From Nakazawaea peltata (lineage: Eukaryota; Ascomycota; Pichiomycetes; Alaninales; Pachysolenaceae): a DNA stretch of 64,000 bases. Below the pieces are notes generated by a model. The model was given only the letters and a program-made list of their open reading frames with translations, was not told where the DNA came from and searched no databases. The stretch lies in contig BCGQ01000007.1 of assembly GCA_001599355.1 (NCBI GenBank), positions 562,620-626,619 on the forward strand. The letters run 5' to 3'. Position numbers and translations under genes: made by a program. How positions within the stretch are numbered: the stretch's first letter is position 1; every line of letters begins with the position of its first letter. This document shows, piece after piece, positions 1-64,000 of this stretch.

Positions 1-177
1 GTTTCTAAAAACAACCCAATGAATTTCAAGAGATGTAAATTTGACGTTAAAGTTGTCAGCAATGGCAAGGGATCTGAGATTTTGTTTATTAAGAAGTCTG
101 GATCTAAGGTTACTTTCAAGAAATTATTTGGGGAGGTTGAACGTATTTTGAATACTCAGGGAGTGTTGACAGTTTAG
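1..177 (+). CDS. 3' end of a protein gene, possible KA1-type C-terminus (partial)
   Basis: The window opens inside a reading frame that starts at base 1 and ends with TAG at 175-177, giving the last 58 residues of a protein that begins upstream. I do not recognise the gene with confidence. The tail has a short beta-rich segment (KRCKFDVKVV), then EILFIKKSGSKVTFKK and a final helix (LFGEVERIL). That order resembles the kinase-associated KA1 fold at the C-terminus of MARK/Kin1 and septin-linked kinases such as Gin4, Kcc4 and Hsl1. This is a pattern impression, not an alignment. The frame is open throughout and codon use looks like the neighbouring genes. Confidence 0.55.
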   Translation, partial: VSKNNPMNFKRCKFDVKVVSNGKGSEILFIKKSGSKVTFKKLFGEVERILNTQGVLTV

Positions 178-692
178 GTGAATTGGGATGGAAATAGTTA
201 GAATAAATGATTAATAGTTAGGTGTTGTAGGGATAGAGAGTTTGAGGTAGAGCAAAAGTAAAGCAGAAGTATAGCAGAGGTAGAACAGACGTATAGTACA
301 AAGGATGATGAAAGAAGGGGAGATAGGAATGGACAGGAGTAAGTTTGGTGTGTAGTTTTTTCTCGGATAATTGGGGGTAATTGAGGGTAATTGGGGGTAA
401 TTGGATGAAAGAGGTGGAGAGGGAACTTCAATTTTCATGTTCTAGTCCAAAGCCTTAATCACTACGTACTTCCAGACCCTTACTCGATCTCAATCCAGGT
501 CAGATATATCCATACTAATTCCATAGTAATTCCGTAGTAGTTTCCGTAGTAGTTTCCGTAGTACTTCCATAGTAACTACCCACCTCAAAAGTTACCCGGC
601 CTAGTTATAACACAGAGGAAGAAGCCACACAAGACGAACATTTAAAGAGGCAAAGAGCTGATAAGACCGCTGATTCAAGCGATTCAAAGCAT
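178..692. promoter_or_regulatory. YPT35 upstream region with 11-bp-period repeats
   Basis: No gene is seen in these 515 bases. Three short tandem arrays are present: about four 11-bp units at 251-294 (AGCAGAAGTAT type), three 10-bp units at 371-400 (TTGGGGGTAA type), and six 11-12-bp units at 510-577 (CCGTAGTAGTT type). Open frames on the minus strand across the first arrays are simple-sequence artefacts. The downstream part must hold the YPT35 promoter, but I recognise no specific factor site. Confidence 0.6.
510..577. repeat. 11-12-bp tandem array, six units
   Basis: The units are CCATACTAATT, CCATAGTAATT, two copies of CCGTAGTAGTTT, CCGTAGTACTT and CCATAGTAACT, head to tail. The array ends 115 bp before the YPT35 start codon. 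Confidence 0.85.
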
Positions 693-1184
693 ATGTCAAA
701 TCAAGATCAAGGGCAGCAAGCGTCCAAAAAAAAATTAACTCTGCTTGCCCCAGTACCCATCCAATTAATCGACCATGATAACACCGACTCAGAACAAGGA
801 ACAAGCTCTGCTAATGAGGGGAACACAGCTGGAAAGAACACAGCTTGGTGCCGTCGCGCAATGATAGGAGAATATACAGTGGTAGATGGGAGTAATATGA
901 CCCGGTTTGTAGTTTGGACAATCACATTAGAGACATATCTGAATAATAAGATCCAGATCCGGAAGAGATACACGGATTTTGTCGAGTTGAGGAGGAAAAT
1001 ACTAGCAAAGTATCCCTCTCATGTGATTGAGATACCCAAGTTACCAGTTAAGAGCATTTTACTCAATTTTGATCGAGAATTTTTGGAGAAAAGGAGAAGT
1101 GGATTGGAGTTTTTCATCTCTAGCATTTTGTTGAACCCGATATTTTGTAATGATGAGGTGGTGAAGAAGTTTGTAATTGAGTGA
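693..1184 (+). CDS. YPT35: PX-domain protein, Ypt35-like Vps13 adaptor
   Basis: A 163-residue protein made of a disordered N-terminus (about 1-50) and one PX domain (about 55-163). The PX signature RKRYTDF and the proline-rich loop with IPKLPVKS are present, as is the helical FLEKRRSGLEFFI segment, so binding of PI3P on endosomal or vacuolar membranes is expected. S. cerevisiae Ypt35 recruits the lipid-transfer protein Vps13 through an N-terminal PxP motif. Here residues 19-23 read APVPI, a plausible equivalent. At 214 residues the S. cerevisiae protein is longer; the difference is mostly the N-terminus. The next gene downstream is thioredoxin reductase, the same order as YHR105W-YHR106W (YPT35-TRR2), which supports the name. 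Other short PX proteins are possible. Confidence 0.75.
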   Translation: MSNQDQGQQASKKKLTLLAPVPIQLIDHDNTDSEQGTSSANEGNTAGKNTAWCRRAMIGEYTVVDGSNMTRFVVWTITLETYLNNKIQIRKRYTDFVELRRKILAKYPSHVIEIPKLPVKSILLNFDREFLEKRRSGLEFFISSILLNPIFCNDEVVKKFVIE

Positions 1185-1802
1185 AAGTATGGAGATAATT
1201 AAGGGAAATAATTAAGGGAAATAATTATAGAGAAGTATATGATAGATGGGTGGAGATTTACTGGTGCATAACGGATTTGCCAGTCTGTCTCTGCCAGTCT
1301 GTCAGATTGTCCGTCTCCCCGACTATCACTCCGCCTCTCCCTCCATTCCAGAACATTCCCACCTGCATTGCCCATCTCATCTGTCATCGCATGTATTATT
1401 AATTATCATATTCATCATTACCTGATTTGTAGTTTCCTAAAGAAGAAATCAAAATAGGCGCTTTCGATGAGGTAATCAGAGCGCGCCGAGATTTCGAAAT
1501 CTTAGGCGATCGCATGTGGGAGGGAATTTGCGCGGTCTGTGCGCAGTTTCTGCCTGGCTTCCGCCTGCTCTCCGCCCATTCTCCACCTACTCTCCGCCCA
1601 CTCTCCGCCGACCCTCCACCCACTCTCCGTCCCAATTTTCTCACCCCTTTCCTTCACTTTTCCCCCGAATTCGTTCTAGATGCGCCGATATTTGTCAAGC
1701 GCCGCGACCTGGAAAAAAACTATTTAAAGAGGCAAAAGTAGCCCCTTTTCAAATCAACCATCCAAGTTACTAATTTGATTCAAGTTGTTGCTGTTAAAAA
1801 AT
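1185..1802. promoter_or_regulatory. TRR1 promoter region, pyrimidine-rich 11-bp array
   Basis: No gene is seen between YPT35 and TRR1. The outstanding feature is a C/T-rich array at 1559-1635 made of seven 11-bp units. A TATA-like CTATTTAAAG stretch lies near 1719-1728. A perfect Yap1-type TTACTAA lies at 1767-1773, but only about 30 bp before the ATG, so its role as an activator site is doubtful. Confidence 0.55.
1559..1635. repeat. 11-bp tandem array, seven units, CTCCGCCCACT type
   Basis: Seven consecutive 11-mers in perfect register: TTCCGCCTGCT, CTCCGCCCATT, CTCCACCTACT, CTCCGCCCACT, CTCCGCCGACC, CTCCACCCACT, CTCCGTCCCAA. The purine-strand version of the same unit (GGGCGGAGAGT) recurs in the CIA1/CYC2 promoter at 4902-4967. 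Confidence 0.9.
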
Positions 1803-2759
1803 ATGTCTAAAAAAGCTGTTATTATTGGTAGTGGACCAGCTGCCCACACCGCCGCCATCTACTTGGCCAGAGCCGAGATCATCCCAACTATGTACGAGGG
1901 TTTAATGGCCAACGGTATCGCTGCCGGAGGTCAATTGACTACCACCACCGAGATTGAGAACTTCCCAGGTTTCCCTCAGGGAATCATGGGTGGTGAGTTG
2001 ATGGAGCAAATGAAGCTGCAAAGTACCAGATTCGGTACCGAGATCATCTCCGAGACCATCTCCAAGGTTGACTTGAGCTCTAGACCATTCAAGTTATGGA
2101 CCGAATTCTTTGAAGATGAAGAGCCAATTCTTGCCGACAGTATCATCTTGGCTACTGGTGCTTCTGCCAAGAGAATGAACTTGCCAGGTGAAGAGACTTA
2201 CTGGCAACAAGGTATCTCTGCCTGTGCCGTTTGTGACGGTGCTGTTCCAATCTTCAGAAACAAGCCTTTGGCTGTTATCGGAGGTGGTGACTCTGCTTGT
2301 GAGGAGGCTTTGTTCTTGACCAAGTACGGTTCCAAGGTTTACTTGATTGTTAGAAAGGACCACTTGAGAGCTTCTACTATTATGCAAAGAAGAGTCCAAC
2401 TGAATGACAAGTTGGAGATTTTATTCGACACTGTTGGTGTTGAGGCCAAGGGTGACGGTAAATTCCTTAACGCTTTGAGCATCAAGAACGTCAAGACCAA
2501 CGAGACCAAGGACTTGCCAGTCAACGGTTTGTTCTACGCCATTGGTCACACCCCAGCTACTGCTATCGTTCAAGGTCAATTGGACACCGATGAACAAGGT
2601 TACATCAAGACCATCCCAGGTACCGCTATGACCTCTGTTCCAGGTGTCTTTGCCGCCGGTGACGTCCAAGACAAACGTTACAGACAAGCCATCACCTCTG
2701 CCGGTTCCGGTTGTATGGCCGCTTTGGACTGTGAGAAGTTCTTGTCCGAGTTAGAATAG
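1803..2759 (+). CDS. TRR1: Thioredoxin reductase (NADPH), cytosolic form
   Basis: A 318-residue FAD/NADPH enzyme that reduces oxidised thioredoxin. The N-terminal FAD fold starts with [13 protein letters not shown], the redox-active disulfide is CAVC (C141, C144), and the NADPH-binding motif is [12 protein letters not shown]. The C-terminal FAD motif is [10 protein letters not shown]. Length and sequence match S. cerevisiae Trr1 (319 residues) almost throughout. The frame is open upstream to about 1785 but has no ATG there, so the start is the ATG at 1803. No targeting presequence is visible, so the cytosol is the likely site. Codons are strongly biased (AAG, GGT, TTG, AGA), typical of a highly expressed gene. 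With YPT35 it keeps the YHR105W-YHR106W order. Confidence 0.97.
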
Positions 2760-2853
2760 ATATAGACTAATGATTATAAATATGATTAATATAATACATC
2801 GCACTTAACACACGACAGTAGATATATACAGATAAATAAAAGGTATGCAACGC

Positions 2854-3454
2854 TCATTCTACAGCTTTGAAGGCAAACTCAAAGCCTAATCCGGACGAGA
2901 TCTCCTCGTTGAGGATCTCCGCCAATTTGGCTCCATCTCTCAAGCTGATCCATTCTCCCTCGATGTAGTCGAATCTGTTTGGTCCTGAAACTGGTGAGCT
3001 GAGCCAGAGTTGCTTGTTAGGAGGTTGCTTATTGACGACGTATTCTCCATGGTTTGGGACTGAGATCTGTAATATTCCGTTCTAAATCGCTCGTTAGTAC
3101 TTTAAACTTGCTTAAAATCATCCCACTTTTACTTACCGATAATTCAGCGTCTAATCCTGGACAATCTTGAGAGTCAAGGAGGTCTTCCAAATCTTCGATC
3201 ATCGATTCCAAGGTCTCATCGGCATACTGATGGTATTCTCCACTGGTCATGCTCAATACAGACTCTGGAATTGCCCCACCATCCGTAGTTGCTGGACCTC
3301 CACTGATTCCCGACAGATATCTCATTTGTACCATCGTTGATCTCATAGTAACAGATGGTATAACCCTCGGTAAACTGGATTTCAAGCCCGATAAAACAAC
3401 TCTACGGCCAACTAATTGCCTACTGTTTCTTGCCAAAAGATTTCTTAACATCAT
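2854..3454 (-). CDS. YFH1: Frataxin, spliced (exons 3454-3137 and 3081-2854)
   Basis: Mitochondrial frataxin, which stimulates iron-sulfur cluster assembly on the Isu scaffold with Nfs1-Isd11. Exon 1 codes 106 residues with a basic presequence (about 1-50) and the acidic first helix (YHQYADETLESMIEDLEDLLD). Exon 2 codes 75 residues with the beta sheet, including the hallmark VNKQPPNKQLWLSSP and SGPNRFDY. Joining at the intron keeps the frame in phase 0, after codon TCG, and gives 181 residues against 174 in S. cerevisiae Yfh1. Without splicing the frame reads into intron and loses the sheet. Two adjacent ATGs begin the gene; the first is taken. Three TCACGTGA sites lie upstream. Confidence 0.96.
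3082..3136 (-). other. 55-nt spliceosomal intron in YFH1
   Basis: On the minus strand the intron begins GTAAGT (3136-3131), has a perfect yeast branch sequence TACTAAC (3099-3093), and ends in TAG with the final G at 3082. The branch A (3094) is only 12 nt from the 3' splice site. Removing it restores the conserved frataxin fold in frame. It is the only intron in the window that I can support. Confidence 0.95.
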
Positions 3455-3757
3455 TCTTTACTTGATCACCCCAGTATTAACCCTTAAAGTCATCTTCTTC
3501 TAGATTTTATTGCCCGATTTTGGAGCGAAAAAGGTATCTACGTTGGTCACGTGAATCAGCCATTTATGGGATAATATTTGTAAGCAGATCACGTGACTGA
3601 AAAATCACGTGACCAGGATCTGAAACTACGATGAGAGGAAGATATCAACGGATTACAGCATTACAACGAATATAGACATGGAATATAGGTCTGGAACACA
3701 GCTATGGAACACATACCCTACAACCAGAGAACTCTATACACTCCTTACAATTACCAT
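3455..3757 (-). promoter_or_regulatory. YFH1 promoter with three TCACGTGA E-boxes
   Basis: Three perfect TCACGTGA palindromes lie at 3547-3554, 3589-3596 and 3605-3612, 93 to 158 bp upstream of the YFH1 start. This is the extended Cbf1-type E-box. Since CIA1 ends at 3758 on the same strand, the interval serves only YFH1. Confidence 0.75.
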
Positions 3758-4837
3758 CTATTCAACTATCCACATATTTACAACCCCATCATCTCCTCCA
3801 GTTATAAGATATTCACTACCATTAGGATCAACCCACCATTCACAACTATTGATTTCATAAGTGGAATGCGATAATTCATGGATCAGCTCCACTTTCCAAC
3901 CTTCAGATCCAGAAGAATAAATAACTATCCTTCCGTCACTACCTACAGATGCAATCCTACCAGAAGGAGACCAAGAACATGAATAGATTTGTCTTTCATG
4001 GGCTTCTGGCAATGTAGCTTCGAGGATCCACTCTTCAGTGGTATCGGTTCTAATGGTAGATGGAATGCCATCATTGCTATTACTTGAACTACTTGAGTCA
4101 TCTGCACGACTCCATATCTTTACGGTAGAATCGTCACTACACGAGCAAAGTCTCAGCTTATTACCTGAACTCTTCTCGAAATCAACGCTCCATACAGTAC
4201 CCTGATGACCGGTCAATTCGGCCACACAGACCCAGTCATCATCATCGTACATATCTTGTTTATATAATCTAATTGTATCATCGTAGGAAGCCGACAGCAA
4301 TAAGAGTTCTGATGGGTGGAATTTACAGCATTTAACGTCTTGGGTGTGGTCTTGCAATACCGAAAGACACTCGAATTCCTCGTTGGATTCGTCACATTCC
4401 CAAAGCCAAACAGTCTTGTCTCTGGAACAAGTCAGTAAGAAATCACCAGAAGGTGACCATGATACACCTTTGATCTCATTTTCGTGCCCCTCGATGATCA
4501 GCATCAACTCCCATTCAGCCTCATCAGAAGCGTCTCTGAAAGTGGTAGTGTAGTCGCTATAAGTGTCGTCTTCTTTGCCCCAAATGGAGACCGTGGCATC
4601 GAAGGAGCCGAGCAGTAACACTGGATACTCGCTTTGCGGTTTCCAGGCCACGCTGCGGACCGTCTTTTTGTGGGTCTTCTCGTCTAAAACTGCCACCAAC
4701 TGTTTAGTGATCAAGTTGTAGACACGGCAGGTTTTATCGCCTGAACATGAGGCCAAGAGGGGGAACCTTGAGCTGCAGTTGGTTTCCCAGACCTTGTCGG
4801 CGTGTCCTTTGAAGGAATGGTGAAGGGAAATGGACAT
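3758..4837 (-). CDS. CIA1: Cytosolic iron-sulfur assembly WD40 protein Cia1
   Basis: A 359-residue WD40 propeller protein. Repeated WD40 units are visible from the first ([17 protein letters not shown]) through [33 protein letters not shown] and [14 protein letters not shown] to [13 protein letters not shown], about seven blades with no other domain. Cia1 sits in the CIA targeting complex with Cia2 and Met18 and hands Fe-S clusters to cytosolic and nuclear apoproteins. The S. cerevisiae protein has 330 residues; extra length here is mainly in an acidic loop and a serine-rich loop ([11 protein letters not shown]). It is divergent from CYC2 across about 314 bp and lies directly upstream of frataxin. 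Confidence 0.92.
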
Positions 4838-5151
4838 TTGGAGCTGAGGTGGTTGTCTGGTGAATGTTGGTGTGATGATTAGTAAAAATAAGAGTTAAGT
4901 TGGGCGGAGAGTGGGTGGGAGGTGAGCGGGATTTGCGCGGGAGAACTGGTGGGAAGCTGGGTGGAAGATCAGAAGAGACAAGCAGGGAAAAAAGATGCGC
5001 AAAATTGTCTTTTGCTCAGTCAATTCATTGGAGGGGCCCCGCTTATTTTTCGCTGGAGATGGGCGGGGCCTCGGCGGGATCTCTTCAGCTCATCACCTTA
5101 AATTGAGAATTCACCTCTAGCTCTCTCGACATCGAGATATCCCGAGGAAAA
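4838..5151. promoter_or_regulatory. Divergent CIA1/CYC2 promoter with purine-rich 11-bp array
   Basis: Six 11-bp units occupy 4902-4967 (GGGCGGAGAGT, GGGTGGGAGGT, GAGCGGGATTT, GCGCGGGAGAA, CTGGTGGGAAG, CTGGGTGGAAG). A CCAAT box in reverse (ATTGG, 5027-5031) could be a Hap-complex site for CYC2, but such a short match is weak evidence. Confidence 0.6.
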
Positions 5152-6753
5152 ATGATGAAATATCAATTATCAGCCGCCTATAAACAGGGATACTCGATTT
5201 TTCCAGCGAGAATTGCCCTTCAAAGGTCTTTACGCTTTAACTCTTCCTCTTCCAACAATGTTCCTCAGAAGAGAAACGACAAGAATGTCCCTGGAAAGGC
5301 ACTGAGAACACCAGAAGTGGGCTCTTCACCTGCTCCATTGGACCCGTCAGCCATCAAATTCCCCTCCAGACCAGGAAATTATATCCCTCACGCCACAGAT
5401 AAGCGTATCTCCTTCGATCATGCCCCTCCAAGAAGTCCCTCAGAGACCCCTCCACCAAGCAACAGCTGGTACGTCTGGAAAAAGGTTCTCCCCGGGGTTA
5501 TCATCTTCGGAGGAATCAGCTGGGCTCTATATACATACTACTACATTGGCAAGAAGGAGGAAGACTCTGAGATGTTGCATCCGGCCAAATTCACCAAGTG
5601 GATCATCACTTACAGAGCTGAACTTCCTGGAAGTCCTGACCATTATGTGATGGAATTGACCAAGAAGAACTTCACCAAAATCAAGCCAAAGAGTACTACT
5701 GCGGCTTCAGGATCTCTCCTGGGTGGAATTGGTGCTTCTGGGGACTCCAGCCTCTGGAATGGCCATAAATTATGGTCCGTGGAAATCTGTCAGCCTCAAA
5801 TTAATATCGTAAGATCTTATACACCCTTGCCGTTGTATGTTGGATCCGTAGACCCGGCTACAAACGAGCCATTCTTCAAATTAGTAGAATCAGCTCTGGA
5901 AGAAGGTAAGTTTCTTCTTTATATAAAGAAATATGACCAAGGGGAGATGGCTCGTTGGCTTTCCAAGCTCCCCTTGTACAGTGAAGTGTTGGTCAGAGGT
6001 CCATTCGAAGACTATAAACTTCCTTATTCTCCTGTAGATCAGCTGTTGCCTCCAAGACAACAATTGAAGAACCAGCCATCCAAAATCCTGCTGGAAAGTT
6101 CACCTGTAGTCAAGTCTGTAAGAGCTGACAATATGGTCTTCTACGTAGCAGGAACTGGGATTACACCGGCATTGCAAATGTTGTACTCACCTAATCCTCC
6201 TCATGGATTCTGTGATATCCATTGGTCAGTGAGAGACCGTCTGGAGATCCCTCAAAGCTTTGCTGACTTGAATTTCTTCTTGGAGAAGTTGGGCAGAGCT
6301 AAATTCCATTACCATGTAGATAACGAGAAGAAGACGAGACTTGATATGAGGACGGACTTTACTCTGCCTCTGCCTAAGAGTTTCCAAGGTTATAAGAGCC
6401 ATGATATAGTACAACAGAAGGAGAAGGAGGCCAAGATCAGTGCAATTGAACAGGATTCTAGCCTCAATGAGCAACAAAAAGCTCTGGCGATCCTGGAACT
6501 AGATTCTCCATCTCCTAATGACCGTCTCTTCAATCCTCTGCAGTACAAAAACCAGCTTGAACAGTTCAATGCCATTAAAGATAAACTAGAGATGACTCCA
6601 GCGGCCTTGGCCATAGTTTGTGGTCCAGATGGGTACGTGAAATACGTCTGTGGCCCTAAAGATATCAATAACGTTGATAATATCGACATCGGACCGATCT
6701 CTGGAGTGTTAGGAAGCAAAGGATGGACCAAAGAGAATGTATTTAGGATGTAA
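5152..6753 (+). CDS. CYC2: Mitochondrial FAD/NAD(P)H reductase, Cyc2-like
   Basis: A 533-residue protein with a basic, serine-rich mitochondrial presequence (about 1-45), a single membrane segment (about 117-135, VIIFGGISWALYTYYYIG) and a cytochrome-b5-reductase-like module facing the intermembrane space. The FAD part contains IVRSYTPLP. The nucleotide part shows FYVAGTGITPALQML, CGPDGYV and the typical end GWTKENVFRM. S. cerevisiae Cyc2 is an FAD protein that helps attach haem to apocytochrome c; it has 366 residues. Here a long charged insertion (about 400-490) sits within the NAD domain. The reductase fold is secure. The choice of Cyc2 over other b5-reductase relatives (Aim33, Mcr1) rests on the membrane anchor and overall layout. 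Confidence 0.7.
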   Translation: MMKYQLSAAYKQGYSIFPARIALQRSLRFNSSSSNNVPQKRNDKNVPGKALRTPEVGSSPAPLDPSAIKFPSRPGNYIPHATDKRISFDHAPPRSPSETPPPSNSWYVWKKVLPGVIIFGGISWALYTYYYIGKKEEDSEMLHPAKFTKWIITYRAELPGSPDHYVMELTKKNFTKIKPKSTTAASGSLLGGIGASGDSSLWNGHKLWSVEICQPQINIVRSYTPLPLYVGSVDPATNEPFFKLVESALEEGKFLLYIKKYDQGEMARWLSKLPLYSEVLVRGPFEDYKLPYSPVDQLLPPRQQLKNQPSKILLESSPVVKSVRADNMVFYVAGTGITPALQMLYSPNPPHGFCDIHWSVRDRLEIPQSFADLNFFLEKLGRAKFHYHVDNEKKTRLDMRTDFTLPLPKSFQGYKSHDIVQQKEKEAKISAIEQDSSLNEQQKALAILELDSPSPNDRLFNPLQYKNQLEQFNAIKDKLEMTPAALAIVCGPDGYVKYVCGPKDINNVDNIDIGPISGVLGSKGWTKENVFRM

Positions 6754-6812
6754 GTAGAAATAATACAAGAGGTAAATGTAATTTAGAATTGAAATTTAGA
6801 ATAAATAGATAT

Positions 6813-8618
6813 TTAGGCACTGGCCTCGGCCTTTTTCAGGTCGAAATCGTACTTAATCGAACCGTTAGCGATTAATCTGTTGATACAGGCAATAGCAGCT
6901 TGTAAAGAACCTCTAGAGATGTCCTCATGGATACCTACACCCCACAAATTGTTTTCACCATCGTTAGATAATTCGATGAAAGTAGCAGCTTGAGTGTTGG
7001 AGTCCTTACCCATGGAATGTTCATGATAACTGACGACATTCAACTCGGATTTGAGATGCAGAGAAAGAGAGTTGACAAACAGAGAAAGTAAACCGTTACC
7101 TTGGCCAGATAATTGGATAGGTTGACCATTGGCAAGCATTTCAAGTTCGAGAATCTTGGTCTTGGAGTCTGGACCCTTCTTGATGTCGAAATCTACTAAT
7201 TCGAAAGTGTTATTAGAGACGTTCTCCAAGTTGTAGGACTTCTTGAAGAGGTCACAGATCTCTTCAGCTCTCAATTCACGGCCAAGGGAATCGGCAGTTT
7301 CTTGGACGATAGTAGAGAACAAGACTTGCAATTTTCTAGGTAAATCCAAGCCCAAAGACTTCAAGATCACCCACAGAGCACCTCCCTTACCAGATTGAGA
7401 GTTAACTCTGATGATCAGCTCGTAATTTCTACCTACATCTTTAGGATCAATTGGCAAGTATGGAATGGCCCATCTGACGTCTCCAGAGGCCCATCTGGCG
7501 TCTTGCTTGGCGAAACCCTTCTTAATAGCATCTTGATGGGATCCACTGAAAGCACAGACTACTAAGGAACCACCATATGGAGCTCTTGGAGAGACTGGGA
7601 CTTTGTTACACTTTTCTACGATCTCTACGATGGAGTCTAAGTCGGACATATCCAACTCTGGAGAGACACCATGGGTATACATATTGAGGGCTACGGTTAC
7701 TAAGTCGACGTTACCGGTTCTTTCACCATTTCCAAAGAGACAGCCTTCGACTCTGTCACCTCCGGCCAATAAACCTAACTCGGCAGCAGCGACACCACAA
7801 CCTCTGTCGTTATGAGGGTGTAAAGAGATACAGACCTTCTCTCTTTCGGAGATGTGTTTGGAGAAGTACTCGATTTGGTCGGCATACACGTTTGGAGAGG
7901 CGACCTCGACAGTAGCTGGCAAGTTGAAGATGATAGGATTTTCGGCAGTTGGTTCCCAGGCGGCCTTGACGGCTTCACAGATCTCGACAGCGAACTCGAC
8001 TGGGGTGTCGGAGAAACATTCAGGACTGAATTCGTATGACCATCTGGTGGCTTGCATAGCTGGGTCATCCTTAGTCAAGGATCTGACGAACTTGGTGGTC
8101 TCAATAGCCTTGGCGATGGCGTCCTCTTGGGTCATGTTGAAAACGACGTCTCTGAAGAGATCAGAGGTGGCTAAGTAACAATGGATGGTAGCACGGTGGG
8201 CTCCTTTCACACTCTCGACGGTTCTTCTGATCAAATGTTCTCTGGACTGGGTTAAGACTTGGATATTCACGTCCTCTGGGGCATTTTCAACCGCGTAACG
8301 AGTGAAATCGAAATCGGTTTGAGAGGCCGATGGGAACGAGACCTCGATCTCTTTGAAACCCAACTCTACCAATTTGTGGAAGTATTCCTTCTTTTCCAGG
8401 ACAGACATAGGATCTGGTAACGATTGGTTACCGTCTCTCAAATCGGTGGACAACCAACGAGGCAGTTTGGTGATCTTTTTGGAAGGCCAATCACGGGTCT
8501 CCATCTTAACTCCAGGGTATGGAATGTACTTTTTGGAGGGGTCTCTTAACATATTTTTGTAGGCAGGCTCGAAGCTTTTGCCGTACTTGGCAAAATTCAC
8601 CACAGTACGCTTGAACAT
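6813..8618 (-). CDS. LEU4: 2-isopropylmalate synthase
   Basis: A 601-residue enzyme that condenses acetyl-CoA with 2-ketoisovalerate, the first committed step of leucine synthesis. The catalytic TIM barrel (about 50-330) holds STDLRDGNQSL and the metal-binding HPHNDRG. The LeuA allosteric domain for leucine feedback forms the C-terminus (about 440-590). A basic N-terminus (MFKRTVVNFAKYGKSF) suits mitochondrial import. Length is close to S. cerevisiae Leu4 (619). At 7374-7376 a CTG falls in SGKGGA-ctg-WVILKSLG, where Leu4 has alanine, one of the code-reassignment sites. The 669-bp upstream region carries a Leu3-type palindrome and a Gcn4 site, matching known LEU4 control. Confidence 0.97.
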   Translation of the reverse strand: MFKRTVVNFAKYGKSFEPAYKNMLRDPSKKYIPYPGVKMETRDWPSKKITKLPRWLSTDLRDGNQSLPDPMSVLEKKEYFHKLVELGFKEIEVSFPSASQTDFDFTRYAVENAPEDVNIQVLTQSREHLIRRTVESVKGAHRATIHCYLATSDLFRDVVFNMTQEDAIAKAIETTKFVRSLTKDDPAMQATRWSYEFSPECFSDTPVEFAVEICEAVKAAWEPTAENPIIFNLPATVEVASPNVYADQIEYFSKHISEREKVCISLHPHNDRGCGVAAAELGLLAGGDRVEGCLFGNGERTGNVDLVTVALNMYTHGVSPELDMSDLDSIVEIVEKCNKVPVSPRAPYGGSLVVCAFSGSHQDAIKKGFAKQDARWASGDVRWAIPYLPIDPKDVGRNYELIIRVNSQSGKGGALWVILKSLGLDLPRKLQVLFSTIVQETADSLGRELRAEEICDLFKKSYNLENVSNNTFELVDFDIKKGPDSKTKILELEMLANGQPIQLSGQGNGLLSLFVNSLSLHLKSELNVVSYHEHSMGKDSNTQAATFIELSNDGENNLWGVGIHEDISRGSLQAAIACINRLIANGSIKYDFDLKKAEASA

Positions 8619-9047
8619 GATGTGATATGAGTAGTTCTTAGAGCTAAATCAGGTCCAATATCGACTCTTCTTCAATACTTCAAAAGTGAAAAATTTTGGA
8701 AGGAAAAAGAAAAAGGTTAAAATTTTTCACCGAGGGAGGGATGGGTTGACTAGTTGGGGGGTGAAATTTGGGGGGTGATAATTGGGGGATGATTTGGAGG
8801 TTTGAGTTGCAAATAGAGTTGGATAATTGCAAGAGGGTGAGTTTAACGGAGATGCGAAATTTACAAAGGAATATCGTTTAATTTATATGAACTGTGGTGG
8901 TCCAATTGGTTACACAGTTTATTACTGTCGATGACTTGTGGGGTTGGAGGTTGAGTGATGAAATAACCTTCGATAACCGCAATAATGGACGTTAAAATGT
9001 AAGCAACTACTTAAAACGTGTTTATTCGTCACTTGGCAAAATCAGGA

Positions 9048-9054
9048 TGAGTCA
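9048..9054. promoter_or_regulatory. Gcn4-type site TGAGTCA
   Basis: A perfect TGAGTCA in the context GATGAGTCAG, 430 bp upstream of LEU4 and 76 bp from the Leu3-type palindrome. Gcn4 control of LEU4 is established in S. cerevisiae. Confidence 0.75.
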
Positions 9055-9129
9055 GTGTATTGCCGTTTCTCCGCCTCGATCCCCTCTTTGTATACATAAC
9101 ATCGCTGTCATCCCTTCTTAGCGGATCTC

Positions 9130-9145
9130 GCGCCGGTACCGGCGC
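9130..9145. promoter_or_regulatory. Leu3-type UAS, 16-bp perfect palindrome
   Basis: GCGCCGGTACCGGCGC is a perfect palindrome whose core CCGGTACCGG (9133-9142) matches the Leu3 consensus CCGGNNCCGG. Leu3 is the alpha-isopropylmalate-responsive regulator of leucine genes, and the only gene served here is LEU4. Confidence 0.88.
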
Positions 9146-9287
9146 ACTCGATCCCCTCACTGAAAAAAAAAAAATATTGACGGGGCGGAAACGGCGTTTT
9201 TCTCTTCCGATCCTTCGATAACCGAAATTCTACAACATCATTACACCAAATACATCACAAGACATTATTATACATAAATAGGTGCTT

Positions 9288-10652
9288 TCAGATGGGCACA
9301 ACTTCCACTATATAGTCTTGTTCAAGCTCTGTTTCTTGTACAGTGACGAACAAATCGAGTTCCTCGTCGTCGAACATCAATTTACAGTCTGAAAGTTTGA
9401 AGAATGAGGTCGCAGTTTCTTGGATATCGAGGATTTGCATGTCAGGAGTGACCCGTAGATCATGTCGTTGCTTCTCTGTTAGCCTGAGGGTGATTTGGAA
9501 TGAGTTAGGGTCATTTTGAGCTTCTTGACGGAGCACACTATGTTGTTTTTGTAAAGATTTCGACAGTAATTTCTCCAATTCTTCGAGTTTCAAGTTCTCC
9601 AAAGCTGCATCGTCGGCTTCTTTTACTATAGTTACATCGGCATCAATGTCTAGGATATCTGAGGTTGCAATATTGGTCTCTGCAGCGGGAACCAGAACCA
9701 TATCATCGTAAAGAATTGATTTCTTGGACTTCTTCTTCTCTTCGTAGTCCCATTGATACATTAACCATACTTCTAAGTTGTAGAAATTGTCTGAATCTTT
9801 GGTCAAATCCTGTTGCACCATTAAGACATTGCATATACTCGACAGTTTGTGCAATTTGATGTTGTCATAGACCATTATTAACTCGTCCGGGGTCTTGAAT
9901 TCTTGGAATTTCTTGATCACTCCAAGTACTTTCTGTACAGTTGAAGAACCGGTGACTTCTATCCATAATATGGTATTCACATTGACGAGACTGAGATGAA
10001 CTTTCAATTTGAACTTGTCTCGTGCCCCCACCATCTTGTTTTTGTTATATATAGCGGACCTGTCTGTGTCCGGGATACTATCAAGCGAAGTTTTGAAATC
10101 ATCCAATTCTGGGATCTCCAAATCGGGGAAATCGATGAAACTTGGGGCCAGAACTGGTGATACTACACTGGGTTTTGACCTGGCCGGCTTTTTAGCTGAT
10201 CCGGGACCATCATATTCGGGATCTTCATAGTCTTCATCACTGCTCTCATTTCTCTTCAGTCTTCTTCTACCTCTTTTGGGCTTCTTTTCCTCGGATTCTA
10301 CAGTTATTGGGACCGGTGTTTCAGGTGGTGGAGTCACATCTCTTTCATAAGCCCTTTTCTCGGCCTCAAATTCGTCTCCTAAACTTGAAATAGGGTCATC
10401 ATTTATGCCAAAGTTATCACTTGAAGCGGTGTTAACAGCTTGAGATAACGAGGTCTCAGCACCAACTTCCTTCTTGTGATGCTTGCTCTTCTTCTTCTTC
10501 TTCTTTTTCCTATGCTTGGAATCTTCATCATGCTCATCGAATCCATCATGGAAGGCAAAGAAGTCATCCTCTACACGAGCTCTCTTCTTCAGACTGGCTG
10601 GGCCATCGATGAGAGCAGAGCTCGAGTCGGAAGGTTGGATTTCGTCGCTCAT
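9288..10652 (-). CDS. ESC2: RENi-family protein Esc2 with SUMO-like domains
   Basis: A 454-residue protein, nearly the same length as S. cerevisiae Esc2 (456). The N-terminal half is disordered, with a lysine run (residues about 49-55) and patches such as KKPKRGRRRLKR and DEDYEDPEYDG that suit a nuclear protein. Two SUMO-like domains follow: the first at about 205-300 (KFKLKVHLSLVNVNTILWIEV) and the second at the C-terminus (FQITLRLTEKQRHDLRV to VEVVPI). Rad60-Esc2-Nip45 proteins act in genome stability and silencing, binding Ubc9 through the C-terminal domain. The domain pair makes this call firm. The promoter carries a striking TTCGTAA repeat cluster. Confidence 0.88.
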   Translation of the reverse strand: MSDEIQPSDSSSALIDGPASLKKRARVEDDFFAFHDGFDEHDEDSKHRKKKKKKKSKHHKKEVGAETSLSQAVNTASSDNFGINDDPISSLGDEFEAEKRAYERDVTPPPETPVPITVESEEKKPKRGRRRLKRNESSDEDYEDPEYDGPGSAKKPARSKPSVVSPVLAPSFIDFPDLEIPELDDFKTSLDSIPDTDRSAIYNKNKMVGARDKFKLKVHLSLVNVNTILWIEVTGSSTVQKVLGVIKKFQEFKTPDELIMVYDNIKLHKLSSICNVLMVQQDLTKDSDNFYNLEVWLMYQWDYEEKKKSKKSILYDDMVLVPAAETNIATSDILDIDADVTIVKEADDAALENLKLEELEKLLSKSLQKQHSVLRQEAQNDPNSFQITLRLTEKQRHDLRVTPDMQILDIQETATSFFKLSDCKLMFDDEELDLFVTVQETELEQDYIVEVVPI

Positions 10653-10992
10653 GCCGGGACAACTGGGGGTGGGATATTAATGGCACAGAGCAGCTATATT
10701 AACCCACTGAAGTATGCACTATGCCGCGTAATATGAATACCGCTGACCCTTCTTTAAACGACCTCTTCAAGTGAGAAGACTTAGTTTATGTTTTTCGTAA
10801 ATACAGAGCGACATCATTGACAAATTCGTAATTCGCTAAGCACTTCAGAAAATGTTTGAATTCGTAAATATAGAGCAACTTCATATTAACTTCGTAATTT
10901 GCTCATGTGTATGGAAGATATTTAAATTCGTAAATACTGAGCAGCTACATGATCTTTTACATTGAGATGAACCATGATTAAACTATATACGG
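10653..10992 (-). promoter_or_regulatory. ESC2 promoter, intergenic to BIG1 3' end
   Basis: No gene is seen. The central 150 bp is a degenerate tandem repeat of about 66 bp rich in TTCGTAA motifs, listed separately. Confidence 0.7.
10794..10942. repeat. 66/67-bp tandem repeat carrying five TTCGTAA motifs
   Basis: Unit 1 is 10794-10860, unit 2 is 10861-10926 and a partial third unit starts at 10927. Each unit opens with TTCGTAAATAYNGAGC and carries a second motif TTCGTAATTYGCT in its middle (10825-10837, 10891-10903). The cluster is 142 to 290 bp upstream of the ESC2 start. Confidence 0.85.
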
Positions 10993-12093
10993 TCAGTCCT
11001 GTTTCAGTTTAGATTTTGGAAAGATGACTCTGAAGACATATACGATGAACTGAAGAGTTTTGAAAGAGATAAATAAGAAAACCAACCCCACAATCAGCAA
11101 GATAACCATCTCATTTTCTTTGATCAAATCAGGGTCGATGAGCTGGGGTAAATCTTGAATATCGTTCCAGAATCTACCGTAATCACGTGGGATGAGATTA
11201 TCATTAGTGAGTCTTGGTTTAGGGAACTCGGGACGTGAAGCTTTGTCCATTCCGTGGGTATTTCTTTCGAATTCTGCTACTCGAGTTTTATCGAAAACTG
11301 TCAAATCTGGGAAGATCGAGTTATCGAGCAAGCGACGACGTTCGGATGGGCTCAATTGGTCGATATGCTTCACATCCTCGGGGAATTCTTTGAATAAGTT
11401 AAATTTATTTTGGTGTTCCGGCACGTTAGGGTCAAATTCACTCAAGGTATTTGATGTGTATAAAACGAAATAATGAGGTGATGGGAGTCTTCTGGCTATT
11501 TCATGGAAGAGTTGGTCATGTTTTTTGAGGGTGAATTTCCTTAAATTGAATTCTACTCCATCTTCATCAACTCCTATAGCATCAATTGGGGGTAAATCAC
11601 TGAAATCGATCCTAATTACTCTCTTCTTAATGTCAATATAATGAGGCACCTCATCTGCGCTGTCATTAACTACGTGGTATGTCTGGGCTTCACATTTGTC
11701 TTCAAGATGTCTTGTTAACAGATCGAAATCAATGCCAACACCATCGTGTGTCACTACATGAGGCATCAGCAGTATAGTGGAGGATCTTTGCAAATACAGA
11801 CGGATATATCCAAAGCTTGAGAAATCTTCAAAATCTGACAAGGTCAATCCTGGTTGATTGATGAGGAAATAAACGTCTTGGGAGCAACCATTGATGGCGA
11901 AATTGATCTGTTGTACCAGATCACTCTTTGAGTAGAAATTATTACCATTTGACTCATGGAATTTGGTTCTCATATTGGGAACTAACTGCTCCGTCATCAA
12001 GAAGGCAGGGAAGTCTGAGTATTCGAGGGCATCTGAGGCGCCAAACAGGGCACCAAGGAGATAAAAGAGGGGAATTTTCGAGAGATATCTCAT
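10993..12093 (-). CDS. BIG1: ER membrane protein for beta-1,6-glucan assembly, Big1-like
   Basis: The ATG at 12093 gives 366 residues with a clear signal peptide (MRYLSKIPLFYLLGALFGASDA). The open frame runs 33 bases further upstream without an ATG. A long lumenal domain follows, then one C-terminal membrane span (about 330-352, MVILLIVGLVFLFISF) and a short basic cytosolic tail. This type I layout, and elements such as SDFPAFLMTEQL after the signal, fit Big1, an ER protein needed for normal cell-wall beta-1,6-glucan. S. cerevisiae Big1 has 335 residues and belongs to the Ac45-like V-ATPase accessory group. Identification is by layout and remembered similarity; other ER glycoproteins are conceivable. 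Confidence 0.72.
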   Translation of the reverse strand: MRYLSKIPLFYLLGALFGASDALEYSDFPAFLMTEQLVPNMRTKFHESNGNNFYSKSDLVQQINFAINGCSQDVYFLINQPGLTLSDFEDFSSFGYIRLYLQRSSTILLMPHVVTHDGVGIDFDLLTRHLEDKCEAQTYHVVNDSADEVPHYIDIKKRVIRIDFSDLPPIDAIGVDEDGVEFNLRKFTLKKHDQLFHEIARRLPSPHYFVLYTSNTLSEFDPNVPEHQNKFNLFKEFPEDVKHIDQLSPSERRRLLDNSIFPDLTVFDKTRVAEFERNTHGMDKASRPEFPKPRLTNDNLIPRDYGRFWNDIQDLPQLIDPDLIKENEMVILLIVGLVFLFISFKTLQFIVYVFRVIFPKSKLKQD

Positions 12094-12453
12094 TCTGTGA
12101 TGCTGGGGATCATAGATGGATGACAAAATGTCTTTTTTTGTTTTAATAATGACAGTCCGTTGCCATCCAAGTCACGTCAAATCATTGGCATTGCCTTTTT
12201 CAGGCACATTCCGTGTGAAAAGTTATGATTTCCTGATTCGGATATTCTGTAGTATGCCTAAACTGGAAGGGAATTGCCTGATTCACAAATTAATATTCTG
12301 CTAAAAGATTTAGCAAATATGAATACCTATATAGGTAGTTACTGTAATGGGTAATAGGCTGGGGTAAGTAGATTCAGATGGTTATCAGACATCATTCAGA
12401 TGGTATTCACTTAGTTATTCAAACAATACTATTATTTATTACTCTAATATCAT
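12094..12453 (-). promoter_or_regulatory. BIG1 promoter / 3' end of YHR112C-like gene
   Basis: No gene is seen. A perfect CArG-type palindrome CCTATATAGG lies at 12326-12335, about 235 bp upstream of the BIG1 start; the same sequence recurs upstream of TFC6. The rest is A+T-rich without recognised sites. Confidence 0.5.
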
Positions 12454-13578
12454 CTACTCAATCAGACGTAACAGCTGATCGAAATCAGCAATCAAATCAG
12501 CAACATTTTCAACTCCAACACTAACCCTGAGAAGACTTGGACTAACTGTAGCGTCACTCATCAACCTCCATTCGATTAAACTCTCAACTCCACCTAAAGA
12601 AGTGGCATGGTGGAAGTATTTCAACTTGGAAGGAAGTACTCTGGCATCATCTTTCGAAGCTACCTCGATACTGAAGGTTGGGGTGTGACCGACCACTTGC
12701 TCCTTGATGAACGGTTCGTCTTGTAAAGAAGAATGGTAAACTTTGGCCAATTTCGGGTACTTTGAGATATTCTCCGAGAGATATTTCACCAACAGGACGG
12801 CATTCTCGGATTGACGAGTAATTCTCAATTCATAAGTTCTCAAACTTCTCAGAAGAAGGTAACTTTCCAAATTAGCAATAGTAGTACCTAACAATAAACG
12901 ATCTTTGACGAGTTCTTTCTTGATCAGCTCGGTCTTGACTACTAATAATCCAGCAAGTAAGTCAGAATGACCACCAAAGTATTTAGTAGCCGAATGCATG
13001 ACGATGTCAGCACCAAATTCAAACGGATCTTGTAATGGAGGAGGAGCAAAAGTACTATCAACCGACAAGAGCAGCCCCTTCGAGTGAGCGATCTCAGCAA
13101 ACTTCTTGATATCAAAGGCTATTCCTTCAGGGTTCACGGGAGTCTCTAAATGGATGAGATCTCCCAGTTGGATCTCGTCAAGATGAGAGAGATCAAATTG
13201 CTCCAATTTCGATACACGAGTGAAAATATTAGCAATCCCATGACATCCATGGTACCCGTCTCCAATGGCGAGTCTCTTAGGATTCAAATGAGTCAACAAG
13301 GCGAAGAAAGCACTGAGCCCCGAGTTGTAGGCGACGACATGTCTTCCTTGGAAGACCAGCTCTTCCAAAACTTTCTCAACTTTCTCAGAATAGGGATGAG
13401 TCAAACGCGAGTAGTAGTTGAAACCGATGATATCGTCTCCTCTTTGAGTGACATCACGGAGTTGGTCTGGGTCATCAGGGTACCTGAAGGTAGTGGCTAC
13501 GTTGATTGGCTGGATGACGTCCTCGACTCTTGAGAGGGAGTCATCTCCATGGACTAAATTGGTGCTGAGATGGGGCAT
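12454..13578 (-). CDS. PLP-dependent Cys/Met-metabolism-type enzyme, YHR112C-like
   Basis: The ATG at 13578 gives 374 residues (S. cerevisiae YHR112C has 378). The fold is the cystathionine gamma-synthase/lyase family of PLP enzymes. The N-terminal INVATTFRYP and NYYSRLTHP elements, the AYNSGLSAFFALL cofactor loop, and the Schiff-base lysine in HSATKYFGGHSDLLAG are all visible. The exact reaction is not established for this subfamily, so I assign only a likely sulfur-amino-acid lyase or synthase. Upstream in-frame sequence to 13668 has no ATG and would overlap the divergent gene's promoter. It is divergent from APE4 exactly as YHR112C is from YHR113W, which supports orthology. Confidence 0.85.
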   Translation of the reverse strand: MPHLSTNLVHGDDSLSRVEDVIQPINVATTFRYPDDPDQLRDVTQRGDDIIGFNYYSRLTHPYSEKVEKVLEELVFQGRHVVAYNSGLSAFFALLTHLNPKRLAIGDGYHGCHGIANIFTRVSKLEQFDLSHLDEIQLGDLIHLETPVNPEGIAFDIKKFAEIAHSKGLLLSVDSTFAPPPLQDPFEFGADIVMHSATKYFGGHSDLLAGLLVVKTELIKKELVKDRLLLGTTIANLESYLLLRSLRTYELRITRQSENAVLLVKYLSENISKYPKLAKVYHSSLQDEPFIKEQVVGHTPTFSIEVASKDDARVLPSKLKYFHHATSLGGVESLIEWRLMSDATVSPSLLRVSVGVENVADLIADFDQLLRLIE

Positions 13579-13881
13579 GATGAACCGGTGGGTGGTATTG
13601 GTGCAGTTGAATGGTCTGTTCAATGGTCTGTTCAATCTCTTCTTATCAATTTCAAAACTGTGGTTCAAGATCTGCCCTTTGGTGTAATGATGTTTGTTGA
13701 GGATTTGCCCTGTGGCTTAAAAGCCGCGCATTTTCGTAATTTCGTAGCATCAAATCCCGATGAGCTTAGCCACACGGCTCAAATTGGTGTAAATTTTACG
13801 CTCAACGACCAAACTATTGATCAACTTGCTCCTATCCCCAAGATACGGTCACCTGTGAACATCACCTCATCTGTGAGCACC
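13579..13881. promoter_or_regulatory. Divergent promoter of YHR112C-like gene and APE4
   Basis: A 303-bp shared promoter. It contains TTCGTAATTTCGTAGCAT (13733-13750), one of the recurrent TTCGTAA-type motifs, about 130-150 bp from the APE4 start. A longer frame from an ATG at 13570 runs through here, but the extra residues do not look like protein and overlap the other gene. Confidence 0.55.
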
Positions 13882-15300
13882 ATGTCCACTATGAAATACG
13901 CCCAGGACTTCGTCTCCTTCGTCAATCGCTCCCCTACACCTTACCATGTCGTCCGTAACGTAAAGCTGCTCTTATTAGAAGCCGGCTTTATCGAGTTGCC
14001 GGAAAGAGTGGCCTGGAATGGCCGGATTGCTGCTAATGGCAAGTACTTTGTCACCCGTAACGGGTCCTCGTTGATTCTGTTTACTGTTGGAGGTGCTTCT
14101 TCGACTTCTGAGCCGTTGGGAATCGCCATGGTGGGTGCCCATACTGACTCTCCAGTCTTGAAGATCAAGCCGGTGTCGAAGTCGGTCAAAGAGGGATACC
14201 ATCAGGTTGGAGTTGAGATATATGGAGGAGGAATCTGGCATACATGGTTTGACAGAGATTTGAGTTGTGCTGGACGTGTGTTTGTACGTGAAAATAGTAC
14301 TGGAAATTACGTCTCGAAGTTGATCAAGATCGAGAAACCATTGTTCAGAATCCCAACTTTGCTGATCCATTTGACTACTGAGAGGTATCAGAAGTTTGAG
14401 ATGAACAAGGAGACTCATTTGAAGCCGATTATTTCGACTACTGGGTCTGTAAAACTGAAGGAAGATGGCTGTTGTTCAAGTGAACCTATGAGTGATGAAC
14501 AATTTGCTTCTGTAAAGACTGTTGTAGAGAGACATAACGAGCAGTTGATCGATTTGATTGCCGAGGAGCTCGGATGTCAAGTTCTGGATATTGAGGATTT
14601 CGAATTGATCCTCTACGACACTCAGAAGTCGACTATTGGTGGAATTAACGATGAGTTTATCTTCAGTCCTCGGTTGGACAACCAGGTGTCATGTTTCTGT
14701 GCTGTCAATGGGTTGATCAACTCTTTGGAGTCATTGGAAGCTCAGAAGGGAATCCAATTGATCTCCATGTTCGATCATGAAGAGGTAGGATCGGTTTCTG
14801 CTCATGGAGCTCAATCTTCTTTTTTGCCTGATGTTTTAAAGAGAATTGGTGGGGACACATTCCATGAATCCATGTCTAAATCGTTCATGTTGTCTTCAGA
14901 TATGGCTCATGGAGTTCATCCGAACTATCCTGAACATTATGAGGGAAACAGTAGACCTCTGTTGAATAATGGTCCAGTAATTAAGATTAATGCTAATCAG
15001 AGGTACACCACGAACTCTCCAGGGATTGTTTTGTTGAAGAAGGTGGCTGAGAAGTCCAAGACTCCGTTACAGATGTTTGTCGTCCGCAATGATAGCCCTT
15101 GTGGGTCGACAATTGGACCTATGCTTTCTGCTAAATTGGGGGTTCGTACTTTAGATTTGGGAAATCCTCAATTGAGTATGCATAGTTGTAGAGAGACTGG
15201 AGGGGCTCATGACATTGAGCTCTTAGTCAACCTCTTCGACAGTTTCTTCTGCAATTATGGTGATTTAGAGGGCAAGATATTAGTTGATGCTTTTGAATGA
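13882..15300 (+). CDS. APE4: Aspartyl aminopeptidase (M18 family)
   Basis: Starting at MSTMKYAQDF the protein has 472 residues, near S. cerevisiae Ape4 (490). M18 metallopeptidases remove N-terminal acidic residues using two metal ions in a dodecamer. The family motifs are intact: the metal ligand in MVGAHTDSP, the bridging region SPRLDNQVSCF, the catalytic glutamates in FDHEEVGS, SSDMAHGVHPNY, and the C-terminal metal histidine in LSMHSCRETGG. An ATG at 13570 lies in frame but precedes a poorly conserved stretch and overlaps the divergent gene, so it is not used; ATG 13891 is an alternative start. In S. cerevisiae the protein is cytosolic and carried to the vacuole by the Cvt route. Confidence 0.92.
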   Translation: MSTMKYAQDFVSFVNRSPTPYHVVRNVKLLLLEAGFIELPERVAWNGRIAANGKYFVTRNGSSLILFTVGGASSTSEPLGIAMVGAHTDSPVLKIKPVSKSVKEGYHQVGVEIYGGGIWHTWFDRDLSCAGRVFVRENSTGNYVSKLIKIEKPLFRIPTLLIHLTTERYQKFEMNKETHLKPIISTTGSVKLKEDGCCSSEPMSDEQFASVKTVVERHNEQLIDLIAEELGCQVLDIEDFELILYDTQKSTIGGINDEFIFSPRLDNQVSCFCAVNGLINSLESLEAQKGIQLISMFDHEEVGSVSAHGAQSSFLPDVLKRIGGDTFHESMSKSFMLSSDMAHGVHPNYPEHYEGNSRPLLNNGPVIKINANQRYTTNSPGIVLLKKVAEKSKTPLQMFVVRNDSPCGSTIGPMLSAKLGVRTLDLGNPQLSMHSCRETGGAHDIELLVNLFDSFFCNYGDLEGKILVDAFE

Positions 15301-15491
15301 GATTGGGGGTTAGAGAGTTGCCTGATTGGTGTATATCCTATATAGGAAGTTATAAGAATCATTAGAAATTTTATATGTGAATTTAAATTACTATATTTGG
15401 TAAGTGTTTGTAGTTCCTGATATGGAAGTTATAATTGCCTACCCCATTTGTAATTTCCAAATTAGGAAATATCTTTTGTATAAATAAACAA

Positions 15492-15502
15492 GGTTCGAAT
15501 CA
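15492..15502 (+). promoter_or_regulatory. TFIIIC B-box-like site just upstream of TFC6
   Basis: GGTTCGAATCA matches the B-box consensus GGTTCGANTCC in ten of eleven positions. It lies 38 bp before the TFC6 start, and no A box or tRNA cloverleaf surrounds it. S. cerevisiae TFC6 has a TFIIIC-only site (ETC6) in its promoter that mediates autoregulation. Confidence 0.65.
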
Positions 15503-15540
15503 CAAGGTTGATTAAACGGGTTAGAAGTGGTGAAATTGAA

Positions 15541-17520
15541 ATGACATTGCTGGAAAAAGGGTCTTCTCGATCTCAGGATTCCATTGACACCAAAAAGAGA
15601 CCGAAAAGAAAGGTTGCGGCTAAGAAACTGCTGTATTCAATTGAAGATTATGAAGAATCAAGAGATGATGATGATGAAGATGATGAATTTATTCTGTCTG
15701 GAACAGAATTGAATGACGAAGATGAAGAAGATGTATCAGATATAGAGGCTATAGAGATTGGGAGTACGAAAAAACGTCAAAAAACGTCAAAATTTGCTCA
15801 AGAAACCAAGTCCAGACGAGCTGAAGCTAAGAGCCAGAAACTCGACGATGAGACACTACCTCAATTGTCAGCTGACCCCTATGAGAATTTCCAATTGACT
15901 CAAGGAATGAACCCATTTGCCAATCAAAAAGATGTCGGCAACTCGGGAGCTCGTAAAGTTGCCAGTAGCTTGAAAGACAAACTCTTCCATCTCTTTGGGT
16001 ATAATCAGAAACGATTGACCAACTTATTGGAGTTAGAGAAGCAGGTGCATTATAATTTCTTTCATATTTCACGTCATCAGATATCTAGGCTTCCATTGAA
16101 GTATCGTAGTACATCTCTGAGGTTTAATTCTATCTCTGGGACTGTTATTCTGGACTCTGATCTCGAGATTGAGTTTCCTGCAAATAATCCAATTAATATC
16201 GCCTCGACTGAAGATTCCATGGAAACCAGTACTCAATTGGTACCTGGAGCAGTTTGCTGGTTACCCTCAGTTGATCCTGAAGGCTGTAAAAACCGAGAAA
16301 TCTATGTCTTAAACCTGGGAGGTACTATTGTGGACCATTCATGGACTACAAAAGATACCACTAAAGAGATATCTCATTATATAGCTGTATCTTCTGCGAG
16401 CACTCTAGATCTCACCGATGAGAGATTTAGTAGTTTAGGAGCCGCAAGCGCTCCATCTCGCAACCTGATAAGTATTTACTGTATTGATGAAAGCTCTCTT
16501 AAGTTCCAATTAATTGTCTCATTTGTGACGGAATTTGGAGTGGCTTCAAGCTTGAAATGGGTGCCATGGAAACTTGACATCGTAGATGATGACTGTTTGG
16601 GAATATTAGGATGTGTATTTGGCGATGGCAAGCTTAGATTCCTCAATATTAGTCGTAAATCTGATAAATTCATACTCTTAAAAGAGCTGTCTCAAACATA
16701 CGAAGTTCCTGGGACAAGAATCACCTGTTTCGATTATTTGACCCCGAATTCTGTAGTATTTGGGACTCAAAATGGATACGTCGGTGAAATTGATCTTGTT
16801 AATGAGTCAATTTTATCACTTATCCCATTAATGACGCATGGAATTACTTCGGTGACTTCAAATCACACCGATTATTTCTATGAAGATCAAAATTTATTAA
16901 ATAAAATTGTAGTAGTAGGGTCTGTGGATGTTCAAACCATTATAGATTTGACAGATCCGGTGAATGAACGTTCCCAAGCTTTAAAAACCAAAACTTTCCT
17001 CACCCATTGCTCATATATTCCTCAAGTACATTCATTTGCATTTAATGATGGGACAAGAGTGACGAAACTTTTATCGAAAAGAGATTTACAAACCACTTTT
17101 AATCTTTCTAAGACGGATAATTCTGTGAAATCAGCTTTAGCTACGTCTAAACTCCATACTTTGGTGTTAACTGGGTCTACAAACGGTGAACTTTTTGTGA
17201 CAGAATGTCTTAAGAGAATTTTACCAATTAGAAAGATTCCAGTATCGACTCAGTTCCCTTTTTTGAGACTTTTACAATTGGAATACAGTTCCAAAGCTGA
17301 TCTGTACCGATTTAATTGTTCTTATGTAGTGGATAAGGTTACAGGGAAGGAATTCGATTCGAATTTCACGTTTAAGTCACCTAATGTCAGTGTGAATAAA
17401 GTGGCCTGGAATGAGAATGTCGGTGGGTGTAATTGGTATTCTGCTTCTACTGTTGGGGGGGTTTTGATTATTGAGAGGATGCAGACGGTTGAGAGTAAGG
17501 TGAGGGAGCATAAAAGGTGA
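15541..17520 (+). CDS. TFC6: TFIIIC subunit tau91-like protein
   Basis: A 659-residue protein from the first ATG of the frame (S. cerevisiae Tfc6 has 672). The first 110 residues are disordered and highly charged: KKRPKRKVAAKKLL, then acidic runs DDDDEDDEF and DEDEEDVSD, and KKRQKTSK. The rest has beta-propeller-like repeats without strong WD motifs (CWLPSVDPEGCKN, VSFVTEFGVASSLKWVP, CVFGDGKLRFLNI, FGTQNGYVGEIDL). Tfc6 is part of the tauB module that binds the B box of tRNA genes. Sequence recognition alone is moderate; length, layout, a B-box-like site at the promoter and the nearby ESC2 (neighbour of TFC6 in S. cerevisiae) raise it. Confidence 0.7.
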   Translation: MTLLEKGSSRSQDSIDTKKRPKRKVAAKKLLYSIEDYEESRDDDDEDDEFILSGTELNDEDEEDVSDIEAIEIGSTKKRQKTSKFAQETKSRRAEAKSQKLDDETLPQLSADPYENFQLTQGMNPFANQKDVGNSGARKVASSLKDKLFHLFGYNQKRLTNLLELEKQVHYNFFHISRHQISRLPLKYRSTSLRFNSISGTVILDSDLEIEFPANNPINIASTEDSMETSTQLVPGAVCWLPSVDPEGCKNREIYVLNLGGTIVDHSWTTKDTTKEISHYIAVSSASTLDLTDERFSSLGAASAPSRNLISIYCIDESSLKFQLIVSFVTEFGVASSLKWVPWKLDIVDDDCLGILGCVFGDGKLRFLNISRKSDKFILLKELSQTYEVPGTRITCFDYLTPNSVVFGTQNGYVGEIDLVNESILSLIPLMTHGITSVTSNHTDYFYEDQNLLNKIVVVGSVDVQTIIDLTDPVNERSQALKTKTFLTHCSYIPQVHSFAFNDGTRVTKLLSKRDLQTTFNLSKTDNSVKSALATSKLHTLVLTGSTNGELFVTECLKRILPIRKIPVSTQFPFLRLLQLEYSSKADLYRFNCSYVVDKVTGKEFDSNFTFKSPNVSVNKVAWNENVGGCNWYSASTVGGVLIIERMQTVESKVREHKR

Positions 17521-17830
17521 TGTATAAATAGAATAAGGGAATGAATAGTGTATTTTAAGAGATGTTGTAGGTGTTGTAGGAGGACAGTTCATAGTCAGGA
17601 GGTGGCAGGCGAAGTGTCAGTGAAGTGTCAGTGAAGTGTCAGTAGATGGCAAAGTCCATTAAATGCGCTGACATGACAACATGCCCATCCCAATTAGGAA
17701 ATTGCCCAACCCACAAGCGGCTCATCTCGCTTTCGCACTTGGAAAAACCTCCCGTTTTCGGCCCATATAAAGCTCTCTGGATCTCCCTTATCTTTGATAT
17801 CAGATCAGATCAGATGTACCCCGCCCCACT
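17521..17830 (+). promoter_or_regulatory. MFS gene upstream region with 3 x 11-bp repeat
   Basis: No gene is seen. Three identical 11-mers GAAGTGTCAGT occupy 17611-17643. A TATA-like CATATAAAG is at 17763-17771, and TCAGATCAGATCAGATG repeats just before the ATG. Confidence 0.6.
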
Positions 17831-19417
17831 ATGACTGGTAGTATACCTGATCATGGTAATGGAACTTCCAACTTTGAACTGCCCCTCATTTTCGGGCAAA
17901 ATAAATACATAATCTTCATTTGTGCCCTCTCGTTTGTATGCAGTGTCGCGACAGACACTATGAATGTCTCGATGATCGGATTAATGTCAGATCTTATCTG
18001 CAAAGACTTAGATTTGAATGGCCCAGGATGCACCAGTGACAGGCAGAGTCTGAGACTCTCATCTCTTCAACTGACTTGTGATATGATGACTCTCGCTCTT
18101 GGTTCGATCTGCACCATGGTGATCGGAGAACTGTCAGACAGATTGGGAAGAAAACCAATGTTCAGAGTGAATATAGGGATTACATTTGCTTCGATGGCGT
18201 TGTTGTCAGTAGTCACTAACTCTAATCTTGTGTCATTCCACCCAACTGTCATTGTGTCACTTTACTGCCTCAACTCGATCGGCGGTGCCACGTCGGCTTT
18301 ATTCACCTTAATGCTGGCGTATATTGCCGATATTGTTCCGGAAGAAGTCAGGACAAAGTCGTTCACCTTGTTAATGGCTACCCAGCTGCTGGGTCTGTGT
18401 ATCGGACCGTTAATTGCATCTCAAATCCTGGGGACTTTGGGCTTACCAGAGACTTACCTGATGTATATGTCACTGGGCTTGTATTTTGTGGGATTTCTTG
18501 GGTTGACGATGATTCCGGAGTCGAAAATTGATGTGGAGGAGGTAGATGAAGGGTCTTCATCTGGTGCTGGTGTCGTTGTAACTGCTGGAGATGATTCTGG
18601 AGTGAAAATCACTTCGTCAACTGAGATTGTAGCTGTGAAATCACCAGAAACTGATCTTGAGCTGGCTCAAGAAGGTGAAGAGGCTGTGGATCAGCCTTGG
18701 AATAGCTCCAAATTCGAGTCGCTCCTTCACAACTTGTTCGAGTCCGTCGTCCAACCTCTCACAGTGTTCTGGCTCCCTTACGACCCAGTCCATGGCTATT
18801 ATCGTCGCATAGAAATGATCCTGCTCACTGCCATTTACGTTCTCGTGGGTTGTCCTCTTGCTGCTCTCAGCTCGATCATCCCTGTGTATGCTGTCCAGCA
18901 ATTTGGATGGAAGACGGAGCAAATCGGGTACTTTGCTGCTACGTTTGGACTGTCGATGGCTGTCATGATGTTCTTTGGAGGTCCAGTCGTGACCAATTAC
19001 TTGAATTCGAGATTTGAAACAACTCAAACGGCTGTAGATAAACCTGATTTGATCATAATCAGAGCCTCGATTGCTGCGATTATGGTTTCTATAGCTGTGA
19101 TTGGCTGTGCTTCTTCATCCGTTGAGATTTACATGGGTATTTCTATCGTGTCTCTTGCTGGGTTGTTTGCACCGGCTTGTAAGTCGAGTATCATCAAGTA
19201 TCTGCCGGTTGGACTTGTGGGGACGGTGATGGGAGCTGTTCATACGGTTCATGATCTCTTCCTGATGGCTGGAGTTCCCTTTGTGAATGCGATTTATAGG
19301 TATTGTCTTCGGGAGGGACATCCTGGGGGAGTATTTGGGTTTGTTCTGGGATATTTGGGGGTTGTTTTGGTGTTGCTGGTGGTGTTGGTGAGAGAGCCGA
19401 AGAAAATCCAGTTATAG
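17831..19417 (+). CDS. MFS transporter, substrate unknown
   Basis: A 528-residue membrane protein with two six-helix halves typical of the major facilitator superfamily. The loop 2-3 signature reads GELSDRLGRKPMF. A long acidic cytosolic loop (about 235-300, VDEVDEGSSSGAG onward) separates the halves, and the second half begins near 325 (MILLTAIYVLVGCPL). The layout resembles the DHA1/tetracycline-resistance-like group that includes yeast vacuolar members such as YCR023C. I cannot name the substrate. Two hydrophilic inserts with charged residues are within the loop. Its stop codon is followed immediately by a GTGCCCGGCA decamer of the dispersed type. Confidence 0.88.
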   Translation: MTGSIPDHGNGTSNFELPLIFGQNKYIIFICALSFVCSVATDTMNVSMIGLMSDLICKDLDLNGPGCTSDRQSLRLSSLQLTCDMMTLALGSICTMVIGELSDRLGRKPMFRVNIGITFASMALLSVVTNSNLVSFHPTVIVSLYCLNSIGGATSALFTLMLAYIADIVPEEVRTKSFTLLMATQLLGLCIGPLIASQILGTLGLPETYLMYMSLGLYFVGFLGLTMIPESKIDVEEVDEGSSSGAGVVVTAGDDSGVKITSSTEIVAVKSPETDLELAQEGEEAVDQPWNSSKFESLLHNLFESVVQPLTVFWLPYDPVHGYYRRIEMILLTAIYVLVGCPLAALSSIIPVYAVQQFGWKTEQIGYFAATFGLSMAVMMFFGGPVVTNYLNSRFETTQTAVDKPDLIIIRASIAAIMVSIAVIGCASSSVEIYMGISIVSLAGLFAPACKSSIIKYLPVGLVGTVMGAVHTVHDLFLMAGVPFVNAIYRYCLREGHPGGVFGFVLGYLGVVLVLLVVLVREPKKIQL

Positions 19418-20061
19418 TGCCCGGCATTGCTCATTAGTGCCTGATGATTTTATTTAATGGAGTTATTTAATTAATTTATTGAGATTGTATTAAGATAGTA
19501 GATAAATGTATGTCTGGAGAGGGTGTGGGTAGTCTGGCTATGGCCTGGCTGGGTCTCGGGCTCTGATTCCATCGCTTATCTCCATCTACTCCCTCTCATC
19601 TACTCTCTACCCTCTACCCTCTACTCCTACACTATTTATAATAATACAATACTATATTCAATGCATATAAACTTTTAGTTAAGACATCTGATCGATGTGA
19701 TACTGATGTCGATACTGACGAATCTCGAAAGCAATAGACTTTCTGGATGGAAATCAGAGTGATTTAAAGGTAGTGGATTGGGATTTGAGAAAATGGTCAC
19801 GTGATGGGCACGTGATGGGTGGTCCGAGGGTTTTCCGGGGGTGTAGCCACAAGTAGCCACGGGGAGTATCAGCCACTGAAAAATTCCAGCCACTGAAAAG
19901 TTCAGCCTCAAAGTGCCAGAAGTTGCCCCAGACGAGCTTTAGAAGAGCTCTCAGAAGGTGAGTCTTGTTGTACCATGGATAGGACGGTCACCTTGGGGTC
20001 AATACCAGTCTCTGTAAACTTAATGCCAATCCCTGGAGATTGGTGGATGCCAATCCCTGCC
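19418..20061. other. Convergent 3' region between MFS gene and MDN1
   Basis: No gene is supported. It holds a pyrimidine-rich stretch (19575-19630, TCTACCCTC type), a tandem pair CACGTGATGGG (19798-19819) whose first copy is part of TCACGTGA, and the repeated phrases TGCCAATCCCTG and GGTGGATGCCA near 20022-20075. Both flanking genes end here, so any E-box function would not be ordinary promoter activity. Confidence 0.5.
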
Positions 20062-23000
20062 TTAGGTGGATGCCAACGCACTAAAATACTGCCTCAATAT
20101 CACACTCAACATCTCCGGCAACTCATTCACATCCTTCACAACGACATAAAACTCGAATGGGAACGTATCCAAATACTTAGCCACGTTCAACACCATCCTT
20201 CCATTCTCATCAGCAACATAACTGATCTGTGACATCTCCATAATACTCTCATTAGAATTGATCCCATCGATAACAACAAAAACAAGCATGATCTTGTCCT
20301 CTCTGGCTCTTCTGACCAACCTCTGGATGGTCTCGTGGTCTTCACAAACACCATCAGAGATGATAATCTCCAATTGCCAAAGATCTCCACCGGAATTGCT
20401 CTCGTTGAAGAGCTCAATCGACTTAGTACAAAGCTTCTTGATGTCGGTCTTGGTTTGTTGGAAATCGAACCATCTAAAGACTTGGGCTCCCGACTCGGTG
20501 GTGAACGGCTTGTCAAACGGATGGACGACCCGAGTCTCCTCTCCAAACTTGACAATACTCAACCCACCAGATTCCAACTGAGTAAGCAGCTTAGCCACAA
20601 GTGCAATACTGTCGAAAGCCAACTTGACGGCATTACTCTCGGCCATGGATTTGGAGTCGTCGACAGCGATCATGATCTGGTACTGACGTTTACTTGGCTT
20701 GGTACGACGTAACCAGATCTTGTCTTTACGGAATTGGGAAGCAATGTATGGGATGATACGTTTCATGTTCAACCGTTTACCGGTTTTGTAGTCACCACGA
20801 AGTTTAGTAGCGAGAGTTGGTTCGAGGATGAGACGAAGTTGTTCGCAGAGATGAGCGGAGAGTTCGGAGGTGGCGAGGTCACTTGATCTCCAGAGAGAGC
20901 GAGCGTCTTCAAGCGAGTGAGGAGGAATCTCCTCCTCACCATCATCACCATCACCATCACCATCTTCCTCACTGTCAGGATTTCCCTCTTCTTCCTCCTC
21001 ATCAATGTCCATCTCATCTTCTTTCTTAATCTTCGAGTCAACTTCATTGTCTGACTCAGCCTCAGCCTCATCAGCTTCTTTCTTAACTCCACCTTCACCT
21101 TGACCATTGAAATCGTCGGCAGTTTCTGGGTTCTCGGCCTCGTCAGCCTCCTCTTTAGTTTCTGGTTGAGCTTCTGATTGAGCTTCTGGTTGAGACTCAG
21201 CTTGAGTAGCCGGCTCCTCCAGATCCTTCGGATCCTCCGGAGCCTCCTCGTCAATCGCCATCTCATCATCAATTCCCCTCACCTGCTCCTCATTCGCATT
21301 TCCAAGTGCCTGTGTCTCCTCCTTCGCTTCCTCTCCTTCCTCAAGATGTTGGAACTCATCTGGTTTCTCTCCAGCCTTCTGCTCAGCCACATCGTCTCTT
21401 TCCAGCTCAAGAATCTCTTGATGACGACGATGGAACTCTTTGAGTGAATCTCCTAGCTGTTTAAGAGACTCTTGAGCAGCATCACGAGCTGAATCTTTAG
21501 TGGATTCGTCCAGTTTCTCTTCTTGTTGAGTATCGGCAGCTCCAGAAGCTCCAACGGCATCTTGTTCTTGGTCAGCTGAGGCTTCAGTGCCTTCACCTTT
21601 CTGTCCAGCTTCTTGTCTAGCCGCGGCTTCGGCATCGACGTCGTCGTCGTCTTCAATACCGTCGAGTCCTTCCAGGTTATCGAGGGATTGGAAGTCTTGG
21701 GATTTGGAGGAGGAATCCTCATTGAGCTCTGTGTCAGATTGAGGTTCAGGCTCGGGCTGAGCATCTTCATCGATAGCAGTGCCTTGATCAGCATCACCCT
21801 CCTCATCCTCATCCTCTCCATCTTCTCCATCCTCTACATCTTCCTCACCATCCTCTTTCTCATCCTCTTTCTCTTCAGCTTTAGCTGGATCAACTTCTTC
21901 AGGAACAGCATCCGCATCTTCAGCCTCTCCCTCATCTTCAGCCTCTCCCTTCTCACCACGATCCTCAACCTCATCAACGTCCATCTCATCAACATCATCA
22001 ACATCATCTTCTCCATCCACCTCATCTTCATCGTCTCCCTCCTTCTCATCTCCAGAATCCAATTGCATGTCCTCTGGAAGATCCAAAGCTTCCGATTCTT
22101 CGATCATTGGATCTAATTGGTTGTCTTCTGAGTTCTTGATATCGTCTTCTTGCATTCCGAGATCGTCTTCACCGTCATCTTCCTCTCCATCTTCGTCTTC
22201 TTCTCCGTCTTCATTTTCATTCTGATCGTTCTGATCTTCTTTCAGATCGTTCTTATCGTCGTTCTTATCTTTCAGATCGTTCTTATCTTCATTCTTATCT
22301 TCATTCTCCTCCTCCCCCAGCTCCATATCTCCTTCACTCCCCTTAACTTCATCACTCTCCTTCTCCTTCTTATCTTCAACCTCTTCGTCCCACATCTTAT
22401 CATCCATGGCATTCGGATCCAAATCATCCAAATCGTCAATCTCATCATCCAACTCCTCTTCATCTCCCTCCTTCTCATCGTCTCCTTCTTCATCATCTTC
22501 AGCTGGTGCATCTTCCAATTCACCAGCCATATCTCCTTCGATATCAACGGCATTATCTTCGTCCTCTTCATCTCTTTCCTTCTGATCTTCATTCAGTTGT
22601 TGAGCAGCATCCGCAAGATCATCCTCGTCTCCATGATCGTCATCATTGTTGTTCGAAGCTCCTTCTCCATCTCCCATTCCTGTTCCTTCTTGCATGTTAC
22701 CGTCGTTCTTGGCCTCTTCTTCTTCTTGAGGTGAACAGAACCCGGAACTGGCAACGTTGTAGAGACATTTCGAGAGAATGAACGTCCCGTGACAGTTGTC
22801 AATGTAATCGTTTCCGGCCTTATTCAATAGCCCAACGACGAGATTCAAGTAGCTTTTCAAAAGAGGAAGCAATGCCAGACAGTAAGCTTGGGATGACTCT
22901 CCTCCGTTGCGGATACTCTCGAAACAAGCGTCAATTTTACGGTTGATCGAGGTGATCGACGAGGTTTGGATGTATTTGGTGAGTTTAAGACGGGAATTTT

Positions 23001-26000
23001 TGAACCAATCGTCGGAGTCGGGGAGGATTTGGAGATCTTTTTGGATGGAGATGAGTTTCTGGATGGCGAGGACCATGGAGGTGGCAGTTGAGCGGAAGGC
23101 AGTGCTGGTGCCCGGCACGTCTGTGCCCGGCAATGAACTGCCGGGCAGTTGCTTAAAGCCAGTCTCGGTGCCCAGCTCAAAGGTACTGCCAGTCAGTTTC
23201 ATCCATTCCCTCAAACCATCCCCCAAAAATCCATACACATTCCCCTCACTCCACCTCTTCAACTCCTCATCCAACTCCTTCAAACTCCTCTCAAACTCCT
23301 CCAAACACTTCTCATCATCAACAACCATCACCTCCCGACCTTGGATTTCTCTCAATCTCTTTCCAAATTGACTCATCTTCGGTCTCAGTTCATTGAAGAT
23401 AGTCAAATCACATTTGGACATGTCCGAGGTGTATTTACGGCTGTTTTCGATGGCCAGGATGTTGTGGTCACATAAGATTGGGATCCAATAAGAGATGTAG
23501 ATGGCAGATCCTAAGGATCCAGAGGCTCCAGAAGCTCCAGAGGAGACTGGTACTGACCCAGGAACTGCCGGGCACTTAGTTAATCTCTCAACCTCTCTAA
23601 CCATCCCCATCATCCTCTCAACTCCCTCTCCAAATCTTCTCAACCTTCTCCTACTACTTATCAACCCATTCAACAAATTCTCAATCCCTCCAAGAGCCTT
23701 CTGAGCATCAGAAAGAGGAACTTCTTCATTACAAGAAGCAACAGCAGCTCTCAACCTTGGAATCAAGTCGATCATTCTCAAGTAATGCCCGTCAATTCCA
23801 CCCAAAACCGTCCCTTCAAACGATCTACTGGTTGCTAAGATCAAACTGGCCGATTCTTGCAGTTTCAAAACGTCCGGAAGGACGGTCAATTTGATTCCCA
23901 GACGACGTATCTCTTTGAGTGTGTCACTCAAGAGCTTACGTTTTTGAGTCTTGAGGGCAGCGATGGTTTTCTTGGTTTCTTCGGTGAATTTCGATGGAGT
24001 TTCAGACTTGAGAAGTTCCATTTGATCGAGAAGATCTTTGGAGAAGGTGAGGATATTGAGGGTTGGTTCGTTGGTGATTTGGGACAGGTAGGTTTGCATG
24101 TTTTTGGCGACGATGAGGGGTGATTTTGAAGCGGGAAGGATGGAGACAGTCGGACTGGCGTGAGCCAGGGCGACATTACGTTCGCCGGAGGTGGTTTCAC
24201 CGAGGGTTGCATCACCCAGACCGAGGGTTGCATTACCCAGACCGAGGGTACCACCGAGGGTTACATCTCCCAGACCGAGGGTTACATTAAATCTCCTCCT
24301 ACTTTTCACCTCCCCATTAACCAATCCCCCCTCAACCATTCCCCTCACACTCTCCCCAATAACTCCCCTAAACTTCCTAACAACCTTATACAAACTCTGA
24401 TGAGATCTACGAGCACTTTGCTTCAACAGATCAATATTCACATCCTTCCAACTGGCAAGTAAGATCACTTCATTGATCTTCTTCTCGAGGATCTTTGTCT
24501 CGGCAGTGATATGATCATTAACAGCTGGTAAGAACTCCGAGTAGTAAGCAATCACGTTGGAAAGAGCATCACAAATATCATTTGAGGCATCGAGTTGATG
24601 AAGATGGTTGGAGAACAGAGAGAGTAAAGCTAAACGATGTTCAAATTCACCGTAGGAAGATTGAGAGAGGAAGATATTGAGGGCATTAACGAGGGAAGCT
24701 GGTGAGGATCCGTAGCCGGAGCTTGAGCCGGAGCTTGAGCCTGAGCCTGATCCTGAGCCTAAGTCCGAATCTCCGGAGTCTCCGGAGCCTGTCAGCACTA
24801 TAATCGTCTCAAACAAATAAAACCACCATCTCCCAATCTCCTTCCTCATCACCATCCTCTCCCTCTCAAACAATCTCTTCCACGTCCCCAATTCCATCCT
24901 TCTCCAACTGATAATCAACTCTGTAAGTTGATCAAACTCAGCCTTGAACGACACCTTCGAATGGGCATACTTCTCCCATTCAGCTACAAACGTATAAACT
25001 TGTTCAACCTTGGCCAACAACTTTGCAAGAGGAGTCTGAACGGAGAAGTTAACTCCCTCGGTAGCCGATCTAAAGATATTCTGAAGAGTGGCATGTTCAG
25101 GCCATTGTTGGAGCAACGAACTGGCAAATCCTTGGACTTTGGTCAACACCGAGACACATCTCTTGGTTTGCAGAGGAGATGATTCGGTGTAGAAGTCGAT
25201 TGAGGTGGCCTGGTCATCGAATTGAGTCAATGAATGGTTGATCAGGGTAAGAATGACGGAGATTTGAGAGTTGTCGAGGGATTGAAGGGAGGAAGAGGTG
25301 GATAATTCTGGGATTGAGTTGATGAGGATTCCAGATTGGATGATTTCTGAGAGTGAGAAGCTCGAGCGAGAGCGAGAGCTTGAGCTAGACCCAGATCTAG
25401 AGCCTAAGCCAGAGTCTCTTGTTGACCCAGAGTCTCTGGTCGACCCAAATACCCTCAGATATGTATTAGCAATCTCATAATAAACATCATCAAGAGATGT
25501 CTGTGCTGGAAGACCCGAAACTTCACCTTCTCCAGGCTCCTCCAACGTCATAACCTCATCATAATCAGGGAACATCTTCTTAAACTCCTCCTCAGATTCC
25601 TCCTCCTCATTAACACCTCTATACAAACTTGCCTTAGCCAGTTCATTCTCCAGTTTCTTCATTTGTCTCAAACTCCATCTATAGTAGAGCAGTTGGAAGA
25701 TTTGGATGAGCATTTCTCCGGAGCCTGCCAGCTCCTGGATAAAGTAAACCTTCACAAAATGCTCCATCACCCTCTCAACAAACAACTTCTCAACAGAAAC
25801 CTTCCTACAAACCTTCATCACCTTCTCAAAAGTCTCCTCGATCTTCTCCGGACGAGTCAACACATTCAAATCTGAAGCCCAAGTCCTGGAAATCTCTCCC
25901 TCTTGTCTCAAACCCAAAATCTCAAATCCGAACTTCATTCCGTAGATGAATCCCTTCAAAATATCGTTCAAATCACCGAATTTCCAGTACTTCAGCTCGA

Positions 26001-29000
26001 TGCTCTTCAAGAACAGATGAGTGTTGTTCTGGAACACTTCAAGTTGCTGCTTCGACGTCTTCTGGAACTCCGAAACAACCTCAATAAGCCTGCTAACGTT
26101 ACTCAAATCAATAGTCGACTCCATGAAGTTGTTCCAGGCACCGAAAAGCTCGTCACTTCCTCCAGTTTCACGATAAACTCGAGGTTTAGACACGATTTGA
26201 GATGGGAACTCTGGCAATTTGCAAACTTCCGAGTTGAATACCTCAATAAACTCGTTTCTCACCTTTGAATATGCCTCTAAATGGCTCTGATAAGTCTCTT
26301 GGATCTCCGAATCCACATGGTCATGGATTGCTGGATCCACAGGAAGATCAGGAACGTACAATTGAACTACTCCAATACTGAAAATGATCCAGGCTTTACC
26401 AAGAGTTTCAATTGAAGGGTTTTCAATGAATTTCAAGGCTGGACCAAAGAATTGCTCGAATATTGGTGAGATGATCGGCAGATTCTTGGATTTCTCAATG
26501 ATCTCATGAACCTTATCAACTTCTCCAGTATATATAGCTGCTTTTAATTGATCTATAGCACCCGGAATCATCTCTTCAGTCTCTGGAATCACCAGAATCA
26601 TAATCTCAACTAACCAATCTCTCAATAATCTTTGGAAAACTTCAATTTTATCCTCCAACAACTCTTCCGAATGGTTCAAAATACTCTTCCCAAGCATCGA
26701 CATATCATCAATGGTCTGCGGAACTTGATATCCAGCAGTACGGCCAGCTTTAAGGCTCGCTTCAAGCACATTTTTACCTAAATCATCCCCAAATAAACCC
26801 CTAACCAAACTTCCATCCTTTTCACTCCATACAGAATCAAAGATACGCGGATAAGGTTTAAGGGAATGGGTATCAATCACCGAAGAAGTGTCTCTACCAC
26901 TGAGTAATACCAATTTCAAATATTCGTCGGAAAAACCGTCGGAAAAACTTTTAGAGTTTGACGCACGACCGTCGGATAATCTCATTTTAGACTTTTGTGC
27001 ACGACCAGATTCAATGAACACCAATAACAATTTGAATTCCTCCCTCAAATTGTTACCCCTTCTATTCAAGAATTTCCCAGATATTCTCTTCAACTCGGTA
27101 ACACCCTTCTCAAGTCTATCCAAAGTCAATTCGAACATTTCCACGTCCAAATCAACCCTCAAATTCTCCCTATATAACCCGATAATACTCTGTCTTAATA
27201 TGGAGATGGTTTCGTGGCTTTCGGAGAATTGGAGTTGCAGAACTTGGTCGAATTCTTTGGCTAAGATATCCAACCTTCTTTGTCTATCCCATCCAGCTTC
27301 AGATCCAGGATATTCTCCACGGAAATGTTCCCATAATGGGGTGATGAAATGACCTCTTTGAAGGTTTAAACCTTTAGCAAAGACCAGAGTTGAGGAGAGT
27401 AATGATTGGAAAAGAGCATAGAGACCGTTCTTTTGGTCAAAGATTTCAGTTACCCGAGTCTTCTCCACCCATTTCTCAACAACTTCTTGGTATACACGAA
27501 GTCTTGTCTCATCATTCAGCTCAGCTGCTCCTAAAAGACTAATCCAAATCATTTGAAGTTCAAATAAGGATTTATAGAATGGAGATTTCAAGAGCTCAGA
27601 CTCACCTTCACGAACATTCCATTCAAATACCTCTTTAACAAACTTCTCAATCTCCTCTACATACTTAAACACCTCCAATCTTGGAGCTCCCTTGAGTTTT
27701 CTACCCATCAACTGAGCAGCACTTCTTTCCAAGGCCGAAAGTTCACTGACTTTACCCTCCAGAGCTCTCAGACGAACTCTCTCCAATCTCAAATCACCTT
27801 CCATGATTCCAAAGGATACTTCTAACAAAAAGAACATCTTTTCATTATCGATATTCATCTCAGATAACATAGTTGATCCAATGAGTGGATTAATTGGTTG
27901 GTAAAGTACAAGTTGAGGGATGCAATAGCCGGAATAAACTTGAGCTATCGACTCAATGATGCCTTGCAGAGCTAAATGATCGAATTTATCGAGGATCTGA
28001 GTCCAAACTTGCTTAGTTTGGATCGAAAAGAGTCTTGAACGATGAACAGATTCGACAAACAGAGCTAAATAATTACGTGAAAGTAACGGAAGAGATCCAG
28101 TGAGGAGAGAAGAGAGTGAAGAAAGGTATTGGGAGAAGTTTTGGTTGGTAATGTCGTTGGAAGACTCAATTACGTCGGAGATCATGAAATAAGAGATGAG
28201 ATGAGATGGTGGAAGGGACAGGAATGAAGTGAGGGACAGTGACAAGCACTCAACTGGGTGCTCGTTCTCACCAGATAAGGTAAGACTTCTCAAATCAGTC
28301 TCGATATCTTCCTTCTTAACTTCCTCCTTGATTTCCACCTTAACTTCCACCTTAATATTCTCTACAACTTCCTTCTTAACTTCTTCCTTAACACTTCCCA
28401 AATTAATCACCCTCCTATCGAATTCAGTAGCAATTTCTTCAATCTTATCGACATAAATTTCGACACCTCTGTTTCTCATTGCTCTTGACAACTCTCCATA
28501 CTTCGGATCAACCGTCAAAAACAATCTAAACTCAGGATGAGGTACAATAACCCTCGGTTGTCCATCTGAATCACTACATTCATTTACGATTAATCTTCCA
28601 TTAGTTTCAAGCAACGAATTTAACCGATCAAGAACCGATGGACTACAAAGATTAGCATTATCAAGTACTAACCATCTACCTTCTTCGACGGCCTGAACTA
28701 AAAGACCATCGAACCATTCAAAACGAACAGTTTCGGATTTACTAAGACGGACTTGAAGCAGCTGACAATCGGAATTAAGTTGGGCAAGGTTTGGTTGGGA
28801 TATCATTGACGAAAGTGAATCGACGTAGAGTTTGAGTTGTGCAAAGATATCGACGGATGGAGGAGTGTTTCTTACAAAGGCAAGCAGTTGTAAAGAGATT
28901 GCGAGGATATCCGCTTTATCCGCTTTATCCGACAACGGTTGCTCGCTAATCTCGCTAATCTGAGCAATCTCCGACTTTTCCGACACCTGCAAATTAATTC

Positions 29001-32000
29001 CACACAACTCCCCTAAGACAGTCTCCAACTTCCCCATAATACCAGATATCATCCTAGTCGGGTCAACCTGTTCATATCCTCCCAATATGTCCATACTATC
29101 AACCTCAGCATTCATCGAAAACTCAGATAATTCCGCACCTACAATAGACGCAACATATCTAATCATTTCGGTCTTTCCAGATCCTGATGGACCATCCAAA
29201 ATCAATGGCCATGATTGATTAATACATGTCAACATTGATTCAAGTGCCGGGACCATACATTGGAGTGGGAATAGGTGATGAGATGAAGTCTTCAGGATCA
29301 AATCACGACGAGAAACTGATTGGGAACCAATTTGAATATGATTGGAGCCAAGCGAAAGGATTGGGAGGTTTTGTGGGGTGGAATTGAAGATCTGATTGTA
29401 AAGAGAATGGACATGAAGACGATCAGGCGGTGAGCGGAAACGTTGGGTGAATAAAATGTCGAGGAACATACCCGGATCAGCTCTCAGCTGTTTGCGAGCA
29501 CCACCTTCTCTCATACATTCCATCCACCTCAACGTATCTCTCAAATTAAACTCCCATGGTCCTCCCATGACCCCCCATTTCCTATCAACAACAACCTCCT
29601 TCTCCAACCTAGCTACAAACTCAATCATCTTCCTACAAATATCTTCATCAATCTCAGGATACAAATGTTGAGCCACCATATTCAAATCCTCCAGCTTCAA
29701 CATGTCAACGTAAACGACACTAAATCTATTCACAAACGATTTAGGTAATCCCTTACGTCCTCCACCTTGATATTGAGGATTCTGAGCAGCAAATACAACG
29801 AAATTCTCATCACATGGGAACGATTTGTCCAACTCAGGAATGTACAGTTCTCCTCTATGATCCAAACAAGCATTCAACCCTTCTAATACCGATTGACTTG
29901 CCAAGTTCATCTCATCAAGCAAAACCCATTCACCTTGTTTCATAGCTCTAAGGAACGGAGCATCTTTCCAAACGAATTCTCCGGTTTCTCCGCCCTCAGC
30001 AGGAGCGTCCGACCCGAATAAATCGATCAAATCCGTTTGCTCAGATAAATTGATTCTAGTCAATTTATGGCCGGTAGTCAGAGCCAAAGCAGACACCAAA
30101 GATGTCTTTCCCACACCCGGACTTCCTTCAAGAAGAATAGGTTTATGAGCTTGCATGGCTCTAAGGATTCTCATGGTATTGGTAGCGGTAGTTGGAGCTT
30201 GTAAATTGAAAGAAACAGCTGAAGAATCACCTGGAACTCTGTCTATATGGTAAAGACCACATTCAAGAGTCGTCTCGGTCAATCTCACCTCATATTTACT
30301 CTCATAATACGCCTTCAAATCGACTCCCACCAACCTAGAAAGCTCATTTATACACTCGGATTTCATCGATCTCAATCTGGACTCATTCTCAGCTAAATAA
30401 GCAGTGTTATTGGTACCCAAAGCATCAATAAACACCATTGCTGCACCGTGCAACAACGAAGCAGCCGAGTTCCCAGTCACTTTCCACGATTTATTGACGA
30501 AATCCACCCAGGTAAGAATATCTCTCAATGAAATAACCCCACTAGAGACATTTCCACCCCCAAATTTACTTCCATACCATTTAGAAAACTCTACTAACGG
30601 ATCTACAACACTCACCAACTCGTCAGATACCAATTTGGAGGCGACGATTTGTCTGACATCCTCGAAATCCTCCATCGATGGTACCCAAATCTCGGTGAAT
30701 CTATTACGAAGAGCAGGACTTAACTCCTTCTTACCATAATCCCCTCCAGGGTTCATTGTAGCGAGGAATTTGAACTTCTCGACGGCCGTGACGAAGCTGT
30801 CGTCTCCAGAACCTTTCTCGGCCAACAAAAGACTCCTCTCAGGTTCAAGAACCGAGTTCAATCTCTCAAGAACCGAGTCATCAGCAAGAGAAATCTCATC
30901 AAGAAGGAACAAGTCACCAGATCTCATTGCTTGGATCAACGGACCGTCATTCCACTCGAAAAGAACGTTCAGAGCAGCTCTAAGCTCTTCCAAAGCCTTC
31001 TTCTCGTCTTCCGGAAGCTTGGAAATCACATTAGATCCATCAAAGACCCCACAAAGCTCGGTAAATCCGATCTCCTCGTCAACTGGAACTCCATTGGACT
31101 CTAAAATGGTTCTCATCTGCTTGACAGCCCTGGTCTGAGTCTCAAATCTGTTCCTCACCGGTCTCTGAGCACCCAAAATATCACCAGTCTCGGTGTTCTG
31201 ATGAGCATTCAACACCACCAACTTCTGCCCACCATACTCGGCAACCAACTGGCATATGGTCGTCTTACCACATCCAGTCTCACCGACAAGCAATACAGGC
31301 TCATTATATTGAATCAGCTGGCTCACCAACACCGATAATCTACGCATAGCTTTGGTCCACACGACCCCACTAGGCATCTGGAACAATTCCTTCACCTCGA
31401 GACTCTCATAATACTCGTCCATATCAAGCTTGACCCTCATCACCTTCTCGATCACCTGCTTGACCATCAACTTCTCATCCGGACGACGTACTCTCTCAGC
31501 AAGAAGCATGTACCCGTTAGCAGCCAATTGCTCGTACCCGACAGCCTCTCTTTGAGCCCACCGGAACAAGTCTCTCAACGTAGCAAACGAGTTTCCTTGC
31601 TCCATGAACCTTGACAGTTGTCTCAGCACACTCAACAGCTTGTACGTCTCTACGATCTTCTTACCATACGATGGGGCGATTTTACAACGTTCCTTCAAGA
31701 TGATCTCTAACTCGTCCTCTGGGATATCGTCGAAATGAAGCTCAAGGAAACGATTACGGAAAGCTCTACTCAAGATTTTACGACCTCCATAGATCCCTGG
31801 AGGATTCTGTGTAGCAAATAACATGAAATCAGGATGAGGACGGACCACTTCTTGGGTCTCCGGGATGAACAACTCTCTGTTGTCGTCGAGCAAACGATTC
31901 AATGCTTCCAAGACATCGGTAGGAGCCAAATTTAACTCATCCAACACGATCCAGTGTCCATTACGTAACAGTTCTACTAAGATCCCCTCCTTGAATACTA

Positions 32001-35000
32001 ATTTACCACTACTATCACTACTGTAAGTGCCTAAATACTCTTGGAGATCGGTATGCTCGTGGTTATTGATCCTCACGAACTTATGTCCGGTGATATTGGC
32101 CAAATAATGGATCATCGAGGTCTTACCACTCGATGTTGGCCCCTGGATGAGTACCGGGAACCGACGACCAGACGTCAGCCGCACCAAATTTAACATATTC
32201 TTCTCGACGAACGGCGTGATGATGTAATTAGGTTGAGGATTTACTTCTAACGGACCATGTTTCATCCAATAATGACGGAATTGAACATATTCGGACCCTG
32301 GTGTACTTGGATCCTTCGGGATTTGAGACATCACCGACTTGGAGTTCTTTAATCTAGCTAAAGTGTACTTCTCAATGACAGGCTTTAAGAGGTTTTCGGA
32401 TTTGAGATCAAGAAGTGTTAAGAAACTCATACAGAACCCTTCGTAAAGAGCCCTTCTCAATCCGTAGATCCCTACTATATCTCTAACGTATATAAGAGTA
32501 CGAGTAAGTGTACGTATACTAAAGTGAGGCTTTTGATTAGCACCGTCTACGATCCTATTCGCCTCCGACAACCTCTTCAGTTCTAAATACAATTCGGCAA
32601 TATCATTGCCCACCCATTCGTCAGCAACGGCGAACCGTCCTATATATTTATCGATGATCATTAACAAGTCCCCCATGTCACGGTCAGGAGAATGGACGTA
32701 CAATTCGGAGAATCTGGAGCGAATAGAGACCGGAAGCTCTTTCTTGCCTACATCGGTCGAAGGGTTCATACAACCAAAGATACGGAAATCGTCATGAGCT
32801 TTGATGCTTTGGATGTCTCCACTTTCGGAGAGCAAGATGCTTCTTTGGTTAGGGATCTCAGAGAGAAGGTCCGAGATGCTTTCGAGGGTTTCTGGAGACA
32901 GTAAATTTATTTCATCGAGAAGTAACCAGTCACCGTTTTTAATTGCACGAATAAGCAGACCTTCAATGAATTGGAAAGCGAAAGCCGAGTCGAGATTGAG
33001 GGAGGTTTTGGAGAAGGAGGAGACGGAGGCGGAGAAGGAATTCCATTGGGTGGCGAGAGCGGAGCGTTGGGACGCGGAGAGTTTTGACGCGTCACGGCGT
33101 CTTTTTTTCGCTGGGGGTTCATCCGCATGGCCCTCTGTATTTTCGTGCCCGGATTTATTTTTCTGCCCGGCGTTTTCGTGCCCGGATTCACCACCTTCAG
33201 TCTTCATTTGCCCTTGCTGCGCTTCGGCTTTCTCATCCGCTTTCTCCTCCGCTTCAAGGTGCTTCATAGCCATCCGCACCAGCTCCTCCCATAACCTTAC
33301 AACATTCTTCCATTGTCCCCTATTAAAACACTTGGACAACACTCCAAAGAATTTCGCATTCTTCTTAACACTGAACGTCTTATTAAATAACTCCTCAAAC
33401 TCCTCTTGTAATGGCAAGGCCATAAGCTTAGTATTAACAGGCTTGAACCCACCAAGCAAATCTCCGGCTTCGGTCTGCTGAGACACATTAATTACTGTGA
33501 TCTTCTTATTCAACATACCAGCTACTTGTTGAACTACCGTTGTCTTACCTGTTCCCGTCTCTCCTACAAGCAATACAGGCTCATACATAGACACGGCAAC
33601 GGCTATCTGTTCCATCAACTTGAGGGAATGAGCAGTACGGGCAAATGAAGAATTCACTTGACTACTTTTATGCGAACCAATCTCTTTCTTCAATAAACCA
33701 CGTCCAATCCTCAATTCGACCCCATTATCTTCAAGCTGAGGTACATTTCTATTCAAGAACAACTGGATACGTGATGAGGCTACCTCTAACAGCTGTCCTA
33801 TACAGTTAACAACCACTACAAGAGCCAGATGCTCGTCAATTGAACTAGCAAAACAATCGGCCAGCTCTTGGAATATCATATCAAACACCACAGAACTAAC
33901 CTCTTCTTGCTGCTCCAACTCGTCAATCCCATTCACCACCAACATATGGTGGACACGTCCACAGAACTTGACAAAGTCTCTAACTGAGATAATACGTGGC
34001 TGAGAAGCCCTATTAAGCGCTACAAATTTACGAGATCCATAAATTTCAACCACCAGTTCAAACATACCGATGAATTTTTCAAGTAATGGTCTCAAGATCG
34101 GGTATTTCTCTTGTAATATGGCTTTTAAGTCGTCTCTTCCTAATGCTGGAAGTCTAATTACGTCCCACATCCGCATTCCAATCATATCTCTGACGTCTTC
34201 AACTCCAGGATTAAGTCTAATTGTAGAAATCAACTGGAATCCATTGGCAGCCTTAATAACTTCGCCTCTAGATGGGATAGTCAACTCCTTCTTCTCCAAT
34301 AATGTCAACAAGACACTAAGAACTTCGGTAGGAGCCTTATCAATGTCCTCAATTAACACCCATTTACCTTCTTGGACGGCTGTCGTCAAGACACCATTCT
34401 TCCATTGGAAAGAACCAGGTTTACTACCTGAAGTGTACGTTCCTAACAAGATCTTTGCGTCGGTCTGGTCATTCAAATGGATCTTAATGATCGAACTATT
34501 GGAATCTTTACGTAATAAGGTCGCAAGTTCGTTGATCAAGAACGTTTTACCTGCTCCCAGTTCTCCTACAAGCATTGTAGCACGGCCAATTTGGATATTC
34601 TTGGCCATACGAGATAATGTGCTGACTGATTTTTCAATGGGAATAAGATTAGACTCCCCAAATGCTTCCTCTTGGAATGTGGGTATCAAATTTCCACATA
34701 CTGACACCACGGTAGACGAAAGATTGGCTGGTGTAATGATGAATTGTCTACCTGACTGACGATTTACAAGCTTGGATTGCATCTTAATGAAGTTGGAAAG
34801 TCTCTGAGCTTCCAATACTGGTAAAAATGAGTAATCTACACCATTATCTCCCTCATAATGACCTTTTGGAGCACCCAGACCCAAATGTAACTTGGTCATT
34901 TCTTCTTGTACGACCTCTGCTAACTCAAGGCATTGTCCCAACAACTGAATACTCAAATATTTCGTAACAAGGGACACTCCACTGGTTTGTAAGTATGCAT

Positions 35001-35448
35001 GCAACAATGAAGGCTCGACAAAACGGCGGAATCTGTCCCGGTCTTGACGGATAAGCCTGTAAAAGGCAAGTAAAATACTCTCAAGGTCGTCTTGGGAGAT
35101 ATTTTCAACGGATTTCAATGCTTCAAAGACCTGTTGCTGGTCTAAATAATGTTCCAGGAGAACGGCAAGCTCAGGAGCAACTCCAAATGGTTCGGAGAGC
35201 AGTCTCAAAATGGCAACCTGGCTGTTCCTGGTATTTTTCTCAATGCTTCTAGTGACTATCTCTATATACAACGGACGAGCGGCGTAATAAACCGGCATGG
35301 ATCCTCCAGTAGCACATACAATCTCAGCTAACCGGTCCAATACCTGATCCAGAGTCTCACACCCGCTCAACTCAACACCATCTGTAGCGCCATACTCTGC
35401 AATATTGGTGATGAAATCGTCCAAATAAAACACGATATCGTTGTTCAT
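20062..35448 (-). CDS. MDN1: Midasin, giant AAA ATPase of 60S ribosome assembly
   Basis: A 5128-residue, uninterrupted frame (S. cerevisiae Mdn1/Rea1 has 4910). Midasin uses a hexameric dynein-like AAA ring and a MIDAS domain to pull Rsa4 and Ytm1 off pre-60S particles. Six Walker A motifs are visible: GE(L)GAGKT at 295, GETGTGKT at 629, GPTSSGKT at 1103, GETGCGKT at 1389, GSPGVGKT at 1775 and GPSGSGKT at 2086; the bracketed L is a CTG codon. A long helical linker follows, then a D/E-rich tract (about 4290-4830), then the C-terminal MIDAS with DDSKS (D4930, S4932, S4934). Lineage-specific low-complexity inserts occur in the linker. RRPE and PAC elements lie upstream. Confidence 0.98.
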   Translation of the reverse strand: MNNDIVFYLDDFITNIAEYGATDGVELSGCETLDQVLDRLAEIVCATGGSMPVYYAARPLYIEIVTRSIEKNTRNSQVAILRLLSEPFGVAPELAVLLEHYLDQQQVFEALKSVENISQDDLESILLAFYRLIRQDRDRFRRFVEPSLLHAYLQTSGVSLVTKYLSIQLLGQCLELAEVVQEEMTKLHLGLGAPKGHYEGDNGVDYSFLPVLEAQRLSNFIKMQSKLVNRQSGRQFIITPANLSSTVVSVCGNLIPTFQEEAFGESNLIPIEKSVSTLSRMAKNIQIGRATMLVGELGAGKTFLINELATLLRKDSNSSIIKIHLNDQTDAKILLGTYTSGSKPGSFQWKNGVLTTAVQEGKWVLIEDIDKAPTEVLSVLLTLLEKKELTIPSRGEVIKAANGFQLISTIRLNPGVEDVRDMIGMRMWDVIRLPALGRDDLKAILQEKYPILRPLLEKFIGMFELVVEIYGSRKFVALNRASQPRIISVRDFVKFCGRVHHMLVVNGIDELEQQEEVSSVVFDMIFQELADCFASSIDEHLALVVVVNCIGQLLEVASSRIQLFLNRNVPQLEDNGVELRIGRGLLKKEIGSHKSSQVNSSFARTAHSLKLMEQIAVAVSMYEPVLLVGETGTGKTTVVQQVAGMLNKKITVINVSQQTEAGDLLGGFKPVNTKLMALPLQEEFEELFNKTFSVKKNAKFFGVLSKCFNRGQWKNVVRLWEELVRMAMKHLEAEEKADEKAEAQQGQMKTEGGESGHENAGQKNKSGHENTEGHADEPPAKKRRRDASKLSASQRSALATQWNSFSASVSSFSKTSLNLDSAFAFQFIEGLLIRAIKNGDWLLLDEINLLSPETLESISDLLSEIPNQRSILLSESGDIQSIKAHDDFRIFGCMNPSTDVGKKELPVSIRSRFSELYVHSPDRDMGDLLMIIDKYIGRFAVADEWVGNDIAELYLELKRLSEANRIVDGANQKPHFSIRTLTRTLIYVRDIVGIYGLRRALYEGFCMSFLTLLDLKSENLLKPVIEKYTLARLKNSKSVMSQIPKDPSTPGSEYVQFRHYWMKHGPLEVNPQPNYIITPFVEKNMLNLVRLTSGRRFPVLIQGPTSSGKTSMIHYLANITGHKFVRINNHEHTDLQEYLGTYSSDSSGKLVFKEGILVELLRNGHWIVLDELNLAPTDVLEALNRLLDDNRELFIPETQEVVRPHPDFMLFATQNPPGIYGGRKILSRAFRNRFLELHFDDIPEDELEIILKERCKIAPSYGKKIVETYKLLSVLRQLSRFMEQGNSFATLRDLFRWAQREAVGYEQLAANGYMLLAERVRRPDEKLMVKQVIEKVMRVKLDMDEYYESLEVKELFQMPSGVVWTKAMRRLSVLVSQLIQYNEPVLLVGETGCGKTTICQLVAEYGGQKLVVLNAHQNTETGDILGAQRPVRNRFETQTRAVKQMRTILESNGVPVDEEIGFTELCGVFDGSNVISKLPEDEKKALEELRAALNVLFEWNDGPLIQAMRSGDLFLLDEISLADDSVLERLNSVLEPERSLLLAEKGSGDDSFVTAVEKFKFLATMNPGGDYGKKELSPALRNRFTEIWVPSMEDFEDVRQIVASKLVSDELVSVVDPLVEFSKWYGSKFGGGNVSSGVISLRDILTWVDFVNKSWKVTGNSAASLLHGAAMVFIDALGTNNTAYLAENESRLRSMKSECINELSRLVGVDLKAYYESKYEVRLTETTLECGLYHIDRVPGDSSAVSFNLQAPTTATNTMRILRAMQAHKPILLEGSPGVGKTSLVSALALTTGHKLTRINLSEQTDLIDLFGSDAPAEGGETGEFVWKDAPFLRAMKQGEWVLLDEMNLASQSVLEGLNACLDHRGELYIPELDKSFPCDENFVVFAAQNPQYQGGGRKGLPKSFVNRFSVVYVDMLKLEDLNMVAQHLYPEIDEDICRKMIEFVARLEKEVVVDRKWGVMGGPWEFNLRDTLRWMECMREGGARKQLRADPGMFLDILFTQRFRSPPDRLHVHSLYNQIFNSTPQNLPILSLGSNHIQIGSQSVSRRDLILKTSSHHLFPLQCMVPALESMLTCINQSWPLILDGPSGSGKTEMIRYVASIVGAELSEFSMNAEVDSMDILGGYEQVDPTRMISGIMGKLETVLGELCGINLQVSEKSEIAQISEISEQPLSDKADKADILAISLQLLAFVRNTPPSVDIFAQLKLYVDSLSSMISQPNLAQLNSDCQLLQVRLSKSETVRFEWFDGLLVQAVEEGRWLVLDNANLCSPSVLDRLNSLLETNGRLIVNECSDSDGQPRVIVPHPEFRLFLTVDPKYGELSRAMRNRGVEIYVDKIEEIATEFDRRVINLGSVKEEVKKEVVENIKVEVKVEIKEEVKKEDIETDLRSLTLSGENEHPVECLSLSLTSFLSLPPSHLISYFMISDVIESSNDITNQNFSQYLSSLSSLLTGSLPLLSRNYLALFVESVHRSRLFSIQTKQVWTQILDKFDHLALQGIIESIAQVYSGYCIPQLVLYQPINPLIGSTMLSEMNIDNEKMFFLLEVSFGIMEGDLRLERVRLRALEGKVSELSALERSAAQLMGRKLKGAPRLEVFKYVEEIEKFVKEVFEWNVREGESELLKSPFYKSLFELQMIWISLLGAAELNDETRLRVYQEVVEKWVEKTRVTEIFDQKNGLYALFQSLLSSTLVFAKGLNLQRGHFITPLWEHFRGEYPGSEAGWDRQRRLDILAKEFDQVLQLQFSESHETISILRQSIIGLYRENLRVDLDVEMFELTLDRLEKGVTELKRISGKFLNRRGNNLREEFKLLLVFIESGRAQKSKMRLSDGRASNSKSFSDGFSDEYLKLVLLSGRDTSSVIDTHSLKPYPRIFDSVWSEKDGSLVRGLFGDDLGKNVLEASLKAGRTAGYQVPQTIDDMSMLGKSILNHSEELLEDKIEVFQRLLRDWLVEIMILVIPETEEMIPGAIDQLKAAIYTGEVDKVHEIIEKSKNLPIISPIFEQFFGPALKFIENPSIETLGKAWIIFSIGVVQLYVPDLPVDPAIHDHVDSEIQETYQSHLEAYSKVRNEFIEVFNSEVCKLPEFPSQIVSKPRVYRETGGSDELFGAWNNFMESTIDLSNVSRLIEVVSEFQKTSKQQLEVFQNNTHLFLKSIELKYWKFGDLNDILKGFIYGMKFGFEILGLRQEGEISRTWASDLNVLTRPEKIEETFEKVMKVCRKVSVEKLFVERVMEHFVKVYFIQELAGSGEMLIQIFQLLYYRWSLRQMKKLENELAKASLYRGVNEEEESEEEFKKMFPDYDEVMTLEEPGEGEVSGLPAQTSLDDVYYEIANTYLRVFGSTRDSGSTRDSGLGSRSGSSSSSRSRSSFSLSEIIQSGILINSIPELSTSSSLQSLDNSQISVILTLINHSLTQFDDQATSIDFYTESSPLQTKRCVSVLTKVQGFASSLLQQWPEHATLQNIFRSATEGVNFSVQTPLAKLLAKVEQVYTFVAEWEKYAHSKVSFKAEFDQLTELIISWRRMELGTWKRLFERERMVMRKEIGRWWFYLFETIIVLTGSGDSGDSDLGSGSGSGSSSGSSSGYGSSPASLVNALNIFLSQSSYGEFEHRLALLSLFSNHLHQLDASNDICDALSNVIAYYSEFLPAVNDHITAETKILEKKINEVILLASWKDVNIDLLKQSARRSHQSLYKVVRKFRGVIGESVRGMVEGGLVNGEVKSRRRFNVTLGLGDVTLGGTLGLGNATLGLGDATLGETTSGERNVALAHASPTVSILPASKSPLIVAKNMQTYLSQITNEPTLNILTFSKDLLDQMELLKSETPSKFTEETKKTIAALKTQKRKLLSDTLKEIRRLGIKLTVLPDVLKLQESASLILATSRSFEGTVLGGIDGHYLRMIDLIPRLRAAVASCNEEVPLSDAQKALGGIENLLNGLISSRRRLRRFGEGVERMMGMVREVERLTKCPAVPGSVPVSSGASGASGSLGSAIYISYWIPILCDHNILAIENSRKYTSDMSKCDLTIFNELRPKMSQFGKRLREIQGREVMVVDDEKCLEEFERSLKELDEELKRWSEGNVYGFLGDGLREWMKLTGSTFELGTETGFKQLPGSSLPGTDVPGTSTAFRSTATSMVLAIQKLISIQKDLQILPDSDDWFKNSRLKLTKYIQTSSITSINRKIDACFESIRNGGESSQAYCLALLPLLKSYLNLVVGLLNKAGNDYIDNCHGTFILSKCLYNVASSGFCSPQEEEEAKNDGNMQEGTGMGDGEGASNNNDDDHGDEDDLADAAQQLNEDQKERDEEDEDNAVDIEGDMAGELEDAPAEDDEEGDDEKEGDEEELDDEIDDLDDLDPNAMDDKMWDEEVEDKKEKESDEVKGSEGDMELGEEENEDKNEDKNDLKDKNDDKNDLKEDQNDQNENEDGEEDEDGEEDDGEDDLGMQEDDIKNSEDNQLDPMIEESEALDLPEDMQLDSGDEKEGDDEDEVDGEDDVDDVDEMDVDEVEDRGEKGEAEDEGEAEDADAVPEEVDPAKAEEKEDEKEDGEEDVEDGEDGEDEDEEGDADQGTAIDEDAQPEPEPQSDTELNEDSSSKSQDFQSLDNLEGLDGIEDDDDVDAEAAARQEAGQKGEGTEASADQEQDAVGASGAADTQQEEKLDESTKDSARDAAQESLKQLGDSLKEFHRRHQEILELERDDVAEQKAGEKPDEFQHLEEGEEAKEETQALGNANEEQVRGIDDEMAIDEEAPEDPKDLEEPATQAESQPEAQSEAQPETKEEADEAENPETADDFNGQGEGGVKKEADEAEAESDNEVDSKIKKEDEMDIDEEEEEGNPDSEEDGDGDGDDGEEEIPPHSLEDARSLWRSSDLATSELSAHLCEQLRLILEPTLATKLRGDYKTGKRLNMKRIIPYIASQFRKDKIWLRRTKPSKRQYQIMIAVDDSKSMAESNAVKLAFDSIALVAKLLTQLESGGLSIVKFGEETRVVHPFDKPFTTESGAQVFRWFDFQQTKTDIKKLCTKSIELFNESNSGGDLWQLEIIISDGVCEDHETIQRLVRRAREDKIMLVFVVIDGINSNESIMEMSQISYVADENGRMVLNVAKYLDTFPFEFYVVVKDVNELPEMLSVILRQYFSALAST
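24170..24300 (-). repeat. 21-bp coding repeat within MDN1
   Basis: About four or five degenerate copies of a 21-bp unit (ACCGAGGGTTGCATCACCCAG type) encode a seven-residue repeat TLGLGDA in the MDN1 linker. The array is in frame and interrupts nothing conserved. Confidence 0.85.
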
Positions 35449-36145
35449 TTTGTTCTGTTTAAAGGTTATATGGCTTTTTTATGTTGTCAATGCAAGGTCT
35501 ATCCACTTAAAAACACTCCGTTTCTAACAAATATACCCTCTAATCACAGCCTTCAACCTCACTGTCTTCTCTTCTAAAAGACTAAAAAGAAAAGAAAATT
35601 TTTAGGTGAAAAAAATTTTTAGCGATGAGATTGAGCGTACACGACCTTTGGGAAGAGGGGTAAGCAGAGAGGGGTAAACCCCTCGGAGGGGGGTTAGTAT
35701 AGTGAGGTGAGAATTGATGTTAGATCAGAGAAGTAAGTATTTCATGAGTTGGTGTTGAAGGGAATTTAAAAGGAAATTAGAATTTGACTTAGTCACATCT
35801 TATGTATTATATATTATATAAATGGAAATTGGGGGTTAAAAAGTAGGGGAGATTGATGAAAGGTTTAAGATGGAAGGAGATTGATTTGTTGATTTAGAAA
35901 TTAATAGTCATTATTGAGCCGATCATTACTATTTCATTGACAATGAGTTGAATTTCATCTGGTCATCATGTCTCCTACTCTCATCTACCTCCTACTCTCA
36001 CCTACCTCCTACTCCTCTACCTCCTACTCATCTACTTTTCTACTCCCTCTATCACTAACTTCACTACTTACCTACAATTATCTTCCTCTCATACTATTTC
36101 TCATACTATTTCTCATCATATTCTCATCATATTTCCCTACACCAA
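35449..36145 (-). promoter_or_regulatory. MDN1 promoter with RRPE and PAC elements
   Basis: Two RRPE-type elements (AAAATTTTT at 35595-35603; AAAAAAATTTTT at 35609-35620) are followed directly by a perfect PAC element GCGATGAGAT (35622-35631), 147-183 bp upstream of the start codon. TACACGACC lies next to it at 35638-35646. The distal part (35960-36060) is a pyrimidine-rich CTACCTCCTACTC repeat. No gene is seen. Confidence 0.85.
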
Positions 36146-37933
36146 TTACATACTACCACCACTACCATTCTGTCCTACTAATCCAGCCATCTCAAGGAAC
36201 AGTCTTTCCTCTCCCAAATTCTTCAAATTAACCCTTTGTCTCAGCTCCAGCTCTTTCTTTTCCCATTCCCATTGCTTTAATTGCTCTTGGATCTCCTTCT
36301 CCGATCCCACCCCAAATATCTCAAGATCCGAAATTACAAATTTATCCTCATATTCAGGAATGGAATCTTCAGGGTACCCAGACCCGACTCCAAATGATCC
36401 TCCATGTCCCAGATGCCTAAAAACACAAAACTCTAACCCCCCATCCATCAAAAGACTCACATTTCCAGGCTGATATTTACGGAAACCACTCCTCATTACA
36501 GGCAATTCACATCCAAACCCAATTCCACCATTATGTAGAGTGTTGAAATAGGTGAAATCATGTTTCAAAGACGAGTTTTCCAGCCCAAAAAGTTGTTGTT
36601 GAGGTTCAAGTTGGAAAATCATCGACTTAGAACTCCCAAATGTCTCTTTATTGGATATTTTCCATGGTTCAGACATATAAACACCAAATACAAGCTTCTC
36701 TGATCCCTTCCCATAACCTTGCTCGGCAGTTGAAGCTGCTACAGTTTCAGAAGACAGTCTAAATCTCGGATATTCCTCGGTCAAAAAAGTCTCTGCTGCC
36801 CTAGAAAGCTTCTTCACCGCCTCTATACGAGTACCACGAACAAGCATAACAGTCGGAGCATTCCATTTCATCACTTTAGACTCAAATGACCTCATAGAAA
36901 ATCCACTTTCCTTCCCCACATACAATTTTCTCATCTTACTATAACAAACATCCAATGGGAGGAAGGTCAGAAGTTGGGCTAAACGTACCGGATCAACTAA
37001 TCTGGTCGGCTCTAAAGTCATAGGTAATGGAGTAATCTCTTTTTGGTCCGGCATCATAAGTAAATTGTTCAATATCTGACTCAATGGGCCCAAAATTTGT
37101 GGGAATGTACTATGAATCACTTCAACTACACGATCTACGTTCAACAGCAGGTCATTCTCACCATCAAAATCATACCTAATCGACCTCACCATACAACAAG
37201 CTGTTTTACAATACTTTTTATACAATTTGGGTTCGAAATTGCCGTGGAATTGTGATAATCTCATAAAATTATTCTCCTTGATCAGGATCGTAGAAGTTCC
37301 AAGCAAAAAGGTGAAGAGCTCCTGGAGCAGGAGAGCTGAAACAGTGAGACCAGAAGTCAATTGACCGAAATAATCAATAGAAGACCATGATAATTTGTTA
37401 TCTAGAAGCACAGCATCGAATTTCCGCTCTTGACTTCCCTTCTCATCGACCTGTTTCTCGGAGATCTCCGAAGATCCACTCAACGCCAACATCACCACCA
37501 CCATCTGTACATAATCCAAGCCCTGCTTACCAAAAATGGTCCCAAACTTCTCTGCATTGAACAAACTTATCAGACGGATAAGCGTTGTCACCGTAATATA
37601 CTCTGAACCCCCCTTCTCCACCAATGGGAACCTTCCCAGTACCACTAACAATCTGAATAAGAGGTGAACAATTGGTTTAAGGTGGGGCAGATCCTCGGGA
37701 CGGGGCAAATCCACCAATAATGCGAACTCCAGCTCCTCAATCTGCAAGTCTTCATTCAAATCAGCTATTTTTAACTTCTGTTTCAAAGCATACACCTCTA
37801 TCTGTTGCATTAAACTCAAGCATTTCTTCGTGAAAAGGCTATCCAAATCTGATGAGCTCAATTTCACCGTCCTCTTGGCCACTGACACCGAGCTACCGCC
37901 TTCTCCTGTAATCTCACTCGTATTTTGACCCAT
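36146..37933 (-). CDS. RTC5: TLDc-domain protein, Rtc5-like V-ATPase regulator
   Basis: A 595-residue protein (S. cerevisiae Rtc5 has 567). It begins MGQNTS, a good N-myristoylation signal with glycine 2 and serine 6. The N-terminal two-thirds is helical. The C-terminal TLDc domain (about 375-550) has FGVYMSEPWKISN, FTYFNTLHNGGIGFGC and the ending elements DGGLEFCVFRHLGHGGSFG and FVISDLEIFGVGSE. S. cerevisiae Rtc5 is myristoylated, sits on the vacuole and promotes V-ATPase disassembly; I transfer this by family. The other yeast TLDc protein, Oxr1, is much shorter (about 270), so length favours Rtc5. Confidence 0.85.
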   Translation of the reverse strand: MGQNTSEITGEGGSSVSVAKRTVKLSSSDLDSLFTKKCLSLMQQIEVYALKQKLKIADLNEDLQIEELEFALLVDLPRPEDLPHLKPIVHLLFRLLVVLGRFPLVEKGGSEYITVTTLIRLISLFNAEKFGTIFGKQGLDYVQMVVVMLALSGSSEISEKQVDEKGSQERKFDAVLLDNKLSWSSIDYFGQLTSGLTVSALLLQELFTFLLGTSTILIKENNFMRLSQFHGNFEPKLYKKYCKTACCMVRSIRYDFDGENDLLLNVDRVVEVIHSTFPQILGPLSQILNNLLMMPDQKEITPLPMTLEPTRLVDPVRLAQLLTFLPLDVCYSKMRKLYVGKESGFSMRSFESKVMKWNAPTVMLVRGTRIEAVKKLSRAAETFLTEEYPRFRLSSETVAASTAEQGYGKGSEKLVFGVYMSEPWKISNKETFGSSKSMIFQLEPQQQLFGLENSSLKHDFTYFNTLHNGGIGFGCELPVMRSGFRKYQPGNVSLLMDGGLEFCVFRHLGHGGSFGVGSGYPEDSIPEYEDKFVISDLEIFGVGSEKEIQEQLKQWEWEKKELELRQRVNLKNLGEERLFLEMAGLVGQNGSGGSM

Positions 37934-38228
37934 ACTAACAAGCTTATACCTTCTCCAACCTCACTTATCCAGCTTTAGTTCATCCATTCCATCACTAACC
38001 GAAATATGAGTTGCTGGGATTCCATAAGAGGTAATACCGGATAGGGAAATCGAGATCATTTCCATATCGGGATACTTTCCAATGAGGAAGTCTAGGAATA
38101 TTTGACTTCCTTCTTAGGAAATATAATATTTCCCCTTACGGCAACCTCATCTCTAAAAATTTTCTTAGCTGAAAAATTTTAGAAAACCTTGAGAAGACAT
38201 TGGAATCAAGAGGATAGGCAAGGTGAAG
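37934..38228. promoter_or_regulatory. Divergent RTC5/ESF1 promoter with RRPE pair
   Basis: Two AAAAATTTT elements (38155-38163 and 38172-38180, the second within TGAAAAATTTT) lie 49-74 bp before the ESF1 start. A PAC-like GAGATGAGGT in reverse (38143-38152) is beside them, one base off GCGATGAGNT. Confidence 0.65.
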
Positions 38229-38559
38229 ATGGCTAAGAAAGGACAACTGAAAGGTAAGAACGAGACCTCCAAGACACCAATTACAACTGATGAGCGTTTC
38301 AGCTCGGTTCATAGTGATCCAAGGTTCAAATTACCGAGTCTGAAGAACTTGAAAGTCAAAGTCGATGACAGATTCAAGAAGGAAGAGTTGACTAATTTCA
38401 AGAAAAACAAGACAAAGTATGACAGATATGGAAGAAAATTGAAGGAGGAAGAACAGACAAGTGCATTTGATAAGTTATATGAACAAGAGGGTAGTGAAGA
38501 TGAGGAAGATAGTGAGGAAGATGAGTCTGAAAGTGAGAGCGAGAGCCAAAGTGAGAGCC

Positions 38560-38591
<32 letters not shown>

Positions 38592-40178
38592 GCCGATGAA
38601 GTCTCTACCAAAGTAATCGATAGAGCTCGTGGTGAAGGCATGGACTCTGAATCAGATTCCGACTCCGACTCCGACTCCGATTCCTCGGATGAAGAAATAG
38701 AAGAATTGGAATCCGAAATCGAAATCGAAGAAGATGCTCCAGAAGAAGGTGACCCAGAAAGAAGACTTGCCGTCGTCAATTTAGATTGGGATAACATCAC
38801 AAGTGTCGACTTATTTGCGGCATTCACATCTTTCATCCCACCTAACGGTCTGATCAAGAATATCTCCATCTTCCCATCCGAGTACGGTAAGGAGAAGATG
38901 CAGAAAGAGGAAGTCGAGGGCCCTCCAAAAGAGTTGTTCCTGACCAAGAAATCCAAGAGCAAGAAAGCCGATGATAGTGATAGCGATAGTGACAGTGATA
39001 GTGATATTGAAGATCTTTCAGCTGCTGCCAAGAAATTGTACGAAGAAGGAAATGGTGAAGAAGATTACGACTCCAAACTGTTACGTCGTTATCAAATCCA
39101 AAGATTGAGATACTACTATGCTGTGGTGGAATGTGATTCTGTAGCTACTGCGAAAGCCATTTACGAGAACTGTGATGGTACCGAATTTGAGTCATCTGCT
39201 AATTTGTTCGATTTGAGATATGTTCCAGATGATATGGAATTCGATGACGAACCTCGTGACTCCTGTAATAAGATCCCAGCTGGTTATAAACCAAACTCGT
39301 TCGTCACCGATGCTTTACAAAGTTCGAAAGCCAAGTTGACATGGGATGAGACCCCTGTCGAGAGACAGAAAATGGCCACTAAACTGTTCAGTCAAAGAGA
39401 GATCGAAGACATGGATTTCAAACTGTATTTGGCTAGTGATAGTGATAACGAGTCGGAAGATGAACAACTGATGAAGGATAAGTATAAGAATTTGGTACTG
39501 AGTAGTACCAAGATCGGTAACAAGAGCTTGTTCGATAGTAAGGACGGTGAAGAAGAAGAAGGTGTCGATATGGAGATCACTTTCACCCCAGGATTGAGTG
39601 AAGCCGAAGCTGCGAAGAAACTGAAGGAAGACGCTATTGCCAATAATGAGGAGTCCACCATCGATGCCTATAGAAGAAAGGAGAAGGAGAGAAGAAAGAG
39701 AAGAATGGAGAAGTTCAAGCTGACCCAGAAAGCCGAGAAGGAGAAGTTGGCCGAAGAGAAGGAAAACAAGGGTAAACCAGCCGATAAAGAGGAGTTGGAA
39801 TTGTTGGCATCCGATAATGAAGCTGATCATTTCAATATGAGAGACGTTCTCAAGGCCGAGAAGGAGAAGTCCAAAAAGAAACTGAACAAAAAGAACTTGA
39901 AGAAGATCGACTCAGAGATGATGCAAGAGGACTTCAAACCTGACTTGGCCGACCCAAGATTTAGAGAGATCTTTGAAGATCACGAGTTCGCTATTGACCC
40001 AACTATGCCTAACTTCAAGAAGACCGAGACGATGAAACTGATTTTGGAGGAGAGACTGAAAAGAAGAAGGGATGAAAAGGAGCCAAAGAGTAATAAGAAG
40101 AGTAAGAAGGAGAAGAGTGGTAAGGGTGGTAAGGGTGAGTTGAAGTCATTAGTTGAGAAGATTAAGAATAAGAAATAG
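38229..40178 (+). CDS. ESF1: Nucleolar pre-rRNA processing factor Esf1
   Basis: A 649-residue protein (S. cerevisiae Esf1 has 628) of the 18S rRNA processing machinery. The start is ATG 38229. The N-terminus has DERFSSVHSDPRFKLPS, typical of Esf1/NUC153. Long acidic serine-rich tracts follow (repeated SESESE and SDSDSDSD, about 93-165 and 245-262). A conserved core contains RRLAVVNLDWDNITSVDLF and RLRYYYAVVECDS with LRYVPDDMEFDDEPRD. The C-terminus carries the NUC153 motif DPRFREIFEDHEFAIDPTMP and a lysine-rich tail. RRPE/PAC-like elements upstream fit ribosome-biogenesis control. Confidence 0.95.
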
Positions 40179-40551
40179 ATGATATAGATTATGAATTGTA
40201 GTCATATCGTGTACTATACGGGACACAGTGTACTGCCACTGGTGTGCCCCTATGGTGTACCCCTCTGTAGCACCTCGCCGCCCACGGCCCCTCTTAAGTC
40301 TCCCCTTGTTGAACGCGCACCCTTCCCCTCACATCACCTTCTCCTGTCTTCCTGCGCATTTCCCCCTCTCCTTTTCTTATGCTCCACCCCCCTTCCTTCG
40401 CCCCCTTTCCTTTTCCTACCCCCCTTTCTCTACCCTCCGCGCATCTAATTGAAAAAAATCATTTCGATCTAAAAAAATCGATTCCTCAGCGCATCTTCAA
40501 TGTTTTAGATGGGCATCTGAACTGACGAGGGTAGACAAACTCATCCAACAA
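40179..40551 (+). promoter_or_regulatory. ERP5 promoter, pyrimidine-rich
   Basis: No gene is seen. From about 40300 to 40440 the plus strand is almost pure C/T, ending with CCGCGCATCTAATTG and AAAAAATC repeats. No specific factor site is recognised. Confidence 0.5.
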
Positions 40552-41217
40552 ATGATAACTATTCAATATCTACTTGTGGCGTTAACGCTATGCTTACTGC
40601 AATGCAATGCTTTACATTTCTACCTCGAATCAGGTAAGACCAAGTGTTTCTTCGAAGACCTTCCTCGTGACACGTTTGTCGTGGGAAAATATGAGCTGCT
40701 GGAGTACAGTTCTTCAAAAGATCAATATGTGGGGAATCCCGCCGCTCTTGCAGTTCAGATCACTGTAGATGAAACTTTTGACAATGATCATCGTGTTGTA
40801 CAACAAAAAGGATTCTCTAAAGGTGAATTTACTTTCACTTCTTTGGATAGTGGAGAACATCGGTTCTGTTTCACTCCTTATGATCGAGAAAAACATTGGT
40901 TGGGTTCAAAGAAACGCAAGACTCGGATCTCTTTGGATTTGGTCATTGGAGAACTGGCCGAAATCATCGACAGTACTAGAGCCACCACCTTAAATAGGAT
41001 TCAAGACAAGGTGAACCAACTTACATCTATGCTTGACGAAATTCAAAGACACCAACAAAATATCCTGGAACAAGAGTCAGTATTCCGTTCTTCTTCCGAA
41101 CTGGTCAGTTTCAATGTCGTCAAATGGTCCATCTTCCAAATCTTGTTCTTATTGTCAATCGCTTACTTCCAATTGAGGTACTTCAAATACTACTTCAAGA
41201 AGGTCAAGGTGGTCTGA
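40552..41217 (+). CDS. ERP5: p24-family cargo receptor, Erp5/Erp1 type
   Basis: A 221-residue type I membrane protein. It has a signal peptide (about 1-21), a lumenal GOLD domain with the paired cysteines in KTKCFFEDLP and HRFCFTPYD, a coiled-coil stem (IQDKVNQLTSMLDEIQRHQQ) and one membrane span (about 188-206) with a short tail containing aromatic and KK residues (FKYYFKKVKVV). p24 proteins cycle in COPII/COPI vesicles and sort GPI-anchored and other cargo. The start LHFYLESGKTKCFFEDL resembles the Erp1/Erp5/Erp6 subgroup rather than Emp24 or Erv25. Its neighbour UBA4 in the same direction matches the YHR110W-YHR111W pair, which favours ERP5. Confidence 0.82.
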   Translation: MITIQYLLVALTLCLLQCNALHFYLESGKTKCFFEDLPRDTFVVGKYELLEYSSSKDQYVGNPAALAVQITVDETFDNDHRVVQQKGFSKGEFTFTSLDSGEHRFCFTPYDREKHWLGSKKRKTRISLDLVIGELAEIIDSTRATTLNRIQDKVNQLTSMLDEIQRHQQNILEQESVFRSSSELVSFNVVKWSIFQILFLLSIAYFQLRYFKYYFKKVKVV

Positions 41218-41383
41218 ATGCATTTCTATATTAAGTAATTCCCAAAATAGCAATCAAAATTTTTATCATCCTTATAGCTTCAACTTCCTAATACAGTAAT
41301 TTCCACAATAGACAATCCATCATCCCCTTACTAAAATTTTTCAAGTCATCTGGTTATCTTTAGACATCTAGAGGACGATAAAT

Positions 41384-42709
41384 ATGACGGAACCTTCAAG
41401 GGAGCAGTTATTAGCAGAGATTCTGCTGCTTAAGGAAGAGAATCAGAAGTTAAAATCCAAAAGAGACCAGGTTCCTACTGTTTCTACCGAAGTTATTACT
41501 CAAAATGGGGTCTCAGAATTCTCTTTAGACGAGTACAGGAGATATGGAAGACAGATGATCGTACCGACCGTGGGGATAAAGGGCCAAATACTGTTAAAGA
41601 AGGCTAAAATATTGGTTATAGGAGCTGGAGGACTCGGTTGTCCTCTGCTTTTATACCTCACTGCTCTGGGAATCGGAGAGATCGGTATAGTGGATAACGA
41701 CACAGTCGATGAGTCCAACTTGCACCGTCAGGTGTTACATACCACCGAGAATGTGGGTATGTTTAAATGTGATTCACTGGCTAAGTATTTGAGCAACTTA
41801 AATCCCCATGTACAGCTCACATTATTCAAGGAGAGGTTGACAAATGAATCTAGTTTCCGCATTTTCGAAGCCCGGCCATGGGATTTGATTTTGGATTGTA
41901 CTGATACCCCGTTGACCAGATATTTGATTAATGACACTGCTGTTCTTTGTGGTATTACTATTGTCTCTGGATCTGGAGTCAAAACGGATGGTCAGCTCTC
42001 GATTCTTAACTATAAAAATTGGGGTCCTTGCTATAGATGTTTCTATCCAAAGCCCCCACCTGCCAACTCTGTATTATCTTGTAAAGATGGAGGTGTCATT
42101 GGACCTGCAATTGGTGTAATGGGTACTATGATGCTGTTAGAACTGATTAAGTTGATTTGTGGAGAATATGAGGATAATTTCAAGCCTTTTTTGAATTTGT
42201 ATACTGGTTTGCATAATCAATCTCTCCGTGTTTTCAAGATGAGAGGTAAAAATCCGGATTGTGCTGTATGTGGTAACAGTAGTTCTACTAATGTCACCAG
42301 GGAACTTATCACTTCAGGTGCCATAAATTATTCTGAATGGTGCGGAAAGGTCGACTACGATGTCGTTGAAAACTCAATGAGGATTGACGTAGATGAGTTC
42401 CTGAAACGGATTCAAAATGACCCAGATTATGCTCTTATTGATGTTCGTCCTCCTCAACACTTCGATATATGTCATTTAGAAGGGGCAATTAACATTCCTT
42501 TGGATGATCTTGAACAAATGCTGCAAATAACTGATGTCTTCCCAGATAAAACCCCTAAAAATGTATATTGTATTTGCAGATTCGGGAATGACTCGAGATT
42601 GGCAACCCGTTTCTTACGTCAAAAGTTCGGGTTGACTGAGGTTTATGATGTTATAGGTGGTGTCAACAGATGGACCGACATAGTCGACCCTTCCTTCCCT
42701 AAATATTGA
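41384..42709 (+). CDS. UBA4: E1-like activating and sulfurtransferase enzyme Uba4
   Basis: A 441-residue protein (S. cerevisiae 440) that adenylates and thiolates Urm1 for tRNA 2-thiolation and urmylation. An N-terminal coiled segment precedes the E1 fold: the ATP loop VIGAGGLGCP, then DNDTVDESNLHRQVLH. The thiol-bearing SVLSCKDGGV and zinc pairs CYRC and CAVC are present. A C-terminal rhodanese domain (about 340-441) has the sulfur-carrying cysteine in CICRFGNDS. CTG codons at 41645-41647 (GLGCP-ctg-LLYL) and 41666-41668 (TA-ctg-GIGEIGIVD) fall where Uba4/MOCS3 proteins usually have alanine. A TGAAAAATTTT-like element precedes the gene near 41333-41343. Confidence 0.96.
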   Translation: MTEPSREQLLAEILLLKEENQKLKSKRDQVPTVSTEVITQNGVSEFSLDEYRRYGRQMIVPTVGIKGQILLKKAKILVIGAGGLGCPLLLYLTALGIGEIGIVDNDTVDESNLHRQVLHTTENVGMFKCDSLAKYLSNLNPHVQLTLFKERLTNESSFRIFEARPWDLILDCTDTPLTRYLINDTAVLCGITIVSGSGVKTDGQLSILNYKNWGPCYRCFYPKPPPANSVLSCKDGGVIGPAIGVMGTMMLLELIKLICGEYEDNFKPFLNLYTGLHNQSLRVFKMRGKNPDCAVCGNSSSTNVTRELITSGAINYSEWCGKVDYDVVENSMRIDVDEFLKRIQNDPDYALIDVRPPQHFDICHLEGAINIPLDDLEQMLQITDVFPDKTPKNVYCICRFGNDSRLATRFLRQKFGLTEVYDVIGGVNRWTDIVDPSFPKY

Positions 42710-42723
42710 AATAAAGATAATGA

Positions 42724-42807
42724 TCACGTGACTGTTGTAGAGCAATATATGAATATTTAGAAAGCGAGAAGGTGAGCATATTACGAATACTTTTATCAGT
42801 CACGTGA
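42724..42807. promoter_or_regulatory. THI80 promoter: two TCACGTGA sites and a TACGAA motif
   Basis: TCACGTGA occurs at 42724-42731 and 42800-42807. Between them lies AGCATATTACGAATA (42775-42789), a member of the recurrent AGCAAAWTACGAA group. All are 73-156 bp before the THI80 start. Confidence 0.65.
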
Positions 42808-42879
42808 TATCTCTCCCCTACTTTTCGCCTTTGTTGAGAAGATTGTAGGGCGACAGAGGACATTAAGCGACCTTAAACC

Positions 42880-43764
42880 ATGTCCGGAGAAGAGAAAGTG
42901 ATTGAGAATGATGATCGTATCGATTTAGGTACCGAAATAGCCAACAATGCCAATATAATTGAGCCCCTCAAATGGCAAGATTGTAGCACTTTCATCGTGC
43001 TAAATCAGAAGATCAAGATTGACCAAGAGGTGTTTGAGGAGGTATGGGGGCATACCAAGTTGAAGATCTGTGTTGATGGTGGGGCTGATAGGTTGAAACA
43101 GTTCTGTGAGAGTCATAATATGGACCCTCTAGCATATATTCCAGACTATATCATTGGGGATTTCGACTCAGTAAAAGACGAAACCTTACTGTTCTATAGA
43201 GACAAAGGCGTCAGTATTATCCATCAAGAGACACAATATAGTACTGATTTCATGAAACTGTTGAGTCTTGCAAACTTGGTATTGTATTTTGGGTTTACTG
43301 GACACATAAAAGTAGATGAATACGACGGGATAGCAAAGTTAGAAGAGCAATATTTATTAAATGTGGAATCGACGTCGTTAAATCGTGAGAAGATATTCGT
43401 GGTTGGAGGAATTGGGGGTCGACTCGACCAAACTGTGCATTCGATATCGATGCTTTATAAATCCCAAGCAAATTATCCCCAATTCCAGTTACTTTTGATT
43501 AATAGAGACTGTGAAGACATGACAGTTTTGGCACCAAGTGGAAAGAATTATGTCAAAGTTGATAATACTGGGGATGAGAAGATCATTGTAGGTATGTTAC
43601 CATTTGGAGATGCGGTGAAATTGAATACCAAAGGGTTGAAATGGGATGTCGTCAACTGGGAAAGTCAAATCCATACCAAGGTGAGCTCATCGAATCATGT
43701 AGTGAACAGAGATGGATTTTTAGTCGAATGTGATAAGCCAATAATATTGAATGTGGCATTGTAA
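42880..43764 (+). CDS. THI80: Thiamine pyrophosphokinase
   Basis: A 294-residue enzyme (S. cerevisiae Thi80 has 319) that transfers pyrophosphate from ATP to thiamine. The catalytic N-domain shows KICVDGGADRLKQF, DYIIGDFDSVKDE and TQYSTDFMK, with the acidic metal ligands in place. The C-terminal thiamine-binding sandwich includes FVVGGIGGRLDQTVHSI and LNTKGLKWDVVNW. A CTG (43258-43260) follows DFMK where the family commonly has TKAL, again pointing to alanine. Downstream, after an SMN-like gene on the other strand, lies LSC1; in S. cerevisiae THI80 and LSC1 are direct neighbours (YOR143C, YOR142W). Confidence 0.96.
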   Translation: MSGEEKVIENDDRIDLGTEIANNANIIEPLKWQDCSTFIVLNQKIKIDQEVFEEVWGHTKLKICVDGGADRLKQFCESHNMDPLAYIPDYIIGDFDSVKDETLLFYRDKGVSIIHQETQYSTDFMKLLSLANLVLYFGFTGHIKVDEYDGIAKLEEQYLLNVESTSLNREKIFVVGGIGGRLDQTVHSISMLYKSQANYPQFQLLLINRDCEDMTVLAPSGKNYVKVDNTGDEKIIVGMLPFGDAVKLNTKGLKWDVVNWESQIHTKVSSSNHVVNRDGFLVECDKPIILNVAL

Positions 43765-43830
43765 GTGATGAGAAGTGGTGATATAAAGTGTAAACTTAGT
43801 ATAAACTTATTAGGTGATGATATTGAGGGA

Positions 43831-43874
43831 TGTAGTGACCATGTAGTGACCATTTAGTGACCATGTAGTTGATC
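43831..43874. repeat. 11-bp tandem repeat, TGTAGTGACCA type
   Basis: Units at 43831, 43842 and 43853 (the third with TTT for TGT), plus a degenerate fourth at 43864, lie in the short convergent gap between THI80 and the SMN-like gene. Confidence 0.85.
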
Positions 43875-43904
43875 TTGTGGTTCACCTTGTAACTGATAGT
43901 GAAG

Positions 43905-43920
43905 ATGATCACGTGATCAT
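43905..43920. promoter_or_regulatory. 16-bp palindrome containing TCACGTGA at the SMN-like stop codon
   Basis: ATGATCACGTGATCAT is a perfect palindrome. It overlaps the stop codon of the SMN-like gene (43917-43919). It could be a Cbf1-type site or a 3'-end hairpin shared by the two convergent genes. Confidence 0.6.
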
Positions 43921-44183
43921 GTAGATTTCTCATTCATTAGCTGTTGATACTTTCTTTCTGTATTTCTTTCACCCTGATAATACCCAGCCCAAAACCATGC
44001 CATAATCAATTCTTTATCAGTCAAATTGGAAGACGAAAGTAATGCTTGAAGCTCAGCTGGCACAGTCTGTTCCTGTGGAGTTCCAATCGGAGGAACAGAA
44101 GGCTCTTTAGCAGGCTCAAAAATGGCGTCATGATGGTTGACAATATCAGCGAAATCGGTATCAATCTCTGTTTTACCTTCCAT
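43917..44183 (-). CDS. Small SMN-like protein with a C-terminal YG box
   Basis: The only usable ATG (44183) gives 88 residues: an acidic N-terminus (TEIDTDFADIVNHHDAIFEP), a proline-rich middle and a C-terminal helix ELIMAWFWAGYYQGERNTE. That helix matches the survival-motor-neuron YG box; S. pombe Smn1 ends with LIMSWYYAGYYTG and human SMN has LISWYMSGYHTG. The YG box drives SMN oligomerisation in Sm-core snRNP assembly. No Tudor domain is present, as in S. pombe Smn1, and I do not see a clear Gemin2-binding helix. No upstream ATG exists for 300 bases, so a spliced 5' exon is unlikely though not excluded. It lies between THI80 and LSC1, where S. cerevisiae has nothing. Confidence 0.72.
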   Translation of the reverse strand: MEGKTEIDTDFADIVNHHDAIFEPAKEPSVPPIGTPQEQTVPAELQALLSSSNLTDKELIMAWFWAGYYQGERNTERKYQQLMNEKST

Positions 44184-45119
44184 ATTAGTGATAACTTGAC
44201 TGAAAGCACTCAATCAGCAGTACAAGTCCAGTCTGGGGTCTTCTAGTGTAGATATACCAACAAGTTCTTCACTTCACCGGTAAAGGTCGTGCACGTATAC
44301 AAAATAGCAAATTACGAAGTTTCGAATGCTCAGTCGATGTGCAGTTAATTTTTCCAGTATGAATCGATGCGTGGGACGGGAAATTCAGGCAGCCCGGCGA
44401 TTTGGGAGTGAGCGAGAATAATTGAGAAGAGGGAGTGTGGTGGGTATAGTGGTGGGTATAGTGAGGAGAGAGAGTGTCGGAGCATCAGAGCATCAGAGTC
44501 CAGAGTGGCAGTGGCAGTGCCTGAGTCAGAGCCTGGAACACCTTACTCATCATCACTTAAGCTCATCCTCTTTGTTTACCCAATGTCCCTCCCCTGTCTT
44601 CTCCTTCCCTCTCCCCTTAAACTGTTCCGATGCCCTACGAACAATTCTCGGATTACGCTCGATCTTAACTCACTATTTTTAGGGGCAGACTGCGCAGCCA
44701 AATACAATTACTACTAGTTAAGAACACTATAGAAGAACTACACAACAGTAACTCAATGCATAGACTCATCACTTCAAATTCAATATAAACCTTACCAAAC
44801 CAACTCCCAAGTACATCCTATCTCATCACGATCCTCACCCACCTCATTCCCTTCACTACCCACCTCATTCCCTTCGCTATACCCCTGCCTTCTCCCCCCT
44901 CCCCTCAAGCCATCTGCCCCTGCCCCTGCCCCCTTCCCTCCTTTTCTGCCCCCGGATTCTTTGAGCCCGAATCCTCATAAAAATCAAAAGAAAAAAATTG
45001 GACGGATCTTCCTTTTTTTCCTTCCTCCTGTCAGCGGTTGATTTTTCAAATATATAACTATATTTTTGAAAAGGAGGTATAGGACACGTTTAATATCCAG
45101 ATATAAACAATTCATCATC
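44184..45119. promoter_or_regulatory. Divergent SMN-like/LSC1 intergenic region
   Basis: No gene is seen in 936 bases. Near the SMN-like gene are TGCACGACC on the minus strand (44285-44293) and AGCAAATTACGAAGTT (44306-44321). A stretch at 44515-44538 resembles the ATM1-coding GTGCC-rich repeat. A 21-bp unit is duplicated at 44837-44878 (20 of 21 identical). The LSC1-proximal 250 bp is strongly C/T-rich, with a TATA-like ATATATAAC at 45050-45058. Confidence 0.6.
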
Positions 45120-46094
45120 ATGTTAGGTAGACAATTTGCTCGTAACTTCTCTTCTTCCAGTAAGAGATTGGCCGACTACTCCAAGACCATTCCAAACTTG
45201 AAGGTCACCTCCGACACCAAGGTTATCTTCCAAGGTTTCACCGGTAAGCAAGGTACTTTCCACGCTGAGCAAGCTTTGGCTTACGGTACTCAAATTGTTG
45301 GTGGTACCAACCCAAAGAAGGCTGGTCAAACCCATTTGGGTAAGCCAGTTTTTGCTTCTGTTAAGGACGCCATGGCCGAGACCGGTGCTACTGCTACTGG
45401 TATCTTTGTTCCTCCATCTATTGCCGCCAAGGCCATTGAGGAGGCCATTGAGGCCGAGATCCCATTGGCTGTTTGTATCACCGAAGGTATCCCACAACAC
45501 GACATGTTGAGAGTTCACCAAATGTTGAAGACTCAAGAAAAGACCAGATTGGTTGGTGGTAACTGTCCAGGTTTAATTGCTCCAGAGCAATGTAAGATCG
45601 GTATTATGCCATCTTCTATCCACAAGCGTGGTAAGATTGGTGTCATTTCCAGATCTGGTACTTTGACTTACGAGGCTGTTGCTCAAACTACTCAAGTTGG
45701 TTTGGGTCAATCCCTTGTTATTGGTATGGGTGGTGATCCATTCCCAGGTACTAACTTCATCGATGCTTTGAAATTATACTTGAACGATGCCGAGACCGAA
45801 GGTATTATCTTGATTGGTGAGATTGGTGGTACTCAAGAAGAAGAGGCTGCTGAGTACTTGAAGCAATACAACTTGACCAGAGATGTTCCAAAGCCAGTTG
45901 TTTCCTTCATTGCCGGTGTTACTGCTCCACCAGGTAGAAGAATGGGTCACGCTGGTGCCATTGTTGCTGGTGGTAAGGGTGATGCCAAGTCTAAGATCGC
46001 TGCTTTGACTGATGCCGGTGTTATCGTTGAAGCTTCTCCAGCTAGATTAGGTAAGGCTTTGTACCAAGAATTCGTCAACAACAACTTGTTGTAA
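45120..46094 (+). CDS. LSC1: Succinyl-CoA ligase, alpha subunit (mitochondrial)
   Basis: A 324-residue TCA-cycle subunit (S. cerevisiae 329) with a presequence [17 protein letters not shown]. The CoA-binding domain includes [15 protein letters not shown] and [15 protein letters not shown]. The catalytic part has [19 protein letters not shown] and [16 protein letters not shown]. The phosphorylated histidine lies in [11 protein letters not shown]. The open frame continues upstream without an ATG, so 45120 is the start. Codons are as strongly biased as in TRR1 (TTG, GGT, AAG, AGA) and CTG is absent or nearly so, as expected of a highly expressed gene. With LSC2 it converts succinyl-CoA to succinate with ATP formation. 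Confidence 0.98.
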
Positions 46095-46171
46095 ACATAA
46101 TTACTCATATAAGATAGTTTATAATAGATATGTGTGTATCTGAATGATGTAGAGGATCATGGAAATCTAGC

Positions 46172-46231
46172 AAGTCATCCACCAGATCATTGACCAGATC
46201 ATCCAACAGATCATCCACCAGATCATCAACC
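46172..46231. repeat. 12-bp tandem repeat, five units, AGATCATCCACC type
   Basis: Five consecutive 12-mers (AAGTCATCCACC, AGATCATTGACC, AGATCATCCAAC, AGATCATCCACC, AGATCATCAACC) lie in the convergent region after LSC1. Just beyond, CCTATACAAGTAAYTACC occurs twice, near 46284 and 46328. Confidence 0.9.
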
Positions 46232-46357
46232 AGATAATATTTCCTAAAACAGTAACTCTATTTTAAGAAGTCAACCCCAATTTCCTATACAAGTAACTAC
46301 CTCATTCAGTAAATCCATTTAATTGCCTATACAAGTAATTACCCCTTTTGGGTACCA

Positions 46358-48586
46358 CTATTTAACCTCCTCAATATCCAAATGCTCTTGAATAGTCCAT
46401 AATTCCTTGTATAATGATTCTTCTTTCTGCAATAACTCATAATGGCTTCCCTCCTCCATCACCTCACCCTTTCTCAACACAATAATCTTATCACTATCGG
46501 CAATGGTCCTCAATCTATGTGCAATACTTACATTTGTATTAAGACTCTCTTTAAAGATCTCTTTAACGGTTCTTAATAATGACTGTTCAGTATGGGTATC
46601 CAACAGAGAAGTCAGCTCATCGAAGAAAGTGATCGGCAGCTTCTTCAAAAGCAATCTAGCAATCGCCAACCTCTGCTTTTCACCCCCACTGATCATCATA
46701 CCACGTTCTCCCACAATGGTATCTACACCATCAGGTAAGTCATTAATCAACTTGTCCAATTGAACTTGCAGGATCAGCTCTTGTACCTCCTCATCACTGG
46801 CATCCAACCTACCATACCTCACATTCTCCTTGATAGTATCGTTGAACAAAGGTGTATCTTGAGGAACAATTCCAATAAGTCTTCTCAAACTTTCCAAATC
46901 GACAGTGGTGATATCTTGACCATCGACAAGGATACGTCCTTCGGATGGGTCATAGAATCTGAATAACAATCTCAAGACAGTACTCTTACCACTACCGGAA
47001 GGTCCAACAATAGCTACTTTTTGACCGGCCGGAATAGTGAAGGAACAATTTTTCAAAATTGGCCTGTCAGGATGATAACCAAAAGTGACATTTTCGAAAC
47101 GAATTTCACCTTTAGTCAATTGTAATGGAGGAGCATTAGGCAATGACTTGATTGTGACTTGGTTCTTCTGCAAATGGAACAAAGTCTCCATATCCAATAA
47201 CGACTGCTTCAATTCTCTGTACACACTTCCTAAGAAATTCAAAGGTACACTTAATTGGAACACCAATTGGTTAATCAAGACCAAGTCTCCTACAGTTAAA
47301 GAGCCAGAAGCGACACCTTGACACAGCATATACATCATACCAGTCAACAGAGAAGTGAAGATCAAATTCTGACCCGAATTCAAGAACAGTAATGACGTAG
47401 CCACCTTAATAGAGGCATCTTTATATTTACTTAAGGCATTATCATACTTCATCAGCTGATACAGTTCATTGTTGAAGTACTTGACACTCTCATAATTGAT
47501 CAACGAGTCCAACAGTACACTTGCCAGCTCATTGTCGGCCTTATTGGCCTGTCTTCTAAACCCAGTTCTCCAAGCTGTAGTACGGATAGTAAATATAGAG
47601 TACAGTAACATGGTGGAAAACGTCAACAGGGCAAATCCTGGACCATAATTATAAGTCAAGATACCACAAACTACACTGATCTCAAAAGTGATAGGTAAAA
47701 TATGGAATACCATAGCCGTCAACACATAAGAAATACCTTTTGTACCTCTATCTATGGCTCTTGTCAACCCACCGGTCTGTCTAGTAAGATGGAAATTCAA
47801 ATCCAAGTTCAATAAATGAACAAAGGTGTTATGAGCTACCTTCATAATAGCATTTTGCAGCACTCTGGCGAAGATGGCATTTCTCAATTCACCTAATAAG
47901 ACTGCACCGAAACGGGCTCCTCCATAGGCAAGGATGATACCTCCGATGACGGAGGTCATGACTCCCACTTGGGTGGCCCAGTCGATGTTCATAGAGTCTA
48001 TAATGGATTTGAAGAAGAAGGGAACCTGGACATTCAACAATTTGGACCCGATCAACATCAGTAATGCTATGACTACACGGACTTTGGCGCTAGTCTGACC
48101 TTTTGGCCAAAGGTAGGCCATGAGATCTTTGATGATTTTCCATTGGGAGACTACACCTGGTTCTTCTGTTCCAATTTGGGAGCCGTTAATTGGGTTAGAC
48201 TTTGCTTCTGCTGCTACAGTGCCTGGAGCGACAGTGCCCGGCACAGAGCCTGGAATGCCAGAGACTGGAGCGCCCAGTAGAGTGCCTGCCTCAGTGCCCG
48301 GGACAGACCCCAGCACATCCTCAACCTTCACATCCTTAACCTTCACATCCTTAGCCTTCACATCCTTAACATCCTCCAATAACCTTCTTCCCCCACTAAA
48401 ATAACGACTCCCATCCCAAGTCCTGGAAATCAACATCTCACTTTGCCTTGACGGAGATAAAACTGTGGCTCGAAGAGAAGAACCGGTAGTTAACCCACCA
48501 ATTCTTAACCCTTTTGAACCCAAACCAACGCTCCCATATCCAACTTGACTATAAAAACGTTTCAAGACATTAATCCGCATCATCAT
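46358..48586 (-). CDS. ATM1: Mitochondrial ABC half-transporter Atm1
   Basis: A 742-residue half-transporter (S. cerevisiae 690) of the inner membrane that exports a glutathione-sulfur or Fe-S precursor for cytosolic Fe-S assembly. After a presequence and a lineage-specific repetitive linker ([13 protein letters not shown] and PGT-rich units, about 70-130) come six membrane helices, with [14 protein letters not shown] in an intracellular loop. The nucleotide domain has Walker [10 protein letters not shown] and signature [13 protein letters not shown]. Under the standard code the next part would read [16 protein letters not shown]. The three odd leucines are CTG codons (46637-46639, 46613-46615, 46604-46606); as alanine they give KKAPITFFDEATSALD, the canonical form. 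So the protein is intact. Three ATGs in a row begin the gene. Confidence 0.96.
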
Positions 48587-49070
48587 GCTAACAAATGTCT
48601 TGTCAAAAATGCCTTAGTGCCACTGAGTAATTGAATCGGAGAGAGCTCGGTTTAAATTTTCACTGAAAATATGCGAATATGCGCGATATGAAAATATGTG
48701 GGAACGAGGGACGAGCATCGGAAGATTTGATTTCCTAAACAAGAGGGAGAGGGATTACCTGATTAGGCAATAAAGTTATCTATAAGATCTGACTATCTTA
48801 GTATTAGGTTTTAGGAGATATGGCTATAGGTATAGGGCGATAGCGAGTAAGTAGAGGTGAGTAGTTCAGTAGATCCGAATGCTCACAAGGCCCAAGAATA
48901 TCACGTAGTACTTAAATAGTGTCTAATATTTATGTATTTTAGTAGATTCTAAGTAATATTTAGGAGTATATAGGTAGTATCTACTGGGGCAGACATACTG
49001 ATGGTATGTGGTGAAAGTAGGTGGGCAGGTGGCGATGGTAGACGGTGATGGTAGGTGCCGTCGCTGCCTC
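48587..49070 (-). promoter_or_regulatory. ATM1 promoter / ARP8 3' region
   Basis: No gene is seen. Near ATM1 the sequence repeats ATATGCGAATATGCGCGATATG (48669-48690). Short palindromic CCTGATTAGG lies at 48763-48772. The rest is A/G-rich (TAGGTATAGGGCGATAGCG) without recognised sites. Confidence 0.45.
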
Positions 49071-51398
49071 TCAAAAGTTGAACATACTCTTATGTTGAAA
49101 ACACCTCAATCCCAACATATCATATTCCCTCCTATCAATCATCATCTCATTAACAACCTTGATACGTCCGAAAACAGATCCTCCCTTCCATGTCAAAATC
49201 TCAGGTTCAATCTCACGTGATGACGACAAAATCTCAACAGGTAAAATTGGCGAATCTTCAACTATTTTATTCACCTGTTTCATAACCTCTTTAGAAGGTA
49301 CATAAACACTATCATCATTCCCTTCTTTAGCCTTATTGAACTCCAGTTTCTCCAGCTCAACCAACTTGAAAACATCCTCCAAATTCGAACATGATAATAA
49401 TCTCGATCTCCAAATATTGATACGATCGTATAATATACTGTCAAATCCACTAATCTTGGAACTTCCACCTACAATCATGATATTCTCGTACATTTTCTTC
49501 ATCTTGGCCAGGTCATTGAATGAGCACAGCAGAATCGACTCGATCACCAGAACATCAAGAGGTGTATAATTTTCTACATCTTCTTCAGAGGTTCTCCAAC
49601 TAGGAGCAAGTCCTCCAGCATTCACCCCTTCCAACAATGAACTAATCAGTTTAATATCCTCTTTGAAAGTCACATAATCTCCCTTCGTACAATTCTCATT
49701 CAGTGTTGATCCCGGATCATCAAGATTTCCAGAGAAATAGTCGGTATGTTTAGCAAATAATGGTTGTTGAGGTTCAGGTAACTTCTTCAAGTTGCCCAAT
49801 TCAGACTTCTTCAACGTTTTGAATATCTCAGGATAGAATAATCCCATCGCACTTAACATGACTTCGTCAAATACTTTCATTTCATGTTTCTTAGTCAATT
49901 TCCCAGGTCTTCTTTCCATAAAATTGTATACCTGGATAGCGACATCGGCATCCTGGAAAGTCACATACTTTTCTTTCAATTCTGTGGCTAATTTCCAGTC
50001 ATAAATATCATTCAAATCGATCTCTTTATGAGGGAACTGATTCTGCAATAACATCGTCGTCAAACATCTAGTGATATCATCACCTCCATAGTTCAAACAA
50101 ATCTGAGAATTCTCACAAATCATACCTTCATCAACACAACTAATCTTTGTAGTTTCAGCTCCAATATCAATAACACAAGCGGCAGAAACTCCAGATCCAA
50201 ATGTAGCCAGAACGGCTTCTGGCATAATGGCAACTTTACCGAAATTCAAGCTATTTAAAAGCAATTTCATAAGCTCGTCAACGTATGTCTTGCTATATAA
50301 GTTTGGAATGAGTAAAATCGCTTTATAATTATTAATATTCTTCTTTGTGATTTGTAATTGGTCACTTAAAGCAGCCGAAATCACAATCTCCAGATCTCCC
50401 AATACTTCTTGAGTCGATTTATAACCTTCATCATCGAATCCTCCATTCTTGAAAGGTCTACGTAAGATCCAGTCATCATAGTTATCTAAGTTCAAAGCAT
50501 CTGGTCCTACTAAATATGGTTTCTCCAGAAGTACCTTGGACTTGACATACTCTTGCCCATGAATATCATTATGTTCTGGAATCTCTTCTGGAATCGATCT
50601 CTTATTGAAATTGAAACATTGTTCATTCGAATTAGGCAAGATTCTTCTTTTGTAGTATCTCATTCTTTCTTTAAAATTGGAAGCAATCGTCTTCTTATGG
50701 TTATTGAACTCTTCATCAGTGATATAAACAGCCTCTTCCAGCTCATCAACTTCTCTAACAGGAGATGGCCCAACTGGATTCTCCACCTCCAAATGAAGCT
50801 TACTCTTAGGATACAGAATAACATTAGGATAACTTTTAGGATAAACATCCGTGGCAAGACCAATTCTGATATTCTTAGAACCCGGATGTATCACGACAGT
50901 ATCGGAACCCACTTTAGTGAACTCTGGATCATCGTCTTCGTCATCGTCTTCGTCATCTTCGTCTCCATTACCATCGGCAGTAGTTGGCTGAGGGGTCCAA
51001 TCTGGCGTAGCCAAGTTACTAGCGCTCGTCAATTGCTGCAGACGCAACTGTTTAGCCCTCAACTTCTCCTCTTTCTCCAATTTCAACTGCAGATTCGTCT
51101 CTTTAATATCACGTAACATTAACATCTGGTCATCTTTCTTCAAGTAGTCGGTGAAGTAATTCTTTTGATTGATCACGGGGATCGGGACGATCGATGAAAG
51201 TCCAAGATCATTCAATTCATCTCTACGACGAATTCCCGTCTTCTGAAGTTGAGATTGCATCGTGGCCATTGCTTTTAAGCGCCCTTCTTTTCTCTTTTGC
51301 AATACTTCAGGAGTGACTTTGACACCTGGTTGGGCGCCGGATTTTCTTTTCTTTGGGATTGGTTCCGGAGTCATATCGGGAGTTGATTGGGAGGTCAT
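49071..51398 (-). CDS. ARP8: Actin-related protein Arp8 of the INO80 complex
   Basis: A 775-residue nuclear actin-related protein (S. cerevisiae Arp8 has 881). The N-terminus is charged (KKRKSG, QKRKEGRLKAM, acidic run DEDDEDDDEDDDPEF). The actin fold begins TVVIHPGSKNIRIGLATDVYPKSYPNVI. Later elements include CVIDIGAETTKISCVDEGM, the ICLNYGGDDITRCL phosphate loop region and IMIVGGSSKISGF. With Arp4 and actin it forms the Arp8 module that contacts linker DNA in INO80 nucleosome sliding. In S. cerevisiae ARP8 (YOR141C) is next to LSC1 (YOR142W); here ATM1 has come between them. Confidence 0.94.
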   Translation of the reverse strand: MTSQSTPDMTPEPIPKKRKSGAQPGVKVTPEVLQKRKEGRLKAMATMQSQLQKTGIRRRDELNDLGLSSIVPIPVINQKNYFTDYLKKDDQMLMLRDIKETNLQLKLEKEEKLRAKQLRLQQLTSASNLATPDWTPQPTTADGNGDEDDEDDDEDDDPEFTKVGSDTVVIHPGSKNIRIGLATDVYPKSYPNVILYPKSKLHLEVENPVGPSPVREVDELEEAVYITDEEFNNHKKTIASNFKERMRYYKRRILPNSNEQCFNFNKRSIPEEIPEHNDIHGQEYVKSKVLLEKPYLVGPDALNLDNYDDWILRRPFKNGGFDDEGYKSTQEVLGDLEIVISAALSDQLQITKKNINNYKAILLIPNLYSKTYVDELMKLLLNSLNFGKVAIMPEAVLATFGSGVSAACVIDIGAETTKISCVDEGMICENSQICLNYGGDDITRCLTTMLLQNQFPHKEIDLNDIYDWKLATELKEKYVTFQDADVAIQVYNFMERRPGKLTKKHEMKVFDEVMLSAMGLFYPEIFKTLKKSELGNLKKLPEPQQPLFAKHTDYFSGNLDDPGSTLNENCTKGDYVTFKEDIKLISSLLEGVNAGGLAPSWRTSEEDVENYTPLDVLVIESILLCSFNDLAKMKKMYENIMIVGGSSKISGFDSILYDRINIWRSRLLSCSNLEDVFKLVELEKLEFNKAKEGNDDSVYVPSKEVMKQVNKIVEDSPILPVEILSSSREIEPEILTWKGGSVFGRIKVVNEMMIDRREYDMLGLRCFQHKSMFNF

Positions 51399-51804
51399 GG
51401 TGCACCTGTTGGCAAGAGTTGACTTGGGTGGTTGACTTGGGCGGTTGACTTGGGTGGAGCTGGATGATTTCTGGGTGGTTTTGAGATCGGTTTAAAAGTT
51501 GATTTTCGTGTTATTGGGAGATTTGCACGACCTTAATAGAAATCGGGCAGTTATGCACGACGATTTCTGCATAATTTATTGAGCTCACTTACACGACCTA
51601 TTCCATAAATTTCCCACAATTAAGCGCCAATTAACTTCAAAGGACTTACGACTCACTCCATACAGTCAATACAAGTCATCTACCCGCTCATTCAACACAG
51701 TCAATACACCTTTAACTTCACTACTCAGTCATCAAATACAGCAAACACAGTCTCTACATCACTACGTCACTACCTCAATACTTCACTACAGTCACCATCC
51801 CATC
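51399..51804. promoter_or_regulatory. Divergent ARP8/SPT3 promoter with three RCACGACS motifs
   Basis: TGCACGACC (51524-51532), TGCACGACG (51554-51562) and TACACGACC (51590-51598) lie within 75 bp near the middle of the 406-bp region. The SPT3-proximal part is rich in CATCTAC, CAATACA and CACTAC phrases with no recognised site. Confidence 0.6.
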
Positions 51805-52770
51805 ATGTCAGACTCAAAACACAGATATAAAGCCGAGATCCAGCAAATGATGTTCGTCTCAGGTGAAACCGAAGACCCTCTTCCTGAGACCCTTCTGTTA
51901 ATAGAAGACATTGTAAGAGGTCAGGTAGTTGAAATCGTCTTAAAGAGTTCACAGACCCTGTTTTCACGTGGTTCCAAATCGATCCTGCCCGAAGACGTGA
52001 TCTTCTTAATTAGACACGATAAACTGAAAGTCAATAGACTTCGTACATATTTGAGTTGGAAAGATGTGAGGAAAAACGCTAAAGATCAAGAAGAAGGTAA
52101 TATTGGTACCGGGAATGATTTGATGGAAGACCCATCTAGCGGTATGGGATCCAATCTTGCTAGTCAAGATTCGAAAATGATGAAGAGTTTGAAGAAATCC
52201 ACCATCAAATTACCTTGGGAATTACAATTCATGTTCAATGAACAACCTGTCGAAAGTAACGATAATGATTCTCCATTGGATAGAGAGGAGAAGGAACTGA
52301 CTATTCAGTCATTGAAGAGATTAAAACTGAACGATGATCGTACTAAACATATGACCAAAGATGAATATGTGCATTGGTCCGAATGTAGACAACTGTCTTT
52401 CACGTTTAGAAAACTGAAAAGATTCAGAGAGTGGTGTGGATTATCTCATTTGACTGACCAACGTCCTCATGATGATGTCATTGATATTCTCGGGTTCCTC
52501 ACTTTCGAAATGGTTTGTAGTATCACTGAAGAACTGTTGAAAGTACGAGAATTGGAAGACGAACTTCTAAAAGACGACGAGAGGGTATTACAACAGAAAC
52601 GTAAGAGGGTAAAACAATACCTTTTCGACCCACCAGATGATTCTAAATACCCGTTGAAAGCCGAGCATATCTCCGACGCTTGGAGACGTTTACAAAGAGT
52701 CGAATTCAAGCATAAATGTATTTCTAACTTTAGAGGCGGAAGGTTCAAATCTAAGACAAACTTAATCTAA
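51805..52770 (+). CDS. SPT3: SAGA subunit Spt3
   Basis: A 321-residue protein (S. cerevisiae 337) with two histone folds that pair within the chain and help SAGA deliver TBP. The first (about 6-95) includes EIQQMMFVSGETEDPLPETLLLIEDIVRGQV and VNRLRTYLSWKDVR. The second (about 180-321) includes WSECRQ, PHDDVIDILGFLTFEMVCSITEE and the C-terminal FRGGRFKSKTNL. Four CTG codons (52024, 52393, 52414, 52534) occur where Spt3 or its relatives carry alanine, for example DK-ctg-KVNRLRTYL and CRQ-ctg-SFTFRK. The 3' end is only 16 bp from the convergent FAD2 stop. Confidence 0.96.
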   Translation: MSDSKHRYKAEIQQMMFVSGETEDPLPETLLLIEDIVRGQVVEIVLKSSQTLFSRGSKSILPEDVIFLIRHDKLKVNRLRTYLSWKDVRKNAKDQEEGNIGTGNDLMEDPSSGMGSNLASQDSKMMKSLKKSTIKLPWELQFMFNEQPVESNDNDSPLDREEKELTIQSLKRLKLNDDRTKHMTKDEYVHWSECRQLSFTFRKLKRFREWCGLSHLTDQRPHDDVIDILGFLTFEMVCSITEELLKVRELEDELLKDDERVLQQKRKRVKQYLFDPPDDSKYPLKAEHISDAWRRLQRVEFKHKCISNFRGGRFKSKTNLI

Positions 52771-52786
52771 ATATATATATAAATAA

Positions 52787-53962
52787 TTATTCTGGTTTAA
52801 CACCAATGTTATTGACATTTCTGAACATCAAAACTCCATTATCACCGTCGACAAATTGACATGATCTAGCTGTCTTCCAGAGACTGATCCACATATTCTC
52901 TCCGTTGTATCTATAATGTTCACCCATGACTTTCTTGATGGCTTCAGTAGCTTCTCTGGCGTTGTAGAATGGGATTCTAGAGACGTAATGGTGTAAGACG
53001 TGAGTCTCGATGATATCGTGGAAGATATGTTGGCCGATGAAACCAAAGTTTCTGTCGATGGTAGCGGCAGCTCCCTTGGCAAAAGTCCATTGATCGTTCT
53101 CGTAATGAGGCATAGTAGCATCGGTATGTTGTAAGAAAGTGACAAGGACCAACCAATTGTTAGTCCACATCCATGGCATTAACCATAAGACGGCCATGTT
53201 GAAGAATCCAAAGTTCTTGTACCAGAAATAAACGATAGTCAAAGTGGTGATCATACCAATATCACTCAATACAATGTACCAATAATCTTTCTTATCAAAG
53301 ATTGGAGAAGATGGGTTGAAATGAGATTTCAGAAGCTTGGAATAACCTGGGATGGCTTGACCAGTCAGGTTAGTCGACAAATACAAATGTAAACCTCCGA
53401 TCTGTTGGAAGACAAGGGCCAAAAAGGTGTAAATTGGGGTCTCTTCAGCCAACTCGGCGACACGTGTCTTACCCTTCAGTTCCAAGTACTCTTGCTTGGT
53501 GTAAGGGACGAAAACCATATCTCTAGTCAAATGACCAGTAGCCTTATGATGCTTAGAGTGGGAGAATTTCCATGAGAAGTATGGGACCAACAAATAAGAA
53601 TGTAAAACCCAACCGACAGTGTCATTGACCCAATTGTAGTCGCTGAAAGCAGAGTGACCACACTCGTGCAGTAAAATCCATAACCCGAAATGGAATAAAC
53701 CAATGGTGTAACTCAAAACACCCCAAGCGACAAATCTGACCAGCTCATAAGGAATCATTGGGATGACTCTATAACCGGCCATAGAGATCAATACGATACA
53801 CACAATATCACGAACAACGTAGCCCATCGACTGGACCAAACGACGTTCATAACAGTGTTTAGGGATGGCACTTAAGATGTCCTTGATGGTATAATCTGGG
53901 ACATTGAAAGTTCTGCCATAAGTGTCGATGGCGGTTTTAGTGGTTCTGACTTCGGTACTCAT
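52787..53962 (-). CDS. FAD2: Membrane fatty acid desaturase, Delta12 (or omega-3) type
   Basis: The ATG at 53962 gives 391 residues. The three histidine boxes of acyl-lipid desaturases are present: HECGH (99-103), HSKHH (135-139) and HVLHH near residue 325, with hydrophobic membrane pairs around 50-95 and 215-265. Delta12 desaturases convert oleate to linoleate in the ER. S. cerevisiae lacks this gene, so its presence fits a non-Saccharomyces yeast. Fungal Delta12 and omega-3 enzymes are close paralogues, and I cannot decide between them from sequence by eye; Delta12 is the commoner form. The frame extends upstream without ATG. A long 1017-bp divergent promoter separates it from the AKR gene. 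Confidence 0.85.
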   Translation of the reverse strand: MSTEVRTTKTAIDTYGRTFNVPDYTIKDILSAIPKHCYERRLVQSMGYVVRDIVCIVLISMAGYRVIPMIPYELVRFVAWGVLSYTIGLFHFGLWILLHECGHSAFSDYNWVNDTVGWVLHSYLLVPYFSWKFSHSKHHKATGHLTRDMVFVPYTKQEYLELKGKTRVAELAEETPIYTFLALVFQQIGGLHLYLSTNLTGQAIPGYSKLLKSHFNPSSPIFDKKDYWYIVLSDIGMITTLTIVYFWYKNFGFFNMAVLWLMPWMWTNNWLVLVTFLQHTDATMPHYENDQWTFAKGAAATIDRNFGFIGQHIFHDIIETHVLHHYVSRIPFYNAREATEAIKKVMGEHYRYNGENMWISLWKTARSCQFVDGDNGVLMFRNVNNIGVKPE

Positions 53963-54979
53963 CTTGTTGTCTTTCCACCGAATTACAATCAATCAGATTA
54001 TCTTTAAATACTTGGAAATGCGACAAAATCACTAAGAAATCCCAAAATGGAAATAGCCAAAGAAAAATTTTCCTTTGCAAAATTTTATTTAGGCGAGGGG
54101 GGTTAATTTTGGGGGTAGCGAAATACGAAGAAGCACGGCTGTGCAGGGTGGATAAAGCGAGAAAGAAGGGAAGGTGAGGTTAGTAAGGTTTAGGGGAAAG
54201 CACAAGTGGGGGAAGAGAAATCGAGGGAGTAGCTGGGTATAGAGCTGAAAGATGATAAAGATGACAAGGTAGAGAATTGTGGGGTTTGACTGCCTTCATG
54301 ATGCTGCCTCCTCCCTTTGCACATGCTTGATTCGCGATTTGAGATCCAAACGAGGTGCGCGCGAAGTATTAAGCCAAGTATTAAATAAATTAACTGAGTA
54401 AACTCTAAGTACTGAAAAAGTGACGGCTAAGTAGGGCCTAACTAAGGCCAAGACAAGGCAGGACAAGACAATAAGTATATTTTCTGGGGCATGCTTTGCT
54501 TACACAGTGTGTGTTACACAGTAAGTACATGGTGATCACTCAAATTGACTCGCATTGATAATACAATAAATTCCTTCCTATTATTATCCCCTATATTTCT
54601 TGCAGTAACATTTTCACTTACATTTTACCTTAAGAATAATTCTTAACCTATTTCATTTACAACTTACTGATAAATTTATAACTTCGGGATTTGAATCATC
54701 TCAACTCCCCTCTTCCTCTCTTATCTACTCCTAAGCTTATTATCTCCAATTATGGGGCTTAGCTATCCATACTATAAAATTTATTTGCGTTATTCGCGAT
54801 TCCCTAACAAAAATCTTCCTAACCAAACACCCTAAAACGGTAATATCCTATTTAGGTATTTAAAATTACCCCCAATTGATTAGGGGTTCGGAGTTAAAGC
54901 TCATACTGAAAGATATAAAAGGGATACCAAGTGACCATTTAGAGACGATCAGTACAACTAACTATCATTAATTCAGATC
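53963..54979. promoter_or_regulatory. Divergent FAD2/AKR intergenic region (1017 bp)
   Basis: The longest intergenic region in the window. Near FAD2 are an AAAAATTTT element (54064-54072) and TAGCGAAATACGAAG (54116-54130), 154-168 bp from the start codon. Near the AKR gene is a CArG-type CCTATTTAGG (54847-54856). The centre (54300-54560) has no frame, tRNA or snoRNA signature that I can support. Confidence 0.5.
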
Positions 54980-55954
54980 ATGAGTATCGTTCATATTAAG
55001 AATAAAATCGGTTTTGGTACTATGGGCCTTACTTGGGCCTACAAAATTCCATCAAGAGATCAGGCTTTAGAACTGATTAAAACTGCCATCGAGAGTGGAT
55101 GTGATCTTCTTGTTTCAGGTGAATTTTACGGTTACGATCCACTTGAAGCTAATTTGATCTTGTTGAGAGACTTCTTCAAAGACCATCCAGATTTAAGGGA
55201 AAAGGTTAAAATTTCTGTCAAGGGTGGTCTGAACCGCAAAACATTCACCCCAGATGGTTCAAGACAAGGTATCACTGAAAGTATCAACAATATCTTGAAG
55301 TATATTGACTTCATTGATCTCTTTGAATGTGCAAGAGTTGATACTTCGACTCCTATTGAAGAAACTGTCGGCTACATCAAAGAGTTCATTGATCTGGGAA
55401 AAGTAGGCGGCATCTCTTTATCTGAGGTGAATGCCACAACCATCAGAAAGGCAGCAAGTGTCTATCCTATTTCTGCCGTTGAAGTTGAATTCTCACTCTG
55501 GTCTCGTGATATCTTGACCAACGGAGTCTATGATACTTGTTTGGAGTTGGGAATCCCAATCTTGGCTTATTCTCCTTTGGGAAGAGGTTTCTTGACAGGT
55601 CAACTTCAGTCATTCGAAGATGCTCAAAATTTGAATGACGACAGAAAGATTCTTGACCGGTTCAATAACAAAGAGATCTTCGAACATAATTTAGCTCTTG
55701 TCAAGAAGGTAGAAGAGATTTCAGCCAGAAGAAATGTCAAACCTTCTCAATTTGCTTTAGCTTGGATTCTCCAATTTCAAGGTATTATTCCAATCCCTGG
55801 TTCTTCCAAGCCTGAACGTATCATCGAGAACTTACAAAGTGCCGAGATCCAATTCGATAAGAACGACTTCATCGAAATGAACAAGTTCTTGAAATCCTTT
55901 GAAACTAAAGGTTTGAGATACAATGCCCACATGGAGAAATTCTGTAATCTTTAA
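54980..55954 (+). CDS. Aldo-keto reductase, pyridoxal-reductase-like
   Basis: A 324-residue TIM-barrel oxidoreductase of the AKR superfamily. The N-terminus IGFGTMGLTW, the active-site tyrosine in SGEFYGYD (Y50) and the lysine in KISVKGG (K81) are visible, followed by late-barrel elements YSPLGRGFL and the NADPH-site IPIPGSSKPERIIENL. The EFYG form of the tyrosine motif and DPLEAN are typical of the fungal pyridoxal reductase group (S. pombe plr1, S. cerevisiae YPR127W), which reduce pyridoxal to pyridoxine with NADPH. I transfer that role tentatively. It is convergent with MDM32 over 81 bp. Confidence 0.83.
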   Translation: MSIVHIKNKIGFGTMGLTWAYKIPSRDQALELIKTAIESGCDLLVSGEFYGYDPLEANLILLRDFFKDHPDLREKVKISVKGGLNRKTFTPDGSRQGITESINNILKYIDFIDLFECARVDTSTPIEETVGYIKEFIDLGKVGGISLSEVNATTIRKAASVYPISAVEVEFSLWSRDILTNGVYDTCLELGIPILAYSPLGRGFLTGQLQSFEDAQNLNDDRKILDRFNNKEIFEHNLALVKKVEEISARRNVKPSQFALAWILQFQGIIPIPGSSKPERIIENLQSAEIQFDKNDFIEMNKFLKSFETKGLRYNAHMEKFCNL

Positions 55955-56035
55955 TATAACTGACTACTATCTACAATCAAACTTTATTCGACCCTAAAGC
56001 TCTACAGTTTAATAATCATAAACCTTAATATCCAT

Positions 56036-57778
56036 TTAAATGAAACATACTCCAAGACCAACAAGAATAAGATTCTTAGCCAAGAAATTGGTATCCTTGA
56101 ATCTCTTAACACGAGCATCATTCTCCTGTTTCAAAAAATTCAAGTTATTTACCAATTCCAGGAATACCAAATCTTGCAACTTGTCAGAATTCAAATATTG
56201 AATATTCTCGATGATACGGAAGCTCATGCTTGGCAAAACGTTACTACCAAACTCGGCTTCTTCTTCCTCATTAAATTCATCAGTATTTCCCATCAAGGTA
56301 TCCAAATCGCTAGATGTGATCTCAAATATCTTATCAGGATTATAATGGTTGATGAATTTGACCAAGTCAGAATCGATCTTTTTCGAAGAAACATCACATC
56401 TTAAATCTTTGAATTGCAACTTGAAGTCGATCATTACATATTTCCTTATATTCCCCGTACTATTTACATTGTTTTCCCCATTGTCATTCATTAAAAACGT
56501 CGTTAAATCCCCATCACTTGAGGCATTTTTACCCACTATCCTTTCATACATCATTCCTACAATACTTTCAAGCTCTTGACTCAACTTGGTATCGTAGATA
56601 TTCGATTGAGGTTCGTCAGGGAAAGTCATATCAACGACTAATTCCATATTACCGAACTTGATCCAGTCAAATTTACTTCCTTTTGGGATCTTTGATAAAT
56701 CCAACTGATCTATTCTGAATCTGATAGAGTGTGTCTTCTCACTTCCAACTTCGGCCACCTGAGATCTGGATGCCTCCAAACTCATAGGTCTCTTGTTGAA
56801 AATGGAACTGATAATATCTTTGAAACTGCCACTATTCTCATTGTTAAGCCAGTCATCAGATTTGATTCTTTCTAATTCTTGGAAAGATGCATAATTTCTG
56901 TCTGTTTGTTTGATATGAATTGTGAAAAGAGAGTCATTAATGGCACCAGTACAATTTTCAGAGTGGAAGAAATCGTAAAACAGCCAGTTACTACGTAATT
57001 TGTCTAACTTGGCATGGAAAATTTGGAACTTAACGTCATTAACATACACTAACGCATCATCCAAAACAAATTTTTCCAATTCATAGTTATTTTGTAAGAA
57101 GTTGATACGACTCAAATCTTGATAATCTGACTTGACAGAACCTCTGACACCTCTTATCTCTAATTCCTTAATGATTCCCTTACCTTCATGCCATTTAGTG
57201 AAAGATAAACTCAACTTTACGGACTTGATCTTCAAGCCATTTATAGTGAAATTCTCAAAACAAAGACGACCATCTTCGTAAGAGATACTGAACTTTCTAT
57301 CCAACTTAATATCCAAACCAGTAGTATCAAACTGCATGATTTTGACCAAATAATTATTTCTCATAGCTTGATTATTAACAAATTTATCGAAAAGGTAGAA
57401 CACAAGTCCAAAGAAAGTGGTAGTACCAATGATAAACCATAAAAGATTCCCCATAACAATCCAAGAGACAAAAGCACTGATCTCATCGACATTAAAAGGT
57501 CTATTTTGTCTGATCAACAGCCATTTTAATCTGATACGAAATCTATCAAGAAAATGACGCGACTGCGCCAATAACTGTTCTTTCGACATATGGTGTGGGG
57601 CCCCCTTTTGTAATTGCCTTATAGCGCTAGTACTAAATAAAGAGCTAGGAGTACGCCTAGTTGACGGAATCATCATCCTCACCACACCGCCCTGATTCAT
57701 CAGTCTATAACCACGAATAATACCATTCTGCTCGGCCATCAACCCCCGCCGTATACCTATCCTCGTCCAAGTCAACAT
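56036..57778 (-). CDS. MDM32: Mitochondrial inner-membrane protein, Mdm31/Mdm32 family
   Basis: A 580-residue protein with a basic presequence (about 1-60) and a strong membrane segment at 101-130 in RPFNVDEISAFVSWIVMGNLLW. A large intermembrane-space domain follows (IKLDRKFSISYEDGRLCFENF, IIKELEIRGVRG), and a hydrophobic C-terminal end (LILVGLGVCFI). Mdm31 and Mdm32 maintain mitochondrial shape and cardiolipin/phospholipid balance. The family call is secure. Between the two paralogues, length (S. cerevisiae Mdm31 579, Mdm32 622) hints at Mdm31, but neighbours PNO1, ELG1 and SPP2 match the YOR144-148 block that contains MDM32 (YOR147W), so I favour MDM32. Confidence 0.82.
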   Translation of the reverse strand: MLTWTRIGIRRGLMAEQNGIIRGYRLMNQGGVVRMMIPSTRRTPSSLFSTSAIRQLQKGAPHHMSKEQLLAQSRHFLDRFRIRLKWLLIRQNRPFNVDEISAFVSWIVMGNLLWFIIGTTTFFGLVFYLFDKFVNNQAMRNNYLVKIMQFDTTGLDIKLDRKFSISYEDGRLCFENFTINGLKIKSVKLSLSFTKWHEGKGIIKELEIRGVRGSVKSDYQDLSRINFLQNNYELEKFVLDDALVYVNDVKFQIFHAKLDKLRSNWLFYDFFHSENCTGAINDSLFTIHIKQTDRNYASFQELERIKSDDWLNNENSGSFKDIISSIFNKRPMSLEASRSQVAEVGSEKTHSIRFRIDQLDLSKIPKGSKFDWIKFGNMELVVDMTFPDEPQSNIYDTKLSQELESIVGMMYERIVGKNASSDGDLTTFLMNDNGENNVNSTGNIRKYVMIDFKLQFKDLRCDVSSKKIDSDLVKFINHYNPDKIFEITSSDLDTLMGNTDEFNEEEEAEFGSNVLPSMSFRIIENIQYLNSDKLQDLVFLELVNNLNFLKQENDARVKRFKDTNFLAKNLILVGLGVCFI

Positions 57779-58584
57779 CGTTTATAACTAAGGCAAATTA
57801 GCGCCGTTAACAGTGATACAAAATCAAATAAAACAAATGTATAAAGCCAACAAAAACTCAAATGGATCCGCTTGGTATCAAATATAATGTCACGGTGTTA
57901 TTATTCCGTTGTAGCGGTTACTTTATATACTTTTATTGCCACTGTTCCTTCACGAATAGTTGCCTTTTGATAATTTGATAGAATTTTTTAAGATAAAAAT
58001 TTTTATGCGCAAAGGCGTTAATTGCGCGGGTTGTAGAAAATTAGTGTGAAAATTAGGGAGAAGTAAAGGAAAAGCGAAGTGGCAGGGGAGATCATGGCAA
58101 ATTGGTAGGAAATTGCTAGGAAAATTGTAGGAAATTGCAGGGAAAATTGTAGCAAAATTGTAGCAAAATGTTAGAAGAACCTGTTAAGGGGGGCTAAAAG
58201 GGGTGAACGAAAATCAGCAGAAAAGGAAAATCGGGGATTGTTTTGACGGATCTACTCATAACTCGATCTTCTGAATCATATTCCATCAATTATCTCCTCG
58301 AATATTGCCCAGTTCATGTTTTTCGCACCCCTTCGATACCCCTTTTCCATTCTCGGCTAATCCCAAAAATTAGCCCCCCAAATTTCCTCTGCATTCCCTC
58401 CTGCCGCGATTATTTTCGTTCAGCAATTTACGACTAAATTGAGAAGAGATATTTCAGTAGTGCACTATCCCCCAAATCCATATTAGGAAATGAAAAAAAG
58501 AAAGAAAAGATAAAAATTTTTTACTTCTGAAGAGATGAGGAAGAAGGTTAAATCAAGGTAGACACAAGTGGTGAATAGATAGAT
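57779..58584. promoter_or_regulatory. Divergent MDM32/PNO1 intergenic region
   Basis: No gene is seen in 806 bases. Notable are an AAAAATTTTT element (57995-58004), a seven-unit 11-bp array (58099-58175), and near PNO1 an RRPE element AAAAATTTTTT (58512-58522) followed by GAGATGAGG (58532-58540), a PAC-like sequence one base off consensus. Confidence 0.6.
58099..58175. repeat. 11-bp tandem array, seven units, AAAATTGTAGG type
   Basis: Seven 11-mers in perfect register: AAATTGGTAGG, AAATTGCTAGG, AAAATTGTAGG, AAATTGCAGGG, AAAATTGTAGC twice, and AAAATGTTAGA. Confidence 0.9.
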
Positions 58585-59355
58585 ATGGGTGCACCAACTG
58601 CTGTTAGAAAAGAGCCTGTGGCTGCTTCAGTAGCTGGTCCAGCTGTTGAGGATGATGATATTTTAATAGACTCTGCTGTCACCGGGACAGAAGAAACTTC
58701 TTCACTGGAATTAAAGCATGATGGAAAGAAACAAGAGACCGCCGGTATGGTACTTGATGAAAGTGGAAAACCTCGTTTCAACAGTGCTGCTACTTCCGGA
58801 ATGAAAGTTAAATTGGAATCCAGAAAAGTGCCGGTACCTCCTCATAGAATGACCCCATTGAAGAATGCTTGGAATAAAGTATACCCTCCATTGGTTGACC
58901 ATTTGAAGTTACAAGTGCGGATGAACTTGAGAACCAAGACTGTAGAATTGAGAACTAACTCTAAGACTACCGATCCTGGTGCTTTACAAAAAGGTGCTGA
59001 TTTCATCAAGCTGTTCACACTAGGATTTGATACCGATGATGCCATTGCTCTTTTGAGATTGGATGATTTGTATATCGAAACCTTCGAAGTTAAGGATGTT
59101 AAAACCTTACAAGGAGACCATTTGTCCAGAGCTATTGGTAGAATTGCCGGTAAGGATGGTAAGACCAAATTTGCAATTGAGAATGCCACCAGAACAAGAA
59201 TTGTCCTTGCCGACTCCAAAATTCACATTTTAGGAGGTTTCACTCATATCAGAATGGCCAGAGAAGCTGTCGTATCATTGATCTTAGGTTCTCCTCCAGG
59301 AAAAGTATATGGAAACTTGAGAACTGTCGCTTCTAGAATGAAGGAAAGATACTAG
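58585..59355 (+). CDS. PNO1: Pre-18S rRNA assembly factor Pno1/Dim2
   Basis: A 256-residue KH-domain protein (S. cerevisiae 274) of pre-40S particles that binds the 3' end of 18S rRNA with Nob1. The first 70 residues are acidic and variable. The remainder is nearly invariant across eukaryotes: PPHRMTPLKNAWNKVYPPLV, RTKTVELRTN, GFDTDDAIALLRLDDLYIETFEVKDVK, the KH core HLSRAIGRIAGKDGKTKFAIE, and GSPPGKVYGNLRTVASRMKERY. A CTG at 59011-59013 lies in FIK-ctg-FTLGFD where Pno1 has alanine. RRPE/PAC-like elements lie 45-73 bp upstream, fitting ribosome-biogenesis control. Confidence 0.97.
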   Translation: MGAPTAVRKEPVAASVAGPAVEDDDILIDSAVTGTEETSSLELKHDGKKQETAGMVLDESGKPRFNSAATSGMKVKLESRKVPVPPHRMTPLKNAWNKVYPPLVDHLKLQVRMNLRTKTVELRTNSKTTDPGALQKGADFIKLFTLGFDTDDAIALLRLDDLYIETFEVKDVKTLQGDHLSRAIGRIAGKDGKTKFAIENATRTRIVLADSKIHILGGFTHIRMAREAVVSLILGSPPGKVYGNLRTVASRMKERY

Positions 59356-59559
59356 TACTTGCATTGTATATCAATAAACTATGATGAGCGGAATACGAAT
59401 TCAATGTAGCAAAATACGAATTTATTAAACGTAGCAAAATACAATTTTCCGGCATGGATCTTTTTTAACGTGTTGTGCACGACCGTCGCGTCTTAGATCT
59501 GTGTTTATTTCAGTTGATTCAAGGTGAGAAGACCAAGTGGAAAGGGGGCGATATACGGA
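59356..59559 (+). promoter_or_regulatory. ELG1 promoter with TACGAA-motif cluster and TGCACGACC
   Basis: Three related motifs occur: GAGCGGAATACGAATTC (59386-59402), TAGCAAAATACGAATTT (59407-59423) and TAGCAAAATACAATTTT (59432-59448). TGCACGACC follows at 59476-59484, 76 bp before the ELG1 start. The same two motif types pair upstream of the SMN-like gene. Confidence 0.65.
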
Positions 59560-61965
59560 ATGCAGGCGAATTTGGAGTCATTTTTCAGTAATCTACCTCC
59601 AGTAGTCTCAAATGTGGCGACAGAGGAGAAAAAAGAGAAAGATGTCACCCAGATAGAGTCTCCCTCAGATAATACTTCAGCAGATGTCTCTTTTGATGAG
59701 AGTCGATTTGAAAGGGCATCGAGTACTCGTAATAATTTGATGAATTTACTCTCTGGGCGACAAAATGAGACTGACCAAGCAAAGAAGAAACGAGGGAGAC
59801 CAAAAAAGACCCTTGAAATACTCGATACCCCGGTCAATCCAGACCTCGATGAAGTTGAGCCAGTTCTTATTGAAGAGGATACGATGATTTTGACAGATCT
59901 TGAAGAGGTTATACAGCCACAAATCACTGAATACCCAGTCACATTACATATCTCTCCAGAAAAACTCCGATCTTGGAAGAAATCCAGAATTTCTCCGAGA
60001 GATATCTTTGCGATGTCCTCTTCTACAAAGAGAAAGATGAATGTTTCATTAAAGATTGAGCCTACTAAGTTGAGAAATATCACCAATTCCAAGCCAGTCA
60101 TAATTGAGTCGTCTCCAATTGCCGAATATATACCTAGTGATGATGAAAAGAGGACCAGTATCAAGGATGTACTCAACTTCCAGAGACTGTCAAGCACAGC
60201 TAGTCCTATAAGTACAGGAGAATCGACGCCTGGCTTTAAATCAAAAGTATCGGCAAGCAGCGTGTTACTCAATTTCAAAGAACGTCAACAGCAAAAAGAG
60301 CTCAAAGAACAATCAAAATCACCTATCTCCTCCAACTCTTTCTTCCTGGACGTCCAAGAAAGAGCCGCCATCTCCAAAATAATGAAAGAAAGAGGGTTGA
60401 ATAAACCTATGGACCCACCTTGTTTGACCAAAACAGACATGCATATATACGAAGTAGACAATTATAGTCGTAGAAGAGTGGATCTTCCACCGAAAATCCA
60501 TAGTAACACCCCAATGAGTGACCAATATAACACAGATATTAGACTCGGTCCAACTAAGGCAGAACAACCACCCCCTCTACAACATTACAACACCACTTAT
60601 GACACCACTATCACGCAACAATCAGTTAGTCTGTTGATTACCAGCAAGCTTGGTAACTCTAATAACAATAGTAGATTGACAGAGCTTCTAAACCTTTGTG
60701 CTTCGACTGAATTCAGACTTCTGAAGCTGCAAAACTCTCAATTATATTGTAATTTATTCCGTCCAAGATCTCATAATGGACTATTAATCCCTTCCAAGAA
60801 GCTCAACAGCTTAAAAGAATGGTTTGAATCCAATTTCATCAATCTTCCAAAGAAGAAGCCTAACAGATCTCATCTTTTCAAAAAATCCCAAGAAGAAGAT
60901 TCGGAGATGGATTCTTTCATAATAAATGACTTCTTTGAGTCAGTAAATGGACGAGAAGAACAAGACGAAAGAGATCTGGAACTTCCTCTTCTACTTGTGG
61001 TTGGTGATCATGGTGTGGGTAAATCAGCTACCATAGAACTGCTCTTACATGATCTTGGGGCTTATATATATCATGTAGATTCTTCCTCTATGGATAAAAG
61101 AGAAGTAAAAGAGATGGCTATTCACCAAAAATACGAGAAAAACGTCAAACAAGATAGTTGTATCATGTTCGATGAGATTCCGGAGGATGAAGAGACCTTT
61201 AACCAGACATTACGTGGACTTTTAATGGTCACTAGAAAGCCGATAGTGCTTACTTTGACAGATTACGAGTTATCAAAGCTACCTCATTGGACAAAACAAG
61301 GACAATTGTTCGAATTCAAGAAAGTAAATGAATCTTTATTACTTAATTATTTATCGATTTCACTGATTCTGATGGGTTTTAGTATCAGTGATGATATAAT
61401 TAGGGAGATAATTCGTAGTTGTAGTAATGATTTGAGGAGGAGTATTAATGAAGTACAGTTATTGATAGCTGGGAGTGGTATCACACGTAAATCTGGGATG
61501 TGTATTATAAATAAATCTGAACAAGTATCTGATTTCACCCCAGACTCAGATACTCCCGAAACTCTTGAGTCTCTTGAGTCTCTTGAGTCTCTCTCAGAAT
61601 CTTATCATAAAAGATCACTTCAGTTCAATTTAGATGAAGAAATATCTCTCAGAATTGATCATGATAATACTCCAGATCCCAATTTACTACAACAGAAGCA
61701 TAAAATGTTCAATGACTCCGTTAATTACTACAACTCGAAACTTTCCAACAAGTTCTCGCGTCGCTTAATGACCAAAACCGTTGAATTCCAGTCTAATATT
61801 TACAATCTAAATTCAGCTACCAATTGGAAGAACTACCGACTTGAATTCTACGAATTTTTAAAACAAATAGCAGCTGCGGATGTTGCCAGACCTTCATATG
61901 CACGGAAATTCGACTCTCTCCCTCCTGATAGTCTCATCCCCCCACAAATAGAGTTCATAGATTAA
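59560..61965 (+). CDS. ELG1: RFC-like clamp unloader subunit Elg1
   Basis: Starting at the first ATG the protein has 802 residues (S. cerevisiae Elg1 has 791). It begins MQANLESFFS, whose residues 2-9 form a textbook PCNA-interacting PIP box (QxxLxxFF). A disordered basic and acidic region follows, with KKKRGRPKK as an AT-hook-like or nuclear signal. An AAA domain (about 470-670) has Walker A GDHGVGKS, the Walker-B-like CIMFDEIPED and arginines SNDLRRSINE. The C-terminal RFC-collar part ends near DSLIPPQIEFID. Elg1 with Rfc2-5 removes PCNA from DNA. Rad24 and Ctf18 are alternatives, but the N-terminal PIP box and the THI80-ELG1-PNO1 neighbourhood favour Elg1. Confidence 0.82.
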   Translation: MQANLESFFSNLPPVVSNVATEEKKEKDVTQIESPSDNTSADVSFDESRFERASSTRNNLMNLLSGRQNETDQAKKKRGRPKKTLEILDTPVNPDLDEVEPVLIEEDTMILTDLEEVIQPQITEYPVTLHISPEKLRSWKKSRISPRDIFAMSSSTKRKMNVSLKIEPTKLRNITNSKPVIIESSPIAEYIPSDDEKRTSIKDVLNFQRLSSTASPISTGESTPGFKSKVSASSVLLNFKERQQQKELKEQSKSPISSNSFFLDVQERAAISKIMKERGLNKPMDPPCLTKTDMHIYEVDNYSRRRVDLPPKIHSNTPMSDQYNTDIRLGPTKAEQPPPLQHYNTTYDTTITQQSVSLLITSKLGNSNNNSRLTELLNLCASTEFRLLKLQNSQLYCNLFRPRSHNGLLIPSKKLNSLKEWFESNFINLPKKKPNRSHLFKKSQEEDSEMDSFIINDFFESVNGREEQDERDLELPLLLVVGDHGVGKSATIELLLHDLGAYIYHVDSSSMDKREVKEMAIHQKYEKNVKQDSCIMFDEIPEDEETFNQTLRGLLMVTRKPIVLTLTDYELSKLPHWTKQGQLFEFKKVNESLLLNYLSISLILMGFSISDDIIREIIRSCSNDLRRSINEVQLLIAGSGITRKSGMCIINKSEQVSDFTPDSDTPETLESLESLESLSESYHKRSLQFNLDEEISLRIDHDNTPDPNLLQQKHKMFNDSVNYYNSKLSNKFSRRLMTKTVEFQSNIYNLNSATNWKNYRLEFYEFLKQIAAADVARPSYARKFDSLPPDSLIPPQIEFID

Positions 61966-61977
61966 TCATATTTGCAT

Positions 61978-62652
61978 TTAATTACTACTTCCTAAACCTT
62001 TCTGGTTACCGTAGACTTTGGCCTTTTTCGGGGTATTTTGTTTAGTATCCTTGGCCGGATCATACCCTAGACCTTTTAAGAACAGTAATCCGAAGTCGTC
62101 CACAGATATTTTACTATAATTTGGAGTGGTATCGTCATCTTCATCCAGTGGATCTGAAGCTTTTCTTTTCAAGAATTTCAGCAGTGATGAGATGGGCACT
62201 TGGGCGGTGATTCCTGGCAATTTTTCATTATTTAGGAGTGAAGAACGTGCTTTGGTGGTTAATGACTCATTTGAAGTGTTGGAAACTGTATCTTTTGCCT
62301 CTGTAATAGGCTCTTCTTTGTCTTTCTTCTCCATCATATTCAATCCATAACTTAAAGTGTTGACTCGTGGGGCTTCCGTGGCCACAATTGTCTCTTTTTT
62401 CCGTATAAGACTGGTATTTGGAGTCAACTGTATCACTGGATCGATTTTTATCTCGGGTTTCAAATCCTCTGAGGTCGATATACTGATCTTTTTAACACCA
62501 TCATCATCATCAGCCACGCCTATTTTAGACTGCAGAAGAGGTTTAGTCAGAGTGGTGGATTTCTTGAGTTGGAACCCACCAAACTTCTTTTTGGGCAGTT
62601 TCTCATTGCTCTCGGATCCAGAAGCCTGCTTCTTTAGAGAAAATCCCACCAT
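61978..62652 (-). CDS. SPP2: Spliceosome G-patch protein Spp2
   Basis: A 224-residue protein (S. cerevisiae 185). The N-terminus GFSLKKQ and FGGFQLKKS repeats, a disordered middle, and the C-terminal segment VPISSLLKFLKRK then YSKISVDDFGLLFLKGLGYDP. The last part is the GPKOW/Spp2 G-patch that activates the DEAH helicase Prp2 before the first splicing step. It converges on ELG1 with only 12 bp between the stop codons and is divergent from SHE9. Its position next to the MDM32-PNO1-ELG1 group matches YOR148C. Confidence 0.9.
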   Translation of the reverse strand: MVGFSLKKQASGSESNEKLPKKKFGGFQLKKSTTLTKPLLQSKIGVADDDDGVKKISISTSEDLKPEIKIDPVIQLTPNTSLIRKKETIVATEAPRVNTLSYGLNMMEKKDKEEPITEAKDTVSNTSNESLTTKARSSLLNNEKLPGITAQVPISSLLKFLKRKASDPLDEDDDTTPNYSKISVDDFGLLFLKGLGYDPAKDTKQNTPKKAKVYGNQKGLGSSN

Positions 62653-62856
62653 TTGTACCTATTGTAGAACCCCCTTGAATTGAACTTCCTCATCGATTGG
62701 TTCTTTTCTGTAGATGCTCTGCCTGAATTTTCTGTTTCTTAGGAGCCTTGGGCGGAGCTGTGGTGGGAAAAAATTATATGCGGGCGGAAGAGCCTTGGAA
62801 AAGAGAACTTTCAAGAGACTGAAAAGTTGAAGAGAAGACATATACTGACGACGAAG

Positions 62857-64000
62857 ATGAGTTTTAAAGTATTGCGCCTTGCCACAAGGTCAAGATCCAT
62901 TCCATTAATGAGACTCAATACACGAATGATCAGCTCCAATGGTATAAACAGCAAAGATATCGACGATAAGTTACTCAATAAGTGGAAAGAAGGGATCCAA
63001 AAGAGAGAAGAGCTGAAAAAGACCATGGAAGATGAGGAGAAGAACAGGTTTATCGAGGAAAAGAAGCGTCAATTAGCTGAATCGCAGTCTAATTTAGATG
63101 CTATTGAACAGAAATTGCCAAAAAGTGACCAAACCTCAACATCCTCTGCCACTTCTTCAGAAGAACCAAGCTTGAAAGTCACCGGATCATATCAACAACT
63201 AGTGAAGAAGATCCGTGAGAACGAGAATTACCAAGAACTTAAAGCTGAAATCCGGAAATACAATGATACACGTCCTCTGGAGCAGCCTCAAGAAGAATCT
63301 CGTTCCGTAAAAACTGACTTAAGTGAACGCTTAAAACAGAATGCGGAAGAGTTGAAGAAACTGTTCCCAATAGTCTTACGGATCATCAATGACCTCACCG
63401 GATATACGAAAATCGAGGGATTGAAGCAGGATATCTTACTGAAAGAGCTGCTGAAGGACCAGTTACGTGACGAGTTGGCCAGAGCAAAGAAGGACTACAA
63501 CAAATCCATTGAGTTGCGTTCCAACTCTCAAAAACAGGTAAATGAGTTATTACAAAGACAAAACTCATGGTCCATGGAAGATTTGGAGAAGTTTACCGAA
63601 TTATATAAGAATGATCATACTTTAGAGAAGCAAGAACAAGAAAATTTCAAGAATTTACAGGAGTTGGAGTTCAAGAAAGACGAGAATGATGAGAAATTGA
63701 TCTCCAGTATTTTGAACAGGTACCATGAAGAGCAAATTTGGTCGGATAAAATACGTAAATTTTCTACTTGGGGTACTATACTCATTATGGGGGTGAACTT
63801 GTTCTTGTTTATTGTAGTCCAGTTGGTATTTGAGCCATTTAAACGTCGTAGATTGGTGAATGCTTTTGAGTTGAAAGTGAAGGAAATGTTGGAGGAGAAA
63901 GAGGGACGTCTGGTTTCAACTTCTGTAGCCCCAGAATCAGCAGCTAACACTGATAAACTGGTCAGTGATCAATTGATCTCGGAAATTGAAGCTTTAGGTG
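62857..64000 (+). CDS. SHE9: Mitochondrial inner-membrane protein She9/Mdm33 (3' end outside window)
   Basis: The frame from ATG 62857 stays open to the window edge, giving the first 381 residues (S. cerevisiae She9 has 456). A presequence (MSFKVLRLATRSRSIPLMRLNTRM) is followed by coiled-coil regions (KREELKKTMEDEEKNRFIEEK). Then comes the family core: ELKKLFPIVLRIINDLTGYTKIEGLK, RSNSQKQVNELLQRQNSW and SMEDLEKFTELYKNDH. One membrane span lies near residues 306-326 (GTILIMGVNLFLFIVVQLVF). She9/Mdm33 acts in inner-membrane fission and shape and with Mdm31/32 in lipid homeostasis. In S. cerevisiae it neighbours SPT3 (YDR392W-YDR393W); here they are 10 kb apart. Confidence 0.93.
   Translation, partial: MSFKVLRLATRSRSIPLMRLNTRMISSNGINSKDIDDKLLNKWKEGIQKREELKKTMEDEEKNRFIEEKKRQLAESQSNLDAIEQKLPKSDQTSTSSATSSEEPSLKVTGSYQQLVKKIRENENYQELKAEIRKYNDTRPLEQPQEESRSVKTDLSERLKQNAEELKKLFPIVLRIINDLTGYTKIEGLKQDILLKELLKDQLRDELARAKKDYNKSIELRSNSQKQVNELLQRQNSWSMEDLEKFTELYKNDHTLEKQEQENFKNLQELEFKKDENDEKLISSILNRYHEEQIWSDKIRKFSTWGTILIMGVNLFLFIVVQLVFEPFKRRRLVNAFELKVKEMLEEKEGRLVSTSVAPESAANTDKLVSDQLISEIEALG

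Follow-up and report, generated by a model that had tools for sequence, protein, structure and literature searches.

Alignments strongly support alanine as the reading of CTG in a gene-dense 64 kb stretch of presumed budding-yeast DNA

The coding sequences of the window, by which we mean the whole 64 kb stretch of DNA analysed here, strongly support alanine over leucine and serine as the reading of the codon CTG. The window is almost certainly nuclear DNA of a budding yeast, most likely one of the Alaninales/Pachysolenaceae, in which CTG is translated as alanine, presumably by a tRNA-Ala(CAG), and the other 60 sense codons keep their standard meaning. Such a reading of CTG is already documented as the CUG-Ala code, which has been described in one small yeast group, Pachysolen and relatives. 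This assignment had been put forward in an earlier note on the same DNA and is borne out here by a test over all sense codons with CTG masked; Pfam scores also bear it out, though less evenly.

The window has a G+C content of 42% and is gene-dense. Open reading frames (ORFs) were listed with the standard stop codons assumed, and 27 long ORFs with a total of 17,024 codons constitute the data set; CTG accounts for 277 of these codons (16.3 per 1000). Solved structures of homologues, the best match in each case, identified nine genes: ATM1, UBA4, CIA1, LEU4, SPT3, APE4, MDN1, THI80 and PNO1. Other ORFs are presumed by us to be LSC1, TRR1, FAD2, TFC6, RTC5, ELG1 and MDM31, and the organism names given for PDB chains are likewise our assumption unless they stand within the printed molecule name. 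A scan of bacterial and archaeal genomes for UBA4 returned zero relatives.

In the nine genes every CTG codon was masked by translating it as X, and each protein was aligned to its best-scoring PDB match, with one homologue per gene, so that the alignment was not drawn to any reading. The tally covers the aligned stretches, and CTG codons of the query outside them were left out. The genes and the residues found opposite their CTG codons are as follows.

CIA1, 3758-4837, minus strand: 6 CTG codons; Ala opposite 5 of 6 in 2hes Ydr267cp
LEU4, 6813-8618, minus strand: 7 CTG codons; Ala opposite 5 of 6 aligned; homologue 1sr9 2-isopropylmalate synthase
LEU4 CTG codon 415, 7374-7376, minus strand: Ala opposite in 1sr9
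APE4-like M18 aminopeptidase, 13570-15300, plus strand: long ORF with 7 CTG codons; Ala opposite 2 of 5 aligned in 7dde
MDN1 (midasin), 20062-35448, minus strand: 72 CTG codons; Ala opposite 5 of 8 tallied, in a slice of codons 821-1320
UBA4, 41384-42709, plus strand: 10 CTG codons; Ala opposite 5 of 8 aligned in 6yub Uba4
UBA4 CTG codons 88 and 95, 41645-41647 and 41666-41668, plus strand: Ala opposite in 6yub Uba4 and in ThiF 1zfn
THI80, 42880-43764, plus strand: 2 CTG codons (43189, 43258); Lys and Cys opposite in 1ig0, Ala 0 of 2
THI80 CTG codon 127, 43258, plus strand: Cys opposite in 1ig0
ATM1 (mitochondrial ABC transporter), 46358-48586, minus strand: 18 CTG codons; best PDB match 7psl Atm1 with 889.7 bits; Ala opposite 10 of 16 aligned
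ATM1 Walker B/D-loop stretch KKXPITFFDEXTSXLD, 46604-46639, minus strand: CTG at 46604-46606, 46613-46615 and 46637-46639; A, A, A in 7psl Atm1
SPT3, 51805-52770, plus strand: 9 CTG codons; Ala opposite 6 of 9 in 6tb4
PNO1, 58585-59355, plus strand: 2 CTG codons (58705, 59011); Glu and Ala opposite in 5wlc Pno1, Ala 1 of 2
PNO1 CTG codon 143, 59011, plus strand: Ala opposite in 5wlc Pno1

These nine of the 27 ORFs were chosen in different ways. ATM1, LEU4, UBA4, THI80 and PNO1 came from the earlier note, CIA1 and the MDN1 slice were taken after their CTG sites had looked alanine-like, and SPT3 and APE4 were taken for their solved homologues and their number of CTG codons. The MDN1 tally covers 8 of the 10 CTG codons of the searched slice and 8 of the 72 in the gene, and the CTG column at codon 296 of APE4 was aligned to a gap and dropped. 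In the APE4 ORF homology starts near codon 106, with about 105 codons open upstream (13570-13890), and the ORF shares 9 bases with a divergent Cys/Met PLP-enzyme ORF. The true start of APE4 probably lies near codon 105-108, and the CTG at codon 35 therefore probably falls outside the coding sequence.

Across 3598 aligned residues the tally contains 62 aligned CTG codons, and Ala stands opposite 39 of them, followed by Glu (4), Ser (3), Leu, Gly, Lys, Val and Phe (2 each) and Arg, Asn, Asp, Thr, Gln and Cys (1 each). A count of CTG columns against homologues had been proposed in the earlier note, and in these nine genes neither leucine nor serine dominates it. The other leucine codons face Leu in 237 and Ala in 12 of 348 columns, and the excess of Ala at CTG over this background (binomial P 2.5e-41) is not chance. 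GCN alanine codons face Ala in 84 of 161 columns, a share that does not differ from that at CTG (Fisher P 0.18), and serine codons face Ser in 137 and Ala in 26 of 274. CTG columns thus resemble GCN alanine columns and are unlike any other codon class. When each codon was assigned its best-fitting amino acid by summed BLOSUM62, this was the standard one for 60 of the 61 sense codons, with thin data for CGA (n=2, a tie with Lys), CTA (n=4), GCG (n=4) and CGC (n=5). CTG is the sole exception; its best fit is Ala with a sum of 141, and the runner-up is Ser with 39. Likelihood models of the CTG columns gave log-likelihoods of -111.9 for the GCN (Ala) class, -171.0 for Ser, -224.5 for Leu and -170.8 for the background, and Ala was the best of all 20 amino-acid classes.

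Removal of the eight sites cited in the earlier note leaves Ala at 32 of 54 CTG columns, and further removal of MDN1 leaves 27 of 46. When CIA1 is taken out as well, 40 columns remain, with 22 Ala, 2 Leu and 2 Ser; CIA1 and MDN1 were removed because the look of their CTG sites was known when they were chosen. THI80 (0 of 2) and APE4 (2 of 5) are low in Ala and count against the alanine reading.

All eight cited codons, three in ATM1, two in UBA4 and one each in LEU4, THI80 and PNO1, are in frame CTG codons at the positions given for them. The three in ATM1 lie on the minus strand as codons 650, 658 and 661, and the proposal that alanine restores the canonical DEATSALD there is well supported, as Ala, Ala and Ala are present at these sites in S. 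cerevisiae Atm1 (KNARIMFFDEATSALD). Two other distinct homologues have P/A/A and P/A/S (7pqx and an ABCB7, respectively). The first of the three is therefore not a conserved alanine, since Pro stands opposite codon 650 in both, and at codon 661 ABCB7 has Ser. The agreement claimed for the independent sites stood for LEU4 codon 415, UBA4 codons 88 and 95 and PNO1 codon 143, which all face Ala, and failed for THI80 at 43258. The statement that the orthologous residue is alanine each time was overstated; Ala is found at seven of the eight sites in the best-scoring solved homologue, the remaining one being Cys (THI80 codon 127), and ATM1 codon 650 faces Pro in two of three distinct homologues.

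ATM1 and MDN1 also carry low-complexity stretches, for which word counts and Tandem Repeats Finder showed short words and tandem arrays. In ATM1 the N-terminal part (48210-48370) has a 15-bp tandem repeat encoding KDVKV units; next to it comes a stretch rich in Gly, Pro and Thr that contains CTG. The region 23100-25450 of MDN1 is of low complexity and rich in Gly, Ser and Thr, with some CTG codons in tandem units such as TLG-CTG-GD. A 10-base word, TGCCGGGCAC, occurs in 5 copies against 0.02 expected, an excess which is partly selected since the word was chosen from the word count. The stretches and the word are located as follows.

MDN1 low-complexity stretches: codons about 3340-3370, 3553-3580, 3722-3763 and 4085-4115
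Word TGCCGGGCAC: 19417-19426, 23108-23132, 23566-23575 and 48234-48243; three copies in MDN1, one in ATM1 and one at the end of an MFS-family ORF

We take NCBI translation table 26 to be the CUG-Ala code and table 12 to be the CUG-Ser1 code of the Candida clade. Mulhausen 2016 and Riley 2016 are said to be the first reports of the CUG-Ala code. The window shares with the CUG-Ala code of Pachysolen tannophilus, Nakazawaea and Peterozyma both the reading of CTG as alanine and the standard best fit of the other 60 sense codons. In the CUG-Ser1 and CUG-Ser2 (Ascoidea, Saccharomycopsis) codes, too, it is CTG that has been reassigned in budding yeasts, but the amino acid here is alanine and not serine. 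From the published biology of the CUG-Ala code, the ancestral tRNA-Leu(CAG) would have been lost, and a tRNA-Ala whose anticodon turned to CAG would now decode CUG. Such a tRNA would be charged by AlaRS, an enzyme that needs no particular anticodon bases. Within the 64 kb window no tRNA was found by ARAGORN (bacterial code) or by Rfam at gathering thresholds.

The source very likely belongs to the Alaninales/Pachysolenaceae (Pachysolen, Nakazawaea, Peterozyma), on the basis of the published distribution of the code and of one gene, SPT3. This gene scores 422.5 bits against 6tb4, which we take to be from Komagataella, and 392.4 bits against 6t9i, presumably from S. cerevisiae. The scores of this one gene agree with a place nearer to Pichiales than to Saccharomyces. 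As given in the available text of one survey, the CUG-Ala clade consists of Nakazawaea, Peterozyma and Pachysolen (PMC5951914), and NCBI taxonomy places these three genera in the family Pachysolenaceae of the order Alaninales. In the accessible part of the Codetta survey of 462 yeasts, the CUG prediction matched the known clades in 453 cases, while 9 yielded no inference (PMC8629427).

The share of CTG among alanine codons bears on whether the code was acquired independently. With the APE4 ORF trimmed, CTG makes up 276 of 1131 alanine codons (24%). It sits at near-invariant alanines, and so high a share is mildly notable. In recoded clades CUG is described, in the text available of PMC5951914, as relatively rare and as tending to orphan genes or poorly aligned, mostly poorly conserved regions, whereas here it is common (277 of 17,024 codons) and present at near-invariant Ala sites. 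No printed CTG frequency for Alaninales was found in the passages of the literature that were consulted, and the available text of PMC6701816 states that five CUG-Ala genomes were removed from its data set. Since a change from GCN to CTG takes at least two base changes, the high use of CTG is suggestive of an old, settled code. In a post hoc comparison, the lowest CTG shares were found in the two most codon-biased genes, LSC1 (0 of 36 alanine codons) and TRR1 (2 of 35), with a Spearman rho of 0.43 (P 0.025) over 27 genes. Genes with a strong codon bias, which are probably highly expressed, may thus tend to avoid CTG. The absence of CTG from the LSC1-like ORF at 45120-46094, set against 24% overall, is likewise a post hoc observation.

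These features leave a small chance that the yeast lies outside the sampled Alaninales, or is a deep member, with a CUG-Ala code so old and so fully adopted that CTG has become a quarter of the alanine codons, near-invariant sites included, with the two most codon-biased genes nearly devoid of it; the reassignment would then be independent or far advanced. That CTG was reassigned separately from the Pachysolen clade, a reading to which the same departure from a rare CUG lends weight, is in itself very unlikely, as the surveys, in the parts available, put the CUG-Ala yeasts in one clade (PMC5951914; PMC8629427).

An ambiguous CTG, read mostly as alanine with a minor share of leucine or serine, appears highly unlikely. 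A mixture of Ala and Leu fits best with 3% Leu (95% upper bound 12%) and an admixture of Ser fits best at 0% (upper bound 10%); these bounds leave room for a low level of ambiguous reading, and according to the accessible text of PMC8629427 Ascoidea and Saccharomycopsis have tRNAs that compete for the codon. What speaks against it is that CTG codons face Ala at least as often as GCN codons do, and that the frequencies of Leu opposite the two, 2 of 62 for CTG and 1 of 161 for GCN, do not differ (P 0.19).

Pfam scores under the three codes (26, 12 and 1) bear on alanine, serine and leucine as the reading of CTG. The scan included 20 proteins or parts (19 ORFs, with MDN1 in two parts), three of which matched no Pfam family at the chosen threshold. 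Among the 23 main domain hits counted, Ala scored highest in 18, Ser in 4 and Leu in 1, with summed scores of 3833.8 bits for Ala, 3772.8 for Ser and 3725.6 for Leu, and Ala exceeded Leu in 22 of the 23. The first set of ten proteins was uniform (Ala best in 14 of 14), while the second was mixed (4 of 9), and the scores do not favour Ala everywhere. Ser was highest in TLD (113.3 against 111 bits for Ala, 2.3 bits), in EMP24 (146.6 against 145.2, 1.4 bits) and, by 0.1 bit each, in Pyr_redox_2 and RRM_ESF1; in VWA Leu was highest (29.8 against 28.7 for Ala) and Ser was also above Ala. DUF3474, NUC153 and MDN1_4th (differences of at most 0.1 bit) and secondary or overlapping hits were omitted from the count; some of the omitted hits scored above Ala, namely AAA_21, Sugar_tr and WD40_Prp19 with Leu, and Pyr_redox and ABC_tran on MDN1 with Ser. 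One ORF of 533 aa at 5152-6753 contains 12 CTG codons and, as judged by eye, a membrane segment; at 1e-5 it matched no Pfam family under code 26, 12 or 1.

Serine, as in the CUG-Ser1 or CUG-Ser2 code, has these four families, VWA and 3 of the 62 CTG columns in its favour. With a log-likelihood 59 units below that of alanine, a worse fit as the earlier note had held, and an admixture estimate of zero, it is scarcely credible. Equally hard to credit is the standard code, in which CTG is leucine and the Ala matches are chance substitutions, for the slight gain in VWA and two Leu columns stand against about 113 log-likelihood units, the rarity of Ala at other Leu codons and nearly all of the counted families.

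Alanine remains the strongly supported reading of CTG in this window. Reassignment of a sense codon in nuclear genomes is very rare. If such DNA were annotated under the standard code or table 12, about 1.6% of the codons in these genes (277 of 17,024) would be given a wrong residue, those of the DEATSALD motif included. The high share of CTG at near-invariant alanines provides data on the extent to which a reassigned codon may be re-adopted.
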